A stretch of 64,000 nucleotides of DNA, taken from the NCBI GenBank assembly GCA_031288615.1, contig JAITRC010000009.1:1-64000 (forward strand). Reading direction: 5' to 3'. The DNA is from Tannerellaceae bacterium (GTDB taxonomy: Bacteria; Bacteroidota; Bacteroidia; Bacteroidales; Tannerellaceae). The position numbers and the translations under genes are program-made. Positions 1 to 64,000 of this stretch are shown here, one piece after another; positions within the stretch are counted from its first letter, which is position 1; each line of letters opens with the position of its first letter. Below the pieces are notes generated by a model that made no database searches, was not told the origin of the DNA, and was given only the letters and a program-made list of their open reading frames with translations.

Positions 1-812
1 CGTACATACATGTCCATTTGTCCGATGGTTTTGTGTGTCAATTTACTTGTCTTCAAGTCAATAATCACAAAGCATTTCAGCAGGTAGTTGTAGAAAACCA
101 AATCGACATAAAAATGAGAGGTCTCGGTACTTATGCGCATTTGACGGGCAATAAAGGAAAACCCTTTGCCCAGCTCAAGCAGGAATTTTTGCAGATTGTT
201 GATAAGTGCTGTTTCCAGCAACGATTCTTTTCCCGTTAAAAGTTCGGGTACATTCAGAAATTCGGCGACGTAAGGGTCTTTGATGAACTCTGCCGGATTA
301 TATTTGTACCTAGTGGGAGTTGCAGGCGAAATAGTTTGCTGTTGAGTGGACAGCAAACGACGGTAGTAACCTGTTTTGATATTGCGTTCAAGCAGGCGGG
401 AGCTCCAGTTTTGCTCGCTGGCTTCGCGAATGTAATATTCCCTTTCCTGCTGATTGTCAAGACGCATAATCAAGCGGATATTTGTCCAACTCAAATTCCC
501 TACGCAGTGCGTAGAGAATTGCTCAAAGTCGGGAAAGACAAGATAAAATTGTCGAATGTTCCACAGATTTGCCTCTGAAAAACCCTTTCCGAATGTACCC
601 GACAGATAGCGAGACAGTTTTGTGATAAGATACTCACCGTAATTGGCGCGGTTTTGTCCTTGCTGTTCCTGCTCAACAATGCGCTTGCCTATGTGCCAGT
701 AGGTATTAACCATCATAGTATTAACCGCATGATACGCCGTACTTTGCGCCTTTTGCAGCAGTTCGCCGATTTCGACGAAAAAAGTATTGTCGGTTGTAGT
801 TATTTCCTTCAT
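1..812 (-). CDS. DUF1016 / YhcG-type PDDEXK nuclease domain protein (3' end outside window)
   Basis: An uninterrupted minus-strand frame runs from an ATG at 812 to the left edge (about 270 codons), so the C-terminus is missing. The N-terminal half carries the DUF1016 N-domain look (an HAVNTMMVNTYWHIGKRI-like helix, then NLWNIRQFYLVFP). The C-terminal half has the PDDEXK core: HFYVDLVFYN followed by CFVIIDLKT, in which D and the D-x-K triad fit the nuclease site, then the family's IGQMDMYV. Members of this family are DNA-junction or restriction-like nucleases often found in mobile or defence neighbourhoods; the exact substrate here is not inferable. A near-consensus promoter lies upstream, divergent from the DUF721 operon. 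The coding sequence looks more AT-rich than the genes after it, consistent with but not proving transfer. Confidence 0.88.
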   Translation of the reverse strand, partial: MKEITTTDNTFFVEIGELLQKAQSTAYHAVNTMMVNTYWHIGKRIVEQEQQGQNRANYGEYLITKLSRYLSGTFGKGFSEANLWNIRQFYLVFPDFEQFSTHCVGNLSWTNIRLIMRLDNQQEREYYIREASEQNWSSRLLERNIKTGYYRRLLSTQQQTISPATPTRYKYNPAEFIKDPYVAEFLNVPELLTGKESLLETALINNLQKFLLELGKGFSFIARQMRISTETSHFYVDLVFYNYLLKCFVIIDLKTSKLTHKTIGQMDMYV

Positions 813-843
813 TGTCACCCACGAAAGGCTTGTTTCCAAAGTG

Positions 844-874
844 TAAAGGTATATCTTCACTTACAAACCACCAA
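844..874 (-). promoter_or_regulatory. Probable promoter of the DUF1016 gene
   Basis: On the minus strand a TTG is followed after about 20 bases by TACCTTTA, one base off the Bacteroidetes TAnnTTTG -7 box, about 32 bases before the ATG at 812. Confidence 0.45.
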
Positions 875-886
875 GTAGATTTTTCC

Positions 887-894
887 TATATTTG
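887..894 (+). promoter_or_regulatory. -7 box (TATATTTG) of the DUF721-plug-rpiB-glycosyltransferase operon
   Basis: Exact match to the Bacteroidetes TAnnTTTG element, 18 bases before the ATG at 913. It overlaps the alternative TTG start at 892, which argues for translation from 913 and a very short leader. Confidence 0.6.
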
Positions 895-912
895 TCGGGA
901 AAGGGAAAGGGT

Positions 913-1209
913 ATGCGAAGGACGGGAGTAGCACATGTGGGGGAGGTGTTGAAAGAGTTTCTGGCTGGGGAGGATTGCGGGAAGTTACGAGAGAAGTTAC
1001 GGGAGACTGCGGTGCGGGAATCTTTGGAGAAGCTATTGGGAAGCAGGGCAGTTTATGTGCAGGGGATATACTTGCGGGAACGTAAGGTATATATGTCGGT
1101 GGCATCGTCGGCGTTGCGGAACGAATTGGTGATGGGGAAGGCATCGTTGATTGAGCGGGTGAACGCAACGATGGGCGAACAGGTGATTGATGAGATCATA
1201 GTGAGGTAG
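913..1209 (+). CDS. DUF721 (DciA-like) domain protein
   Basis: A 98-residue basic protein with the DUF721 pattern: an N-terminal helix (VGEVLKEFLAGE), a central strand/turn region with YVQGIYLRERKVYMSV, then the LRNELVMGKASLIERVN motif near the end. DUF721 proteins are related to DciA, a DnaB-helicase loader in many bacteria, though the short Bacteroidetes forms are uncharacterised. ATG 913 is preferred because the upstream TTG at 892 lies in the -7 box and GGGAAAGG precedes 913. It is the first gene of a tight plus-strand operon; the plug gene follows 8 bases later. Its coding strand is strikingly G-rich at third positions, like argD but unlike the PP2C gene. Confidence 0.8.
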   Translation: MRRTGVAHVGEVLKEFLAGEDCGKLREKLRETAVRESLEKLLGSRAVYVQGIYLRERKVYMSVASSALRNELVMGKASLIERVNATMGEQVIDEIIVR

Positions 1210-1217
1210 GGTAAGGG

Positions 1218-2468
1218 ATGAGCAAGTATATAGCAGCTGTGTTCCTCTGCGGGATGATGGTGATGTCGGTCGACGGGAGGGAGAGATTCGTGACGGCATG
1301 GAGCGAAGGGGTAGGCTCTTTAGAAGTAAAAGGTAATGGTCAGGGAGGTGCTATCCCCTGGATAGAGGAAGGTGAAAATGTGGTGATTGAGTTTGACCTC
1401 ATTGAAGGAATAGGAGAAATATCAGCAGGAGGATGGGAACGAATCACTTACCGGATCATCCATTGCGACGAAAACGGGCAACAATCCCAGCTGACGGAGA
1501 GAGAATATATACGGGGCTTTCAGGATTTGCCGGTGACGGAAATGGAGAGCGGGAGAGGAACGACAGTGTCGTATACGCATTACCGTTTATCGTTGCCCAA
1601 CGAAGACGTAGCACCACGAGTGTCGGGGTATTACGCCGTACAGTTCTTTAAGGAAACCGGCGATTGGCTGGTCACAGCTTGTTTTTGTGTATGTGAAAGT
1701 AGGATAACCTTCAACGGCAGTATCACAGGGAATACGTTAACGGATACTTACTCCGGCAGTCAGCAGTTGGATTTCTCAATCGAAACAAAAGGACTTGGGC
1801 AGAGAGTGACGGAAAGGGATTTAACGGTAACGGTATACCGGAACGGGCGTCGCGACAATTTCGTGAAGGGAGTAAAACCCTTCACCATTGTCGGTAGCCG
1901 TCTGGATTATGTCAATCTTCCTGAATTGGTCTTTGAGGCGGGTAATGAGTTTCGTCGCTGTGAGTTTCTTACCCCACGAGAACGGGGGATGAGGGTAGAA
2001 GCTATCGGTGTCTATGAAGGACTGTACCACGTGACGATAGTGGAAGATAAAGCTCGTAAAGCTTATCTCTACGATAGGGATATGAACGGCGGTTTTCTGG
2101 TGAATTGTGTCCCTTGTCGCGACCCTTGTGTGGAAGCGGATTATTTCTTTGTCCATTTCCGGTTAAACTCACCGCAGTTGGCAGGAGGGGATGTGTATCT
2201 CTCCGGAGGTTTGAGCGGATATGCCTTTACGGAAGAGAACCGGATGCGTTATGATGCGGAGGGAGGGTGTTACGAGCAGTGTTTACTTCTCAAACAAGGA
2301 CAGTATAATTATGAATACCTGTTCGTGCCCTGGGGAAGCAATCAAGGTGTGACAGCTCCTTTGGAAGGTGATTTTTACCAAACAGAAAACGAATATTCAA
2401 TCTACGTCTACTACCGTCCACTTGGAGAGAAGTACGATCGGCTCGTAGGGGTTCATATTCAGAAGTAA
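1218..2468 (+). CDS. Type IX secretion system plug protein (DUF5103 family)
   Basis: A 416-residue exported protein with an N-terminal hydrophobic signal sequence (about residues 1-20). It fits the DUF5103/T9SS plug family: an N-terminal beta-rich domain with ITYRIIHCDENG and VSGYYAVQFF, a middle domain with LTVTVYRNGRRDN, a conserved YDRDMNGGFLVN segment, and a C-terminal GQYNYEYLFVP followed by GDFYQTENEYSIYVYYRP. In this family the plug protein closes the lateral or periplasmic opening of the SprA translocon when no substrate is loaded. It fits the window, which also encodes a protein with a T9SS C-terminal sorting domain (the giant gene at 47.7 kb). It starts 8 bases after the DUF721 gene and precedes rpiB by 28 bases. 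Confidence 0.85.
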   Translation: MSKYIAAVFLCGMMVMSVDGRERFVTAWSEGVGSLEVKGNGQGGAIPWIEEGENVVIEFDLIEGIGEISAGGWERITYRIIHCDENGQQSQLTEREYIRGFQDLPVTEMESGRGTTVSYTHYRLSLPNEDVAPRVSGYYAVQFFKETGDWLVTACFCVCESRITFNGSITGNTLTDTYSGSQQLDFSIETKGLGQRVTERDLTVTVYRNGRRDNFVKGVKPFTIVGSRLDYVNLPELVFEAGNEFRRCEFLTPRERGMRVEAIGVYEGLYHVTIVEDKARKAYLYDRDMNGGFLVNCVPCRDPCVEADYFFVHFRLNSPQLAGGDVYLSGGLSGYAFTEENRMRYDAEGGCYEQCLLLKQGQYNYEYLFVPWGSNQGVTAPLEGDFYQTENEYSIYVYYRPLGEKYDRLVGVHIQK

Positions 2469-2496
2469 GCAGTACATTTGCCGCCCAAAAACCTCC

Positions 2497-2934
2497 ATGA
2501 TGTCGACAACCATAGGTTTATGTAGCGATCACGCGGGATTCCTGATGAAGGAATGTGTCCGCATCCGTCTTGACCAGGAAAATATCCTCTATAAAGACTT
2601 CGGCACATACAGTCCCGACGCTTGTGACTACCCTGATTTTGCACACCCTTTGGCGGAAGCCGTTGAAAGCGGGGTGGTGCAGCTTGGTATTGCAGTCTGC
2701 GGCACCGGTAACGGGATAGCTATGACTCTCAACAAGCATCAAGGTATCCGGGCGGCATTGTGCTGGGAAACGGCAGTAGCGCATCTTTCACGGGCGCACA
2801 ACGATGCCAACGTCCTGGTGCTACCGGGACGTTTTATTTCTGAAGAAATGGCCATAGCGGTGCTGTCCGTTTTCCTGACCACAGAGTTTGAGGGAGGCAG
2901 GCATAGTAGGCGGGTAGGCAAAATCGCCCTGTAG
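2497..2934 (+). CDS. rpiB: Ribose-5-phosphate isomerase B (RpiB/LacAB family)
   Basis: A 145-residue protein, normal for RpiB. It has the opening IGLCSDHAGF (Asp-His of the phosphate/sugar site), the DYPDFAH loop, the catalytic-Cys region GIAVCGTGNGIAM and the late ALCWETAVAHLSRAHNDANVLVLPGR block typical of the family. It interconverts ribose-5-phosphate and ribulose-5-phosphate in the cytosolic pentose phosphate pathway. Two ATG codons are in tandem at the start (2497 and 2500). It is third in the DUF721-plug operon and ends 3 bases before the glycosyltransferase start, so the two are probably translated together. In related Bacteroidetes rpiB often sits near tkt; here it does not. Confidence 0.92.
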   Translation: MMSTTIGLCSDHAGFLMKECVRIRLDQENILYKDFGTYSPDACDYPDFAHPLAEAVESGVVQLGIAVCGTGNGIAMTLNKHQGIRAALCWETAVAHLSRAHNDANVLVLPGRFISEEMAIAVLSVFLTTEFEGGRHSRRVGKIAL

Positions 2935-2937
2935 CCT

Positions 2938-4188
2938 GTGAAGCGGGTATTGATTGTCTGCGATATCTTTCCACCGGCCTTTGGTCCTCGTATGGGCTTT
3001 CTTTGCAAATACTTACCCTTTTATGGCTGGGAAGCCATAGTGGTGGCGGAAAATACCTCCGATGAATACACCGCCCCCTTTCCTTCCGGTTTCGTGGAAA
3101 CGAGATGGGTCAATTTTTACCCCCAAAGCCCGAAGTGGTTAAGAAACATTACATGGGGGCTAACTTTTGTAGCGGATATGCTGGTGGGATACAAAGACAG
3201 GAGGATGTACCGCGAGGTAAAAAAAGTGTGCGAGACGCAACACTTTGACGCCCTGCTATGCAGCACCTTCCGCTCCTTTCCCTTGATGGCGGCGGTAAGG
3301 ATAGCAAAGCACTACAATCTGCCGATGGTAGCCGACCTGAGGGATATCCTCGAACAATGTCCCCAAGACAAAGGGGAATATACCGAACATAAGCTGAAGT
3401 TGCCTCTCTTGCTCCGTCAAGCAGTGTTGAAGAGGTTTCGAGCGATACACCTATATCGGCGCAATAAAGCACTGAGGCAGGCGTCAGCGGTGACGACCGT
3501 CTCCCGTTGGCATGTGGAAACACTCTCCCGCTATAATCCCCGCACGGAACTTATCTACAACGGGTATGATCCGGAGCTGTTCCATCCCCAGGCGATAGCT
3601 TCCGACCACTTCCTAATCACTTACACCGGAAGGCTTCTGAGCACTACGGTGAATGACCCTTCGCTACTGATGCAAGCCTTGCGGCGACTGACAGAGGAGG
3701 GCTTCCTGACGCCGGAAAGATGCAAGGTACAGTGGTATATAGATGAGTCCTCCCGTCGGGTGGTGGAAGAGGAATCCTCTAAGGAAGGGGTAGAGGCTTA
3801 TATGGATATTCACGGTTTTGTACCGGCGATGGAGGTTCCCCGCATCCTCAACGGTAGTTCCGTACTATTGCTACTAACCAACCTGTCGTCCGACAGAGGA
3901 ACGCAAGGGATCATGACTACAAAGTTCTTCGAATATCTGGCCATCGGTAAACCGGTGCTTTGCGTCCGTAGCGATGAAGGTTGCCTATCCGCCGCTCTGG
4001 AGGAGTCCAAAGCCGGTGTGGCAGCAACGACGGTGGAAGAGGTCAGTGATTTCCTAAAACAGCAATACACCCTTTGGCAAGAGAAAGGACAAACTTCGGT
4101 AAGTGTGCCGCCTGATGTACTACAACGTTATTCGCGAAAAGAACAAGCAGGGAGATTTGCCCAGCTGCTGGAAGAGGTCAGCCTTTGA
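2938..4188 (+). CDS. Glycosyltransferase, GT-B fold (family 4-like)
   Basis: A 416-residue protein starting at GTG 2938, with the glycine/proline loop VCDIFPPAFGPRMGF that opens many family 4 glycosyltransferases. The C-terminal donor-binding half has ELIYNGYDPELF, then YTGRLL, a GFVPAMEVPRIL segment, and MTTKFFEYLAIGKPVL, the family's E-x7-type nucleotide-sugar site (FEYLAIGKPVL). It should transfer a sugar from a nucleotide or lipid donor at the cytoplasmic face; the acceptor cannot be read from sequence. It is the last gene of the DUF721-plug-rpiB operon, and its 3' end overlaps the convergent LuxR-type gene by 11 bases. Confidence 0.82.
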   Translation: MKRVLIVCDIFPPAFGPRMGFLCKYLPFYGWEAIVVAENTSDEYTAPFPSGFVETRWVNFYPQSPKWLRNITWGLTFVADMLVGYKDRRMYREVKKVCETQHFDALLCSTFRSFPLMAAVRIAKHYNLPMVADLRDILEQCPQDKGEYTEHKLKLPLLLRQAVLKRFRAIHLYRRNKALRQASAVTTVSRWHVETLSRYNPRTELIYNGYDPELFHPQAIASDHFLITYTGRLLSTTVNDPSLLMQALRRLTEEGFLTPERCKVQWYIDESSRRVVEEESSKEGVEAYMDIHGFVPAMEVPRILNGSSVLLLLTNLSSDRGTQGIMTTKFFEYLAIGKPVLCVRSDEGCLSAALEESKAGVAATTVEEVSDFLKQQYTLWQEKGQTSVSVPPDVLQRYSRKEQAGRFAQLLEEVSL

Positions 4189-4783
4189 TTTCGCTAATAT
4201 CAATAAGCCTATTCAAGATGGCGTATGCCGTCAGGCCACTGATGGAATGAATCTTGAGTTTATCGGCAATATTGCGCCGGTGGGTATAGACGGTAAGTTC
4301 GGAGAGGAAAAGCGCTTGTGCAATCTGACGTGTGGTCATTCCTTTGGCGATGCAGGCGATGACTTCCTCTTCCCGCTGGGTGAGTGGCTGGTGGCTATCC
4401 TGTTCCTGTTCGGGTAGTTTTTCCTTCTCAAGGATGACTTTCTTGCAATACTTCTTCACCTTGTTCCGTATTTCCTCCTTGCCGTCATAGATGCTCAGAA
4501 AGGTATCGTATCCATAGAGAAGGTAAGGCTCGTGTATCTGATAAACGATTGCCAATACCGCAGGGTACCCCCATTCTTCTTTTAATGTTTTTACAGATTG
4601 GCGTCCTATTAACGAAGGATTGATAAATACCAGTGAGAGCTGTTCCTTTTGAAGGTTTTCGGGAAAGTCATCCCCATTTTCTACAAAAATAATGTGTAGG
4701 CTGGCGACGAATATTTCTTGTAACATCGTTGCCACTCCCACGCGCACGATGGGTGAAGGGTCTGCAATCAATATAGTTACCAT
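4178..4783 (-). CDS. LuxR-type regulator with degenerate receiver domain
   Basis: A 201-residue protein. Residues about 135-195 form a clear LuxR/NarL helix-turn-helix (LTQREEEVIACIAKGMTTRQ, then ALFLSELTVYTHRRNI). The N-terminal 115 residues look like a response-regulator receiver: TILIADPSPIVRVGV gives one acidic-pocket Asp (residue 8), but the expected phospho-acceptor position reads LVFINPSLIG, with Asn at 55 instead of Asp. It is therefore probably not controlled by phosphorylation in the usual way. A near-consensus -7 box (TACCTTCG on the minus strand, 4831-4838) lies about 47 bases upstream. No sensor kinase is adjacent. Targets are unknown. Confidence 0.82.
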   Translation of the reverse strand: MVTILIADPSPIVRVGVATMLQEIFVASLHIIFVENGDDFPENLQKEQLSLVFINPSLIGRQSVKTLKEEWGYPAVLAIVYQIHEPYLLYGYDTFLSIYDGKEEIRNKVKKYCKKVILEKEKLPEQEQDSHQPLTQREEEVIACIAKGMTTRQIAQALFLSELTVYTHRRNIADKLKIHSISGLTAYAILNRLIDISEIKG

Positions 4784-4884
4784 CTCATTCTATTCCTAAC
4801 ACAGTCCGGTACACCTTTTTCTTTCGGCCGCGAAGGTAACTAATCCCCCGCACTCTCCTTTTTGTCTTACCTTGCGCGCATAAT

Positions 4885-5190
4885 GGGAAAAGTACGGGAT
4901 TGCTGCAACGCTTGGGGATACAACCGTTACTCCAAACAATGGCGGTATTGACTGGGAAGTACGGAACTCAGAGAAGTGGGCTTTGTTGGGAGCCAACGGC
5001 GCAGGGAAATTAAAGAACGCATCGGCGATTTGAAGGAACGGTTGTTCCTGACCCTTTCTTCCGGCGAACAACGGATGCTCCTGTTGGCACGCGCCTTTGT
5101 GAAAGACCCTGACCTACGTCACCCATTATCCCCAAGAACTGCCTCCCTGTATCCACAAAAGCCTCTGCCTGGGTTAATCGGATGTAGCCT
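4885..5190 (+). pseudogene. Remnant of an ABC-transporter ATPase gene
   Basis: Fragments of an ABC ATPase lie in order but in shifting frames. About 4915-5009 encodes DWEVRNSEKWALLGANGAGK, a Walker A region with the typical W-x-x-L-G-x-N-G start. A second frame at about 5012-5114 encodes LSSGEQRMLLLARAFVKDPD, the ABC signature. The first frame resumes at 5115 with YVTHYPQELPP, which resembles the H-loop of the ModF-type subfamily. Almost everything between Walker A and the signature, and the Walker B strand after it, is missing, so this is an internally deleted, frameshifted gene corpse. It occupies most of the gap between 4784 and 5281. Confidence 0.75.
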
Positions 5191-5206
5191 ATTTATGGGA
5201 TATGTA

Positions 5207-5235
5207 TTGTATGTGGAATATTGTATTTATCTTTG
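5207..5235 (+). promoter_or_regulatory. Promoter of the microprotein-FHA-PP2C operon
   Basis: TTG at 5207-5209, an 18-base spacer and TATCTTTG at 5228-5235, close to the Bacteroidetes -33/-7 pattern, 46 bases before the first ATG at 5282. Confidence 0.6.
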
Positions 5236-5281
5236 CTCGCATTAGAGAGAAATACGTGTTATAGAAAAAAACAGCAAGGCC

Positions 5282-5497
5282 ATGAAAAGTGATAGGGGTA
5301 CATTCGTTAGCATTGATAACTATAATGATGAGGTAATAGTATTGGATGACAGTACTTTTACTTTGCCTCAAAGCAATGAGGGTGACTTTATTATGCTCTC
5401 AGACGATACTCCTTTGCTCTCGGAAGCCGATACATTGGATGTGTCGTCGCCGGATTGGAATACGGGCATAGACAATGACGTACTGCTGATTATATGA
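5282..5497 (+). CDS. Small acidic hypothetical protein
   Basis: A 71-residue protein with no recognised family. It is strongly acidic (many Asp and Glu, very few Lys or Arg), lacks cysteines, signal sequence and membrane segments, and has alternating hydrophobic/acidic stretches such as EVIVLDDSTFTLP and IMLSDDTPLLSEADTLDV. It is probably real: a good promoter lies upstream and its stop overlaps the ATG of the FHA gene by 4 bases, suggesting coupled translation. The Ser/Thr-rich acidic sequence could be a phosphorylation target or ligand for the neighbouring FHA and PP2C proteins, but that is only inference from context. Confidence 0.6.
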   Translation: MKSDRGTFVSIDNYNDEVIVLDDSTFTLPQSNEGDFIMLSDDTPLLSEADTLDVSSPDWNTGIDNDVLLII

Positions 5498-5997
5498 TCC
5501 CTCTCCGGTGTCCGCACTGTGATGTAGGGTTGAAGGTAGATGAGCAGAAATTACCTGCGGATATTCGTTTATTCAAGTGTCCGGCTTGCCGTAAAGAAAT
5601 ACCTGTATCCTTGCTGGAAAAGCAGGCTGACACCGATACCGTATTAGTGCGGGGAACCAGAAGAAAAACATTAGGTAGCCTCACGGTAATAGCCGGCGAC
5701 AATACTGCCACACAAGTCCTCGCCCTAACAGAAGGCATCAACATGATAGGTCGAAAATCGGCAACCTCCCAAGCCTCTTTATCAATAGTTACCCAAGACC
5801 TGTCAATGAGCCGGGAGCATATCCGCATTGAGGTAACCAAAGACGAAAGGGGTGGCTATAAACACTTCCTGTCGGATAATAAGAGCCGCAACCGTACGTT
5901 CTATAATGGCAGCTACCTGGACGAAGGTGAAGTGGCGATCCTCAATCACAACGACGAAATCATCATCGGTCATACAACCCTTCGTTTCCACGGGTAA
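5494..5997 (+). CDS. Zinc-ribbon plus FHA domain protein
   Basis: A 167-residue protein in two parts. Residues about 1-45 hold a zinc ribbon (CPHC then CPAC, two CxxC pairs 23 residues apart). Residues about 75-167 form a forkhead-associated domain, with the phosphothreonine-binding signatures IGRKS, SREHIRI and NRTFYNG and a final IIIGHTTLRFHG strand. FHA domains bind phosphothreonine peptides, so the protein is a likely cytosolic reader of Ser/Thr phosphorylation. Its start overlaps the acidic microprotein gene by 4 bases and the PP2C phosphatase follows after 27 bases. No Ser/Thr kinase is in the window. Confidence 0.88.
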   Translation: MIPLRCPHCDVGLKVDEQKLPADIRLFKCPACRKEIPVSLLEKQADTDTVLVRGTRRKTLGSLTVIAGDNTATQVLALTEGINMIGRKSATSQASLSIVTQDLSMSREHIRIEVTKDERGGYKHFLSDNKSRNRTFYNGSYLDEGEVAILNHNDEIIIGHTTLRFHG

Positions 5998-6024
5998 GCT
6001 CAGCCAAGATGAGGGTATACCGTT

Positions 6025-6831
6025 ATGAACACAGTGACAGCAGATAAACCTTGCGCCTTCAGCGACCCAGGCCGTCGACTAAATAACGAGGATGCCATCT
6101 ACCCCCAGCCCGAAACCCTCGCCCATCGTCAGCGCTTGTTTATCGTCTGCGACGGTGTCGGTGGCTCCCAAAAAGGCGAAGTCGCCAGTGCCTTAGCTTG
6201 TGAATCCATACAATCCTTTTTCGCCGCTTTCCTTGACGGGAACCCTACCCCAGACTTCGTCCAAAAAGCTATCCACTACGCACAAACCCGCTTCGACGAG
6301 TACATCGCATTACACCCCCAAGCACACGACATGGCCACCACCCTCACCCTCATTTATGTAGGCGATAGCTATGTGCTCACCGCTTTTATAGGTGACTCCC
6401 GCATCTACCAGTTCAGGAATGGTGCCATCCTCTTTCGCACACAAGACCATTCCCTTGTCAACTCCTACGTCAACCTCGGTATCATCTCCCCTCAAGAAGC
6501 TCGCAGCCATCCCCGCAAAAATGTCATCCTTAAAGCCCTTCAGGCTAGCCCACACCCCGTAGACGCCGAAATTAATATCCTCTACGACGTCAAACAAGGC
6601 GACTCTTTCTTCCTCTGTTCCGACGGCGTCCTTGAAGCACTTACCGATGAATCTTTATCCCAGCTTTTCTCCGAAAACCGTCCCGTCGATGCCATCAAAG
6701 ATGACCTCGTCGAACTTTGCTCCCTCCGCTCCCACGATAATTACTCCTTTTATATCGTCCCCATCCCCCACCTCCCCGATCCTGCCTCCCTCAAACACGC
6801 TCTCCTCCTCTTCTTCAACTCACTCTTCTGA
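6025..6831 (+). CDS. PP2C-family serine/threonine phosphatase
   Basis: A 268-residue protein with the PP2C metal-binding signatures in order: RLNNEDA near residue 20, VCDGVGG near 48, ATTLTLIYV, AFIGDSRIY, CSDGVLEAL, and a final SHDNYSFYIV where Asp-Asn is the usual end motif. It should dephosphorylate phosphoserine/threonine proteins in a Mn/Mg-dependent reaction in the cytosol. It has no membrane segment or extra domain. It is third in an operon after the acidic microprotein and the FHA protein, a pair that commonly accompanies PP2C enzymes in signalling or secretion loci. Its coding strand is strongly C-ending at third positions, the opposite of the next genes on the minus strand. Confidence 0.9.
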   Translation: MNTVTADKPCAFSDPGRRLNNEDAIYPQPETLAHRQRLFIVCDGVGGSQKGEVASALACESIQSFFAAFLDGNPTPDFVQKAIHYAQTRFDEYIALHPQAHDMATTLTLIYVGDSYVLTAFIGDSRIYQFRNGAILFRTQDHSLVNSYVNLGIISPQEARSHPRKNVILKALQASPHPVDAEINILYDVKQGDSFFLCSDGVLEALTDESLSQLFSENRPVDAIKDDLVELCSLRSHDNYSFYIVPIPHLPDPASLKHALLLFFNSLF

Positions 6832-6841
6832 AAAATTAACA

Positions 6842-6867
6842 AGGGCAGACCTTCACAGGCCCGCCCT
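6842..6867 (+). terminator. Possible terminator after the PP2C gene
   Basis: Stem-loop AGGGC/GCCCT with an inner CCT/AGG stem capped by TCAC, starting 11 bases after the stop; the following tract is only moderately T-rich. The rest of the gap to 7008 shows an 11-base direct repeat (TTTCCGGTATT, near 6960 and 6992) and no gene. Confidence 0.35.
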
Positions 6868-7008
6868 CGTCCTTCTGTCTATGGTAAGATGTATAAAGAG
6901 AAAGATCCTTTATCCACTCGCAAAGGTCTCCCTTCTTTTCGCTCCGCACAATACCTAATTTCCGGTATTTTTCCCCCTCTCCCCTACCTGCTTTCCGGTA
7001 TTCTTTGC

Positions 7009-7899
7009 TCACGCCACTAATACCCCTTGCCTCGTCCCTCGCTCCTCCAAACGTCTCTCCAGCTTAGCCCTGAACTCATAATTTTTTAGTCCCCATCCGG
7101 AGAGCAAAAGACGATCCTCCGGCGATTGTGCCACAAACCTGTCGAACGCAACCCCCGTCGGCGTCCGCTCCATGAAATCTATTACCACATCCACGTACTC
7201 TTCCACCTCAAACCGACCGAAATCCCTTGCACCGGCCTCATACTCCGCCGCCATCCGCGTACCTTTAATTACTTGCAGTTGATGTAACTTCAGCGTGGCT
7301 AACGGCAACTCCGCCAACCGCTCCGCATGACTCATATAGTCCTCATATCCCTCTCCCGGCAGACCAAGTATCACGTGTGCCCCCACTAATATCCCGCGAC
7401 TCGCTACACGACAAACCGCCGCCGCTCCTTCCTCCCACGTATGCCTTCTATTGATTCGACGCAACGTCTCATTTTTCGTACTCTCAATCCCAATCTCTAC
7501 CAATACAAATACACGCTCCCTTAGCTCCGCTAAATACTCAATCACTTCCTCCCCCAAACAGTCCGGTCTCGTCCCAATCACCAGCCCAACCACATCTGAA
7601 TGTGCCCCCAACGCACCTTCATACCTCGCCCTCAGCACATCTATTCCCCCATACGTTCCCGTACCGCTCTGAAAATAAACAAGGTACTTCATGTTCGCAT
7701 ATTTCCGCGCAAAAAAAGCTATCCCCTCTCCCACACTCTTACTCCCCGGACTGAAACTTCCCCCATCACAGTATGTACACCCTCCCCAGCCCTTCACCCC
7801 GTCTCTGTTCGGACAGCTAAACCCTACATCCACCGCTATCTTCTGTACCTTATATGGAAAATATCGCCCCAGAAACTCCCCGAAACTGTAATACCTCAT
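7009..7899 (-). CDS. Radical SAM protein, YhcC/TIGR01212 family
   Basis: A 296-residue protein. The cluster motif is CPNRDGVKGWGGCTYC near residues 29-44, a long-spaced CxxC form characteristic of the TIGR01212 (YhcC) branch of radical SAM enzymes. Other family marks are YFQSGTGTYG, VGLVIGTRPDCL, LVEIGIESTKNETLRRINR and HVILGLPGE. It should bind a 4Fe-4S cluster and SAM; the substrate of this family is not established. It starts 4 bases inside the end of argD and is probably co-transcribed from the promoter at 9059. The coding strand is rich in G at third positions. Confidence 0.9.
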   Translation of the reverse strand: MRYYSFGEFLGRYFPYKVQKIAVDVGFSCPNRDGVKGWGGCTYCDGGSFSPGSKSVGEGIAFFARKYANMKYLVYFQSGTGTYGGIDVLRARYEGALGAHSDVVGLVIGTRPDCLGEEVIEYLAELRERVFVLVEIGIESTKNETLRRINRRHTWEEGAAAVCRVASRGILVGAHVILGLPGEGYEDYMSHAERLAELPLATLKLHQLQVIKGTRMAAEYEAGARDFGRFEVEEYVDVVIDFMERTPTGVAFDRFVAQSPEDRLLLSGWGLKNYEFRAKLERRLEERGTRQGVLVA

Positions 7900-9014
7900 A
7901 ACACCGCCCTGAACCTCTCTATAAATTCCTCCGCCTCCTCCCGCCTTAGACTCAACGGCGGGAGTAACCTGATCGTATCCTCCCCGCTTACCCCCGTAAG
8001 TACCCGTTGCTCTTCCAATAGCCTTCGGCGAACCTCCTTCACGCCCCCCTCCAGGTCTATCCCTATCATCAATCCCTTTCCTCGCACCTCCTTCACCCCC
8101 ATCTTCCTTATCTCCCCCATCAAATACCCCCCAATCTCCTCCGCATTGGCGATAAGTTCCTCCGCCTCAATCACATCAAGCACCGCCAGCGCCGCCGCAC
8201 ACGCCAAGTGATTCCCCCCAAACGTCGTTCCTAACATCCCCTTTCTCGCCGCAATCCCCCCGCTTATCAACACTCCCGCCACCGGGAACCCGTTCCCCAT
8301 CCCTTTTCCCACCGTAATTATGTCCGGCTTTATCCCCGCCCATTCATGCGCGAAAAATCGACCGCTCCTCCCCCACCCCGCTTGAACCTCGTCCATAATT
8401 AAGCACGCATCGTATCGTGTAGCTAACTCTTCGAGCGACACAAGAAATTCATCCGTCGCTATTCGTATGCCGCCCACCCCCTGTATCGCCTCCACGATAA
8501 TCGCCGTCACCCCGCCCTTCTTTAACTCCGCCTCTACTGCCGCCGCCTCATTAAACGGTACAAACACTACCTCCAAACCCTCATTCACCGGTGCCACTAT
8601 CGACCGATTGTCCGTCACCGCCACCGCCGCCGACGTCCTCCCATGAAAACTCCCCTTAAAGGCAATTACCCTGCGCTTGCCATTGACAAACGAGGCCAAC
8701 TTTAACGCATTCTCGTTTGCCTCCGCCCCACTATTGATCATAAATAACGTATAGTCCTCATACCCTGACACCTCCCCCACTCGCTCGGCCAATCTGCTCT
8801 GCAACCTATTGACCACCGAGTTTGAGTAAAACCCCAACTTCTCCAACTGTGCCTTCAGGGTACTTACGTAATACGGATGGCTATGCCCAATCGACACCAC
8901 TGCATGTCCCGTATAGTAATCCAAGTACTCCACACCCTTAGCATCCCACACCTTTGCCCCCAACCCCTTCACAATTTCCACCGGTAATAACGAATACACG
9001 TCAAATAGCTTCAT
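7896..9014 (-). CDS. argD: Acetylornithine aminotransferase-like PLP enzyme
   Basis: A 372-residue class III aminotransferase. Landmarks are YLDYYTGHAVVSIGHSHPYY, the PLP phosphate loop NSGAEANENALK, FKGSFHGRT, the cofactor Asp in LIMDEVQAGWGRSG, the Schiff-base lysine in ITVGKGMGNGFPVAG, and TTFGGNHLACAAALA. Length and motif spacing fit ArgD of Bacteroidetes, where it may act on N-acetyl- or N-succinyl-ornithine in arginine synthesis. The other arg genes are not in the window, so specificity is inferred from similarity. It has its own -7 box and overlaps the following radical SAM gene by 4 bases. Confidence 0.85.
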   Translation of the reverse strand: MKLFDVYSLLPVEIVKGLGAKVWDAKGVEYLDYYTGHAVVSIGHSHPYYVSTLKAQLEKLGFYSNSVVNRLQSRLAERVGEVSGYEDYTLFMINSGAEANENALKLASFVNGKRRVIAFKGSFHGRTSAAVAVTDNRSIVAPVNEGLEVVFVPFNEAAAVEAELKKGGVTAIIVEAIQGVGGIRIATDEFLVSLEELATRYDACLIMDEVQAGWGRSGRFFAHEWAGIKPDIITVGKGMGNGFPVAGVLISGGIAARKGMLGTTFGGNHLACAAALAVLDVIEAEELIANAEEIGGYLMGEIRKMGVKEVRGKGLMIGIDLEGGVKEVRRRLLEEQRVLTGVSGEDTIRLLPPLSLRREEAEEFIERFRAVL

Positions 9015-9058
9015 CGCTCCCTTTCTTTACATTGTATATATGGTAAACCCTTCCCCCA

Positions 9059-9066
9059 CAAAGGTA
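9059..9066 (-). promoter_or_regulatory. -7 box (TACCTTTG) of the argD operon
   Basis: Exact TAnnTTTG match on the minus strand, 44 bases upstream of the argD ATG at 9014. Confidence 0.6.
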
Positions 9067-9145
9067 CACTAAAAAAGAGACTATCGGTGGAAGGGCAGCC
9101 TCTTAGATAGCCCGAAGGGAAAGAGGAGGAGGACAGGGTGTAGGT

Positions 9146-10021
9146 TTAGATACCGGACTGGGGGTCGCGTATCTCACCGGATTCGATAGCCAGGAGTTGA
9201 TTAGCCCAAGAGGATGACCAATTGCGGAGAGCATCGACGTCAAGTGGTGCGGGGACGATGGATTCGGTGTGGTCAATAATCTTGCGGGCGAGTGAGCGGT
9301 AGATATCGGCCTGAGCGGAGTTAGGCTGTGCCTCAATGGTAGTTTTGCCGGCGAGTTCGGACTGGGTGACGGTGATGGATCGGGGGACGTATTCGACGAC
9401 GTGGGTAGAGGTTTTGGTAGCGAAGTCATCAATGATGGAACGTTGGTAGGTGTTGTTGATTGAGTTGGCGATGATGCCGCCGAAAAGTGCACCGCCGGTG
9501 TTGGAATACTTTTGGATACCCTTCATGAGGTTATTGGCGGCGTAGATGGCCATGAAGTCGGAGGAGGAGACGGTAAAGACGTGTCGAGCGATACCTTCGC
9601 GGATGGGTACGGCGAAGCCGCCGCAGACTACGTCGCCAAGCACGTCGTAGATGACGATGTCAATGTTGAGTTCGTGGAAGATATTTTGCTGTTTGAGGAG
9701 TTCGACGGCAGTAATGATACCACGTCCGGCACAGCCGACGCCAGGAGCGGGGCCACCGGCTTCTACACAGTAGACGCCTTTAAAGCCTTGAAAGATAGCT
9801 TCGTGGGCATCGACCTTAGGTTTGGCACGGAGGAGGTCAAGGACGGTGGGTATGTACTTGCCATCGCGGAGAGTGTTGGTGGAATCGGATTTGGGGTCGC
9901 AACCGAACTGAAGGACGGTGTAGCCGGCATCGGCTAAGGCAGCGGAAATGTTGGAGGTGGTGGTCGATTTACCGATGCCACCTTTACCGTAGATAGCGAT
10001 TTGCTTGAACTTGTGTGCCAT
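9146..10021 (-). CDS. NifH-like nitrogenase iron protein homologue (orphan)
   Basis: A 291-residue P-loop ATPase with complete NifH hallmarks: Walker A GKGGIGKST (residues 12-20), FGCDPKSDST, the first cluster cysteine in GVGCAGRGI (Cys96) with the Arg99 equivalent of the ADP-ribosylation site, and the second in YDVLGDVVCGGFAVPIR (Cys132), so a homodimer bridged by one 4Fe-4S cluster is expected. The last 25 residues or so are not typical of NifH. No NifDK-, BchNB- or CfbD-like partner is in the window, so its electron acceptor is unknown; it need not fix nitrogen. It follows rnfE by 100 bases, but a stem-loop and a weak promoter separate them. Confidence 0.9.
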   Translation of the reverse strand: MAHKFKQIAIYGKGGIGKSTTTSNISAALADAGYTVLQFGCDPKSDSTNTLRDGKYIPTVLDLLRAKPKVDAHEAIFQGFKGVYCVEAGGPAPGVGCAGRGIITAVELLKQQNIFHELNIDIVIYDVLGDVVCGGFAVPIREGIARHVFTVSSSDFMAIYAANNLMKGIQKYSNTGGALFGGIIANSINNTYQRSIIDDFATKTSTHVVEYVPRSITVTQSELAGKTTIEAQPNSAQADIYRSLARKIIDHTESIVPAPLDVDALRNWSSSWANQLLAIESGEIRDPQSGI

Positions 10022-10053
10022 ATCTGTTTTGCGCGAAGGTATTTACCGATGCG

Positions 10054-10061
10054 CAAAGGAA
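10054..10061 (-). promoter_or_regulatory. Possible -7 box of the NifH-like gene
   Basis: TTCCTTTG on the minus strand, one base from TAnnTTTG, about 33 bases before the ATG and downstream of the stem-loop that follows rnfE. Confidence 0.35.
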
Positions 10062-10084
10062 GGGTAGAAAGATCAAGGGAGAAA

Positions 10085-10100
10085 TACCACGAATGTGGTA
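10085..10100 (-). terminator. Stem-loop after rnfE
   Basis: Perfect inverted repeat TACCAC-ATTC-GTGGTA on the minus strand followed by TTTCTC, 22 bases past the rnfE stop. It could terminate the Rnf transcript before the NifH-like gene. Confidence 0.5.
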
Positions 10101-10121
10101 AGTTGCACGAGAGCGGAGGAG

Positions 10122-10694
10122 CTACTTGCCTCTTCGGACGATAGCGATGAGGAAGCCCAGAGCGATGAAAGCGCCGGGGGCGAGAACAAAGATGAGTGCA
10201 CCGTAGGTGTCAGGGAAGATGGTGAGGTTAAAGACTTTGCCGGTGCCCAAAAGTTCACGCGAAGCACCGAGTATGGTGAGGGCCAAGGAGAAGCCTAGAC
10301 CCATGGAAAGGCCGTCGATAGCGGCGGGGAGGGGGGAGGATTTGGCGGCGAAGGCTTCGGCTCGGCCGAGAACGATGCAGTTGACGACGATGAGGGGGAT
10401 GAAGATGCCAAGGGAGGCGTAGAGAGAGGGGAGGTAAGCTTGGATAGCCATTTGGAGGACGGAAACGATGGCGGCGATGATGACAATGTAGGCAGGGATG
10501 CGGATGGTGTCGGGGATAAGGCTTTTGGTAGCGGCGATGGCGGTGTTGGTACAGAGGAGGACGAAGGTGGTAGCAAGCCCCATGCCAAGTCCATTGGCGG
10601 CGGAGGAAGTGGTGCCCAAGGTGGGGCACATGCCAAGTAAGAGGACGAAGGTGGGGTTTTGGGAGAAAATGCCGTTAAGGAATAACTTTTTCAT
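10122..10694 (-). CDS. rnfE: Electron transport complex subunit RnfE
   Basis: A 190-residue polytopic membrane protein. It begins MKKLFLNGIFSQNPTFVLLL and reads LGMCPTLGTTSSAANGLGMG, LLCTNTAIAA, RIPAYIVIIAA, LGIFIPLIVVNCIVLGRAEA and APGAFIALGFLIAI, the pattern of RnfE rather than its paralogue RnfA (which would start with a VNNFVL-type helix). RnfE sits in the membrane sector of the Rnf complex, which passes electrons between ferredoxin and NAD with ion pumping. It is the last rnf gene in this operon; rnfA, usually next, is absent. Codons are strongly C-ending. Confidence 0.93.
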   Translation of the reverse strand: MKKLFLNGIFSQNPTFVLLLGMCPTLGTTSSAANGLGMGLATTFVLLCTNTAIAATKSLIPDTIRIPAYIVIIAAIVSVLQMAIQAYLPSLYASLGIFIPLIVVNCIVLGRAEAFAAKSSPLPAAIDGLSMGLGFSLALTILGASRELLGTGKVFNLTIFPDTYGALIFVLAPGAFIALGFLIAIVRRGK

Positions 10695-10703
10695 GATAGC
10701 GGA

Positions 10704-11285
10704 TTAAAGGTTGGAGGAATTGAGGAAGGAGGTGTAGGCACGGTTGATGGCATGGAGGAAGGCGCGGGAGGTGATGGTGGAGGCGGTGATGGCATCGACG
10801 TCGCCACCATCTTTGGAGAGAGTAAGGTTACCGGCCTTGCGGCCGAGTATATTTTGGTTGGTGTTAGGGTTGCGGAACCAAGCGTCCATCTTGGAGCCGA
10901 GTCCGGGTGTTTCGTTGTGTTGGAGGACGGCATAGTTAATAATGGTGCCGTCGTTATCGAAGCCGACGAGGAGGGTAATGTTACCGGCGAAGCCGTTAGG
11001 AGAAGAGGATTGGACGGCGGCACCGGTGAGGGTGGAGTCTTGGAAGGCGGGGAAGACAGTAAGGGAGTCACCTTCAGAGGAAGAGATGCGGAAGGCATCG
11101 TGGAGGGGGTCGTTGTTGTGGGGAGGGCAGACGGTGTTAAGTGCGGCGGCCAGTGCGGCAGTATTGGCTTTGGCGATGGGGGCGGAGGTGAGGTGGTTGG
11201 CGGCAGCCAGAAGTGCGCCGGCGGCGGCGGCGATAAGTGTAAGAGAGAGGAGCATATTAGGGAGGGAGGAGCTGAGTTTTTTCAT
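10704..11285 (-). CDS. rnfG: Electron transport complex subunit RnfG (FMN-binding)
   Basis: A 193-residue protein with one N-terminal membrane helix (about residues 8-28) and a periplasmic FMN-binding domain. The segments NYAVLQHNETPGLGSKMD and DVDAITASTITSRA identify the family. The second carries the covalent-FMN site: the usual S-G-A-T reads T-A-S-T here, with the flavin-accepting Thr kept. Nine bases separate it from rnfE and three from rnfD, so the genes are co-transcribed. Codon third positions are almost always C. Confidence 0.92.
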   Translation of the reverse strand: MKKLSSSLPNMLLSLTLIAAAAGALLAAANHLTSAPIAKANTAALAAALNTVCPPHNNDPLHDAFRISSSEGDSLTVFPAFQDSTLTGAAVQSSSPNGFAGNITLLVGFDNDGTIINYAVLQHNETPGLGSKMDAWFRNPNTNQNILGRKAGNLTLSKDGGDVDAITASTITSRAFLHAINRAYTSFLNSSNL

Positions 11286-11288
11286 GAT

Positions 11289-12251
11289 TTAGCGGAGTCC
11301 AAAGGGTTTAGGTTTAGTATAGGAGTTGATGAGAGGGGTGAAGGCGTTCATGATGAGGATGGCGAAGGCCATGCCTTCAGGGTAGGCACCGAAAAGGCGG
11401 ATGATGGCGGTGAGAAGGCCGATGGCGAAGCCATAGAGGAGCATACCGGCGGGAGTCATCGGGGAGGTGACGTAATCGGTGGCCATGAAGATGGCACCCA
11501 GTAGGAGACCGCCGGAAAAGAGGTGAATGAGGGGGTGAGCGTAAGTGAGGGGGTCGATGGCATGGAAGATGGCAGTGAAGGCAAGCACGGTGGCAAGGGT
11601 GGAGATGGGGATGTGCCAAGAGATGGTTTTGCGAAGCAAAAGAAAAATACCACCGGCAAGGAGTGCGAGACCACCGACGAGGCCGAGTGAGCCGGCGGTG
11701 TGAGGAGGGAGGAGGTTAGCGGCCAAGGAAGGGGAAGGGAGGGCGGGTGTGCCGTAGGCAGAGAGGAGAGAGAGGATAGTTGGGGAGGAGATTGCGTCGG
11801 TGTAGGAGAGAGAGAGGGGGGAAGGGGCTGGGTATGAGGTCATTTGGGCGGGGAAGGAGATGAGCAAGAAGATACGGCCGACGAGAGCGGGGTTGAATAT
11901 ATTGTTACCGAGTCCACCGAAGGGCATTTTGGCGATGGCAATAGCGGCGATGGCACCGATGATAACGATCCAAGGGGGAAGGTTAGAGGGGAGATTGAAA
12001 GCGAGGAGTACGCCAGTGAGGATGGCGGAGCCATCAGAGATGGAGGTGGGGATGCGGAGGAGGAATTTTTGGATGAGCCACTCAACGACCACGCAAGCGG
12101 CGACGGAGAGGGTGGAGACAATGAGGAAGCCGAGTCCGTAGTAATAAAGGGCTACAAAGAAGGCAGGGATGAGGGCGAAAAGGACGTTAAGCATGTTTTT
12201 GCTTACGGAATCACCGCTGTGGATGTGAGGGGAAGGGGAGACGTAGAGCAT
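11289..12251 (-). CDS. rnfD: Electron transport complex subunit RnfD
   Basis: A 320-residue polytopic membrane protein of the RnfD/NqrB family: SPHIHSGDSVSKNMLNVLFA at the start, then SAILTGVLLAFNLP, KMPFGGLGNNIFNPALVGR, and MATDYVTSPMTPAGMLLYG near the end. RnfD carries covalently bound FMN on a Thr of an S-G-A-T motif; the corresponding stretch here reads TDAISSPTIL, which keeps the Thr but changes Gly and Ala, so flavinylation should be checked. Its ATG lies 18 bases after the rnfC stop. Confidence 0.92.
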   Translation of the reverse strand: MLYVSPSPHIHSGDSVSKNMLNVLFALIPAFFVALYYYGLGFLIVSTLSVAACVVVEWLIQKFLLRIPTSISDGSAILTGVLLAFNLPSNLPPWIVIIGAIAAIAIAKMPFGGLGNNIFNPALVGRIFLLISFPAQMTSYPAPSPLSLSYTDAISSPTILSLLSAYGTPALPSPSLAANLLPPHTAGSLGLVGGLALLAGGIFLLLRKTISWHIPISTLATVLAFTAIFHAIDPLTYAHPLIHLFSGGLLLGAIFMATDYVTSPMTPAGMLLYGFAIGLLTAIIRLFGAYPEGMAFAILIMNAFTPLINSYTKPKPFGLR

Positions 12252-12269
12252 AATGGTGTGATTAAGAGT

Positions 12270-13634
12270 TTAAACGCCGGCTGCCTTGCGGGTACGGATA
12301 GTAGTCATTACATTATTCTTGCCGAGGCGGATGTGATCTAATAAGGGACGTGCGGCGGGGCAAGTGTAGCTACAGGAGCCACATTCGATACAGTCCACGA
12401 TGTGATTATCTTCGGCCTTATCCCATTGCATAAACTCGGTAAGCAGGGCTAAGCGGGTTGGATTAAGTCCCATAGGACAGGCGGTGAGGCATTTGGCACA
12501 ACGTATACAATTATTGGCCGGAGGCCGGAGGGATTCTTTCTTTGTTAATAAGAGGATGCCAGAGGTACCTTTGGTGACGGGAACGTCGGAGTTGATTAAA
12601 GTCTTGCCCATCATGGGGCCACCTGCGATGATCTTGCCGGTATCAGCCGGAAGGCCACCTGCAGCATTAATCAAGGCGGAGATGGGGGTGCCGATACGGA
12701 CTTTGAAATTGGAAGGCTTTGCCAAGGCTTTGCCTGTTACGGTGACGACCCTTTCAATAAGGGGTTTATTTTTCTGTACAGCTTCATAGACGGCAAAGGC
12801 CGTCCCGATATTTTGGACTACGGCTCCGACGGAAATGGGCAAAGCACCACTCTTGACTTGACGGCAGAGGAGGGCGTCAATCAACTGCTTCTCGCCACCT
12901 TGAGGGTATTGTACCTTGAGAGGTATCACTTCTATACCTTCAAAACGTTTTGCCAACCGGCTCAAGGTGTCAATGGCATCAGGCTTGTTTTTCTCAATGC
13001 CTATGATAGCCCGTTGCACCTTCACCGCTTGCATGAGCAGGGAAATGCCGATTAATATTTCTTCACTCTTAGATAACATCAATGCGTGGTCTGCCGTCAG
13101 GTAAGGTTCACACTCTACGGCATTAATGATCAATACCTCGGCACGGGTTGCAAGCGGCGAGAGAGACAGTTTTACGTGGGTAGGAAAGGTAGCCCCACCC
13201 ATTCCCACGATGCCGGCGGTAGCGATTTTCCGGATGATCTGTTCGGGAGAGAGGGTACAGTTATGGATTACGGCTACACTGTGGTCTATATCCTCTTCCC
13301 ATTCATCACCTTCCACCTCTATATATACAGCCGGCCGCTTGTACCCACTTGTATCAATCACCGTATCAATCTTCTCCACCGTTCCCGATACGGGCGAATG
13401 TACACCAGCCGAAATGAAACCTGCGGCTTCACCTAACAAAGTGCCTACTTTGACTTTCGCTCCTTTCTGCACAAGGGGGTTGGCCGGAGTTCCAATGTGT
13501 TGTCCCATAGGGATGATTACCCGCGCCGGTATATCCAAAGGGATTATTTCCTGTCCGGCAGATAGTTTATTCTCCGGCGGGTGAATGCCTCCTATTCGAA
13601 ACGTCTTTGTCATAGTCACATTCTTTTTCCCCAT
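12270..13634 (-). CDS. rnfC: Electron transport complex subunit RnfC
   Basis: A 454-residue protein. The N-terminal part has FRIGGIHPPENK and the barrel-sandwich region GAKVKVGTLLGEAAGFIS; the middle has the NADH/FMN-binding IVGMGGATFPTHVKLS and AVECEPYLTADH; the C-terminus has two 4Fe-4S motifs, CIRCAKCLTACP and CIECGSCSYTCP. RnfC is the cytoplasmic NADH-oxidising or -reducing subunit of Rnf. An internal ATG seven codons in (MTKTFRIGG) is an equally plausible start. It lies between rnfB and rnfD with gaps of 19 and 18 bases. Confidence 0.94.
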   Translation of the reverse strand: MGKKNVTMTKTFRIGGIHPPENKLSAGQEIIPLDIPARVIIPMGQHIGTPANPLVQKGAKVKVGTLLGEAAGFISAGVHSPVSGTVEKIDTVIDTSGYKRPAVYIEVEGDEWEEDIDHSVAVIHNCTLSPEQIIRKIATAGIVGMGGATFPTHVKLSLSPLATRAEVLIINAVECEPYLTADHALMLSKSEEILIGISLLMQAVKVQRAIIGIEKNKPDAIDTLSRLAKRFEGIEVIPLKVQYPQGGEKQLIDALLCRQVKSGALPISVGAVVQNIGTAFAVYEAVQKNKPLIERVVTVTGKALAKPSNFKVRIGTPISALINAAGGLPADTGKIIAGGPMMGKTLINSDVPVTKGTSGILLLTKKESLRPPANNCIRCAKCLTACPMGLNPTRLALLTEFMQWDKAEDNHIVDCIECGSCSYTCPAARPLLDHIRLGKNNVMTTIRTRKAAGV

Positions 13635-13653
13635 CTATTCATTGCTGTCCGGC

Positions 13654-14487
13654 TTATGCACGTAAGGATTCTACAGGAAAGTTTATCTCTTTGATAATTC
13701 CCTGAGGACAAACTTTCACACATTTACGGCAGAGCTTACATTTCGTATGATCAATGCGGGCAAGGTTATTCTCTACTTTGATCGCCTCAAAATAACATTC
13801 CCTAACACATTTACCACAACCAATACAAGCCCGTTTACAAGCTTTCCGACAGACAATGCCTTTCTCTTCGTTACTACAAAGAATGACCACCCGCCGACTT
13901 TTTGGTCCTTTCTTCCGCAACTCAATGATACCCTTTGGGCAGGCTTTCACACAAGCGCCGCAAGCCGTACAGCGTTCTTCATTTACTTCGGCAAGCCCCG
14001 TCTCATCATTTATAAGAATAGCACCGAAGGAACAGGCATTCGCGCAATCGCCATAACCCAGACAGCCAAAAGTGCACCCTGTCTCGCCGCCATATAAGGC
14101 CGACGCTATAGTACATTGTGGCACTCCGTTATAGGTATTCACTTTAGCACGTACACTTCGTTCTCCTTCACATCGTACCACCGCCACCATCGGTTCCACT
14201 CCTCCACTCAATCCTGTGATCCCCAATATTTCGCCGATTTTTTCCATGACTGTTGCTCCCCCGACGGGGCATAACAGACCCTCCAATGTATCAACCTCCA
14301 CACAAGCAGTGGCAAAACCTCCACAACCGGCATAACCGCATCCTCCACAATTTGCTCCCGGTAAGGCTTCCAGCACCAAATCCAAGCGGGGGTCTTTTTT
14401 TACCTCGAATTTTTTCGACACCACATACAGCAAGGCCGCGCCTGCTGCACCGATTATTCCCAACGATAGAGTGGCTGTCATAATCAT
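13654..14487 (-). CDS. rnfB: Electron transport complex subunit RnfB
   Basis: A 277-residue protein with one N-terminal membrane helix, then the Fes-type domain ALPGANCGGCGYAGCGGFA with a fourth Cys at LLCPVGG. Further on are several ferredoxin-like clusters: CTFGCLGYGDCANAC, CTACGACVKACPKG, CIGCGKCVRECY and CKLCRKCVKVCPQG. RnfB is the ferredoxin-facing subunit of Rnf. Its ATG overlaps the rseC stop by 4 bases. Third positions lean to G in this gene, unlike the C-ending rnfD, rnfG and rnfE of the same operon. Confidence 0.94.
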   Translation of the reverse strand: MIMTATLSLGIIGAAGAALLYVVSKKFEVKKDPRLDLVLEALPGANCGGCGYAGCGGFATACVEVDTLEGLLCPVGGATVMEKIGEILGITGLSGGVEPMVAVVRCEGERSVRAKVNTYNGVPQCTIASALYGGETGCTFGCLGYGDCANACSFGAILINDETGLAEVNEERCTACGACVKACPKGIIELRKKGPKSRRVVILCSNEEKGIVCRKACKRACIGCGKCVRECYFEAIKVENNLARIDHTKCKLCRKCVKVCPQGIIKEINFPVESLRA

Positions 14488-14906
14488 AGCGGATGCTGTT
14501 TGTGTACCGTCAATTTGAATCGCTTTTCCATACTACCGCGCCATATATACAAACCACCAAAGTAAATCCCTAAAAACAAAAGACCTCCCAAGCCACTAAC
14601 AACCTCTCCCCATCCTAAAACCAACCCTCCTGCCGTCACACCCACCATCCCCAGCATCGGCCCTATAAAAGCAAGAAATATCGCCCCCATTCCTTGCGAA
14701 TCCCGTCCACTTAGCAAAACTGTTTCTCCCTCTATAAACTTTTCTCCTTCTTTAAAGCTCAACTCCAGCCTCTTTTCTTTCTCTCCTTCACCGCATATCG
14801 ACCCCACAGCACACCCCTCACAAGCCGGTTCACAAGGCATGCGCACTGTCATTTTGTTACCAACTATCCGCTCCACTACGGCGTATCTCCGCATTTTCCC
14901 TTTCAT
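14484..14906 (-). CDS. rseC: RseC/MucC family protein at the head of the rnf operon
   Basis: About 140 residues. The N-terminal half is a small soluble domain with four cysteines (PCEPACEGC and GSICGEGEK) of the RseC type, followed by two membrane helices (about residues 75-97 and 105-125). RseC-family proteins are commonly encoded beside rnf genes and are thought to help assemble or regulate Rnf. The longer frame starts at 14948, but that overlaps the -7 box; ATG 14906 or 14894 is more likely. It overlaps rnfB by 4 bases. Confidence 0.8.
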   Translation of the reverse strand: MKGKMRRYAVVERIVGNKMTVRMPCEPACEGCAVGSICGEGEKEKRLELSFKEGEKFIEGETVLLSGRDSQGMGAIFLAFIGPMLGMVGVTAGGLVLGWGEVVSGLGGLLFLGIYFGGLYIWRGSMEKRFKLTVHKQHPL

Positions 14907-14937
14907 TTTTCCACTACTTCTTACGTTGAAAGGCAGA

Positions 14938-14945
14938 CAAACATA
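14938..14945 (-). promoter_or_regulatory. -7 box (TATGTTTG) of the rseC-rnf operon
   Basis: Exact TAnnTTTG on the minus strand, 31 bases upstream of ATG 14906; a single transcript rseC-rnfB-C-D-G-E is implied by the small gaps. Confidence 0.6.
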
Positions 14946-14972
14946 CACAAAATCGAAGAACTCGCAAGAGTC

Positions 14973-15683
14973 TCAGGCGTCAGGTTCGGTTATAAGGTCA
15001 TTTTCGACAGGTATCTCATCCTCACCGGATACCTCTTTCTCAGGGATTGTATCGCGGAAAATAGAAGGTGAAACGGCCTTGCCGTACTCTGTTGTCACGG
15101 TGACAGCGCCTTGCTGAGTAGCCATAGGGACACGGACTACGAGGCAATCACGTGCTGCGATGAGCACTTCGGCTTCAAGTTCGGGGGTGAAGGTGACGCC
15201 CGGCGGATCGCCTTGCGGGTTAGTATAAAAATGTGCACCGTAAAGGGTCACCTCAACGCTGTCGGCTGCCTGTAAATCGGAGACGTATGTGATAACCGGA
15301 GGAGGGAGTTCCACAATAAAAGGGAAATAAGCTATGAGGAGGCCATCGGTGGTGTATAGGTGTATAGTGTGTGTGATGTCGTCGGGGATTTCACTGGGGA
15401 TGGTGACGATAAGGGAATTTGAGGTGACAAAAACAGGATTCAGCACTGCCTTTATCCCATTGAAACTGACGCCACATACTTTTTCCAACCCTTCTCCCAC
15501 GAAGGCTATCGTACTCCCCTTCGGTGCTCTTAATAAGGGGACAGTATTAGAGGGGTCGGTGAACCGTATGTAACGGACAACGACCTTACTTTCCGGCTCT
15601 TCTTCCTTATTCTCACAAGCGAAGCAAGCGGCAATGACAAGGAGGGAAACAAAGAAAAGAGGTACCTTTTTTGTATACAACAT
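14973..15683 (-). CDS. IPT/TIG-domain lipoprotein beside the SusC-like receptor
   Basis: A 236-residue predicted lipoprotein: signal helix LFFVSLLVIAACFAC with a lipobox cysteine near 20-23, then an acidic KEEEPES linker, consistent with surface export in Bacteroidetes. The body looks like two IPT/TIG-type Ig folds: GSTIAFVGEGLEKVCGVSFN, and PPPVITYVSDLQAADSVEVT followed by LYGAHFY. The order (SusC-like gene, then this gene 29 bases later) suggests it takes the place of SusD as the receptor's surface lipoprotein partner. No ligand can be named. The C-terminus is a short acidic tail. Confidence 0.72.
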   Translation of the reverse strand: MLYTKKVPLFFVSLLVIAACFACENKEEEPESKVVVRYIRFTDPSNTVPLLRAPKGSTIAFVGEGLEKVCGVSFNGIKAVLNPVFVTSNSLIVTIPSEIPDDITHTIHLYTTDGLLIAYFPFIVELPPPVITYVSDLQAADSVEVTLYGAHFYTNPQGDPPGVTFTPELEAEVLIAARDCLVVRVPMATQQGAVTVTTEYGKAVSPSIFRDTIPEKEVSGEDEIPVENDLITEPDA

Positions 15684-15712
15684 CTTACCAAGATTAATAA
15701 GAAGGTTTGCAA

Positions 15713-17839
15713 TTAAAAGCGGACATGAAGGGCAAGTGTGGCGGCACGGTAAGGGGGATAGCCAAAGATATTTGTTTCGGGGTCAAAACCACCGCCGGCG
15801 GTAAAGACGTATGGGTTTTGTACAGAGGCTTGTATTTTAAGGGCGCCGATGGAGAGAGGCCTAATGAGTTTGGCAGGGAAGGAGTATCCGATAGCGGCAC
15901 TATGTATACGGATAAAGGCGTCGGATTTGAAACTATATACAACCGTATGCAAGCCGTCTGTTCCTCCAAAGGCGTCGTAAACAAGGTGATTGCGTGAGCT
16001 ATTGGAGCCGGTGAGGGAGAGGGAGGCTTCGAAGCCCCGAAAAATTGCGGAGTTATGAAAGGCAAAGAGGGCACCGGAGAAGATAGAGGTATGGAGGGTG
16101 GAAGTCCAGCGGACATTGGGGAGGTCTATATTGACGGTTCGCAGGGAGAAGTCGTATCCCCTATCGTCAAGTTCGTCGTCATAGACACGGCGGTAGGTAT
16201 CAAAAATCAGTGCAAGGCGGTCTTCGAAGAAAGCGAGGTCTATCCCTTCATTCTCGCCACACCCCCCAAAACCGGCACGGAGTTTTAAGGTAGAGAGATA
16301 GGGGTTTCCCCGCAAGAAAGGTTCGTCGGCAATTGACCAAGCTAAAGAAAGTCCCGGCATTAGCTCGGCGTTGTTACCAGAGAAAAGGGAGTTAGCGTCG
16401 GCACGCAGGGTTAGCGCAGCATGGTAGCGTCTATCGTATTCATAACGGAAGTTGCCATAGAGGGCCTGGCCATTACCATATACAAAAGACATTGCCTCGA
16501 AACCGGCAAGGAAGTCAATACGGTGATGCCCTTTGGTATGTGTATAAGTCAACCTATTCTTCCATCTCCAGTAGGATTGCCCATAATCAGGTTTACCATT
16601 AAAATAATTTCTATCGTCTTGAAACCCGTATTCACTCCGCAAGGAAAGACCTTTGAAGGGAGTAAGCTCGGCATAGAGTATCCCTGCGATGTATTCTTTA
16701 TCGTAGTTTTGTCCTTGAGTAAGCGCGTTCCAAACGGGATGATCCCCTCCCCAACTTCCATCAAAGTTATATACCGGTATATCCGGCGGCGCAGTGAGGA
16801 GTGTGGCAAAGAGACTTTCGTTGACACTCGTCTTTTCTACCTGTGCAAAAGACAGGGAAGCACCGGCAGCAAGCCATTTAGTTACATTGGCATCCACCCG
16901 TACACGTGCATGGAAACGAGAGAAATTCGAACCAATCACTGTTCCTTTTTGCTCCATCCATCCGGAAGAGGCTGCCAACTTTAAGCGTTCCGTACCTCCT
17001 TGAAGACTGACCTGGTGCGTCTGCATCAACCCTTGACGGAATATTTCTTTCTGCCAATCCGTCCCTTCACCCAACAAGGAAGGGTCCAAAAACGCGGCCG
17101 GTACCTGCTGCCAATGCTCCCGAGCATAGGTTGCATATTCACGCAAGTTCATGTGAGGCATGATGCGTCCTGTTTCTTGCAACGATACACCTCCATCGTA
17201 GGTAATCGTTGTAACTCCTGCTTTCCCGCCACGCGTAGTGATGAGGATAACCCCTTCTTCCCCCTCCGTCCCGTAGAGGGCTATGTCTGTAGCTTCCTTG
17301 AGCACTTCTATATTTACAATATCCGACGATGCCAAGGCTTCAATATCGTCACTGCTCCAAGGTATCCCATCTACTACATACAGCGGGTCTCCCTGCGCAC
17401 CGGCTACACTCACCGTCCCGATTGACCCAGGCGCCCAAGAGTTACGGAACACTTGTACCCCCGCCACCTTCGCCTGCAACATCTCATCCAAAGTGACTGT
17501 TACCGGTTCCCAAAGACGTTCCTCCTGTGTCATTTCCTCCGTACGAAGGCGTATGCGGTAGAGGGTTTGCCCGACTTTAAGAGGTACCGTTTGCCGGATG
17601 TACCCAGCCGATGAAACTAACACATTACTTCCAGGAGGCACCGTTAATAGAAACTCGCCCAAACGGTCTGTCGTTGTTTCGTTAGTGGTTCCTTCCTGTA
17701 CAACGGTTGCCCCTACTACCGGCTGTCCGTCGGCAACCGATGTCACAACACCCCGCACTGTCATCCCCAGCTGTTGCTGGGCGACACCATTCCAGGCTAC
17801 ACACAAGCATAAACACCCTATCCACGTCTTCCCGCGCAT
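15713..17839 (-). CDS. SusC/RagA-family TonB-dependent outer-membrane protein, shortened
   Basis: A 708-residue protein, well below the usual 1,000 or so. After a signal peptide it has a carboxypeptidase-like domain (VRGVVTSVADGQPVVGATVV), then a plug domain with the SusC signatures DPLYVVDGIPW and NIEVLKEATDIALYG, and a beta-barrel ending in the aromatic terminus TLALHVRF expected of an outer-membrane barrel. The plug start is condensed (VTLDEMLQAKVAGVQV) and the C-terminal barrel has fewer and shorter segments than typical SusC. No SusD follows; an IPT/TIG lipoprotein does. Likely role: TonB-powered uptake of an unknown ligand. Its -7 box abuts that of frr. Confidence 0.85.
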   Translation of the reverse strand: MRGKTWIGCLCLCVAWNGVAQQQLGMTVRGVVTSVADGQPVVGATVVQEGTTNETTTDRLGEFLLTVPPGSNVLVSSAGYIRQTVPLKVGQTLYRIRLRTEEMTQEERLWEPVTVTLDEMLQAKVAGVQVFRNSWAPGSIGTVSVAGAQGDPLYVVDGIPWSSDDIEALASSDIVNIEVLKEATDIALYGTEGEEGVILITTRGGKAGVTTITYDGGVSLQETGRIMPHMNLREYATYAREHWQQVPAAFLDPSLLGEGTDWQKEIFRQGLMQTHQVSLQGGTERLKLAASSGWMEQKGTVIGSNFSRFHARVRVDANVTKWLAAGASLSFAQVEKTSVNESLFATLLTAPPDIPVYNFDGSWGGDHPVWNALTQGQNYDKEYIAGILYAELTPFKGLSLRSEYGFQDDRNYFNGKPDYGQSYWRWKNRLTYTHTKGHHRIDFLAGFEAMSFVYGNGQALYGNFRYEYDRRYHAALTLRADANSLFSGNNAELMPGLSLAWSIADEPFLRGNPYLSTLKLRAGFGGCGENEGIDLAFFEDRLALIFDTYRRVYDDELDDRGYDFSLRTVNIDLPNVRWTSTLHTSIFSGALFAFHNSAIFRGFEASLSLTGSNSSRNHLVYDAFGGTDGLHTVVYSFKSDAFIRIHSAAIGYSFPAKLIRPLSIGALKIQASVQNPYVFTAGGGFDPETNIFGYPPYRAATLALHVRF

Positions 17840-17881
17840 ACTCTATTATTTCCCCGCAAAATCCCTTTTACTTTACGGCGA

Positions 17882-17889
17882 CAAAGATA
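17882..17889 (-). promoter_or_regulatory. -7 box (TATCTTTG) of the SusC-like operon
   Basis: Exact TAnnTTTG on the minus strand, 42 bases before the ATG at 17839 and directly abutting the plus-strand box of frr. Confidence 0.55.
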
Positions 17890-17897
17890 TACCTTTG
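17890..17897 (+). promoter_or_regulatory. -7 box (TACCTTTG) of frr-rsgA
   Basis: Exact TAnnTTTG, 30 bases before the frr ATG, back to back with the opposite-strand box at 17882-17889. Confidence 0.6.
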
Positions 17898-17927
17898 CCG
17901 CGTAATTGGACGTAATAATCTACTCCT

Positions 17928-18488
17928 ATGATTGATATCAAGCAATACGTAAAAGAGGCGGAAGCTAAGATGGAACAAGCAGCAACTCACTTAGATGAAC
18001 TGCTGGGGCGTATCCGTGCGGGAAAGGCTAACCCTAAAATATTGGATGGGGTGAAAGTGTCTTATTACGGCAGTATTGTTCCTCTTACCAACGTGGCGTC
18101 CGTGAATACACCCGACGCCAAGACTATTCTTGTCACGCCCTGGGAAAAATCCCTCATCAAGGAAATAGAAAAGGCTATTCTCAATTCAGACGTAGGGATT
18201 ACCCCTGATAATAATGGGGAGGTGATCCGACTGAATATCCCGCCACTGACCGAAGAGCGCCGCCGTCAACTTGTCAAGCAAGCTAAACAAGAGGCCGAGT
18301 CGGCAAAAATTGGTGTTCGCAACATTCGTCGTGAAATGATTGACCTCATCAAGAAATCTGTCAAAGAGGGTGTTCCTGAAGACCTTGGGAAGGATACTGA
18401 AGCTGATGTACAGAAAATACACGACAAGTATATCAAACGTCTCGACGAACTCACTGCGGCCAAAGAAAAGGAAATCATGACCGTCTGA
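17928..18488 (+). CDS. frr: Ribosome recycling factor
   Basis: A 186-residue protein of normal length. Landmarks are [20 protein letters not shown] near the start, [39 protein letters not shown], and the helix-bundle end [20 protein letters not shown]. It splits post-termination ribosomes together with EF-G. The stop codon overlaps the rsgA ATG by one base (TGATG). In many bacteria pyrH precedes frr; here it is not adjacent, and frr begins its own transcript. Confidence 0.97.
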
Positions 18489-19429
18489 TGGAGCTGCAAG
18501 GCCTCGTCACTCGAAACACGGGTTCCCGATACGACGTACGTACCTGCGAAGGGAAAGTTTTTACGTGTACATTATCTAATGCCCACCGTCTCAAAAAGGT
18601 TAAGACGACTAATCCGGTGGCCATCGGTGATATTGTGACCTTGAGTTTTCTCAACGATGCTACCGCCCTTATTACAGCCATTGCCCCACGACGTAACTAC
18701 ATCATCCGCCGCTCCACCAATCTCTCGAAAGAAGCGCACATCCTTGCCGCCAATATTGATCGCGCCCTCCTGCTCGCTAATCTTAGCCATCCTCCTACAA
18801 CCACAATTTTTATTGATCGCTTTCTCGCCACCGCTACGGCTTACAATATCCCTGTCATCCTCGCCTTTAATAAGTCCGATCGTTATACCGCCAACGAGCG
18901 TACTGAATCCCTGCGTCTTATTGAACTATATGGAAGTATCGGGTATCCGTCACGGCTTATTTCCACATATAACGGCGAAGGGATTGAGGAACTAAGCGCC
19001 GATCTGGTCAAAGGGCTGACCCTTCTTTCCGGACATTCCGGTGTAGGTAAAACATCCCTTATCAACTACCTCGTTCCTGATGCCAAATTACCCGTCGGGG
19101 AACTTTCCGAACGTCATCACCGAGGTACCCACACCACCACAGCCTCACTTGTCATACCTTATCTTCAAGACGCTTATCTCATTGACTCTCCGGGTATCAA
19201 GGGCTTTGCCACCATTGATATAGGCCACCAAGAGGTCACTCATTACTTTCCCGATCTCTTTCACATCGCGCAAGAATGCCGTTTTGATAATTGTACACAC
19301 CGGCATGAGCCGGGATGCGCCGTGCTTGAGGCTCTTCATGACGGGCGGATTTATCCGTCACGTTACAAGTCCTACCTGAATATTTTTGAAGATGCATTAC
19401 ATCCCAGTCGCTACCGCCCTCCTTATTAA
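18488..19429 (+). CDS. rsgA: Ribosome small-subunit biogenesis GTPase RsgA
   Basis: A 313-residue circularly permuted GTPase. An N-terminal OB-fold (residues about 1-65) precedes the G4 motif AFNKSD, which here comes before the P-loop SGHSGVGKTSLIN and the DSPG switch (YLIDSPGIKGFA). A C-terminal zinc motif has the pattern C-x4-C-x-H-x5-C (CRFDNCTHRHEPGC). It acts in late 30S maturation. It is translationally coupled to frr by a one-base overlap. Confidence 0.96.
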   Translation: MELQGLVTRNTGSRYDVRTCEGKVFTCTLSNAHRLKKVKTTNPVAIGDIVTLSFLNDATALITAIAPRRNYIIRRSTNLSKEAHILAANIDRALLLANLSHPPTTTIFIDRFLATATAYNIPVILAFNKSDRYTANERTESLRLIELYGSIGYPSRLISTYNGEGIEELSADLVKGLTLLSGHSGVGKTSLINYLVPDAKLPVGELSERHHRGTHTTTASLVIPYLQDAYLIDSPGIKGFATIDIGHQEVTHYFPDLFHIAQECRFDNCTHRHEPGCAVLEALHDGRIYPSRYKSYLNIFEDALHPSRYRPPY

Positions 19430-19462
19430 ATGTAAGAAACTTCTTGTATTTGTATAAAATAG

Positions 19463-19470
19463 TACCTTTG
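19463..19470 (+). promoter_or_regulatory. -7 box (TACCTTTG) of mutA-mutB
   Basis: Exact TAnnTTTG 35 bases before the mutA ATG, with a TTG about 17 bases further upstream. Confidence 0.6.
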
Positions 19471-19505
19471 GCGGTCGTTTTTTAGGTGATACATGTTGCG
19501 ATATT

Positions 19506-21377
19506 ATGGTAGAAGAAGGACAAAAGGAAAAACTCTTTTCTGAATTTTCCCCCGTTTCTACAACGGAGTGGATGGAGAAAATAACGGCTGACCTCAAAGG
19601 GGCACCGTTTGAAAAGAAATTGGTTTGGCGAACTAACGAAGGGTTTAATGTCAATCCTTTCTATCGTCGTGAAGACATTGAAGGCTTGAAGACTACTACT
19701 TCATTACCGGATGAATTTCCATTCGTCAGGGGAACAAAAAAAGAGAACAATTGGAACGTTCGACAAGATATCGTTGTGGTTGACTTTAAAGCTGCAAATG
19801 CCAAAGCGCTGGATATATTGCAAAAGGGCGTTACTGCTTTAGGGTTCCTCATAGAGGGTGTAGAGGTGACAAAAGAAAACATTGCTACCCTGCTTAACGG
19901 TATCTATCTGGATTGTGTGGAGCTTAACTTCACTGTTTGCAACAGCAAGGTAGCCGGATTACTTCAGACCTTGACCAATCACTTCAAAGACGAGTCCGTT
20001 GACTTATCGAAATGTTATGGATCCGTAAACTATAACCCTTTTAAAAGTCCGTTAGTACGGGGGATGGCCGTCGACGATTGGGTAAAGGAAACCATTGAAG
20101 TATTAACCGCTTCGCAAGAGCTTCCAAATTACCGTGTCCTTTCCGTCAATGCACACCTTTTCAATGATGCAGGATCATATATCACCCAAGAGTTGGGTTA
20201 CGCGCTAGCTTGGGGTAATGAATTAATCGCCCACCTGTCCGACAAAGGGTTTCGACCCGATGAGGTTGCAGATAAAATCCGGTTTAGTTACGGGATAAGT
20301 TCCAACTATTTCATGGAGATTGCCAAGTTTCGGGCAGCACGTTGGCTGTGGGCGGAAATAACGGATGCCTACAAACCGGAAAGACAGTGCAGTAATAAAG
20401 CTTATGTCCACGCGCAAACGTCGGCATGGAACATGACATTATACGATGCACATGTCAACTTGCTCCGTTCTCAAACAGAAGCTATGTCGGCTGCTATCGC
20501 CGGAGTAGATAGTATCACCGTAATCCCCTTTGATTGTACTTACAAAACACCCGACGACTTCTCCGAACGGATAGCCCGTAATCAGCAGTTGCTCCTCCGC
20601 GAAGAGTGTCACTTCGATAAAGTAGTAGACCCTTCGGCCGGATCTTATTACATTGAAGTTTTGACACACTCCATTGCCGAACAGGCATGGAAACTTTTCT
20701 TGGACATTGAGGAGAAGGGTGGTTTTTATGCTACGCTGAAAACCGGCGAAGTGCAAACAGCTGTTAATTCTTCTGCCTCTGCACGTCGCAAGGCAATAGC
20801 TACCCGCCGAGAAACATTGCTCGGCACCAACCAGTTCCCCAACTTCACCGAGACGGCTGTTTCCAAGATTGAAGAGGAATGCGAGAAAGGTTACTCCCGC
20901 GATAACTGTCAATGTCCGGAAGGAGAATTTTTGCCGGCACTCAATTTTTTGCGTGGCTCCTCTGAATTTGAAGCTTTGCGTCTGGCGACAGAGCGAAGCG
21001 GTCGCACACCCAAGGCCTTTATGTTGACCATCGGTAATTTGGCGATGCGTTTGGCACGTTCGCAGTTTTCTTGCAATTTCTTTGCTTGTGCAGGTTACAA
21101 AGTGATTGACAATCTTGGTTTCACAACAGTCGAGGAGGGCATAGCGGCCGCTGTGAAGGCCAAAGCAGATATTGTAGTTATCTGTTCTTCCGACGACGAA
21201 TATGCCGAGTTGGCACCGGCGGCATTCAAGGTATTGAACGGTCGTGCCGCTTTCGTGGTGGCAGGCGCACCGGCTTGTTCCGAAGATCTTAAAGCACAAG
21301 GTATCACCGACTTTGTGAATATTAAAAGTAACGTATTGGAGACATTGAAAGAATTTAATAAGAGGTTGCATTTATGA
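19506..21377 (+). CDS. mutA: Methylmalonyl-CoA mutase small subunit
   Basis: A 623-residue homologue of the large subunit, of the small-subunit length. Recognisable segments are [55 protein letters not shown] and [18 protein letters not shown]. The C-terminal cobalamin-type domain lacks the DxHxxG motif, as expected of the non-catalytic subunit. With MutB it interconverts succinyl-CoA and methylmalonyl-CoA in propionate formation or use. It overlaps mutB by 4 bases. Confidence 0.96.
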
Positions 21378-23518
21378 GACCTGATTTCAAACATATAGAC
21401 ATACACACGGCTGGTTTTACTTCGTTGAACGAGGCGGAGTGGGAACAAGCAAATCGTATACAAGCGGAATGGAAAACGCCTGAACAGATTCCCGTTAAGT
21501 CGGTATATACCCGAAAAGACCTCGAAGGAATGGAACACCTTGACTACGCGTCGGGGTTACCTCCTTACTTGCGCGGTCCTTACTCCGGTATGTATGCCAT
21601 GCGCCCTTGGACCATCCGCCAATATGCAGGTTTCTCTACGGCCGAAGAGTCCAATGCTTTTTACCGTCGTAACCTCGCTTCAGGGCAGAAAGGTTTGTCC
21701 GTAGCTTTTGACCTCGCTACCCACAGAGGCTATGACGCCGACCACGATCGTGTTGTCGGAGACGTGGGGAAGGCCGGCGTTTCAATCTGTTCTTTGGAGA
21801 ACATGAAAGTGCTCTTCGATGGTATTCCCCTTAACAAAATGTCCGTCTCCATGACGATGAACGGGGCTGTCCTCCCCGTCCTTGCTTTTTACATCAATGC
21901 GGGGTTGGAACAAGGCGCCAAATTGGAGGAAATGTCCGGCACGATACAGAATGATATCCTCAAAGAATTCATGGTGCGGAACACCTATATCTATCCACCG
22001 GAATTTTCCATGAAAATTATTGCGGATATCTTCGAGTATACCTCTCAGAAGATGCCGAAATTTAACTCTATCTCCATTTCCGGATACCACATGCAGGAGG
22101 CGGGAGCGACAGCCGACATTGAAATGGCTTATACGCTTTGTGACGGTATGGAATATCTCCGCGCCGGAATCAATGCCGGAATAGATGTAGATGCCTTTGC
22201 CCCACGTCTTTCCTTTTTCTGGGCTATCGGGATGAACCATTTCATGGAGATAGCCAAAATGAGAGCGGCGCGAATGCTCTGGGCAAAAATTGTAAAGAGT
22301 TTTGGGGCGAAGAATCCGAAATCTCTTGCTCTGCGAACGCACAGTCAAACGTCGGGTTGGTCTCTCACCGAACAAGACCCTTTTAACAACGTCGGCCGTA
22401 CCTGTATTGAAGCAATGGCCGCCGCTCTGGGACATACACAGTCCCTTCACACCAACGCCTTGGATGAGGCAATCGCTCTCCCAACAGATTTTTCTGCGCG
22501 AATCGCCCGTAACACACAGATCTACATTCAGGAGGAAACGCAAGTCTGTCGGGAAATAGATCCATGGGCAGGCTCTTACTATGTAGAAACTCTGACCGAC
22601 GAATTGGTACACAAAGGTTGGACGTTGATTCAGGAAATTGAGGGAATGGGGGGAATGGCAAAAGCCATTGAAACAGGCCTTCCGAAAATGCGCATTGAGG
22701 AAGCAGCCGCACGTACACAAGCACGAATAGACTCCGGTGCGCAGATAATTATCGGGGTAAACAAGTACAGGCTGGAAAAGGAGGATGCCATTGATATCCT
22801 CGAAATAGACAATACTGTCGTACGTGAAGAACAGGTGCATCGTCTCCACGGATTACGTACACAGCGCGACGAGGCTGCTGTTCATCGTGCATTAGACGAT
22901 ATCACCGAGTGTGCAAGGAGTAAGAAAGGAAATCTTCTGGACTTAGCCGTCAAGGCCGCAGGCCTGAGAGCTACGCTCGGCGAGATTTCTGACGCTTGCG
23001 AAGCAGTTGCAGGACGTTATAAAGCAATCATTAGAACTATATCAGGCGTGTATTCATCAGAGACAGGAAAAGATGCGGATTTCCTTCGAGCCACTGAACT
23101 GGCCACCGAATTTGCCCGCCGTGAAGGACGGCAACCAAGAATAATGATAGCCAAGATGGGACAGGATGGTCACGATCGAGGCGCTAAGGTGGTGGCCACC
23201 GGCTACGCGGACTGTGGTTTCGATGTAGACATGGGACCACTGTTCCAGACACCGGCCGAAGCCGCAAGGCAGGCAGTGGAAAATGACGTCCACGCCTTAG
23301 GCGTCTCCTCGTTGGCGGCAGGTCACAAGACACTCATTCCGCAAGTTATCAAAGAGTTGGCGGCGCTTGGAAGAGAAGACATTATCGTCATAGCCGGCGG
23401 TGTTATTCCCGCACAAGATTATGATTTCCTCTACAAGGCAGGCGTTGCCGCCATTTTTGGGCCTGGCACCTCAGTAGCCAAAGCCGCCGTCCGCATGTTG
23501 GAGATATTAATGAAGTAG
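21374..23518 (+). CDS. mutB: Methylmalonyl-CoA mutase large (B12-binding) subunit
   Basis: A 714-residue protein of normal length. The TIM-barrel has [60 protein letters not shown] and [19 protein letters not shown]. The C-terminal cobalamin-binding domain has [20 protein letters not shown], containing the DxHxxG His that ligates cobalt. It is the catalytic subunit; adenosylcobalamin is required. Epimerase and carboxylase genes are not in the window. Confidence 0.98.
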
Positions 23519-23545
23519 CCGGTCGCCTCTCTAATCTCTCTCCGA

Positions 23546-23800
23546 CTATTTCTTGTAACGATTCCCGTAACGGTTCATGAACTTATCCACACGTCCGGCA
23601 GAGTCCACAAGTTTAGACTTCCCTGTGTAGAACGGATGCGACGTGCTTGAAATTTCAACCTTCACCAAGGGATAGGAAGTACCGTCTATTTCGATGGTCT
23701 CCCTCGTCTGAATGGTGGAACGGCTGATAAATACATCCTCATTGGACATATCTTTGAAAGCTACAGGGCGATAGTTTTCAGGATGAATACCTTTCTTCAT
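23546..23800 (-). CDS. rpmE2: 50S ribosomal protein L31 type B (zinc-free)
   Basis: An 84-residue protein beginning [20 protein letters not shown] and ending [14 protein letters not shown]. It has no cysteines, so it is the zinc-independent (C-minus, type B) paralogue often induced when zinc is scarce. ATG 23800 matches the family start; an in-frame GTG three codons earlier is less likely. It is convergent with mutB and divergent from fba, with a TATTTTTG -7 box at 23858-23865. Confidence 0.95.
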
Positions 23801-23857
23801 AATGCTCACTCTCTATATGTTAATTCTTCTCTGCGTTACCTTCAACAAAGACGGCAC

Positions 23858-23865
23858 AAAAATAA
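23858..23865 (-). promoter_or_regulatory. -7 box (TATTTTTG) of rpmE2
   Basis: Exact TAnnTTTG on the minus strand, 58 bases before the rpmE2 ATG. Confidence 0.5.
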
Positions 23866-23867
23866 TC

Positions 23868-23895
23868 TTTTTCCGAACACATGTCCGAAAAAAGA
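23868..23895. promoter_or_regulatory. Imperfect palindrome between rpmE2 and fba promoters
   Basis: A quasi-palindrome built on TTTTTCCGAACA and TGTCCGAAAAAA arms lies between the divergent -7 boxes of rpmE2 and fba. It could be an operator (for example a zinc- or sugar-responsive one) or simply overlapping -33 regions; the sequence does not decide. Confidence 0.35.
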
Positions 23896-23896
23896 A

Positions 23897-23904
23897 TACC
23901 TTTG
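23897..23904 (+). promoter_or_regulatory. -7 box (TACCTTTG) of fba-mnmD
   Basis: Exact TAnnTTTG, 39 bases before the fba ATG. Confidence 0.6.
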
Positions 23905-23943
23905 GGTGTTCTTAAATGGAGTAAGGTCTAAATCTAAAAAGCA

Positions 23944-24939
23944 ATGGTAAGTTACAAGGAATTGGGTTTGGTGAATACCAAAGAGATGTTCAAGAAGGCG
24001 ATGGCAGGTAAATATGCAGTGCCGGCTTTCAATTTCAACAACCTCGAGCAAATGCAGGCAATCATTCAGGCGGTTGCCGAAACAAATTCTCCCGTTATTC
24101 TGCAGGTGTCCAGTGGAGCACGTAAGTACGCCAATCAGACACTTCTTCGCTATCTCGCCGAAGGAGCAGTAGCTTATGCGAAGGAGCTGGGTTGCCAGCA
24201 TCCACAGATCGTTCTTCACCTTGACCATGGTGATACATTTGAATTATGTAAAAGTTGTGTAGACATGGGTTTCTCATCTGTGATGATTGACGGGTCGCAT
24301 CTCTCTTACGAAGAAAATGTAGCCTTGACAAAGAAAGTGGTGGAGTATGCGCACAAGTTTGACGTAACTGTCGAAGGGGAGCTTGGTGTCCTCGCCGGTG
24401 TCGAAGATGAGGTCAGCTCCGAGCATCACACTTATACGGAGCCTGACGATGTAGTTGATTTTGTCACAAAGACAGGTTGTGATTCCCTTGCCATATCTAT
24501 CGGTACTTCGCATGGTGCCAATAAGTTTACACCTGCACAGTGTACTCGTGACGCAAAAGGCCAGCTCGTTCCTCCTCCCCTCCGTTTTGATATTCTTGAA
24601 GAAGTCGAACATCGTATACCCGGTTTCCCCATCGTACTGCACGGGGCATCCTCTGTTCCACAGGAAGAGGTAGCAACCATCAACAAATACGGTGGTGCTT
24701 TGAAGGATGCTATCGGTATCCCCGAAGAGCAACTTCGTAAAGCTGCCGCTTCAGCAGTATGTAAGATCAACATTGACTCCGACAGCCGCTTGGCCATGAC
24801 GGCCGCCATCCGCGAAGTCTTCGTACAGAAGCCTGCTGAGTTTGACCCTCGTAAATACCTCGGCCCTGCACGGGACAATGCTAAGAAACTCTACAAGCAC
24901 AAAATAGAAAGCGTGCTTGGTTCAGCCGGAAAAATTTAA
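23944..24939 (+). CDS. fba: Class II fructose-bisphosphate aldolase
   Basis: A 331-residue zinc enzyme. Metal and active-site segments are VLHLDHGDTFELCKSCVDMG, MIDGSHLSYEENVALTKKVV, VEGELGVLAGVEDEV, SIGTSHGANKF and VLHGASSVP. It cleaves fructose-1,6-bisphosphate in glycolysis and runs backwards in gluconeogenesis. The 3' end overlaps the mnmD reading frame by 23 bases. Confidence 0.97.
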   Translation: MVSYKELGLVNTKEMFKKAMAGKYAVPAFNFNNLEQMQAIIQAVAETNSPVILQVSSGARKYANQTLLRYLAEGAVAYAKELGCQHPQIVLHLDHGDTFELCKSCVDMGFSSVMIDGSHLSYEENVALTKKVVEYAHKFDVTVEGELGVLAGVEDEVSSEHHTYTEPDDVVDFVTKTGCDSLAISIGTSHGANKFTPAQCTRDAKGQLVPPPLRFDILEEVEHRIPGFPIVLHGASSVPQEEVATINKYGGALKDAIGIPEEQLRKAAASAVCKINIDSDSRLAMTAAIREVFVQKPAEFDPRKYLGPARDNAKKLYKHKIESVLGSAGKI

Positions 24940-25612
24940 AACACCCCTCCCTGTACAGACTGAGGATGGGAGTCTGACGCTTTTTGCTCCGGAAATAGGG
25001 GAACATTATCATTCCCTGCATGGGGCAGTTCAAGAATCGGAGCACATTTTCATCCGTTCAGGTTTTCGAATGTGGGAAGCCTCCGTCTCACGGATACTCG
25101 AAATAGGGTTAGGCACAGGATTAAACGCTTTCCTTACTCTTCGAGATTGCGAGTGGCGGGGGCTTCGCACGTATTATTATGCTGTCGAACGGTATCCGTT
25201 GGGTTCTTCTTTTGCCCTTTCACTCAACTATGCCACGCAAGTTTGGGCAGAAGGCGCTCCTCTTTTCGAGGCATTGCATACCGCGCCATGGGGGCAGCCT
25301 GTGGAAATTACGCCTCGTTTCACCTTGCATAAGATCATGGCTGATGCCACCTCTTGCGCTTTTCCGCCTTGTGATGTAATCTACTTTGACGCGTTTTCAC
25401 CTGAACGGCAACCGGAGTTATGGGAACCGGATATTTTTCGTCGGTTGGCTGAGGTAGCTTCCAAAGGAGCGATCCTCGTTACCTATTGTGCCAAAGGTGA
25501 AGTACGGCGAAGGATACAAGCCGCCGGCTTTGACGTCCGACGTCTGCCCGGCCCTCCGGGTAAACGACATATCCTATTTGCAAAATATGCCAACGCGACC
25601 ATTACTTTGTAG
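24917..25612 (+). CDS. mnmD: tRNA 5-methylaminomethyl-2-thiouridine methyltransferase (MnmD)
   Basis: About 231 residues, the stand-alone methyltransferase half of MnmC. Motifs are HSLHGAVQESEHIFIRSGF, the SAM-binding LEIGLGTGLNAFLT, DVIYFDAFSPERQPELWEPD and the end RRLPGPPGKRHILFA. It should finish the mnm5s2U34 wobble modification of tRNA using SAM. No ATG fits the family's N-terminus; TTG 24917, inside the end of fba, is the best start, implying translational coupling. The FAD oxidase half is not fused here. Confidence 0.88.
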   Translation: MVQPEKFKTPLPVQTEDGSLTLFAPEIGEHYHSLHGAVQESEHIFIRSGFRMWEASVSRILEIGLGTGLNAFLTLRDCEWRGLRTYYYAVERYPLGSSFALSLNYATQVWAEGAPLFEALHTAPWGQPVEITPRFTLHKIMADATSCAFPPCDVIYFDAFSPERQPELWEPDIFRRLAEVASKGAILVTYCAKGEVRRRIQAAGFDVRRLPGPPGKRHILFAKYANATITL

Positions 25613-25631
25613 GAGACCTCGAAAACTCGAC

Positions 25632-25653
25632 GTAATATAATGAATTATATTAC
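25632..25653. promoter_or_regulatory. Perfect AT-rich inverted repeat upstream of the HEXXH lipoprotein
   Basis: Two 10-base arms (GTAATATAAT and ATTATATTAC) separated by GA, 39 bases before the ATG at 25692 and next to a TACTTTTA sequence that is near a -7 box. It fits an operator for a dimeric regulator better than a terminator, because the stem is almost all A-T pairs. Confidence 0.5.
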
Positions 25654-25691
25654 TTTTACCCAACGCGAAATTATAACCTAATAAGTCCTTA

Positions 25692-27590
25692 ATGAGAAAG
25701 TTTCATCTCTACTTACTGTTCTGGTTATGTCTGAACAGTGTGTTTATCGGTTGCAACAAAGAAAAAGAGGATATACTCGTTGATATTACTCTTACAACAG
25801 AGTTGGATCCGGTAGAAAAAGGTTCTTTCAGTGTAGAACAAAGAGACAGCCGTCCTGTCATATTGGGTAAACAGAAAGAAAATCCTTATTCGGTAAAGAA
25901 CATGCAAATCGCATTAGATTCTCTCCTATCATATGCAACCGTAGTCGGAGACGGAGAATTGCGATCTGCCGATATATCTATCCAAGCATTGGAGAATGTA
26001 TCAATCAGTACTACCGATTTATACGTGCGTTTTTTACCTCAGGATACAACAGGCTATGAGGCATTGCAGCAAGACACGACATTGGAATTATTTAACTATC
26101 CTCTTGACTATGAAATTGTCCAGACAGGTGATTATTTATTCGATCCCACTCTTGGTGATAATGAATATACATGGCGTTACGCAGTAGTGCCTCCTTCCTA
26201 CCAACCTCCCCAAGGCGTTATTTATGAGGTTCTGGAAGAACTTTTTATTATCGAACACAGTGAAGGGTATAGCGAGGAAGTACTTTTAGAAACAGAGACG
26301 GCTACAAGAAGTGTGGGTATTTCTAAAGGGTTTATCGACTCCAATCTTCGTGAGGCGCTTATAGCAACCTCTTTTGTTCTTACCGGCAACGGCGACGAAA
26401 TCCGGAAAAATGAAGTATCGAATACCAGAAGTACGATAACAACCTGTAAAAGAAAATGTATCCTATGGGGAACCGTTTGCTGGACAAGTTGTGACACTCA
26501 ATATTATCCGGAAGGTTACATAAAAGTAAATACGCCTTCGGGTAACGTGGGTTTAAAGGGAGTGAAAGTACGAACATCCCGCTGGTTTCATAGTATCAGC
26601 ATGCGGACGAATGCTTCTGGTTACTATTGCTCTTCGAGTGACTATTATGATGATATCTTGATAGGTAATTCCGCTCATTATGAAATTATTTTTGAGGGGT
26701 TAAGGGATAGTAGTTCGTGGACTCTGAGTAGAAGCTTATTTGGAGCTTTATGTTTGTGGACAAATTCTTACGGAGCCGGTTATCACACCCCAGCAGGCCA
26801 TTCGGTAACCTTTCATACCAATAGTGATTCTTGGGGTAAGGCTGTATTGAGCAATGCGATTTACGATTACATCACCTACGCAAAATCGGAAGGAATCAGT
26901 CTGCTGCCAAAGTATATAGATATAGCTAACAAAGAATCAAACAATTTAGAGTCATCAGCCCCTCTTTTAACGCAGCATCTTAATCTTTCATTGGTATATG
27001 ATTCTCCTTTATGGGGAACTGGTGCCGTTTTCTTGGGTTACGCAGCCTTAGGATGGGCTTTACCCGATTTAATACTTCGGTATACAAATAGTTTGGATAA
27101 ATACAACGATATTACCGCAATTGTATGGCATGAATTGACTCATGTCAGTCAGTTAGAACGTATGAAAAAGGAAAAAGGATACTTCTGGGCTTCCGACTAT
27201 TGGAGTCATATCGTGTTGCAGGAAGCGTCAAACGATATGAACAACGGTGTTACTTACGGTACTAAGGGAAATGCAAACTGGCAAATTATTGCACTCACTG
27301 AGGGTTGGGCTTATTACAGAGAATGGAGGATGGCAATTGATCACTTAGGATGGAGAGATGCTATGAATATCTCGTCAGATAATTCTGGTAGAGAAAGGTA
27401 TTTCACAACTCTACAATTCCCTTACAGTTATGGAGCAATGTATGATAGCTTGGTCATTGCCGGATGTAGTTATCAAAACATAGAAAAATCACTCTGTACA
27501 TATAATCTTATAGAGTTTAGAAATACACTCATCGCAAAATACCCAAGTAAAAAAGACAGAATAACCACTATTATTAAACAGTATGAATAG
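25692..27590 (+). CDS. Lipoprotein with HEXXH (gluzincin-like) metallopeptidase motif
   Basis: A 632-residue protein not assigned to a named family. It begins with a lipoprotein signal (LLFWLCLNSVFIGC, Cys near 21). The first 230 residues are beta-rich; a cysteine cluster (CKRKCILWGTVCWTSC, about residues 255-270) precedes a carboxypeptidase-regulatory-like stretch (GNVGLKGVKVRTS). Near the end is VWHELTHVSQLERM, an HEXXH zinc site at residues 480-484, followed by ALTEGWAYYREW, whose Glu537 is placed as the third ligand of a gluzincin. A peptidase role is therefore likely but not proven. It overlaps the next lipoprotein gene by 8 bases and looks like a recent accessory gene: AT-rich, with lipoprotein neighbours. 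Confidence 0.7.
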   Translation: MRKFHLYLLFWLCLNSVFIGCNKEKEDILVDITLTTELDPVEKGSFSVEQRDSRPVILGKQKENPYSVKNMQIALDSLLSYATVVGDGELRSADISIQALENVSISTTDLYVRFLPQDTTGYEALQQDTTLELFNYPLDYEIVQTGDYLFDPTLGDNEYTWRYAVVPPSYQPPQGVIYEVLEELFIIEHSEGYSEEVLLETETATRSVGISKGFIDSNLREALIATSFVLTGNGDEIRKNEVSNTRSTITTCKRKCILWGTVCWTSCDTQYYPEGYIKVNTPSGNVGLKGVKVRTSRWFHSISMRTNASGYYCSSSDYYDDILIGNSAHYEIIFEGLRDSSSWTLSRSLFGALCLWTNSYGAGYHTPAGHSVTFHTNSDSWGKAVLSNAIYDYITYAKSEGISLLPKYIDIANKESNNLESSAPLLTQHLNLSLVYDSPLWGTGAVFLGYAALGWALPDLILRYTNSLDKYNDITAIVWHELTHVSQLERMKKEKGYFWASDYWSHIVLQEASNDMNNGVTYGTKGNANWQIIALTEGWAYYREWRMAIDHLGWRDAMNISSDNSGRERYFTTLQFPYSYGAMYDSLVIAGCSYQNIEKSLCTYNLIEFRNTLIAKYPSKKDRITTIIKQYE

Positions 27591-28083
27591 GTCTTTGTAT
27601 TTATATTTCATACTTTGTTTGATAGGGTGTGATAGAGAAGTAGATACTACTTTTGAATATACTAAGGCGTTGATAAACGAAACGGGGAAGGTTCTTTTCT
27701 ATAGTATCCGAACTACAGCCGGTAGTGATAGTACTTTTTCACATGGTTATGACAGTATCGGATTTTATTTTGTACATTATAATAAGATCATGATTCCTCC
27801 TATTGGCCCATATCACATAAGTGTTGAAGGGATCAGTATGCGTGAAGAACTATTATATAATCTGACTGACACTTCTTTTTTTCGATTCAATTTAAACAGA
27901 ACTACCTGGAGTAAGAGGGATTCTATCTACCAGGATAATATTACATATACTGTATTCTCCGGTTCCAATAGAGGTATGCATTCGAAGTACTTTGAAACAT
28001 TGAGATTCACAAATAATATTTCCGATCTCATGCAGAAAGATTATACGTTGCCGGAGAAGTTTCCGGAGTATTATACAAGGTAA
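27583..28083 (+). CDS. Small lipoprotein, paralogue A
   Basis: A 166-residue lipoprotein of unknown function with lipobox LIGC (Cys16). It is beta-rich, with TKALINETGKVLFYSIRTT and a region HGYDSIGFYFVHY. Its last 22 codons are the same as those of the gene 0.5 kb downstream (ending DLMQKDYTLPEKFPEYYTR), and both proteins share the pattern LVNET...YY...D/Y.SVDLMF, so they are paralogues. It starts inside the end of the HEXXH gene, so the two are likely one operon; it may be an inhibitor, chaperone or partner of that protein, which is conjecture. Confidence 0.65.
   Translation: MNRSLYLYFILCLIGCDREVDTTFEYTKALINETGKVLFYSIRTTAGSDSTFSHGYDSIGFYFVHYNKIMIPPIGPYHISVEGISMREELLYNLTDTSFFRFNLNRTTWSKRDSIYQDNITYTVFSGSNRGMHSKYFETLRFTNNISDLMQKDYTLPEKFPEYYTR
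28024..28079. repeat. 56-base repeat, copy 1 (end of paralogue A)
   Basis: Identical over 56 bases to 28604-28659 and encoding the shared C-terminal peptide of both lipoproteins. The rest of the two genes is diverged, so identity confined to the 3' ends suggests gene conversion or selection on the RNA or peptide. Confidence 0.9.
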
Positions 28084-28102
28084 TGCATAGCCTCGTTATT
28101 GA

Positions 28103-28112
28103 GGGGGGGGGG
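28103..28112 (+). repeat. Ten-G homopolymer tract
   Basis: A run of ten G between the two paralogous lipoprotein genes, just after a CCTC/GAGG mini-hairpin. It lies 2 bases before an ATG (28115) and 42 before the better-placed ATG (28154). Such tracts slip during replication. Confidence 0.9.
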
Positions 28113-28153
28113 CAATGAGGAAGCCAAATAACAGATATAGTATCCAGCAGGTT

Positions 28154-28663
28154 ATGAAACAAGGGTTAATTACATTGTGTATTTTCGCATTTCTCTCCTG
28201 TACCCATAGGGAAAAATGGTCGGTTACTTTGCATAAATCATTGGTCAATGAAACAAATACAGATTTATATTATGAAGTACACACAGACAAAGGTGTTAAC
28301 AGTATATTTGTGAATGCTTTTGATAGTGTAGATCTGATGTTTTATAAAGAAGACATTGTTGAGTCTTCAATATTGCTTTCTACTATTTTGCAAGATAGGA
28401 TAAAGATAGAAAAAGAAAGCCTGTATAGTCTCACGGATACGAGTAAATATGTGTATAGTCTCACCTACGAAATTATTCCCAAGCAAGGGAAAACAGAAGA
28501 GGAAAAAATTTTTGCTCGACACCTTAGCTGGGAACTTGGGGATGGGTCTACCGACAAAAACACCGTGATCATTGTTAAATTAAATGCAACAGATTCTATC
28601 ATTGATCTCATGCAGAAAGATTATACGTTGCCGGAGAAGTTTCCGGAGTATTATACAAGATAG
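28154..28663 (+). CDS. Small lipoprotein, paralogue B
   Basis: About 169 residues from ATG 28154, which directly precedes a lipoprotein signal (MKQGLITLCIFAFLSC, Cys16); an earlier ATG at 28115 would put 13 polar residues before it. The body shows LVNETNTDLYYEVHTD and FDSVDLMFYKEDIV, echoing paralogue A, and the C-terminus is identical to it. The function is unknown. The gene ends 8 bases before the convergent lamin-tail-domain gene. Confidence 0.65.
   Translation: MKQGLITLCIFAFLSCTHREKWSVTLHKSLVNETNTDLYYEVHTDKGVNSIFVNAFDSVDLMFYKEDIVESSILLSTILQDRIKIEKESLYSLTDTSKYVYSLTYEIIPKQGKTEEEKIFARHLSWELGDGSTDKNTVIIVKLNATDSIIDLMQKDYTLPEKFPEYYTR
28604..28659. repeat. 56-base repeat, copy 2 (end of paralogue B)
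   Basis: Second copy of the repeat at 28024-28079, followed, like the first, by a short CCTC/GAGG hairpin. Confidence 0.9.
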
Positions 28664-28671
28664 TGCCTCTA

Positions 28672-30171
28672 TTAACGAGGGTGGACAAGGAAGACTTGCT
28701 TAAAGTGGCGAACGATTCCTTCCTTGTGATACACCTCTGCATAAAAAATGTACATCCCATACGGCAACTGTTCTCCCCTTTCATTACAGCCATCCCATAT
28801 TTCTTCGCCCTGTAAATTCCATAGGTTGGAAATGGGGAGGACAGCCCGTCGATGTCCTTCCGTATCATACACAAAAAGCTTGCATTTATATCCGGAACGA
28901 TCTACTTGATAAGGGATTACATATACTTTTCTTGACTTGTCATATCTTAGCGGAGAGATAGCTACTGCTTGATTAAGTATCTCATTCGATGAGGGAGTAT
29001 CAGAATTGGAAGGTAGGACAGGTACTTTTCCACCCATGGGGAAGGAGTTAGCTGAGCCGGGTGTCCCTCCTCTACTGTCGGACGAAATATACCACCATTC
29101 TCCTTCTCGTTCCCACGACTTTCCTGTTTCTGCTTGAGGGTACCAGACACTGTCTATCACATAGCCTTCCGAATCAAGGATTGACAAAGACTTCCCTGTA
29201 TTCACCAGCTGGGCAGGAAAGTTTTCTATTCCCCTACCGACACCACCTTCGTCTACCGTGATATCTTTCCCCGACCTATATAGCACCATATATTCACCCG
29301 CACCTAAGATCCCTCCACCCAAGTCCACTTTTCTTCCGTCGTAAATGAAAAGGCAGCCTGTCAACGAAAAAGGTTCTTCCGACAGGTTACACAGCTCCAC
29401 ATACTCCGTCTCCTTTAGACCGGTCACTCCTTTCGGATTAGCCATCACCTCACTGATAATCAGCATCCCCACCTTCGGGGATACAGGCTCTTCTTTAGGC
29501 TCCTCTGGTGGGGAAATAGGCTCTTCAGGTTCTCTCGTGTGACGAAATTGTGCAATAGCCACATCATCCACATACTTATCCATGCCATGCTTTCCACTAT
29601 ACGTCATCCCAATCATAAAATAGCCGGTTTCATCCGGTAGCGTCAGATTGGCCGTTCCCTCCTGTACAAATTGGCTCTCTCCCTGCACCTTGCTATATAG
29701 CGTCATTAGTCCGTCTTCTGTCGCCTCCACTTTTATTTCCACTTCCCGAGGCCCTTCAAACAAACTTCTTCCTTCTATTAGCACTTCTGTTTTCCCCGTC
29801 TCTTTTCTCTGACAAAGGCTAACATTCTTTTTGGTATACCCTAAGCGAACATATACCGCCTCTTTTTTCTCTTCTGCCGAGAGGCTCCATAGGTATACAC
29901 TTATATAATTTGCTGTCGTCCCCGCATATTCATTCGTCACCGTGAATGACCAGGTGTTTTCTCCCTGCGGTACACCATAGAGAGAGATCAGGGCATCTCC
30001 TTTCTCTGCCATCCACAACTGCAATCTCCCATTGTTTACCCGAAACTTTCCTGTATCTCCCTCCCACGGATAATTATCTCTTATCCACCCCCCTTCAAAG
30101 GTTTCTTGCATTTGTGCATAGCTCGCGGACAAAAGCAACAGTCCTTCTAATACTAAGATTGCTTTTCTCAT
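28672..30171 (-). CDS. Secreted lamin-tail-domain (LTD) protein
   Basis: A 499-residue exported protein (signal peptide ending near SASYAQ). Residues about 20-215 look like a jelly-roll domain (LRLGYTKK, VDDVAIAQF). A Pro/Glu linker (EEPISPPEEPKEEPVSP) follows, then an LTD domain with MLIISEVMANPKGVTGLKET, EYVELCNLSEEP and LNTGKSLSILDSEGYVIDSV. The C-terminus (QLPYGMYIFYAEVYHKEG) resembles FlgD-like Ig or T9SS-associated domains. The reading frame overlaps the GltD-like gene by 4 bases. LTD proteins in Bacteroidetes are often cell-surface or DNA-associated; the function is unknown. Confidence 0.75.
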   Translation of the reverse strand: MRKAILVLEGLLLLSASYAQMQETFEGGWIRDNYPWEGDTGKFRVNNGRLQLWMAEKGDALISLYGVPQGENTWSFTVTNEYAGTTANYISVYLWSLSAEEKKEAVYVRLGYTKKNVSLCQRKETGKTEVLIEGRSLFEGPREVEIKVEATEDGLMTLYSKVQGESQFVQEGTANLTLPDETGYFMIGMTYSGKHGMDKYVDDVAIAQFRHTREPEEPISPPEEPKEEPVSPKVGMLIISEVMANPKGVTGLKETEYVELCNLSEEPFSLTGCLFIYDGRKVDLGGGILGAGEYMVLYRSGKDITVDEGGVGRGIENFPAQLVNTGKSLSILDSEGYVIDSVWYPQAETGKSWEREGEWWYISSDSRGGTPGSANSFPMGGKVPVLPSNSDTPSSNEILNQAVAISPLRYDKSRKVYVIPYQVDRSGYKCKLFVYDTEGHRRAVLPISNLWNLQGEEIWDGCNERGEQLPYGMYIFYAEVYHKEGIVRHFKQVFLVHPR

Positions 30172-31574
30172 AGTGGGGTAAGGCGGTGGTGCATAGCCGC
30201 AGCGGCTTGGCGACCGTCCCCCATAGCAAGAATAACCGTAGCTCCACCGCGAACAATATCTCCGCCCGCATACACCTGTGGTAGTGAGGAAAGAAGGGTA
30301 TCTGATTGAACCGTAATAGTTCCTCGACGGCTTATCTCTAATCCATGAAAAGCTTTTGAGATAAGGGGATTAGGCGATACACCCACACTCACAATGACAA
30401 CGTCGGCATCTATCGTCTCTATTGCACCCTCAATAGGGATAGGTGAACGGCGACCGGAAGTATCGGGATCACCCAGACGCATCCTTTGGATACGCACCTG
30501 ACGAACCATACCCTGTTCATCGCCCAAATATTCCACCGGATTACAAAGCGTCAGGAATTCGACACCTTCCTCTTTGGCGTGGCGAATTTCTTCAAGGCGG
30601 GCGGGCATCTCTTCTTCGCTACGACGGTATATGATCATCGCCCGCTCTGCACCCAACCGCAGGGCGGTACGCACGGAATCCATCGCTGTATTCCCACCGC
30701 CCACAACAGCCACACATTTACCCATACGCACCGGCGTGTCGCTCTCCGGGTCAGCCGCATCCATCAGGTTGACCCGCGTCAGGTATTCGTTAGAGGACAT
30801 GACCCCGACAAGATTCTCGCCGGGGATATTCATAAAGTTAGGCAATCCGGCACCTCCGGCCACGAAAATCCCTTGGTATCCTTCCGCAAGAAGCTCTTCG
30901 TAACCGAGTGTTTTCCCCACCACACAATTTGTCACAAAGTGTACACCAAGACGCCGCAATCCCTCTATTTCCACCTCAACGATACGGTTCGGCAGGCGGA
31001 ACTCCGGAATGCCATATTTTAACACACCGCCTATTTCGTGCAACGCCTCATACACTGTCACCTCATACCCCCACTTAACCATATCTCCCGCAAAGGACAA
31101 TCCTGCCGGCCCCGAACCGGCCACTGCCACCTTGATGCCGTTCGACGGCGCACGTTCCGGCAAAATCATTTGCCCGCTTTCCCGCTCATAGTCCGCCGCA
31201 AACCGTTCCAGATGACCTATAGCGACAGCCTCTTTTTTCATCTTCGTGTGTATACAGCGGCTTTCGCACTGCTTCTCCTGAGGGCAAACACGGCCACACA
31301 CGGCCGGTAGAGCACTCGTCTCACGCAACGTACGTGCAGCATCAAGATAGCGTCCCTCCTCAATGTGCTTGATAAACACAGGTATTTGCACCCCTACGGG
31401 GCACCCCTCCACACAACCCGGCCTCGCACAACCCAAACAGCGTTGCGCTTCCCGTTGCGCCTGCTCCGCAGTGAGACCACTGTTAACCTCCTCAGTACGT
31501 ACTCGGCGACGATAGTCGGCCGGTAATTCGGTCATGTGTACACGGGGTAATGCTGTACGCTCTTTATTAGTCAT
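30168..31574 (-). CDS. NADPH-dependent glutamate synthase small-subunit-type oxidoreductase
   Basis: A 468-residue flavoprotein. It has an N-terminal pair of 4Fe-4S motifs (CLGCARPGCVEGCP and CGRVCPQEKQCESRC), an FAD Rossmann motif (VAVAGSGPAGLSFAG) and an NADPH motif (VAVVGGGNTAMDSVRTALR), then the C-terminal VYAGGDIVRGGATVILAMGD. The length and lack of extra domains fit the homotetrameric GltA/GltD type. No large glutamate synthase subunit is in the window, nor an NfnA-like partner, so it could serve as NADPH oxidoreductase for another enzyme. It is 32 bases after hisG. Confidence 0.85.
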   Translation of the reverse strand: MTNKERTALPRVHMTELPADYRRRVRTEEVNSGLTAEQAQREAQRCLGCARPGCVEGCPVGVQIPVFIKHIEEGRYLDAARTLRETSALPAVCGRVCPQEKQCESRCIHTKMKKEAVAIGHLERFAADYERESGQMILPERAPSNGIKVAVAGSGPAGLSFAGDMVKWGYEVTVYEALHEIGGVLKYGIPEFRLPNRIVEVEIEGLRRLGVHFVTNCVVGKTLGYEELLAEGYQGIFVAGGAGLPNFMNIPGENLVGVMSSNEYLTRVNLMDAADPESDTPVRMGKCVAVVGGGNTAMDSVRTALRLGAERAMIIYRRSEEEMPARLEEIRHAKEEGVEFLTLCNPVEYLGDEQGMVRQVRIQRMRLGDPDTSGRRSPIPIEGAIETIDADVVIVSVGVSPNPLISKAFHGLEISRRGTITVQSDTLLSSLPQVYAGGDIVRGGATVILAMGDGRQAAAAMHHRLTPL

Positions 31575-31606
31575 AGTCGGTGCGTAATCATAGATGACAT
31601 AACCGG

Positions 31607-32458
31607 TCAGGGTATCATTTTCTCAATGGGCAAAACCAATATTCCTTCTGCTCCCAATTTCTTCAGCTGTCCGACAACAGTCCAAAACTCCTTATCGGTA
31701 ATCACCGACTGTACGGAAAACCAATTCCCGTCAGCCAGTGGCGTCACCGTAGGGCTTTTCACCCCGGGCAAAAGGCGGGTAATCTCCGTCAATCTTTCTT
31801 TCGGTGCATTCAGCAACACATATTTTTTCCCTCGTGCACGTTGCACGGATTCGATGCGGAACAACAATTCATTCAAGACAATCTCCTTTTCCGGCGACAG
31901 GGTATGACTGGCCAGTAGCAACGCTTCACTCGAAAGGACTGTCTGCACCTCTTTCAGGCGGTTACTGACCAATGTGCTCCCCGAACTGACTATATCGAAG
32001 ATTGCATCCGCCAAACCTATACCCGGCGCTATCTCCACCGAACCGCTGATTGTATGCAGATCTGCCTGTACACCCTGTGTTCGCAGGTATTCTGAAAGGA
32101 TAATCGGATACGACGTAGCTATCTTTTTCCCTTCGAACCAGGACAGCCCTTGATAGTCCTCATCTTTGGGGATAGCTAAGGAGAGACGGCAACGGCTGAA
32201 TCCAAGACGTTTGACCATGCGTGCTTTCCGTCCCTTTTCTACGTATTCATTTTCACCAACGATTCCGGCATCCGCGATACCGTCCGCCACCGATTGGGGA
32301 ATATCATCATCTCTCAAGAAAAGCAGCTCCACCGGAAAACCATCCGCCGGTAATAATAGAATACGTTTCCCCTCGTTTACCTTTATGCCCGCTTCACGGA
32401 GCAGACACATTGTTTCTTCATACAAACGCCCCTTTGATTGTATAGCAACACGCAACAT
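31607..32458 (-). CDS. hisG: ATP phosphoribosyltransferase, long form
   Basis: About 283 residues, the long HisG class with a C-terminal regulatory domain (from about residue 215, RLTEITRLLPGVKSPTVTPL) for histidine feedback. Catalytic segments are LRVAIQSKGRLYEET, DAGIVGENEYVE, and DAIFDIVSSGSTLVSNRLKE. It starts histidine synthesis from ATP and PRPP. ATG 32458 gives the family-typical N-terminus; an upstream ATG (32467) adds three residues. The other his genes are not next to it. A near-consensus minus-strand box (CACCTTTG, 32522-32529) may be its promoter. Confidence 0.93.
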   Translation of the reverse strand: MLRVAIQSKGRLYEETMCLLREAGIKVNEGKRILLLPADGFPVELLFLRDDDIPQSVADGIADAGIVGENEYVEKGRKARMVKRLGFSRCRLSLAIPKDEDYQGLSWFEGKKIATSYPIILSEYLRTQGVQADLHTISGSVEIAPGIGLADAIFDIVSSGSTLVSNRLKEVQTVLSSEALLLASHTLSPEKEIVLNELLFRIESVQRARGKKYVLLNAPKERLTEITRLLPGVKSPTVTPLADGNWFSVQSVITDKEFWTVVGQLKKLGAEGILVLPIEKMIP

Positions 32459-32545
32459 ACTCTTCACCTTACAGTTTTAACACTTTTAATCTCATGAAAC
32501 CTGTCAGGATTCATAGAGCCTCAAAGGTGGGAAGAATATTTCAAT

Positions 32546-32553
32546 TATCTTTG
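32546..32553 (+). promoter_or_regulatory. -7 box (TATCTTTG) of nusA-infB
   Basis: Exact TAnnTTTG, 93 bases before nusA; the transcript would begin right at the stem-loop 32562-32600. Confidence 0.6.
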
Positions 32554-32561
32554 CCCTCGTT

Positions 32562-32600
32562 ACTAAGGTCAGGAGGGGACGAGGAGTCCCCTTTCTTAGT
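32562..32600 (+). promoter_or_regulatory. Leader stem-loop of nusA-infB
   Basis: Two nested perfect stems: AGGGGAC/GTCCCCT with a GAGGA loop (32574-32592) and ACTAAG/CTTAGT outside (32562-32567 with 32595-32600). It lies at the expected 5' end of the mRNA, so it could protect the 5' end or mediate autoregulation by NusA; no rimP gene precedes nusA here. Confidence 0.6.
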
Positions 32601-32640
32601 GTGTGCGGATTTGTATTTTTAAGAATACGGCATAGTAGAC

Positions 32641-33918
32641 ATGGCTAAAAGAGCGGAAACGGTTAGCATGGTTGAGACCTTGGCGGAGTTCAAGGATCTC
32701 AAAAATATTAACGAGGAAACCATGATTAAAGTCTTGGAGGAATCGTTCAGGAGCAGCATAGCCAAAATGTCCGGCACGGACGAAAATTACGACATCATAG
32801 TAAATCCCAAGAAGGGTGATGTTGAGATATGGAGGAATCGCGTGGTCGTGGAAGAGGGGGCATTGATCGATGCGAATTTGGAAATAACACTTGAAGAAGC
32901 CAAAAAAATTGACCCCGATTGTGAAGTAGGTGAAGAAGTCACCGACAAAGTCTTTTTTGAATCCTTTGGACGGCGTGCTATCCTGAGTCTACGCCAGACC
33001 TTAGCCATGAAGATTCTCGACCTGCAAAAGGATGCTTTGCTGGAGTCTTACCGTGAACGCCTTACGGGATTAGTTGTCGCCGACGTCTATCAGGCATGGA
33101 AGAGGGAGGTGCTCTTGTTGGATGATGAAGGGAATGAACTAATTCTTCCTAAGCAGGAACAGATCCCCGCCGACTTCTACCGTAAGGGGGATACCGTACG
33201 GGCTGTTGTCAAGGAGGTGGATTTGGTGAACAATATGCCGCGTATCATCCTCTCCCGTGCGGATAATAACTTCCTCAAACGACTCTTTGAGCTGGAAGTT
33301 CCCGAAATCAACGACGGATTGATCACCATTAAAGCGGTTGCCCGAATACCCGGTGAAAGGGCTAAAATAGCCGTTGAGTCTTACGACGATCGGATTGACC
33401 CCGTAGGGGCTTGCGTGGGAATGAAAGGTTCACGTATACACGGGGTGGTTCGTGAGTTGAAAAATGAAAATATTGACGTCATTATCTATACCGCTAACAC
33501 CGCTCTTTTTATCCAGCGTGCATTAAGTCCGGCTAAGGTATCCTCTATCAAACTGTATGAGGAGGAGAGACGCGCCGAAGTCTACATGCGCCCCGAAGAA
33601 GTCTCTTTGGCCATAGGACGTTCCGGACAAAACATCAAGTTGGCTTGTATGTTGACAGGTCATACCATTGACGTTATCCGTGACATCGAAGGGGCCGAAG
33701 AAGAAGACATTTACCTTGATGAGTTCGCCGACGAAATTGATATTTGGGTCATTGACGCCCTCAAAGCCATTGGGTGTTATACCGCAAAGTCCGTCCTGAA
33801 CAAAGATAGAGGTGAAGTGATAGAACTCTCCGACTTGGAAGAACAAACGGTAGACGAAGTCTTACGTATCCTGCGTAGCGAATTTGAAGGAGACGAAGAG
33901 CTTGTCCCGGAAAACTAA
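32641..33918 (+). CDS. nusA: Transcription termination/antitermination factor NusA
   Basis: A 425-residue protein of normal Bacteroidetes size. The N-terminal RNA-polymerase-binding domain precedes an S1 domain (residues about 130-200, DTVRAVVKEVDLVNNMPRII), then two KH domains (PVGACVGMKGSRIHGVVREL, VSLAIGRSGQNIKLACMLTG) and a C-terminal helical tail. It acts with RNA polymerase in pausing, termination and antitermination. It starts a nusA-infB operon; the usual upstream partner rimP is missing from the leader. Confidence 0.97.
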   Translation: MAKRAETVSMVETLAEFKDLKNINEETMIKVLEESFRSSIAKMSGTDENYDIIVNPKKGDVEIWRNRVVVEEGALIDANLEITLEEAKKIDPDCEVGEEVTDKVFFESFGRRAILSLRQTLAMKILDLQKDALLESYRERLTGLVVADVYQAWKREVLLLDDEGNELILPKQEQIPADFYRKGDTVRAVVKEVDLVNNMPRIILSRADNNFLKRLFELEVPEINDGLITIKAVARIPGERAKIAVESYDDRIDPVGACVGMKGSRIHGVVRELKNENIDVIIYTANTALFIQRALSPAKVSSIKLYEEERRAEVYMRPEEVSLAIGRSGQNIKLACMLTGHTIDVIRDIEGAEEEDIYLDEFADEIDIWVIDALKAIGCYTAKSVLNKDRGEVIELSDLEEQTVDEVLRILRSEFEGDEELVPEN

Positions 33919-33950
33919 CGAGGAGACGCAAGTAGAATAAAAGAGCGTGT

Positions 33951-36890
33951 ATGCCGGTTAAGCTGAACAAGGTAGCGAAAGCCTTGAATACAGGAGTTGG
34001 TACTCTTGGAAATATATTACGTGAGATGGGGCTTAACATTGAGGATAATCCCAATGAACGGGTCCCCGATGGTTTCATCTCTCCTCTCATTGATGAGTGT
34101 GCTAAGACTCTTTCACAACGGGAGCGTGACGATCTCTTGGCTCAACTCCTGCCGCAACCCGTCAAACCCAAAGAACCTCTTCCTGTCCCCGAACCGCAAG
34201 TTGTGGAAGAACCGCAGGTCGTGGAAGAAACGCAGGTTGTGGAAGAAACGGAAATAAAAACCGTCATTCCCGAAGAAATCAAACTTAAGCTCACCATTAT
34301 TGGGCGTACTGATAATATCGTCACCGAAGGCCGTCCGAAAAAAAACCCCAAAGCCAAAACCAACCCCAAGTCCAAAAAACCTCTCCCCGAAGCACCTCCC
34401 GAAGCACCTCCCGTCCCTATTGCCCCCGTCATCCCTCCCGAAGCACCTCCCGCCCCTATTGTTCCTGTCATCCCTCCCGTCGATGTTCCGCCGGTGCCTA
34501 TTCCTGAACCCGTTGTTCAACTTGTTACTCAACCTGTTGAGGAAGATACATCCCCTCAAATTGAACCTGACCTCCCTCCTATTTCTTCGGAGCCAAGTCT
34601 CGTACCGGAGCCAAGTCCCATACCGGAGCCAAGTCCCGTACCGGAGTCAAGTCCGGTGGATATGCCAAACACTCCCTTCCGGTTGGAACGAAAATCGGAT
34701 ATCGAATTCAAGGTCGTAGACAAAATAAACCTTGACACTATCCCCCAGCAAAACCGGCCTCGACGCAAGGGGAAAGACGAGCCGGCGACGGCTACACCCG
34801 CAACAGCACCAGGTACTGCCACCGACGAAGCCAAAAAGAAAAGAAAGCGCATCAAAAAAGATCGCGTAGACATCAACAATACGCCCGGTACCAACGTCCG
34901 GCCTTCTTCCATACAGCAACGGCCGCAGACGCAACAAAGCGGTTCTCCCAAACGCAAGCTTAAAAAACCTGTCAAACCAGACGCTACCAGCGAAGACATC
35001 CAGCGGCAAGTAAAGGAAACCCTCGCACAGCTCACCGCCAAAGGTAAGAGCAAAGCCTCCAAGCATCGCCGCGATAAACGTGAAGCTGCTGCCATCCGTG
35101 ACACCAGCCGGCAAGCACAGGAAGCGCAGGAAAGCCGGGTTCTCAAACTCACCGAGTTTGTCACCGCCAATGACCTCGCCAAGATGATGGATGCACCCGT
35201 CACGCAGGTTATCGCCACCTGTATGTCCATCGGCATCATGGTCTCCATCAACCAGCGTCTCGATGCGGAAACCATCAATATCGTGGCCGATGAATTTGGG
35301 TTCCGTACGGAGTACGTCAGTGCTGAGGTCGTCGAAGCTATCAAGTCCGACAATGAAGAAGAGGCTTCCGAAGACTATGTCGCCCGTCCTCCTATCGTAA
35401 CCGTCATGGGGCATGTAGACCACGGTAAAACATCCCTCCTTGATAACATCCGTAGTGCTAACGTCATCGCCGGTGAAGCCGGAGGCATCACCCAGCATAT
35501 CGGTGCTTACAACGTAAGCCTACCCAACGGACGGCACATCACTTTCCTTGACACGCCCGGTCACGAAGCCTTCACCGCCATGCGTGCTCGAGGTGCCAAG
35601 GCAACGGACATCGTCATCATCATCGTGGCGGCTGATGACAGTGTCATGCCGCAAACCGTTGAAGCCATCAATCATGCCTCCGCCGCGGGGGTACCCATCG
35701 TGTTTGCCATCAACAAGATCGATAAACCCGGAGCTAATCCCGAAAAGATCAAAGAGGAGCTGGCCAACATGAACTACCTCCTCGAAGAGTGGGGTGGCAA
35801 ATACCAGAGTCAGGATGTTTCTGCCAAGAAGGGTACCGGTATCGAAGAGTTGCTCGAAAAGGTGCTCCTCGAAGCCGACCTACTCGAACTCAAGGCCAAT
35901 CCTCAACGACGTGCCACCGGTACAATCATAGAATCCACTCTTGATAAAGGGCGGGGCTTCGTCGCTACGGTGCTGGTAAGCAATGGTACCCTTAAAGTAG
36001 GTGACATCGTATTGGCCGGTATACAGTATGGACGTATCAAGGCTATGTTCAACGAACGTAACCAGCGAGTCTCTGCTGCCGCACCTTCCGAGCCTGTACT
36101 TATACTTGGCTTGAACGGTGCACCCCAGGCCGGAGATACCTTCAATGTGCTTGAAACCGAACAGGAAGCTCGGGAAATAGCAAGCCGTCGAGAACAGCTT
36201 CAGCGTGAATTAGGGTTACGTACTCAAAAGATGCTTACGCTGGATGACATTGGGCGCCGTATTGCCATTGGTCGATTCCAAGAACTTAACGTCATTGTCA
36301 AGGGGGACGTCGACGGCTCTGTAGAAGCACTGTCCGACTCCCTTATCCGTCTTTCCACCGAAGAAATACAGGTCAACGTCATCCACAAAGCTGTCGGACA
36401 AATATCCGAGTCCGACGCGACCCTTGCGGCTACCTCCAATGCCATCATTATTGGTTTTCAGGTACGTCCTGCTCAGGCAGCCCGTCGAGTCGCTGAGAAA
36501 GAAGGCGTCGAAATCCGCCTTTATTCGGTCATTTACGATGCCATTGAGGAAGTCCGCTCCGCTATGGAGGGGATGCTCTCCCCTGAAATCAAGGAAGAGA
36601 TCACCGCCAATGTGGAAGTGCAACAGGTATTCAAAATCACCAAAGTTGGCATGGTGGCCGGTTGTATGGTGAAGGAAGGCAAGCTCAAACGTACCAACAA
36701 AATACGCCTTATTCGTGATGGTATTGTTATCCACACCGGCCTGTTGGGTTCTCTCAAACGATTCAAGGATGACGCTCGGGAAGTGGGTGCCGGACAAGAT
36801 TGCGGCCTCAACATCCAGAACTTTAATGACATTCAAGTCGGTGACGTGATTGAAGCCTATGAAGAAACAGAAGTCAAGAAAACACTTTAA
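33951..36890 (+). CDS. infB: Translation initiation factor IF-2
   Basis: A 979-residue protein. The N-terminal domain starts [19 protein letters not shown]. It is followed by a long Pro/Glu/Val linker with two kinds of tandem repeat (residues about 65-240) and a basic Lys/Arg-rich stretch, then the conserved IF-2 core: [15 protein letters not shown] (P-loop), [32 protein letters not shown], and the domain III-IV end. It delivers initiator tRNA. The expanded linker is longer than in most bacteria. It follows nusA by 32 bases. Confidence 0.97.
34399..34480 (+). repeat. 39-base tandem repeat inside infB linker
   Basis: Two imperfect 39-base units encoding EAPP-PI-PVIPP-type peptide, starting at about 34401 and 34440. 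Confidence 0.7.
34590..34661 (+). repeat. 18-base tandem repeat inside infB linker
   Basis: Four near-identical 18-base units encoding EPSxxP, frame-preserving, so unit-number change would shorten or lengthen the linker without disrupting IF-2. Confidence 0.85.
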
Positions 36891-36962
36891 TTAACAAATC
36901 TGTGAATTTTTACTATTGATAAAAACTACAGAACTTAACAAATCTGTGAATTTTTACTATTG
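36891..36962. repeat. 28-base perfect direct repeat between infB and the M24 gene
   Basis: Copies at 36891-36918 and 36935-36962, identical over 28 bases and separated by 16 bases. The second copy reaches the start region of the M24 peptidase gene. With only two copies and such a short spacer it is not a CRISPR array. Confidence 0.9.
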
Positions 36963-36977
36963 GCTGAGAAAACGAGA

Positions 36978-38150
36978 ATGCACTTAGAGGACGAGTATAG
37001 GGGGCGGTGGAGACGATTGCAGGAGGGTATGGCGACAGTGGGGGCGGATGGATGTATCGTATCTTCTGTCGTCAATTGGCTTTACTTGACCGGAAAGGTG
37101 ATGAGCGGGTTTGCTTACTTGCCGGCAGAAGGTGAGCCTTGGTTCTTCATCAAGCGACCGGTAAACGAACAGGGAGAGCGTGTCCGGTACATCCGCAAGC
37201 CGGAGGATATTCCGGCCTGGCTAAAAGAAGCAGGTGTTCCTTTGCCGGAGAAGTTGCTCCTTGAAGCCGATGAGTTACCGTATAGCGAATACGTCCGTCT
37301 CGAAGGAATATTTCACCCCAAAGCCACAGGTAATGCCACGGCGCTTTTCCGTTCCGTCCGCCGTATCAAGACGGACTATGAATTGGCGCTTTTCCGTCTT
37401 GGCGGAAAGGCTCACACGTTAGCCTATCAGGCAATACCCGACCTCTTCACTCCTGGCATGAAGGAAACGGAATTGCAATGGGAAATAGAGCGAGTGATGC
37501 GTCGGTGCGGTTGTATGGGGCTTATCCGTACGTTCGGTGCTTCGATGGAGATTTTCATGGGGAGTGTCTTGACGGGAGATAACGCAGAGACACCCTCTCC
37601 CTACGATTTTGCACTTGGTGGTGGAGGTGTTGACCTTTCTCTGCCCATAGGGGGCAACGGAACAACCATTGAGAAAGGGATGTCCGTCATGGTAGACATT
37701 GGTGGGACGGTGACGCCCTACATTACGGACATGACACGGGTGTTTTCTTACGGCCGTTTACCGGATAAAGCCTATCAAGCGCATCAGGTTGCCACTACTA
37801 TACAAGAAGTTGTCTCCGAGTTGGCGGTGCCGGGCGCTGCTTGTTCGGAGTTATATGACGCCGCCCTTCGTATCGCCTCTAAGGAGGGATTGGAGGACTG
37901 CTTCATGGGGACAAAACAGAAAGCTCAGTTCATAGGGCACGGTATCGGTTTGCACCTGAACGAAAGTCCTATCCTTTCGCATCGCTCAAAAGACACCATA
38001 GAGAAAGGTATGGTATTTGCCCTTGAGCCAAAGTTCGTCCTGCCGGGCTTCGGCGCCGTGGGAATAGAAAACAGCTTCATCGTCCACGAACACGGCCTGG
38101 AAAAGATCACCACCGCCGAAGAACAGATTCTGCCCTTCCACAAATCTTGA
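36978..38150 (+). CDS. M24-family metallopeptidase (Xaa-Pro peptidase-like)
   Basis: About 390 residues with the pita-bread metal ligands in order: VDIGGTVTPYITDMTRVFSY (two Asp), FIGHGIGLHLNESP (His), FALEPKFV and AVGIENSF (two Glu). An N-terminal creatinase-like domain (residues about 1-140) precedes them, so an aminopeptidase P/prolidase-type role on X-Pro bonds or a related peptide is likely. ATG 36978 is preferred to TTG 36960, which lies in the direct repeat. It is followed by folK after 6 bases. Confidence 0.87.
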   Translation: MHLEDEYRGRWRRLQEGMATVGADGCIVSSVVNWLYLTGKVMSGFAYLPAEGEPWFFIKRPVNEQGERVRYIRKPEDIPAWLKEAGVPLPEKLLLEADELPYSEYVRLEGIFHPKATGNATALFRSVRRIKTDYELALFRLGGKAHTLAYQAIPDLFTPGMKETELQWEIERVMRRCGCMGLIRTFGASMEIFMGSVLTGDNAETPSPYDFALGGGGVDLSLPIGGNGTTIEKGMSVMVDIGGTVTPYITDMTRVFSYGRLPDKAYQAHQVATTIQEVVSELAVPGAACSELYDAALRIASKEGLEDCFMGTKQKAQFIGHGIGLHLNESPILSHRSKDTIEKGMVFALEPKFVLPGFGAVGIENSFIVHEHGLEKITTAEEQILPFHKS

Positions 38151-38156
38151 CTCACC

Positions 38157-38609
38157 TTGCGTACGCTACTCGGATTAGGGTCCAACCTCGGTAACCGCCG
38201 TGCCTTTCTGGTACGTGCTGCCGCAAGGCTAGCTGAGTGTAGCGGAGACCTCGTCATACTCTCCTCTTTTTACGAAACGGTGCCTTGGGGCTATGACTCG
38301 GAGAACCATTTTCTCAACGCCGCCCTACTCCTCGAAACCCCGCTCGCTCCCGAAGAGTTACTCAGTTCCATTCACCGTATCGAAAATGAACTAGGGCGAC
38401 AACGCACCCACACTTCTTATACCGACCGTACCATTGACATTGACATCCTCCTTTACGACAATATCATCCTCCATACACCTACCCTCACCATACCGCATCC
38501 TCTGATGCACCTCCGGCAATTCACCCTCAAACCCCTTGTGGAGATTGCCCCCGACTATGTACATCCCGTGCTGCAACAAACTCTTCTGCAACTCTACGAA
38601 ACATTATAG
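38157..38609 (+). CDS. folK: 6-hydroxymethyl-7,8-dihydropterin pyrophosphokinase
   Basis: A 150-residue protein. Landmarks are LLGLGSNLGNRRAFL, SSFYETVPWGY, FLNAALLLETPL, RQRTHTSYTDRTIDIDILLY and the ending IPHPLMHLRQFTLKPLVEIA. It transfers pyrophosphate from ATP to the pterin in folate synthesis. The start is TTG 38157, just 6 bases after the M24 gene, so the two are likely one transcript; no ATG gives the family's N-terminus. Confidence 0.93.
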   Translation: MRTLLGLGSNLGNRRAFLVRAAARLAECSGDLVILSSFYETVPWGYDSENHFLNAALLLETPLAPEELLSSIHRIENELGRQRTHTSYTDRTIDIDILLYDNIILHTPTLTIPHPLMHLRQFTLKPLVEIAPDYVHPVLQQTLLQLYETL

Positions 38610-38640
38610 TCACTCTTATCCGTCTTATCCGAAAAATGCT

Positions 38641-38648
38641 TACCTTTG
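38641..38648 (+). promoter_or_regulatory. -7 box (TACCTTTG) of the sigma-factor gene
   Basis: Exact TAnnTTTG, 93 bases before ATG 38734. It leaves a leader of about 80 bases. Confidence 0.55.
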
Positions 38649-38733
38649 CCTCCGGTAAGTATTGGTTGTATCATCTAAAAAGAGTTCGCCTATTGCGCAT
38701 CATTACTCCGTTTCACCAAAGATTAGAGAAGTA

Positions 38734-39327
38734 ATGGGTACATACAAGCAAATGAACGATGAAAGTTTGATCGTTCTCTATGCGAAAGGCGATAATGACG
38801 CTTTTGATGTTTTGTTGGATCGTTTGAAAGGTGGTTTGTTCACCTATATCTCCTACCATGTCCGTAACCGCGATGTAGCGGAGGATATTTTTCAGGAGAC
38901 TTTCGTGAAAGTAATCACCACCGTCCGGCAGGGAAAGTATACGGAAACAGGTAAGTTCAAAGCTTGGGTAACACGTATCGCCCACAATCTTATCATTGAC
39001 TATTTCCGGCAGGAGCGTAGTGAAAATCACGTGTCCAATGACGAAACAGAGAGTGATCTCTTCAATAATGCCAAGCTTTGCGATGGAACCATTGAAGATG
39101 AATTGGTCTACACCCAAGTGATGACCGACGTGCGGAAACTAATCCGTTTCTTACCCGACAATCAACGGGAAGTGCTGGAGATGCGCTATTACCTGAATCT
39201 CTCTTTCAAGGAGATAGCCGAACAAACCGGTGTAAGTATCAATACCGCATTAGGGAGGATGCGGTATGCCATACTGAACATGAGGCGGATGGCCGCCGAA
39301 CACAACGTAGAGTTATCCCTCTCTTAA
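38734..39327 (+). CDS. ECF-type RNA polymerase sigma factor
   Basis: About 197 residues. Region 2 is seen as YISYHVRNRDVAEDIFQETF with the downstream FKAWVTRIAHNLIIDYFR, and region 4 as LIRFLPDNQREVLEMRYYLN with SFKEIAEQTGVSINTALGRM. It should direct RNA polymerase to a small regulon. The longer frame beginning at TTG 38662 is less likely, because ATG 38734 matches the usual start of this family (MNDESLIVLYAKGD). No anti-sigma factor follows; a TlpA-like gene does. Confidence 0.9.
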   Translation: MGTYKQMNDESLIVLYAKGDNDAFDVLLDRLKGGLFTYISYHVRNRDVAEDIFQETFVKVITTVRQGKYTETGKFKAWVTRIAHNLIIDYFRQERSENHVSNDETESDLFNNAKLCDGTIEDELVYTQVMTDVRKLIRFLPDNQREVLEMRYYLNLSFKEIAEQTGVSINTALGRMRYAILNMRRMAAEHNVELSLS

Positions 39328-39347
39328 GTAGCCTGTATGTAAGTAAT

Positions 39348-39839
39348 ATGAAAAAAACAATACTTTCCCTCACCCTCCTGCTCGGCAGTTTGGGGATAGC
39401 TTCGGCGGAAAAGTTTATTGACGTGGAGTTATCAGACCCTTCGGGGAAAAAGCACAAGCTGTCGGAGTATGTAGGGCATGGAAAGCCCGTCCTGCTGGAC
39501 TTTTGGGCGTCGTGGTGTGGCCCTTGCCGTGAGGAGATGCCCACAATGATAGAACTGTATGCCAAACATAAGGGGAAGCTTGAAATTGTCGGCATATCCC
39601 TTGACAGGTCAATGGACGCCTGGCGAAGAGGTATCACCGATCTGCAGATCACCTGGCCGCAGCTCTCCGATTTGAAGTTCTGGCACAATGAAGCCGCCGT
39701 GCGTTATAAGGTACGTAGTATCCCGCACCTCATCCTCATCGGGGCAGATGGAACGATACTCGCTAACGGCATTTACGGTCAAAAGCTTCAGGAAAAGATC
39801 GCCGAGACGCTCAAACAGCCGGTATCGACTATGCAATGA
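39348..39839 (+). CDS. TlpA/ResA-like periplasmic thioredoxin
   Basis: A 163-residue exported protein (signal peptide ending near SLGIASA). The thioredoxin fold has DFWASWCGPCREEMP, giving the CGPC active site, then EIVGISLDRS and the cis-Pro loop SIPHLILIGADG. A disulfide reductase role in the cell envelope is likely. It follows the sigma factor by 20 bases and overlaps the next gene by 4. Confidence 0.92.
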   Translation: MKKTILSLTLLLGSLGIASAEKFIDVELSDPSGKKHKLSEYVGHGKPVLLDFWASWCGPCREEMPTMIELYAKHKGKLEIVGISLDRSMDAWRRGITDLQITWPQLSDLKFWHNEAAVRYKVRSIPHLILIGADGTILANGIYGQKLQEKIAETLKQPVSTMQ

Positions 39840-41263
39840 AACCGCATTTGCCGGTCGTAATAGCTATTGTCTTGTGGGCGGTAGTTGGCTGTGAGGGGTT
39901 TGAAGAGAAGTATGCCCTCGGCACAGGCTACCGTTTGTCTTTCTCTGCCGATACACTGTCTTTCGACACACTATTCAGTGCTGTCGCCTCCCCCACCCGC
40001 ACCTTAATGGTGTACAATCGTTACGATCGTGCACTTGATATTGCCTCCATCCGCCTTGAAAGAGCGGGGCAGACCGGTTTTCGTATCAACGTGGATGGGC
40101 GTAAGGGAACCTATTTCGAACACGTAAGCCTCCGTTCCGGCGATAGCCTTTACATCCTTGTCGAGGTAACTCTTCCTTCTAACGACTCCCCTTTACCGCA
40201 ACTTACTACCGACCACCTCAGCTTCGTCCTCAATGGGCAGAGCCAGTCCGTCCGTCTTGAAGCCTATGGACAAGACGTCACGCTCCTCCGTGGCGGACAT
40301 ACTTTTCGTTCCGACACAACGCTACTTGCCGAACGCCCTTTCCTGATCCACGACAGCCTTGTCGTCGCCGCCGGTGCAACGCTTCGTCTCACCGCCGGAA
40401 CTACATTCTATCTGCATGACCGTGCTAATCTCGTGATACGAGGAACGCTCATCGCTGAAGGCACCGGTGAAGACCCCATTACCTTACGCGGCGACCGCCT
40501 CGACTATGTCCTCACCCCCATCCTTCTTTACGACAGTGAGCCTGCTCAATGGGGAGGCATCACCTTTCATCCCACAAGTAGCAACAACGTCCTCTGTCAT
40601 ACCCTCATCCGTAACAGTTCTTCCGGACTTGCTTTCCTACCCTCCTCTCCCGAAGCATCAGACTTGATACTCTCCCACTGTCAGCTCACCAACACCGACG
40701 GTAATCTGCTGGACGCCGTCAATTGGAAAATGGAGATCTCCGATACGGAGTTAACCAATGCCGCCGGCACCGTCGTCCGTCTTGCCGGCGGTAATTATCA
40801 GTTCATCCATTGCACCATCGCCAATCATTTCCTTTTCGGCAGGAGCGATACCGCCTCTTATGCCTTATCCCTATCCAATCAACAGTCACCACTTGACGTC
40901 TCTTTCGACAATTGCCTCATCGATGGAAGGCATGGATCAGGCCTCGAACTTTCTTTTGAGGAGACCCATGGCATTCCTTTTGAGTATCGCTTCAATCATT
41001 GTGTCATCAAGGCTAACGCCGATAGTCTCTCTGCCCATCAATCCGACTGTATTTTTATCACCGAAAGCCCGCTTTACCGTAAAAGAGGGCGGACAGAAGA
41101 CAAGTACACCTTCGACTTTCGTTTAGACACCCTTACCGCTCCGGGTGTCGGGAAGGCTGATCCCGACATTTCTGTCCATTATCCCGTAGACCGTTACGGT
41201 GTCAGCCGTCTTGATGGAGATAATGCCCCCACCATCGGCGCTTACGAGTTTGACAAAGAATAA
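39836..41263 (+). CDS. Lipoprotein with predicted right-handed beta-helix
   Basis: A 475-residue predicted lipoprotein (signal helix then VVGCEGFEEKY, lipobox Cys19). Residues about 40-155 resemble an Ig-like domain (VSLRSGDSLYILVEVTLPSN). From about 180 onward regular short turns such as LVIRGTLIAEGTGEDPITLR and CQLTNTDGNLLDAVNWKMEI fit a right-handed parallel beta-helix of the pectate-lyase-like type. No catalytic residues are evident. It overlaps the TlpA gene by 4 bases, so it may be co-expressed with the ECF sigma factor. Confidence 0.7.
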   Translation: MKPHLPVVIAIVLWAVVGCEGFEEKYALGTGYRLSFSADTLSFDTLFSAVASPTRTLMVYNRYDRALDIASIRLERAGQTGFRINVDGRKGTYFEHVSLRSGDSLYILVEVTLPSNDSPLPQLTTDHLSFVLNGQSQSVRLEAYGQDVTLLRGGHTFRSDTTLLAERPFLIHDSLVVAAGATLRLTAGTTFYLHDRANLVIRGTLIAEGTGEDPITLRGDRLDYVLTPILLYDSEPAQWGGITFHPTSSNNVLCHTLIRNSSSGLAFLPSSPEASDLILSHCQLTNTDGNLLDAVNWKMEISDTELTNAAGTVVRLAGGNYQFIHCTIANHFLFGRSDTASYALSLSNQQSPLDVSFDNCLIDGRHGSGLELSFEETHGIPFEYRFNHCVIKANADSLSAHQSDCIFITESPLYRKRGRTEDKYTFDFRLDTLTAPGVGKADPDISVHYPVDRYGVSRLDGDNAPTIGAYEFDKE

Positions 41264-41301
41264 TCGCACGGCTGGAGTCAAAAGACTGCCACACCGTGCG
41301 A
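41264..41301. terminator. Bidirectional terminator between convergent genes
   Basis: Perfect 8-base stem TCGCACGG/CCGTGCGA with an inner AGTC-AAAA-GACT stem. It begins right at the stop of the beta-helix gene and lies 29 bases beyond the stop of the PII-like gene on the other strand, where the following tract is T-rich. Confidence 0.7.
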
Positions 41302-41329
41302 CACACAAAAAACACTACAGGAAAATCCT

Positions 41330-41623
41330 TTAAATGGCCTGCTCTACACTCCAGACAAAAGCGCGTAGTCCTTGCGCTTCGGTAGCCACATCAAGTGCAT
41401 GTAGCTCTTCAAGGAAAAGAGGGACTCGTTCGGCGTCAATCACAGCAAGGATAGCTGAGTTCAACGTAGGCCAGGCATGGCTACCGAAGTGCGGTTCACC
41501 GCTACGGCTACCCCGTCCTTGAACAACATCCCACCGCGTAAAACCCCGTATATAGTTGCGTTTCATGACATCAAGAATAGCTTCGTAGTATGCCTGATTG
41601 AACGTGATAAATACTGATTTCAT
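41330..41623 (-). CDS. Small PII-like protein at the end of the efflux operon
   Basis: A 97-residue protein starting MKSVFITFNQAYYEAILDVM and containing RGFTRWDVVQGRGSRSGEPH, then SAILAVIDAERVPLFLEELH. The alternating strand-helix order and the G-x-G-S-x-x-G-E-P-H segment resemble the PII-like fold. It lies 9 bases after the RND permease gene and should be co-transcribed. Like small PII-like proteins next to some metal efflux pumps, it may sense a ligand or regulate the pump; this is inference. Confidence 0.65.
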   Translation of the reverse strand: MKSVFITFNQAYYEAILDVMKRNYIRGFTRWDVVQGRGSRSGEPHFGSHAWPTLNSAILAVIDAERVPLFLEELHALDVATEAQGLRAFVWSVEQAI

Positions 41624-41632
41624 AATCGCGTT

Positions 41633-44600
41633 TTAATTGTTATGTGCACGTAATTGTTTGGCCAACTTGCGGCGACGGCGCTTAATACCGTTGGCCGCAA
41701 AGACAGTATAAAGCGTAGGCACAATGATAAGTGTGATAAGTGTAGACACTGCCAGCCCCCATGCTACCGTCATACCCATCGGCCGCCACATCTCGGCACC
41801 TTCCCCCGTGCCTATAGCCATCGGCACCATACCCAAGATCGTCGTCAACGACGTCATCAATACCGGCCGTAGCCTTGACTTGCCCGCCGCCGTAGCCGCC
41901 TTGATTACCGTCATACCCCGTTCGCGGAAGAGGATAATATGGTCTACCAGCACGATCCCGTTCTTCACCACAATCCCGATTAGCATGATCAGCCCGATTA
42001 ACGCCATCACACCCAGCGGTGTATGGGTCAACGACAATCCGAACAGAACCCCCGTGAAGGCAAATGGTATTGAAAACATAATGACGAAGGGGTCTACCAG
42101 CGATTCAAACTGCGAAGCCATCACTATAAACACCAGGATAATTATCAGCCCCATCAACAGCCCAAGGTCGCCGAAGGTGTCCTGTTGCTCTTCGTATGTC
42201 CCCCCTAACTGCCACGAGATTTCCGACGGTATATCCATCTCCCGCATCTCCTTATTGGCCGCACTCACTATATCACTCAGCACCGCCCCCGGTGCGGCCA
42301 CCGCCGACACCGTAATTACCCTCTCCCTGTTCTTACGTTCAATCGTCGGCGGCACAAGGCGTTCCACCACCTTACCCACCTCACCGATACGTACTCCCTT
42401 ACCTTCCGCATTGTACACAAGGATATTCTCTATATCCTCCACCGACTGCCTGAATTGCGGCGCAAAGCTGACGCGGATGTCGTATTCGTCCCCGTCTTCA
42501 CGGTACAGCGACGCCGTCTGTCCGTTTATCCTATTACGTAGGAAGGTAGAGGCGGTAGATATATTCAGCCCGTTGAGTGCCAGTTTTTCCCTATCGAAAT
42601 CCACCTGGTATTCGGGGATATAATCCTTTCGACTGATATTCACCTGCGAAATACCCTCATATGTCTTCAGCCGTTCGCTGATGTCCGCCGCCACACGGTC
42701 AGTCAGGTCGAAGTCAAAGCCGTAAATCTCCACATCTACCGCCGTTTCTCCTCCCATCATACTCATCCCGCCTCCGGCAAGTACTTCATACGTCTTGATT
42801 TCGCTATAATCATCCAAGTCTTCACGCATTCTCTGACAAATTTCCGTCAGCCCACGTACCTTCCCTTTCTTCTCCCCTACCTTGGGTCTGTTTTTCACAT
42901 TATACAGCCGAATATCAAATTCTATGAAGTGTGTCCCGTTGTCCGACAGTTGCGCAAACGTATTGTCTGTGTCCGCCATCCCTTCGCTGAAGCTGATCAT
43001 TTGTATTTCGGGATACTTCTTCACAAACTCGTCGTTAATCTTCATCGCCAGCTCCCGCGTAATCTCTTGACGCGTCCCGATTGGCAGTTCAATATTGATC
43101 CCTACCCGCGAATTATCGTTCGTCGGCAAGAACTCCGTCTTGATACCCGGTAGTAGCATCATACTTCCCACAAACAGTACGAGTGCCGACCCGAGTATTA
43201 TCTTTCTATGTCTCACACACCAGTTCACCAGCCGCGAATAGGCCTCGTCCAGCCCATCGAAGGCGTTTTCTATCGGTGTAAGTATCTTCTCCTGCAGACG
43301 CCCCTTTCTCGGATTCAGCCGCATCATCTGCGAGCACAGCATCGGTGTCAACGTCAACGATGCCAATAAAGAGATTATTATCGTGATACTGATGATCCAC
43401 CCTAATTGACGGAACATAATCCCTGCCATCCCACTAATCATCGTCAACGGTAGGAACACTGCCAATATCGTTAGCGTCGACGCCATTACCGCTACACCCA
43501 CTTCATTCGTCCCATGTATCGCTGCTTGCTTGGGCGCGCTCCCCCGTTCTATATGCGTCGTGATGTTCTCCAACACCACAATCGCATCATCCACCACCAT
43601 CCCGATAGCTATCGATAATGAGCTAAGCGAAATGATATTCAACGTATTCCCCGTCCCGTATAGGTACGCAAATGCCGCGATGAGCGAAATCGGTATCGTC
43701 AGTGCAATGATAAACGTCGCCCTCCAACGCTGTAAGAACACATACACCACAATCATCACGATTATCAACGCCAGCAACACCGTCTCCACCAGCGTATTCA
43801 CCGTGTTCAGGATATTATCCGACGTATCCATCATGATTGACAGCTTCACATCGCTCGGAAGCGCCGCCTCTATTTCCGGCAGCCTTTTCTTTATCTCCTT
43901 TATTATATTTACACTATTCGCCCCCGATTGCTTTTGGATCACTATCAACCCGCCTCTTTCCCCATTGTTGTAGCTTTCCTGCGTGCGCTCTTCTACTGCA
44001 TCCTCTACTGTCGCCACATCCTTCAGGTACACCGTCTTTCCGTTCCGCGACCCCACCACCAGGTCCAGCATCTCTTTTGCATCCTCAAATTCCCCCTGCA
44101 CTCGAAGCGAATAGGTGTTACTCCCAATGTCTATACTTCCCCCCGGAGTATTCCGATTCTCCTGTGCAATGATACCTGATATCCCTTCTATCGTCAGCCG
44201 GTACGCTTCCAGCTTCTGCGGATCACAATATACCTGAACCTCCCTGATAGCGGTACCCGCTATTGACACTGCACCTACCCCCTTTATCCGTGCCAGCGTA
44301 TTGGCCACCCTATCGTCCAATATCTTGTATAACCCCCTCGTACTCTCTTTTGCCGACACCGTCAGCATCATGATTGGGATATCCTCTGTGCTGAACTTGA
44401 AAATCACCGGATTCTGGACGTTATCCGGCAGTGCCGTTTCCACCATATCCAGTTTATCTCGAACGTCGTTCGTGGCTACATCAATATCCGTCCCGTATTC
44501 AAACTCCAGAGTGATTATCGAAATGTTCTCCCGCGATTGCGATACGACCTCCTTCAAGTCACTTACGCTGTTGAGCACATTTTCCAACGGCTTCGTCACG

Positions 44601-44785
44601 TTCATCTCAATGTCCGACGCGCTGGCTCCCTGGTACGCCGTCATCACCAAAATGATATTCGCATCTATCTTGGGCATCAAATCCACGCTCAACTTCGACA
44701 GCGAGAATAATCCCAATACTATCACCGCCACAAACACCAGCGCCGTTGTAATCGGCTTCCTTACCGATGCACTATATAAACTCAT
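41633..44785 (-). CDS. RND efflux permease (AcrB/HAE1-like)
   Basis: A 1,050-residue inner-membrane transporter with two large periplasmic domains and twelve membrane helices. It has the proton-relay segment GMVVDDAIVVLENITTH, the opening SVDLMPKIDANIILVMTAYQ and GASASDIEMNVTKPLENVLN, and the C-terminal GIVVKNGIVLVDHIILFRER. Likely drugs, bile or other amphiphiles are exported through the tripartite pump. The gene order adaptor-permease is typical. No specificity can be assigned. Confidence 0.93.
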   Translation of the reverse strand: MSLYSASVRKPITTALVFVAVIVLGLFSLSKLSVDLMPKIDANIILVMTAYQGASASDIEMNVTKPLENVLNSVSDLKEVVSQSRENISIITLEFEYGTDIDVATNDVRDKLDMVETALPDNVQNPVIFKFSTEDIPIMMLTVSAKESTRGLYKILDDRVANTLARIKGVGAVSIAGTAIREVQVYCDPQKLEAYRLTIEGISGIIAQENRNTPGGSIDIGSNTYSLRVQGEFEDAKEMLDLVVGSRNGKTVYLKDVATVEDAVEERTQESYNNGERGGLIVIQKQSGANSVNIIKEIKKRLPEIEAALPSDVKLSIMMDTSDNILNTVNTLVETVLLALIIVMIVVYVFLQRWRATFIIALTIPISLIAAFAYLYGTGNTLNIISLSSLSIAIGMVVDDAIVVLENITTHIERGSAPKQAAIHGTNEVGVAVMASTLTILAVFLPLTMISGMAGIMFRQLGWIISITIIISLLASLTLTPMLCSQMMRLNPRKGRLQEKILTPIENAFDGLDEAYSRLVNWCVRHRKIILGSALVLFVGSMMLLPGIKTEFLPTNDNSRVGINIELPIGTRQEITRELAMKINDEFVKKYPEIQMISFSEGMADTDNTFAQLSDNGTHFIEFDIRLYNVKNRPKVGEKKGKVRGLTEICQRMREDLDDYSEIKTYEVLAGGGMSMMGGETAVDVEIYGFDFDLTDRVAADISERLKTYEGISQVNISRKDYIPEYQVDFDREKLALNGLNISTASTFLRNRINGQTASLYREDGDEYDIRVSFAPQFRQSVEDIENILVYNAEGKGVRIGEVGKVVERLVPPTIERKNRERVITVSAVAAPGAVLSDIVSAANKEMREMDIPSEISWQLGGTYEEQQDTFGDLGLLMGLIIILVFIVMASQFESLVDPFVIMFSIPFAFTGVLFGLSLTHTPLGVMALIGLIMLIGIVVKNGIVLVDHIILFRERGMTVIKAATAAGKSRLRPVLMTSLTTILGMVPMAIGTGEGAEMWRPMGMTVAWGLAVSTLITLIIVPTLYTVFAANGIKRRRRKLAKQLRAHNN

Positions 44786-44868
44786 CCTTTCTTTGTGTTA
44801 AATTCCCGTTTTCGCACACTCCTCTTCTGCCCTTCCGGATTCATCTCCCGTTTTTCCACTTTATCCCA

Positions 44869-45948
44869 CTACTCTACGTTGACCACTGCTACTTCAACAC
44901 CGTCATTGAGTCGGTTTAAACCCGTAACCGCCACCTTATCCCCATCGTTCAATCCTTCCAAAATCTCATAATGGCCTCCTATCCGCCTCCCCAGTTTAAC
45001 CTCCTTGTATTCCACCTTATTTCCCTTCAACACGTACACAAATCTTTCCCCGCTCCCCGGTTGCTTGATGATAGCCCTGTCAGGTACCACCACCCGTGAC
45101 TTCGCTCCGAAAGCAAGCGTTACCCGACCAAACATACCCGGTCGTACTCGACCACCCTCATTCTTTAGCTTGATCTCCACCGGAAATGTGCGCGTCCCCT
45201 CATCAATCGTGGGGTAGATCAACCCCACCTTCCCATCGAATACCTCTTCCTCATAGACGTCAAACCGGAGTGAAACCCTCATCCCTTTCTTCACTTGCGT
45301 GAAATAACGCTCCGATACGTTTACCATCATCTTTACCGGACTAATCTCCTCAATGATATAGACCGGCAACGCGCCATTATACATGTCCCCAGAATCGTAG
45401 TTCCTCGCCGTCACTATCCCTTTGATTGGACTCAGCAGACGATTATTCGCCAACAGGTTCTTATACGTCGTCCGGCTCACCTCCAAAGCCGTATACTGTG
45501 CATCCCTCACCGACCGCGATACTCCTCCCACTTTGTACAACTCTTCTATCCTCAAAAACTCCTGCTCTACGTTTTCCAGCTGCACCTTTGCCTGCTTCAA
45601 TGCCGTAGCATCTGTCTCCGCCAGCAATTGCCCTTCCTTCACCGCATCTCCTACTTCCACCAGCAGCTTCTCTATCCGCACCGGTGCCTGAGGTGCAATC
45701 TTATTCGTCACATTCGCCGTCACATTCGCCGTCAGTTCAACCTCCTGCTCAACCTCTTGCTTGCGTACCGTCTCCACTCGAATCTTCACTCGATTGTCTA
45801 CCGCTTCCTCCGACGATTCAGCCTGCTTTTCCCCGCCACCGCAGCTCATCAACACCGCCAGCACCCACAAATACTTCGCCCCCATTAACCCTGCTCTACT
45901 CATCTCGCTCATCTTTATATTTGGTTTTGTTAACTCGTTCTTGATCAT
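44869..45948 (-). CDS. RND efflux periplasmic adaptor subunit
   Basis: A 359-residue adaptor of the membrane fusion family. A lipobox (LAVLMSCGGG) near residue 36 makes it a likely lipoprotein. Domains are the lipoyl/hairpin region VRIEKLLVEVGDAVKEGQLL, a coiled hairpin (TALKQAKVQLENVEQEFLRI), a beta-barrel with LSPIKGIVTARNY and the membrane-proximal end LGRRIGGHYEILEGLNDGDK. The true start may be at an internal Met before the signal helix. It precedes the permease gene by 83 bases and follows tolC by 33. Confidence 0.9.
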   Translation of the reverse strand: MIKNELTKPNIKMSEMSRAGLMGAKYLWVLAVLMSCGGGEKQAESSEEAVDNRVKIRVETVRKQEVEQEVELTANVTANVTNKIAPQAPVRIEKLLVEVGDAVKEGQLLAETDATALKQAKVQLENVEQEFLRIEELYKVGGVSRSVRDAQYTALEVSRTTYKNLLANNRLLSPIKGIVTARNYDSGDMYNGALPVYIIEEISPVKMMVNVSERYFTQVKKGMRVSLRFDVYEEEVFDGKVGLIYPTIDEGTRTFPVEIKLKNEGGRVRPGMFGRVTLAFGAKSRVVVPDRAIIKQPGSGERFVYVLKGNKVEYKEVKLGRRIGGHYEILEGLNDGDKVAVTGLNRLNDGVEVAVVNVE

Positions 45949-45981
45949 TATTCACGCTTGATTATTTGCCGTACTCTTCGT

Positions 45982-47484
45982 TTATCTCTTTATTTCTCCT
46001 ACTATTCCCTTTGCCTTTTCCATTTCTGCCTCTGTCACCACAAAGTCATAGATGGCCTGGTTAAAGCCCAGCTTTGCCTGTGTCAATGCCAGCTCTGCAT
46101 CGTTCAATTCCAACAGTGCACCCCCTCCCGTTTCATAACGTTTCCTGGCTATCATCCGCCCTTTCTCCGCCTGTTCCACCCCCCGACGCGCCGCCTGATA
46201 TCGCTTCACGCACGTCTCCATATTGTCCTTATACTGCTTCACCGCCAGCTTCAGGTTTCGCGCTATGTTTTCCCGCTGTATTTCCAGTTGCTGCAGCGAC
46301 ACACGTGTCTGGTTAATCTTCTGCACTCTCCCTCCTCCCTGAAATAATGGGAAGCTAAGCGACAGTGCAACTGTCGAAAACGGGTTCCATAGGTACTCCT
46401 TGAACTTAAAGTCGTTGTTCATTGCACTCCAGTTATACGCTCCGCTTAACGATACCGTCGGCAGGAAATCTGCCTTCTGCATGGATAGCGTCCGTTTAAG
46501 CATCAATCCCTGCATAGCCAACTGTCGCAGTGAACTATTGTCCTCCAGCGATGTATCCACCGCCCACAAACATCCTTCAAACAATTTATTCTCATAATCA
46601 GTTAACTTTCCTTCACACACTACCTCCACTTCCAAATCCACCCCAATCAAAACCTTCAGCTGCCACTTCGACAACACTACCGCATTGCTCGCCTGCAATA
46701 CGTTTGGCTCCACATTCCGTACGGCCACTTCCGCCCGTATCATATCATACTCCGCCACCACTCCTTGTTCATACTTGCGCACTATATCTTCGTAGTTCGC
46801 CTGCGCATGATCGTAGCTCTCTTTCAGCACTCTGTATGAATCCTCTGCCAGCATCACTCCATAAAAGGCGCGCTTCACCTGATTGACCAACTCTATCCTT
46901 GATGACCGTGCCTGCTCAACCGCCAACTCCACATCTGCCGCCGAAATTGACAGGCTCTTCCACAACGCCACATTTATCAACGGCATACCCCCCGTAAAGC
47001 CGAAGCTCCAGTTATTATCTCGACCGACACTGATCCCATCATTGCCCGAATCCTCCGCCACAGGCGTCGCTTCCATTATATTTTCCATCAACGTCCCTTG
47101 CTGATAGTCCGTCGACACTCCTTGAAAGGTTTTTTCTATCCCATTAAAGGTTGGCATCATCATGGCCGTCATGTCAAACGCCCCATCCATATACATCACC
47201 TGCTTTTTCAACGTCCTGCTGTAATCCGCACCGAAGTTCAGCTGGGGGAAAAGAGCCGCATACGCCCCCTTATGCCCGTAACGCTTCTTCTCTACCTCCT
47301 TATCCGCCACCTTCACTGTCGGGCTTTCGCTCATCCCCACCCGCAACGCATCTTCAAGCGTCAGCACAACGATCTCCGCATGATTCGCCCCCGCAAGATT
47401 GATGACGGGATGCATCATACCGATCGCTATGATCAATAGCACCTTCATCCTCACATTCACTTTGATTAACTCTTTTTTGATCAT
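45982..47484 (-). CDS. TolC-family outer-membrane factor
   Basis: About 500 residues with the two TolC repeats: TLEDALRVGMSESPTVKVAD near the start and SRIELVNQVKRAFYGVMLAE, then LELNDAELALTQAKLGFNQA. It should form the outer-membrane exit duct of the pump. The signal helix begins at an internal Met (MKVLLIIAIGMMH) 12 residues in, so ATG 47448 is an alternative start; the first dozen residues resemble those of the next gene's adaptor (MIKxELxKxN). It heads the tolC-adaptor-RND-PII operon. Confidence 0.88.
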   Translation of the reverse strand: MIKKELIKVNVRMKVLLIIAIGMMHPVINLAGANHAEIVVLTLEDALRVGMSESPTVKVADKEVEKKRYGHKGAYAALFPQLNFGADYSRTLKKQVMYMDGAFDMTAMMMPTFNGIEKTFQGVSTDYQQGTLMENIMEATPVAEDSGNDGISVGRDNNWSFGFTGGMPLINVALWKSLSISAADVELAVEQARSSRIELVNQVKRAFYGVMLAEDSYRVLKESYDHAQANYEDIVRKYEQGVVAEYDMIRAEVAVRNVEPNVLQASNAVVLSKWQLKVLIGVDLEVEVVCEGKLTDYENKLFEGCLWAVDTSLEDNSSLRQLAMQGLMLKRTLSMQKADFLPTVSLSGAYNWSAMNNDFKFKEYLWNPFSTVALSLSFPLFQGGGRVQKINQTRVSLQQLEIQRENIARNLKLAVKQYKDNMETCVKRYQAARRGVEQAEKGRMIARKRYETGGGALLELNDAELALTQAKLGFNQAIYDFVVTEAEMEKAKGIVGEIKR

Positions 47485-47545
47485 CCTTTACACTTTTACG
47501 CCAACTATTTTTTCGTATGGGATTACCTTTTCCTTTGAGACGCCG

Positions 47546-47575
47546 CAAAGGTACATTCCAAGAAGCTTTTTCCAA
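47546..47575 (-). promoter_or_regulatory. Promoter of the tolC-adaptor-RND operon
   Basis: On the minus strand TTG (47573-47575), a 19-base spacer and TACCTTTG (47546-47553): an exact match to the Bacteroidetes -33/-7 consensus and spacing, 62 bases before the tolC ATG. So the pump is transcribed separately from the giant gene. Confidence 0.75.
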
Positions 47576-47662
47576 AAACCAAAATCGTTGGATTCAGGCT
47601 ATTCCTCGACGAACAAGGTTTTTTCCCCGACCAATCTCGTAAGTAGAGAGGGGGAATCAAGC

Positions 47663-50600
47663 CTATTCCTTGTAGAAACGGAACACCTGTTGGTGAACAC
47701 ACAAGATGTAAATCCCCGAAGGAAGGTTGGAAACATGAATAGCATCGTCCGTTTTTTGCAGTAGGCGGATACGCCCCGTCATATCAAAAAGGTGAACAAG
47801 GACAGGCTCCTTCAATCCGCCGATATGAAGCACATCCTGTGCCGGAAGCGGATAAAGGAACAACTCTGAGTCGGAAGGCCCCGACAAGGCGGTAGAGCTT
47901 TTTCTGTAGAAGAAGATCGCATCCATGTCAATAGCCGTACGGGGTATTCCTGTGGAAACGAATGTAAGGATATTGACGTCGCCGGTAAAAGGCTGATCGT
48001 AGGTCAACCCTTGTTGATTAAGCAAGGATAGGGGCACTTCTATCTCATGCCACAAACCGTCACGTGGAAAATCGTAATCGGGAGAACGTCCCTCCACCGG
48101 TTCATTGCCGATAAGTAGACGAGCTTCCTGCCGTGAATCGGAGAAAGTGAAAAGGTAGAAAGTGGACGTCTTTCGACTACGTAAAGCAATATGGAACACA
48201 AAGTCGGAAGGTGCTCCCGCCATCGGGGTCATATCCACCTGTCCAAAAGCTTCCTTCAAATTATAAGCACCGCCCGACCAACCCGAAGATACTTCCGGTA
48301 CAGCCAGATTTGTCCAGTTTTCCCGCGTACCATAGCTGTTGATCCCTATTGAGTGCCCTACTTCAAGACTATTCTCCCATATCTGAAGCTGTGAAGTAAT
48401 GTTGTTGGGACGGAAATCTTTCGCTACTTTATCCTGTATCACCGCAAAAGGAGCCACAGCAAGAGAGATTACATAATAATCGTTCCCTTGCAACGAGGGG
48501 TAAGTAGCTGGTGCAGGTGGTGCGGTGATGACCGAAACCATACAAGTATCGGCAACGCCTCCACGAGCCACCTCGATTAACGCGACGCCCTCCTTCATTG
48601 CCCTGACTCTTCCGGTAGAGCTGACGGTGGCTACGGCAGCGTTTTCCGAACGCCATACGTTCGACCCTGTGCCCTTAAAGGCCGACAGATCAACTGTCAA
48701 TATTTCTTCCATTCCCGAAGAAAGGATAAGGTCTGTCTTATCCAAGCGGATGGCAGAGGGTCTGTATACGGTAACCACGCATGTGGCGCTATTCTGGCCT
48801 ATACGAGCGACGATAGTGGCCGTTCCTTCTTTCATCCCCCTCACTACGCCTTTATTATCTACCGTAGCGATGTCTGTCTGTCCACTTTCCCACATAATAT
48901 CGCCGGTGTATGCGTGGGGAGGAGTAAGAACAGGTTTCAGGGTAATGGTTTGCCCCAAAGAAATCTCGGCAGTAGTCTTCTCCAAACCGATACTTGTGGA
49001 GTAGACCGGATGACGATAAAAGTATACAGCATCCATATTGAGGAGGTCGCCCTCTTTTCCTCCTGCGGAGAAAGCCATTACATCTGTTCTTCCATCTAAG
49101 ATGGAACCGGTACGACTATCGAACAAACGATCAAAAACGGGGTGGTTCAGTGGAATATCTATATCGTGCCATTGACCATCACGGGCAAAATTGAAGAGGG
49201 GAAGCATGCCGCCTTCTCCCGCACGGTTACCAATAACAAAACGGATAGTATCGGCACAGTCGGTGAAGGTAAAGGTATAGGCACTCGCTGCCTGCGAACT
49301 CTTCAAGGCGATATGGAACGAGTAGTCCTGCCTATTCTGCATGGAAGTCCAGTCCGGGATATTGTGGTTGGAAGGCACGTTAAACGAACCTCCCGACCAG
49401 CCTTTATCGGTTACTTTTAGCTGTAGCCATTTGTCAAGGTGACCGTAACTATTCTCTCCACTTCCGCTTCCAGCATCAAAAGTTTCTCCCCAAATATAGA
49501 GTTCGTGATTATCCTTATCCGGACGCAAGTCTGCCACGTTGAAGGCTCCGGATATCGCTTCAAAAGCCCCTGCACCCATCACCAGTACAATGTAATTACT
49601 GCCATGCGAACTGTTGACAGTCTCAATACCTGTAACCGTTACTTCGCATGTCCTCGTAAAACCATTGCATGTAGCTGTGATTTGAGCCTTCCCTTCACCG
49701 ATACCCGTTACAAAACCGTCATTCACTGCTGCTATCGACGGGTTAGACGATGTCCACTGAACAAACGAGACGGCGGCTTCGGCAGGGAAAGTCTCCACCG
49801 TAAGTCGGCGCACCGACTGTTTGGGGAGAGAGAGGGTTTGGTCGCTCAAGGCTATGTCTGTGAGTGTTATAGGACGTTTGTAGAAGAACAACGCATCCAT
49901 ATCCAATATCGTTCCCTGTGTACCTCCGGCAGAGAAAGCAACCACGTTCACCGTCGGAGTAGTGATCAAAGATTCGTAGAGTGCATTGAACTCCGGCAGG
50001 GATAAGGGGATATTTATCTCATGCCACGCTCCATCGCGCACAAAGTCGTAACGCGGGGCGATGCCATCTCCATCCGGACAGTTACCAATAACGATCTTAG
50101 CCTCGTCTTTCCCGTCGGAGAAAGTGAAGGTGTAGGCACTCTCGGCTTGTGTATTTTTCAGAGCGACATGGAAGAGATATTTGTCCCGTTCATTGTAAAG
50201 ACGGGTCAAGTCAAGCCTTGTAAGTGATGTGAGGTAAGCACCTCCCGACCAGCCTTTATCTGATACCACCATGCGTACCCATTTATCGTTGTTACCGTAG
50301 CTATCCACGGTAGTACCCTCCTGACCGGTGAAAGTGGATGACCACACCTGCAATTCGTTACCGGTTTCGTTGGGACGAAAATCGTATATGACCTTGTCTT
50401 TGATTCGCGCAAGTGCATTTTCACCTAACTGCACCACGAAGTAGTTACTTCCTAAGAGGCTATTCACCGTTTCCGTAGCGGTCACCGTCACAAGGCAACT
50501 TGCGCTATAACTGCCATAAGAGGCAGTTATAGTTGTCGTTCCGACGTTAAAAGCCGACACCATTCCTCTATTCACGGTTGCTACGGCCGGATTGGACGAT

Positions 50601-53600
50601 TGCCATGTAACCCAAGCAGCAGCACCTTCCGGAAGAAGCTTAAGATCCAGCTTTCGTACCGTATGCTGCGGCAAGTTCAATGTCGGGGTAGTGAAATACA
50701 TCCCTATCATTTCCACACGCTCATAGAGGAACAAGGCATCCATGTCCAATACCGTTCCCTTCTCCCCACCAGCGGAAAAGGCCAGAAGACTGACGCCCGT
50801 ACCCGACTCTATACCCCCGAAAGGTTTGTCGAAAATGGCATCAAATGCAGGGTCACTCAACGGAATATTAAACTCTTTCCACTTTCCGTCGCGTATGAAA
50901 TTATACTTCGGAAAAACACCATCTGCATTGGCTTTCGGGCCAATAACAACGACAGCCTCTTCGGTACCGTCAGAGAAGGTAAAGGTGAAACCGGCGTTGG
51001 GTTGCGTACTCTTGAGCGCGACGTGGAAAGCATAGTTATCACGCTTAGTACGGACACTCTGCATATCTATCGTACCAAATGCCGGCGACACATGGAAAGC
51101 ACCACCCGACCAGCCTTGATCACCCACCACCAAACTTACCCATGGATCCTGCACACCGTAGCTATTCGCTCCTGCACTAGGAGAGGCAGTAAAAGTGGAC
51201 TCCCATATCATCAAGCTCATCGGCAGACTCGCTCCTTTCGGACGGAAATCGTAAACTATGCCGTTCGCGATCTCTTTTACAACGCTTTCTCCCAATGAAT
51301 AGATGTAAAAGCCTTTACCCGACAAGCCGACAGTCGGCGGACAAGGTGTTACCGTCACGAAACAAGTATCACTAAGACCAGCCACCTGGGTGACGATACG
51401 TGCTGTCCCTGCCTTGAGGGCCGAAACAAAACCATTAGTCACCGTAGCGACATCTTTATTTAAAGACTTCCAGATTATCCGGGAGGAAGCACCTATCGGT
51501 ACATTCGTTGTCAGCCGGAAGACTTGTTGTTCTTCCATAAGAAGCGTCTCTTCCGACAAAATAACACTCGTCACTTCTTCATCCTTTGCATAGAAGAAGG
51601 CTGCATCCATATCCAGTACCGTTCCCTTTACACTTCCTACCGAGAAGGCCAAAAGATTGACCTTTGCCCCGTCGAAATTCGACTCATATAAGCCTGCAAA
51701 TCGGGGATGGGTCAGCGGAATTTCTATTTCGTGCCACTGTCCATCACGCACAAAGTTGTAAGACGGAGGAATACCTTCCTCATTGGCACCGCTACCAATT
51801 ACGAAAGAGGCTGTATGATTTTCATCGGCGAAGTTCAACGTATAGGTTGTCTGCCGTGTACTTTTCAAGGCGATGTGGAAATAGTATTTGTCCCGTTCGG
51901 CGGCAACAGGTTTCAGGTTGATATCACCTGTTACTTTGAAAGCAGCCCCAGACCAGCCTTTATCAGCTACAGCCAAAGCGATCCAAGGCTCTTTCACTCC
52001 AAAACTATTTGCTGCTCCCACTAAGGTTGTTTTCCCGAAAGTGCTTTCCCATATCTGCAATCCGTTACGCCAATCTTTCACTATCGTCCGGTTAGCCTCC
52101 AACAATACATTATACGACGAAGTATCCAGAGATAACAAGTAATACTGATCCCCTTGTAAACTTTTTGTCTGTGGAAGCGATTCTACTGTGACCAGACAAG
52201 TCGCTTTTAACGAACCACATTGAGCAGTGATAGTTGTCGTCCCCGCACGAACCCCTGTGATAAAACCGTTGTTCACCGCCGCAATAGTCGAGTTCAATGA
52301 TGACCATACCACCTCTCCCTGTGCGCCTTCCGGCAACAAGACCAAGTTCGGTTGGATCACCTCCTGTTCCTTCATGGTCACAGTCTGCGGCAACTCTATA
52401 CTCGTCGCTGTTTTGCTTACTTTATAAAAGAAAAGGGCATCCATGTTCAGCACCGTCCCTGCGTCACCTCCTGCTGAGAAGGCCACAAGATTAACATTGC
52501 TCTGCGTTCCGCCAAAGGGTTCTTTGTATAAATTATCAAACTCCGGCAGACTTAGCGAAATATTTATCTCTTGCCAGAGGCCATCCCTTGCAAAATTATA
52601 TTTCGGCACCAGACCTTTCTCATTTTTCCGGTTACCTACCGCTACCTGTGCCGTATCTCCTTTTCCATCCGTGAAGGAGAAAGTATACACCGATACCGGT
52701 TGCGTACTTTTCAAAGCAATGTGGAAATAGTAGGCCTCTCTTTCGGAGCGTACTTGAGTCATATCTATAGGTGCCGATACGGCAAAGGCTCCTCCCGACC
52801 AACCTTTATCACCTACCGTCAGTCCAATCCAAGGCTCTACTGCCCCGTAACTGTTTGTTTCATTTGAAGTAGCTACGGCGTTGAACGTATTCTCCCATAT
52901 CTGTACATCACTGCTCGCACGCCAATCGCTCTTCACTTTGGCTCGTATGGAATTGAAGGTTGTTTCCCCCAAAGACAGTACTTGATAGTTACTACCATAT
53001 AAACTCTTTCCCTTCTTACCTGAAGCGATTTTCACGTAACAAGTATCGGTGCGGCCGCCGCCATACACCACAACAGGTACCGCTCCGCTTGCGGCTTTGA
53101 GACCTGTCACGAAACCATCTCTTACTCCGACAAAAGTGGGATCAAGTGATTTCCATTCCAATTCTACGAAAGCCCCTTTCGGTTCAACTTCCACACCCAA
53201 CAGTACTACATCTTGCTCTTCAATGGTTATCTGTTTTGTCGACAACTTCAGTCGTTCCAACGCAAGCTGAGGTTTGTAGAAGAAGGCTGCATCCATGTCT
53301 AATGTCGTCCCTTCTACTTTTCCGGCGGAAAAAGCCACAACCGACACTTGTTTCGAGGCCGAGCCAAATGGTGCGGCATACATCCCTGCAAACTCCGGCA
53401 GACTCATTGGAATGTCTATCTCGTGCCACTGCCCATCACGGACAAAGTCATATTTCGGCAAAATACGTTTCTCATTCGGACAGTTGCCTACTACAATGTC
53501 AGCTGTATTGACCCCGTCGGTAAATGTGAATGTATATGATGCTATTTTCTGTGTACTCTTCAAGGCAACGTGGAAAGAATAGGTGTTGCGAGCCTTGTAA

Positions 53601-56600
53601 ATAGCTTGTAAATTCACTTCCTCCGTCACCGCAAAAGCACCACCCGACCATCCTTTGTCGGTTACTTTCAAACCAATCCAAGCTTCTTCCTTTCCGTAAC
53701 TGTTCGTTCCTGTCTGTTCTGAGGCCCCGAAAGTACCTTCCCATACCTGTAACTCATTGCCGGAAGTGGCTCCCGGACGCCAATCCGACATGATGATCCT
53801 CTCAGTAGTCAATAGAGAATTGAAGGTGGTTGCACCCACTGACAACACGTAATAATGGCTTCCCCGCAAACTATTTCGTTTTGCCTTCGCCAAGACTTTC
53901 ACCGTACACGTAACCTGCATTTTGTTGCACGTCGCCGTGAGGATTGTTTCTCCTTCTTTGAAACCTGATACCAGACCCTCATTCACCGTCGCCACAGAGG
54001 CATCTTGTGATGCCCATGATATTTGACTGTATGCATTGGGAGGATCGTAAGTCACCGGTATACGCACCACGGCACCTTCCTCCACAAGAATAACAGCCGG
54101 CAGACTGATCCCTGTCGCCACTTCTTCACCCCTGTAGAAGAATACTGCATCCATATCCAATGTAGTTCCTTCTATACCGCCCGCCGAGAAGGCTACTACA
54201 TTCGCAACCTTTTGCGCACTACCAAAAGTTTCGTCGTATAAGCTTGCAAACTCCGGTAATGACAATGGGATATTCAATTCATGCCACTGTCCATCGCGTT
54301 TGAAATTGTACCTCGGCGGCGTCGAATTATCTCCCGGACGATCCCCTACAACAATTCGTGCCGTATCTTTTCCATCGGTAAAGGTAAATGTATATACCTG
54401 CTCCTGTTTTGTACTCTTCAATGCTACATGGAAGAAGTACTTGTCTCGCGCCGTACGTATATTGCGCAGATTTACCTCGTTGGCTACGGTAAAGGCTCCG
54501 CCCGACCACCCCTTATCGGCCACAATCAACTGTAACCAAGACTCCTCTATCCCATAACTATTCAAACCTGCTGCTTCCCCCGCCGTAAAGGTTTGCTCCC
54601 ATATCATCAGTTTGTTGGCAGAGGTTTTATCAGGACGCCAATCTTTCTCTACTATCCTGTCCGTCTCAATGAGTGAACCAAGCATGTACTCACCCGACAA
54701 CAATAGGTAATAATGGCTACCTTGCAAACTGTTCAACTTCGTGGCCGCTTCTACCGTCACTTGGCACGATCCTATTGCTCGCCCTTTATATATCGCCTCA
54801 ATAGTGGTCTTACCGACGTTCATCCCCGACACAAAACCGTCGTTCACCGTAGCAATAGAAGGATCTGCCGACCGCCACCGCAAGGTATCGAACGCACCTT
54901 CCGGAACAAATGTTCCTTTCATCAGCACTACATCCTGTTCCTTTATCGTAACATCCGGCAATAGATAACCTGTTGGGACAAACGCTCCTTTGTAATAAAA
55001 CACCGCATCCATCTCCAACACCGCCCCTTCATGACCACCCGCCGAAAAGGCCACAAGAGTTGATGCCGTTCCTCCATAAGGATTATCAAATAAGCGATCG
55101 AACTCCGGCAGAGAAAGCGGAATCTCTATCTCATGCCATAGCCCATCACGTTTGAAGTTATACCTTGGAAGTATACCCTCCTCCTCGCTACCGCCAATAG
55201 CAACTTGCACAGTATCTCTATCATCGGAAAAGGTAAAAGTATAGACCGTTTCCGGTTGCGTACTCTTTAAAGCTATATGGAAGTAGGCTCTCTCACGTGC
55301 TCTATACAATTCCTGAAAATCTACGACCTCATTTGTCACGAAGGCACCCCCTGACCAACCTTTGTCGGTCACCGTCATCCGTATCCATTGTCCTGGCTTT
55401 TCATAGCTGTCAATCCCGTTTGCCGCCTGAGCGGTAAACGTGCCTTCCCAAATATGCAAAGCGTTTCCTTCTCTTGTACCGGGGCGCCAGTCTTTTACAC
55501 GTATCCGTTCCTGCTGTAAAAGAGAATTTAAGACGTCCGTACCTAACTGCATGACATAATAGTTGCTGCCTGCGAGGTTATTCAAACGTACCCTTGGCGT
55601 TACAGTAATTCGACACGTATCCGTAAGCCATTGTGTGTCCGCAGCAGCTTTACAGTAAACGACAACATCAGCCTGTCCTTGACCAATTGCCGATACAACA
55701 CCGTCGCATACAGTAACAACGTCTGTATTCAATGACTTCCATTCGTATGTTACGTACGTTTCATTGGGAGATATTGTAGTCTTTAACTTTATTACGTCTT
55801 GCTCTAATAAAGTTATTGATTGTCTGTCTAACTGCAGACCGGAAAGCCTTGTCGGATTTTTATAGAAAAATACCGCATCCATATTGAGTGGAGTACCCCA
55901 TGCCCCACCTGCGGAGAAAGCCACGACATTGTTCGCCGCTTTGTTCAGCTCTTTGTCAAAAAGACCGACAAACTTCGGATGAGCCAACGGTATATTCAAT
56001 TCGTGCCACTTTCCGTCACGCACAAAGTTGTGCGAAGGCAAACTTCCATCTTCTGCTGGTCGGTCACCGATAATAACTCGCGCCGTATCTTCCCCATCCG
56101 CAAACGTAAAAGTGTACAATTCGTCCGTCTGGCTTCGCAATGCAACATGGAAATAGTAGTCTTGCCTTTCAGCATGAACAGCTCGTAAATCCAAGTTGCC
56201 CTGTACCACAAAAGCACCGCCTGACCAGCCTTTATTGCTTACCGACAATCCTATCCAAGGATCTTCGTGGCCATAACTGTTCGGACCTATAGCAGCCCCT
56301 GCAACGAATGTTTCTTCCCATATATACATTTTGTTCAGCGACTTCACACCCGGACGGAAATCCGCTGAAATACTTCTTTTTTTAGCCAACAACGTGTCGA
56401 CAGCACTCGCCCCCAAGGACAACAAGTGGTAGTGATTGCCACGGAGGCTATGCATCAATTCTGCCGATTCTACCGTCACTCGGCAAGTATCCCTCACTCC
56501 ATCCACAGAAACTTCAATCTCAGCTTCTCCCGACGACACTGCCCAAATGACCCCTTGCCGCGCTGTAGCCACATGGGGATTCAGCGAGCGCCAAACCGGC

Positions 56601-59600
56601 ACTCCTTCCGCAGTTTCAGGTTTCACTACAGCAGATAAATGGGTCGCCTCACCCACCCGCATCGTCAAAGTGTTCTGTATCTCAATAGATTCCGCTAAAA
56701 TCGCCCGCTTGTATAGGAACACCGCATCCATGTGTAGCTCATCACCTGTCACTCCTCCTGCCGAAAAGGCCATCAGGTTCGCCGGAAACGCTTCACTACC
56801 GAACAAAAACTCATACATGCCATCAAACTCCGGCAAACTCAGCGGTATATTCAATTCTTGCCATTGCCCATTACGTATGAAATTATACTTTGGCCTCGCG
56901 CCATCGGTATTTATTTCATCTCCTACCACAATCTGCGCTGTACGTATCCCGTCCGTAAATGTAAAAGTGTAAGTTGTCTGTCGCGTACTCTTTAAGGCGA
57001 TGTGGAACAGGTAATCATTCCTCTCTTCTATTGCTTTTCGCCAATCTACGGGCGTCGACACAGTGAACGCGCCGCCTGACCAGCCTTTGTCGGTCACACC
57101 GAATCGTACCCAGGATTCTTCCTGCCCAAAGCTATTTGTATCCGTCGGTGTCAAGCCTACAAAAGTATTTTCCCATACCATCAGGTTATTCTCCTGTTGT
57201 ACGCCGGGACGAAAATCTCGTGCTATAGCTCTGCGTTCATTCAGCTTATCGAAAGTAGAGTTGCCAAGTAAAAGCGGGTAATAATTGAGACCTCGCAACA
57301 CATCAACCCTCTCTCTTGGCAAAACTGTCACATCAACCGTTGTATCAACTTTCCCTGTACTTATCCATATTTTAGCTGTCCCCGCACGTAGTCCGGATAC
57401 CCAACCGTCGCGTACGATGAAAATGGATTCATCCAATGATTTCCATTGCAAAGGAGCGTATGAACTTTCCGGTAGCAAAACCACCGACATTTTTTTCACC
57501 TCCTGTTCCATCAGCGTCAGGGACTCAGGAACCAGATGTGCAGGCGGTACTCGTTTGTAGAAGAACATCGCATCCATTTCCAACACCGTTCCTTCCACCC
57601 CGCCTGCCGAGAACTCTACAAGATTTAACGGTTTATTCGGACCCGAGAGGGCTACTTCGTACAATAAGTCGAATTCCGGTAAACTCAACGGAATGTCTAA
57701 TTCATGCCATTCCCCGTCACGTGCAAAGTCATATTTCGGATACCTCCCTGACGTCCCTTCCCCATTACCTATGACGATAGTCGCCTTGCCTCCTCCTGTT
57801 TCGTCGGTATCAGTGAAAGTAAATGTATAGGTTGATGTCGGCTGGAAACTCTTCAAAGCAATATGGAAAAACCAATTTCCCCGTTCTTGACGGATCTCCC
57901 TCAAGTCTACTCCATTCTCAACGACAAAAGCACCGCCCGACCAGCCTTTATTGGCTACTTCCAATCCTACCCATCTTTCATACTCATTGAAGCTATTCGC
58001 CCCCGATACCAGAAGCGTATGGAACGTTTCACTCCATAAATCCAACTTATTATTGTTAACACCCGGACGGAAGTCTTGTATCACATTATCTTTTACCTTC
58101 TCCAGCGTAACTGCATCCAAGAGTAGGAGATGATACTGGGTACCGAACAACGGATAGGTCTCCTCTTTCGGGAGCACCTTCACGGAAACCGTCTTCACAA
58201 TCGTACCTACTTGCACCTCCAGCACCGTAACTCCCTCTTTCAGTGCAGAGACAAAGCCATCGCGCACGGTAGCTATCTCCTTGTTTCGCGACCGCCATAC
58301 CGCCGTTCCATACGAACCCACAGGCAACATCTTCACCGAGAGTTTTTGTACTTCCTGCGCTTTCATTTCCAACTGTACAGGCGATACCTCTATATCCTCC
58401 GGTGCAACAAGCTCTTTGTAGAAGAACAACGCGTCCATCTCCAACACCGTTCCTTCTTCCCCTCCTGCTGAGAAGGCCACAACGTTCAATTTCTTGCCTA
58501 CCTCTCCGAACAATTGGTCATACAACCCATTAAATTCCGGTAGATTAAGCGGGATATCCAATTCCTGCCATTCTCCGTTACGTTTGAAGTTATATTTCGG
58601 CAACAACCCATCTTCGTTGGCTTTATTACCTATCACTATTCGCGCCGTATCCGCCGAGCCATCCGTAAAAGTGAAGGTATACGCCGATATCGCTTGTCTA
58701 CTCTTCAAAGCGACATGGAAACTATGAGCCGCCCGTGCAGCGGCGAGGTCTGTTAAATCTACCTTATTCCCTATTGTAAAGGCTGCTCCCGACCAACCTT
58801 TATTACCTACTTCCAATCGTATCCACGGATGCAATTGCCCGTAGCTATTCACTCCACCCGTCTCCGAAAGGCCATTAAACGTCCCGTCCCATATATCCAA
58901 TGAATAATTGTTTGCCACATTCGGGCGCATGTCTTCTTTCAATACACCTCTTCCTTCCAGACCTCCCAACGTAGTCGCATCTATTGAGAAAACATAGTAA
59001 CGGCTACCATTCAACCCCGCCGTTTTCCGCTTTGACAGTACCTCGACAGGAATCTGCATTGACGCATTATCGGCTTGCAACTCAATAAGGGTTGTACCTT
59101 CTCCGATGGCTGAGACGATACCATCATGTACAGTAGCGACAGACTCATTTTTCGATGACCATGTTATCTTTCCATACGCGCCTTCCGGTAATAATTTCGC
59201 CGTCACTGCCACTACCGTCTGTTCTTCTACACGTATTGATGTAGGTGTAACGGCTATTGCCTCCGGTTCCTCCATCGTTTTGTAGAAAAACACCGCATCC
59301 ATGTCCAATGTTGCCCCTTGAACGCCACCTGCCGAGAAGGCCAGCAAGTCTATCGACTGACCTCCTGTACCGAAGGAACTAGTATACAATCCGTCAAATA
59401 TTGGATCACTCAATGGAATATCCATTTCATGCCATCCGCCGTCACGAGGAAAGTCATACGTCCCCCCGTCGCCGATAATTATTTGTGCCGTGCTTCTTCC
59501 ATCAGAAAAAGTAAGTGTATACGGAAGGCTATGTACACTTTTCAAGGCAATGTGGAAGAAATACTTACTTCGCACTGATTCTTTAACAATAGGGCTTAGA

Positions 59601-62600
59601 TCAATTCCTTGCGGATCGCTTACCACTAAAGATCCATCCGACCAGCTTTTATCCGTCACCGCCAAACTGACCCAATTGACATCGAAATATCCGTAACTGT
59701 CAGCACCCACTCGCCCCGTAATCTCAAAGGAACCACCTTTCACATTCAAGCGACACCCTACCGATTTGTCCGGACGCCAATCCTTAATCACCATCCTGTC
59801 GGCCAGATTTGCAAAAGCCGCATCCCCCATTGACAATACGTAATAATGGCTGCCTTTCAGGCTACCGGCTATTTCCGGACGGTTCTGTATCCCTATGTAG
59901 CACGTATCTTTAAAATCACCACACTTCGCCTCTACACCTATGTACACCGAAGAAGTAGCCTTTGCTACCAACCAATTATTTTCTTCTACCGTCAGTAAAT
60001 CGGTATTTAATGAACGCCATACTATCGGCTCTCCACTGAAAGCATCTGTCGGCAAGAAGTCTGTTCGCAACTTAAACGCCTCACCCACGTACACCCGTAC
60101 CGTATCTTCACGGATACGGAATCCTTCCATCGGTATCGGACGTTTGTAGAAAAAGATCGCATCCATACCTAATTCGTTACCCGCTCCCGAAAGGATGAAG
60201 CCGAACAAATCAACGGGGATGGAAGCAGCTATCACTTCTTCAAAGAAATCGTCAAACAAAGAGGTATCCAGATGAATATCCATTTCATGCCATTGCCCAT
60301 CACGAGCGAAGTCGTACACCGGCAGGAGACCACCCTCGCCCAACTGGTTCCCGACAACAAAACGTGCCGTATCTCCGTGCCCGTTTGCCAATTGGAATGT
60401 ATAAGAGGAGAGAGGTTTCGTACTACGAAGCGCTATATGCAAACTATACTCGCTTCGTGCTCTGGCAATATGCCTCATATCTATACCGTTCCCCACCGGT
60501 TTCATGTGGAAGGCGCCACCTGACCAAGTCTCCCCCTGTTTGGTTCTCATCCACAACCATTTTTTTTCGAGGCCGTAACTGTTAACGCCCTGCTCTTCTG
60601 AGGGCAGGAAATCCATCTTTCCTACCCAGTTATTAAGATCACAGATACCCGTACCCGGACGAAGATCCCGTTCCAAACGATCGTCCAGATAGGTAGCAGT
60701 TGTCTCATCGACAAAGATTGTTTGGTAATGGGAGCCGTAACGGCTATTCACTTTTTCTTCTCCCGTCACATGCACTACACATCTTTTTTCCAAGTTCCCC
60801 AGCGTGGCCACAATTGTTGCATCACCTGCACTCAATCCTGACACAAAACCTCCGCTCACCACCGTAGCTATCTCAGGGTTCAAGGACTTCCACTTAACCT
60901 CATGTATTTTGATTGCAGGCGTTGTAGTCGCAGTTAGTTTAGCAGCCCCCTGCACTTTTATGCTCACTTCTTGACGGTCTAAAGAAAGGCTCAACGGCTG
61001 TTCGGCTACATCGTAGAAAAAGAGTGCATCCATGTCTAATGTAGTCCAAGGCTCTCCACCGGCAAGGAATGTCAATAAATTCAAGCCGGTTCTTTCTATA
61101 TGTATAGCCTTTTTAAACATGTCGTCGAATTCCGGAAGACTGAGCGGAATCTCTATCTCATGCCATTTCCCGTCACGGACAAAATCATATTTCGGGGGTA
61201 TTCCTCCTTCTCCTTTTTTATTACCTATCACAATGGAAGCCGATTTTTCTCCATCGCTGAAAGTAAAAGTATAGGCAGACCGCTCATCTTCACTTCTCAA
61301 AGCGATGTGAAAGAAGAATAAATTTCTGCGTGCTGCCGAGGTTAACGCTGTCAAGTCCACATCTGCCGTACTCGAAGGCAAGAAGAAAGCGCCACCCGAC
61401 CAGCCTCTACTCCCCACCTGCAGTTTTATGTTGCCGCCATCTATTTTTCCATAGCTGTCCTTATCATTGTCCACATTTTCTCCCTCAATGAAAGAACTTT
61501 CCCATAGTTGGACGGAGAGAGCTTCGCGTAAGTCACGTTTGATTACACGGGAAGGGAATGTATCCATCGCTAACTGTCCAAGGGAGAGGACAGTGTAATC
61601 AATCCCCTCCAGGCTCTTTATCGTAGCACGCGGTAGTACCGTAACGGTACAGGTATCCGAGATAAACGGTTGAGAGGGTGTTGTCTGCGGTTTCTGGTAC
61701 ACCCTGACATAATCCACCAAGAATTCCTGCGGCCATATACCTTCGGCAGGTGTACCGCCCAAGTAACCCCCTACAGCCTGATTGAGGATAAGATAAAACT
61801 CTTCATCGAACGGCCATAATGTATAATTGGCATTCGTTGCCTTGCCAAAAGTGAAGAAAGGTGTAGGCATATCATCCAAATACCATTTTACAGTATCTTC
61901 ATCCCACACCAATATGACTTTATGAGCCGCCACTGCAGCACTCGAATGCATATAATACGTCCCCGACGGGCCCGCTTCGCCGGAACCCCCTGCCATGTGT
62001 ACGGTTCCTATGATTTCTGTGGGCTTGCGGCCTACGTGCTCCATGATGTCAATCTCGCCGCTGGCAGGCCACGCCCCATACACATTCTTTACGGGTAACA
62101 TCCATATCGCCGGCCATGTACCGTATCCTAAAGGCAACTTGAACGCCACCTCCACTTTCCCGTATTTCCAGCCTTGTTTCGAGCGCAAACGTGCCGAAGT
62201 GTACTCGGAGCCAAAGAAAGACTCTTTCCTTGCAGTAATTACCAGATGACCATTGTGTGTCCGGACATTCTCCGGATTAGCCATGTAGTACTGTAATTCC
62301 CCATTCCCCCATCCACCTTCTCCCACACCTACATCATAACTCCATCGTTTCTTATCGGGAAGTGAGCCGTCGGCGTCATCAAACTCATCCGACCATACCA
62401 ATACATATTCATCTTCGTTCACTGAGGAGGATTCATCTTCCTCAGGTTCATCCCCGTAGGAGACTACCAATTTGGTGGAGCCTTGCTTCAAACCGCTCAC
62501 AAAACCTTCTTCAGTGACAGTGGCCGTTGTTTGATCCAACGTTTGCCAGCGTAACAACCCATAAACATCATTCGAAAGGGCCTCTACTTGCACAACTTCC

Positions 62601-64000
62601 CCTTCAGTCACCTCTATTCCCTCCGGCAACGTGATACTTGTGATCGGGCGATACGGGCGGTAGAAAAAGACGGCATCTATACACAAGTCTGTAAACACCG
62701 TAGGGCCTGGGCTACGAGTCGTCACAAAACCCGTTATACTCAATCCTCCTTCCGGCACAATGATAGGCCTGTCAAAGAATCCCTCAAATACCGGATGTGT
62801 TAACGGTATCTCCAGTTCGTACCATTTCCCGTCGGGGGGAAAGTCTCGTATGGGCGTCTCATTTTCAGCCATCAGGGAAGTTCCCACCCAAAACCGATTC
62901 CCGATAACGATACTGCGTTCTTCCCTGCCGTTCGAGAGGATAAGACGATAAACCGCGTCCTCCGTCTTCCTTCTCATCGCAACATGGAAAACATACTCAT
63001 CGGGTTTTTTGGACAGTTCTGTCATATCTATCCTGGCGCCGTTACCCGGCAAATGAAAGGCACCGCCTCCCCAATTTGATTCTTCCGCTACTCGGAAATT
63101 CAGAAAAAGGGTTTCGCCGGAGCCTCCCCCTGCTCCATAGCTATTTGCAGGTTTTTCCGTACCATCTTTGAGGGTAAGTTTCCCGTCACCATCCAACCAA
63201 ATTTGTATTTCCGGCGTACCCGCCACCCCGGGCACTCCCGTGCGCAGATCATTCACGGTACGGTTTTCAATGGTGGAGAAATTATACCTGTCCATGAAAA
63301 TCACGTGGTAATTCGTACCGGACAGGCTGTATTGGAGAGGCCTCTCTCCCACCGTCACGCCGAATGTCGTTTTCAGTGAACTATTCGGTATGGACAACTC
63401 TACTTCCGCTTCACCTGCTTGATACGCCGTCAGCACACCGCCGTTACGCACAGATACTACCGGTTGTTGCCCGAACTTCGGCTCCGACGTGACCCTCCAT
63501 ATCCATTTGTCATCCGGTAGATAACCGGCGTATGGCTTGAAAGAGGGAACCGCCCGTATTACCTCCAACGGTAGCAATGTGGTATCCATAAAGGCAAATG
63601 TGACGGCTGTCGGTACTTTTCTCGGACAATAGAAGAAGATTGCATCCATTTCCATCTTACCGCCTGCCTCCCCCAGACGGAAGAAAGAAAGCAAGTCGAA
63701 ACCCTTTGCATTGTCCATCACTTGCCCATATAGGCCTTCACCACCCTGCAACAACAATAATTCGGAAAGAGGTATTTCTACTTCATGCCAAACTCCGTCA
63801 TGAGGAAAGTCACGAATAGGGAATAGATCTTCGTACCACGTATTTCCTATCACAAAATGACACGTACGTGTCCCATCGGTAAGTGAGAATTTGTAGGAAA
63901 CGACCTTTTCTGTCGTTTTCAGGGCAATATGGAACACATAATCTTCCTTATGCGCAACCATTTCCCTCAGATCAATGGGCACGCCTTTACCTGTGGCGAA
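47663..64000 (-). CDS. Giant T9SS-secreted Ig-like repeat protein with embedded GH16 domain (5' end outside window)
   Basis: The frame is open at the right edge and encodes at least 5,445 residues. It is an array of 18 modules, the first cut by the edge: a roughly 200-residue beta-rich domain (conserved LxGSxYYV, WSGGAF, FHIALKS, YTFTFTDG, DGQWHE, IPLSLPEF and MDAxFFYK) alternating with one bacterial Ig-like Big_2 domain (WKSLN...VATV...GFVSG). A GH16 glycanase with the catalytic ExDxxE (GEIDIMEHV) and WPAIWMLP sits between the second and third copies, and two Big_2 domains precede the last copy. The C-terminus is a T9SS type A sorting domain (LYPLPAQDVLHI, DMTGRI, LPSGIYIL). Expected role: exported surface or secreted protein binding and cutting a beta-glucan-type polysaccharide. 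The modules are divergent, not recent copies. Confidence 0.9.
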   Translation of the reverse strand, partial: FATGKGVPIDLREMVAHKEDYVFHIALKTTEKVVSYKFSLTDGTRTCHFVIGNTWYEDLFPIRDFPHDGVWHEVEIPLSELLLLQGGEGLYGQVMDNAKGFDLLSFFRLGEAGGKMEMDAIFFYCPRKVPTAVTFAFMDTTLLPLEVIRAVPSFKPYAGYLPDDKWIWRVTSEPKFGQQPVVSVRNGGVLTAYQAGEAEVELSIPNSSLKTTFGVTVGERPLQYSLSGTNYHVIFMDRYNFSTIENRTVNDLRTGVPGVAGTPEIQIWLDGDGKLTLKDGTEKPANSYGAGGGSGETLFLNFRVAEESNWGGGAFHLPGNGARIDMTELSKKPDEYVFHVAMRRKTEDAVYRLILSNGREERSIVIGNRFWVGTSLMAENETPIRDFPPDGKWYELEIPLTHPVFEGFFDRPIIVPEGGLSITGFVTTRSPGPTVFTDLCIDAVFFYRPYRPITSITLPEGIEVTEGEVVQVEALSNDVYGLLRWQTLDQTTATVTEEGFVSGLKQGSTKLVVSYGDEPEEDESSSVNEDEYVLVWSDEFDDADGSLPDKKRWSYDVGVGEGGWGNGELQYYMANPENVRTHNGHLVITARKESFFGSEYTSARLRSKQGWKYGKVEVAFKLPLGYGTWPAIWMLPVKNVYGAWPASGEIDIMEHVGRKPTEIIGTVHMAGGSGEAGPSGTYYMHSSAAVAAHKVILVWDEDTVKWYLDDMPTPFFTFGKATNANYTLWPFDEEFYLILNQAVGGYLGGTPAEGIWPQEFLVDYVRVYQKPQTTPSQPFISDTCTVTVLPRATIKSLEGIDYTVLSLGQLAMDTFPSRVIKRDLREALSVQLWESSFIEGENVDNDKDSYGKIDGGNIKLQVGSRGWSGGAFFLPSSTADVDLTALTSAARRNLFFFHIALRSEDERSAYTFTFSDGEKSASIVIGNKKGEGGIPPKYDFVRDGKWHEIEIPLSLPEFDDMFKKAIHIERTGLNLLTFLAGGEPWTTLDMDALFFYDVAEQPLSLSLDRQEVSIKVQGAAKLTATTTPAIKIHEVKWKSLNPEIATVVSGGFVSGLSAGDATIVATLGNLEKRCVVHVTGEEKVNSRYGSHYQTIFVDETTATYLDDRLERDLRPGTGICDLNNWVGKMDFLPSEEQGVNSYGLEKKWLWMRTKQGETWSGGAFHMKPVGNGIDMRHIARARSEYSLHIALRSTKPLSSYTFQLANGHGDTARFVVGNQLGEGGLLPVYDFARDGQWHEMDIHLDTSLFDDFFEEVIAASIPVDLFGFILSGAGNELGMDAIFFYKRPIPMEGFRIREDTVRVYVGEAFKLRTDFLPTDAFSGEPIVWRSLNTDLLTVEENNWLVAKATSSVYIGVEAKCGDFKDTCYIGIQNRPEIAGSLKGSHYYVLSMGDAAFANLADRMVIKDWRPDKSVGCRLNVKGGSFEITGRVGADSYGYFDVNWVSLAVTDKSWSDGSLVVSDPQGIDLSPIVKESVRSKYFFHIALKSVHSLPYTLTFSDGRSTAQIIIGDGGTYDFPRDGGWHEMDIPLSDPIFDGLYTSSFGTGGQSIDLLAFSAGGVQGATLDMDAVFFYKTMEEPEAIAVTPTSIRVEEQTVVAVTAKLLPEGAYGKITWSSKNESVATVHDGIVSAIGEGTTLIELQADNASMQIPVEVLSKRKTAGLNGSRYYVFSIDATTLGGLEGRGVLKEDMRPNVANNYSLDIWDGTFNGLSETGGVNSYGQLHPWIRLEVGNKGWSGAAFTIGNKVDLTDLAAARAAHSFHVALKSRQAISAYTFTFTDGSADTARIVIGNKANEDGLLPKYNFKRNGEWQELDIPLNLPEFNGLYDQLFGEVGKKLNVVAFSAGGEEGTVLEMDALFFYKELVAPEDIEVSPVQLEMKAQEVQKLSVKMLPVGSYGTAVWRSRNKEIATVRDGFVSALKEGVTVLEVQVGTIVKTVSVKVLPKEETYPLFGTQYHLLLLDAVTLEKVKDNVIQDFRPGVNNNKLDLWSETFHTLLVSGANSFNEYERWVGLEVANKGWSGGAFVVENGVDLREIRQERGNWFFHIALKSFQPTSTYTFTFTDTDETGGGKATIVIGNGEGTSGRYPKYDFARDGEWHELDIPLSLPEFDLLYEVALSGPNKPLNLVEFSAGGVEGTVLEMDAMFFYKRVPPAHLVPESLTLMEQEVKKMSVVLLPESSYAPLQWKSLDESIFIVRDGWVSGLRAGTAKIWISTGKVDTTVDVTVLPRERVDVLRGLNYYPLLLGNSTFDKLNERRAIARDFRPGVQQENNLMVWENTFVGLTPTDTNSFGQEESWVRFGVTDKGWSGGAFTVSTPVDWRKAIEERNDYLFHIALKSTRQTTYTFTFTDGIRTAQIVVGDEINTDGARPKYNFIRNGQWQELNIPLSLPEFDGMYEFLFGSEAFPANLMAFSAGGVTGDELHMDAVFLYKRAILAESIEIQNTLTMRVGEATHLSAVVKPETAEGVPVWRSLNPHVATARQGVIWAVSSGEAEIEVSVDGVRDTCRVTVESAELMHSLRGNHYHLLSLGASAVDTLLAKKRSISADFRPGVKSLNKMYIWEETFVAGAAIGPNSYGHEDPWIGLSVSNKGWSGGAFVVQGNLDLRAVHAERQDYYFHVALRSQTDELYTFTFADGEDTARVIIGDRPAEDGSLPSHNFVRDGKWHELNIPLAHPKFVGLFDKELNKAANNVVAFSAGGAWGTPLNMDAVFFYKNPTRLSGLQLDRQSITLLEQDVIKLKTTISPNETYVTYEWKSLNTDVVTVCDGVVSAIGQGQADVVVYCKAAADTQWLTDTCRITVTPRVRLNNLAGSNYYVMQLGTDVLNSLLQQERIRVKDWRPGTREGNALHIWEGTFTAQAANGIDSYEKPGQWIRMTVTDKGWSGGAFVTNEVVDFQELYRARERAYFHIALKSTQPETVYTFTFSDDRDTVQVAIGGSEEEGILPRYNFKRDGLWHEIEIPLSLPEFDRLFDNPYGGTASTLVAFSAGGHEGAVLEMDAVFYYKGAFVPTGYLLPDVTIKEQDVVLMKGTFVPEGAFDTLRWRSADPSIATVNDGFVSGMNVGKTTIEAIYKGRAIGSCQVTVEAATKLNSLQGSHYYLLLSGEYMLGSLIETDRIVEKDWRPDKTSANKLMIWEQTFTAGEAAGLNSYGIEESWLQLIVADKGWSGGAFTVANEVNLRNIRTARDKYFFHVALKSTKQEQVYTFTFTDGKDTARIVVGDRPGDNSTPPRYNFKRDGQWHELNIPLSLPEFASLYDETFGSAQKVANVVAFSAGGIEGTTLDMDAVFFYRGEEVATGISLPAVILVEEGAVVRIPVTYDPPNAYSQISWASQDASVATVNEGLVSGFKEGETILTATCNKMQVTCTVKVLAKAKRNSLRGSHYYVLSVGATTFNSLLTTERIIMSDWRPGATSGNELQVWEGTFGASEQTGTNSYGKEEAWIGLKVTDKGWSGGAFAVTEEVNLQAIYKARNTYSFHVALKSTQKIASYTFTFTDGVNTADIVVGNCPNEKRILPKYDFVRDGQWHEIDIPMSLPEFAGMYAAPFGSASKQVSVVAFSAGKVEGTTLDMDAAFFYKPQLALERLKLSTKQITIEEQDVVLLGVEVEPKGAFVELEWKSLDPTFVGVRDGFVTGLKAASGAVPVVVYGGGRTDTCYVKIASGKKGKSLYGSNYQVLSLGETTFNSIRAKVKSDWRASSDVQIWENTFNAVATSNETNSYGAVEPWIGLTVGDKGWSGGAFAVSAPIDMTQVRSEREAYYFHIALKSTQPVSVYTFSFTDGKGDTAQVAVGNRKNEKGLVPKYNFARDGLWQEINISLSLPEFDNLYKEPFGGTQSNVNLVAFSAGGDAGTVLNMDALFFYKVSKTATSIELPQTVTMKEQEVIQPNLVLLPEGAQGEVVWSSLNSTIAAVNNGFITGVRAGTTTITAQCGSLKATCLVTVESLPQTKSLQGDQYYLLSLDTSSYNVLLEANRTIVKDWRNGLQIWESTFGKTTLVGAANSFGVKEPWIALAVADKGWSGAAFKVTGDINLKPVAAERDKYYFHIALKSTRQTTYTLNFADENHTASFVIGSGANEEGIPPSYNFVRDGQWHEIEIPLTHPRFAGLYESNFDGAKVNLLAFSVGSVKGTVLDMDAAFFYAKDEEVTSVILSEETLLMEEQQVFRLTTNVPIGASSRIIWKSLNKDVATVTNGFVSALKAGTARIVTQVAGLSDTCFVTVTPCPPTVGLSGKGFYIYSLGESVVKEIANGIVYDFRPKGASLPMSLMIWESTFTASPSAGANSYGVQDPWVSLVVGDQGWSGGAFHVSPAFGTIDMQSVRTKRDNYAFHVALKSTQPNAGFTFTFSDGTEEAVVVIGPKANADGVFPKYNFIRDGKWKEFNIPLSDPAFDAIFDKPFGGIESGTGVSLLAFSAGGEKGTVLDMDALFLYERVEMIGMYFTTPTLNLPQHTVRKLDLKLLPEGAAAWVTWQSSNPAVATVNRGMVSAFNVGTTTITASYGSYSASCLVTVTATETVNSLLGSNYFVVQLGENALARIKDKVIYDFRPNETGNELQVWSSTFTGQEGTTVDSYGNNDKWVRMVVSDKGWSGGAYLTSLTRLDLTRLYNERDKYLFHVALKNTQAESAYTFTFSDGKDEAKIVIGNCPDGDGIAPRYDFVRDGAWHEINIPLSLPEFNALYESLITTPTVNVVAFSAGGTQGTILDMDALFFYKRPITLTDIALSDQTLSLPKQSVRRLTVETFPAEAAVSFVQWTSSNPSIAAVNDGFVTGIGEGKAQITATCNGFTRTCEVTVTGIETVNSSHGSNYIVLVMGAGAFEAISGAFNVADLRPDKDNHELYIWGETFDAGSGSGENSYGHLDKWLQLKVTDKGWSGGSFNVPSNHNIPDWTSMQNRQDYSFHIALKSSQAASAYTFTFTDCADTIRFVIGNRAGEGGMLPLFNFARDGQWHDIDIPLNHPVFDRLFDSRTGSILDGRTDVMAFSAGGKEGDLLNMDAVYFYRHPVYSTSIGLEKTTAEISLGQTITLKPVLTPPHAYTGDIMWESGQTDIATVDNKGVVRGMKEGTATIVARIGQNSATCVVTVYRPSAIRLDKTDLILSSGMEEILTVDLSAFKGTGSNVWRSENAAVATVSSTGRVRAMKEGVALIEVARGGVADTCMVSVITAPPAPATYPSLQGNDYYVISLAVAPFAVIQDKVAKDFRPNNITSQLQIWENSLEVGHSIGINSYGTRENWTNLAVPEVSSGWSGGAYNLKEAFGQVDMTPMAGAPSDFVFHIALRSRKTSTFYLFTFSDSRQEARLLIGNEPVEGRSPDYDFPRDGLWHEIEVPLSLLNQQGLTYDQPFTGDVNILTFVSTGIPRTAIDMDAIFFYRKSSTALSGPSDSELFLYPLPAQDVLHIGGLKEPVLVHLFDMTGRIRLLQKTDDAIHVSNLPSGIYILCVHQQVFRFYKE
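47910..64000 (-). repeat. Array of 18 WSGGAF modules in the giant gene
   Basis: The conserved MDAxFFY end of each module lies at about 47.92, 49.03, 49.89, 50.73, 51.61, 52.44, 53.29, 54.15, 55.01, 55.88, 56.72, 57.57, 58.43, 59.30, 60.16, 61.03, 62.67 and 63.64 kb. Regular spacing is 0.83-0.87 kb. The exceptions are 1.1 kb before the last module (extra Big_2), 1.64 kb around the GH16 domain and 0.97 kb before the second. Confidence 0.85.
61690..62410 (-). other. GH16 domain inside the giant gene
   Basis: About 240 residues from LVWSDEFDDADG to DYVRVYQKPQ. The catalytic motif GEIDIMEH (at about 62.04-62.06 kb), the preceding WPAIWMLP and the late FYLILNQAVGG are those of the beta-1,3/1,3-1,4-glucanase branch. 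It is complete, so enzymatically plausible. Confidence 0.88.

Follow-up and report, generated by a model that had tools for sequence, protein, structure and literature searches.

The window (the whole 64,000-nucleotide stretch of Tannerellaceae DNA analyzed here) ends in part of a giant gene whose product is best explained as a T9SS-exported, surface-held or released, polyvalent binder of beta-1,3-glucan carrying one GH16 endo-beta-1,3-glucanase. We put the probability of this reading at about 0.7. It draws on the anatomy of the protein, the GH16 motif, the module order, the sorting tail, the T9SS genes and the operon context of the relatives, all directly observed, and on a predicted fold for the module. 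In the mechanism that we propose, a Sec leader and then T9SS would export the giant. About 23 CBM-like modules on Big_2 spacers would then form a long chain, probably a filament at the cell surface, gripping beta-1,3-glucan with the avidity of many copies. The one GH16, held in a spacer loop, would cut the gripped glucan, and other systems would take up the cleavage products, giving the protein a nutritional role. The ligand is suggested by context and fold. The module itself may be the binding domain of the lipoprotein encoded after SusD in beta-1,3-glucan-type loci, multiplied onto an exported scaffold. What is new is the extreme, multiplied build; the sugar-capture part that it uses is a known bacterial one.

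The Giant Gene and Its Relatives

The gene is a single minus-strand open frame of 5,445 codons with no internal stop, as the initial annotation had held (at least 5,445 codons), and the window edge truncates its 5' end (Table 1). Database protein P0006 is the window's giant plus 423 residues, encoded on a 65,534-base contig, and at least 5,868 codons of this gene are thus on record. A giant 78.7% identical over the window part is encoded in the Tannerellaceae MAG Roe453_bin44 (genome G001, locus L001) by an open frame of 7,655 codons that is whole at both ends (C42:88155-111119); its protein record, P0008, has a predicted mass of 844 kDa and a pI of 5.0, leader counted in. The protein search gave nine proteins, five of them with modules: P0006, P0008 and three more relatives known as single protein records of 6,946-7,634 residues (P0007, P0009 and P0010). 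The module HMM finds none in P0011-P0014. An interrupted frame, which the initial annotation would have taken as counterevidence, was not found among the relatives' frames and proteins compared.

The window's giant holds 18 module copies of about 200 residues each, of which the first is incomplete; successive copies are usually spaced 278-294 residues apart. They are numbered relative to GH16: -2, -1, then +1 to +16. The signatures WSGGAF, FHIALKS and MDAxFFYK were initially described as invariant; this does not hold, since their exact copies number just 10, 7 and 8, and an alignment of the 17 whole window copies has 14 invariant columns. The description of one Big_2 domain after each module has three exceptions: GH16 interrupts the second Big_2, the 17th module is followed by two, and the 18th leads into the T9SS tail.

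Table 1. Layout of the giant gene within the window
Feature	Position	Strand	Remark
Giant gene, 5' end beyond window	47663..64000	-	open frame
Module -2	63626..64000	-	cut by window edge
Module -1	62657..63325	-
Split Big_2, first part	62450..62668	-	profile positions 1-75
GH16 laminarinase-type catalytic domain	61691..62416	-	motif GEIDIMEH; nested in Big_2
Split Big_2, last part	61604..61663	-	profile positions 76-95
Module +1	61010..61612	-
Module +2	60143..60739	-
Module +3	59279..59860	-
Module +4	58415..59014	-
Module +5	57554..58150	-
Module +6	56708..57298	-
Module +7	55859..56446	-
Module +8	54989..55576	-
Module +9	54131..54727	-
Module +10	53273..53869	-	copy modelled by AlphaFold2
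Module +11	52421..53002	-
Module +12	51587..52159	-
Module +13	50720..51325	-
Module +14	49877..50458	-
Module +15	49013..49609	-	then two Big_2 domains (about 48494-49012)
Module +16	47903..48493	-	last
Type A T9SS C-terminal sorting domain	47687..47857	-	Por_Secre_tail

A GH16 Domain Nested in a Spacer

The enzyme domain occupies residues 529-770 of the frame (PF00722, E 3.9e-20, 72.5 bits against a cut-off of 22). Its alignment with the laminarinase 3ILN (E 2.6e-57) spans residues 3-240 of 247 and brings the catalytic motifs of the two to the same place. The catalytic motif of GH16 is E-x-D-x(x)-E, and GEIDIMEH is present in the GH16 of all five giants. Judged by sequence, the embedded domain is a laminarinase-type GH16 and a putative endo-beta-1,3-glucanase, and its presence would make the giant an enzyme-bearing binder rather than the bare fibre first imagined.

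The domain interrupts the second Big_2 of the window, and the split point is identical in the five giants. The nesting was tested with a profile of 89 other inter-module linkers, from which linkers outside 61-129 residues had been filtered. In every giant, positions 1-75 or 1-76 of the profile match before GH16 and positions 76-95 after it (76-96 in P0010, 71-95 in P0009). The Big_2 pieces after GH16 are short, with E-values of 4.4e-5 to 0.006 in a five-sequence search. Since the linker profile is split around GH16 in this way, the enzyme appears to sit in the loop before the presumed last strand of the Ig-like spacer, a clear instance of a catalytic domain enclosed by such a spacer. It lies roughly a third of the way into the whole giant. 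An AlphaFold2 model of a module, the split Big_2 and GH16 together has a mean pLDDT of 64.2, GH16 being good and the remainder poor.

An origin by fusion of adjacent locus genes, a module lipoprotein and a Big_2-GH16 protein, was considered and dropped on the GH16 scores. The giant's GH16 scores higher against other GH16 proteins, such as P0017 (242 bits, 50% identity, with a query that also included a module), against 192 bits for the best module-locus GH16 outside L001, that of L008. Because GH16 of the P0017 type outscore those of the module loci, and 3ILN is about equal to L008, fusion is not claimed. As for mid-size proteins that combine module and GH16, the module HMM detects no module in any of the 120 GH16 relatives listed out of 3,998 matches, and of 46 module loci just the giant's and L046 have the two in one gene. 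The latter, at L046:106-2382, comes from Photobacterium and combines GH16, Exop_C-like, module and F5/8C domains.

Fold and Conserved Residues of the Module

The initial annotation recognized no family in the module, and Pfam agrees. It was run on window pieces holding seven of the 18 modules (first to fourth, 13th, 17th and 18th) and named Big_2, GH16 and the terminal Por_Secre_tail there, with no family over cut-off for the module. One further copy gave no NCBIfam match and a Pfam match at chance level only. Nor was there a confident Pfam match to a noncarbohydrate family, the finding that the initial annotation would have held against sugar binding, in the seven modules or in 57 members of the module family.

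The beta-rich character noted at the outset is borne out by AlphaFold2, which gives module +10 a confident beta-sandwich (pLDDT 95.6). In structural alignment, the model resembles CBM30, CBM11, ExoP domain X (Exop_C, PDB 3F95/3UT0) and the N-terminal domains of beta-agarases, all of this beta-sandwich type, at a low identity of about 10-13% in the best alignments. The comparison covered the CBM families listed by VIA-align, and some fold matches to the model are non-sugar-binding proteins. A CBM-type fold is thus predicted for the module. Sequence links are fainter. There was no significant match to the sequences of solved structures; a PDB profile search gave CBM11 at E 0.3, and Pfam CBM_11 matches two of the 57 family members, at best with E 0.011. 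Exop_C (PF18559) has no direct match in the seven window modules scanned, and it differs from the giant's module in this, although the predicted fold is shared. It matches six of the 57 members at E up to 0.1, and a three-module protein of locus L044 over cut-off, so that the sequence link runs via an intermediate subfamily. Across 99 genomes of the order, Exop_C has one match, below cut-off. Membership in SGBP_B_XBD (PF18329) was rejected on hhalign probabilities of 60% over 69 columns (A2) and 7% over 14 columns (A1); its Pfam model matches six of the 57 members at E up to 0.1, the best at 8.1e-4.

Nineteen alignment columns with a conservation of 90% or more among 43 nongiant sequences were checked in 104 giant modules. 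W76, H102, G130, W150 and D195 are retained in 103-104 of them, and W45, G78, F144, G148, P156 and A196 in 99-102. Retention is lower for R146 (84), E152 (83), V71 (79), N58 (76) and G189 (74), and also for K106 (70, with R in 32), G56 (49) and D14 (35). A common core, as read from the alignment, is kept across the copies.

These data bear on whether the repeats are mere spacers, holding the enzyme at a distance from the cell on a longer stalk. That explanation would fit the structural role that Big_2 domains commonly have. In addition, the PFAM 13004 domains of BuGH16 bound no polysaccharide (PMC7157763). Against it stand the CBM-type predicted fold and the retention of W45, W76, H102, W150 and D195 in 99-104 of the 104 giant modules. 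Furthermore, one module plus Big_2 makes up the protein encoded after SusD in glucan-type loci, where a bare spacer would have no evident role. We regard pure spacing as very unlikely.

Copy Number and Age of the Array

Matches above 100 bits were counted as modules, and four weaker ones were dropped (an N-terminal piece each in P0007, P0008 and P0009, and a split piece in P0009). There are five modules before GH16 in P0007-P0010, and three in P0006, which is cut; after GH16 there are 16 in P0006-P0009 and 17 in P0010. The N-terminus of P0010 seems to be cut. In the G001 DNA, 21 HMM matches fall within one open frame; together with the three further giants recorded as single proteins, this speaks against a chance frame. 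P0007-P0009 have, further N-terminal, a divergent extra module that the profile matches at 96.4% across 190 columns, and probably a second one, much enlarged (52.7%, in pieces). The whole giant therefore has 21 modules for sure, 22 likely and 23 possibly.

Mean identity between modules is 37-40% within one array and 50-81% at equal positions across giants; those for P0010 are underestimates, since three of its positions are displaced by its extra copy. Once that copy, at +14, is corrected for, a module's best match in another giant lies at the equal position in 398 of 404 cases (376 without the correction), and all six exceptions have P0010 as target. From these fixed positions, the array appears to predate the split of the species, with its number nearly fixed. 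The early description of an old, diverged array with a held repeat number stands on this evidence, with one relative having one extra copy. The array illustrates how far a binding unit can multiply, with order and number nearly fixed rather than freely expanding.

Between the window and G001, dN/dS (Nei-Gojobori) is 0.151 over 5,437 codons, an approximate value because dS is high (0.79 overall, and 1.13, near saturation, in GH16). GH16 has the lowest dN/dS of the parts measured, with the reservation that its dS is this high. It is hard to credit that the gene is an assembly artefact or pseudogene, with false joins and repeats collapsed or expanded. Assemblers often mishandle tandem repeats, and the giants that carry NCBI names are from MAGs; yet five proteins share the module order and the nested GH16, copies 37-40% identical are too diverged to confuse an assembler, and the dN/dS of 0.15 extends over those same codons.

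The conserved order also allows a bolder reading, a speculative one that we consider improbable: some 23 position-specialized modules, in an order predating the species split, would act as an ordered ladder along a beta-1,3-glucan and pass it to one Ig-clamped laminarinase, a single polypeptide replacing the binding protein and enzyme of a PUL. An example of a substrate would be fungal or protist surface glucan in the termite gut.

Single-Module Relatives and the Probable Ligand

A contig scan with one peptide pattern, which samples those relatives that have the pattern, yielded 46 module loci. Genes were called by a longest-ORF rule, and SusC, SusD, GH16, GH128 and GH3 were labelled by phmmer with seeds from L012 and the window, after Pfam naming of the L012 genes; Glyco_hydro_cc we take to be GH128. 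Excluded from the count were L001, module genes of at least 430 aa (L017, L030, L032, L037, L039, L041, L043, L044 and L046), the long second gene of L015, and L022 and L026, whose module gene was lost by the gene caller. This left 36 module genes in 34 loci. SusD lies directly upstream in 24 of the 36 and not in the other 12, GH16 lies directly downstream in 31 of 35, and 23 genes have both; GH128 is in the locus for 25 of 36. GH16 makes up 76 of the 466 genes called in these loci. L002 and L019 have no SusD, GH16 or GH128. In all 15 single-module N-termini read by eye, the leader ends in a Cys preceded by S, A or G.

A beta-1,3-glucan locus of B. uniformis comprises SusC, SusD, SGBP-B, GH16_3, GH158 and GH3, and BuSGBP-B binds laminarins and yeast beta-glucan, and mixed-linkage glucan more weakly (PMC7157763). 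For a rumen beta-1,3-glucan locus, PMC11351036 gives the post-SusD protein no known function and calls it 'likely an SGBP-B'. By this analogy, the single-module relatives sit mostly in beta-1,3-glucan-type loci, which suggests the ligand. A module unnamed in Pfam and NCBIfam is thereby tied to a testable ligand, beta-1,3-glucan, in about 30 loci, mostly of Bacteroidota. The specificity of syntenic SGBPs is considerably variable and BuSGBP-B binds mixed-linkage glucan too (PMC7157763), so the locus does not fix the ligand; modules at 37-40% mutual identity could have drifted to others. The lower retention of D14, G56 and six more family-conserved residues, the fold matches to non-sugar-binding proteins and the poor second model outside GH16 likewise weigh against the glucan-binder explanation.

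The giant might instead be mainly an adhesin, its modules binding varied glycans or the surface of a host, protist or fungus, with GH16 in a minor role or serving to cut the cell free. One enzyme against some 23 modules would fit this, and low identity within the array with high identity by position is expected of position-specific jobs. At four loci of Bacteroidales or Bacteroidia MAGs (L030, L032, L039 and L041) the module is fused to BspA-type leucine-rich repeats; Pfam finds no enzyme domain in these proteins, and none of the labelled glucan genes is adjacent. These fusions indicate that the module has more than one use. Moreover, the genes around the giant do not form a glucan locus, which, like the lack of a GH128-type match and of a second GH16 in G001, also counts against our preferred explanation. 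On the other side, the GH16/SusD locus is the commonest single-module setting in this sample, and GH16 with its motif is kept in all five giants at the lowest dN/dS of the parts (dS near saturation). We judge the adhesin unlikely and prefer the enzyme-bearing glucan binder.

Two genes of about 660 codons, at L015:17907-19895 and L044:8681-10681, encode three tandem modules of a shorter subfamily just after GH16. The single-module gene of L002 is in a Verrucomicrobia-named record, which could reflect a binning error or transfer.

Comparison with Known Systems

Many single-module relatives are like BuSGBP-B in operon place (SusC, SusD, X, GH16, ..., GH3), lipobox-like leader, Ig-like plus second domain and expected beta-1,3-glucan ligand (PMC7157763), a likeness in locus and domain layout. 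The giant differs in being multicopy, T9SS-tailed rather than lipid-anchored, equipped with its own GH16 and outside a SusCD locus. It is not directly after SusD and, given its RND efflux neighbours, the TonB-receptor-like, MurB and PorZ-type neighbours seen in the relative and its T9SS tail in place of a lipoprotein leader, we do not class it as an SGBP-B. CHU_1279, which is SGBP-B-like, is similarly a Bacteroidota surface binder of CBM-like domains; compared by description, it is bimodular and cellulose-binding, and the abstract of PMC12016534 mentions no enzyme domain.

With GH16 laminarinases (3ILN and T9SS-tailed GH16), the giant shares the catalytic domain and motif, and Por_Secre_tail is common among the 120 listed GH16 relatives. 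The giant's GH16 differs in being nested in Big_2 with CBM-like units on both sides, and the giant is several times longer than any of those 120, from a search limited to <1,000 aa. SprB, reportedly a gliding adhesin, is likewise a very long repetitive T9SS-exported polypeptide; to our knowledge it has no catalytic domain or CBM-type modules, in contrast to the giant. A literature search of open-licence papers found no report of such a giant in titles or abstract openings.

Export and Genome Setting

The T9SS tail that had been expected is confirmed by a C-terminal sorting domain over both cut-offs (PF18962, 32.3 bits against 27; TIGR04183, 27.5 against 23). P0008 and P0009 have a hydrophobic N-terminal leader, read by eye. 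G001 encodes SprA and has 15 tails over the TIGR04183 cut-off (19 listed) and two over that of PF18962 (three listed). A T9SS plug protein gene lies at 1218-2468 of the window.

The window from 32.5 to 64 kb is collinear with the compared part of the G001 contig at 78-85% DNA identity, from which we infer a sister species of the Roe453 relative; the source is probably a gut bacterium related to termite symbionts. Lower-termite Bacteroidota MAGs, Tannerellaceae included, have more GH30, GH16 and GH116 (PMC11481507). Provided that the inferred host is correct, beta-1,3-glucan would be important for a Tannerellaceae lineage living in the lower-termite gut. Modules occur in one of 123 genomes of the family, G001, whose one GH16 is the giant's. 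No GH128-type match was found in that genome; its GH3 matches number four, two being adjacent fragments and one having an internal stop, and its SusD matches nine.

Directly downstream of the giant and on its strand, an RND efflux operon (outer membrane channel, HlyD-type adaptor and AcrB-type pump) occupies 41633-47484, and its DNA is collinear in G001. Upstream of the giant, the relative has TonB-receptor-like, DUF2520, MurB and PorZ-type genes; at L058:10026-13001, PorZ-type T9SS and Ham1-type domains share one open frame. A lamin-tail domain protein, here in a bacterium, is encoded at 28672-30171 of the window.
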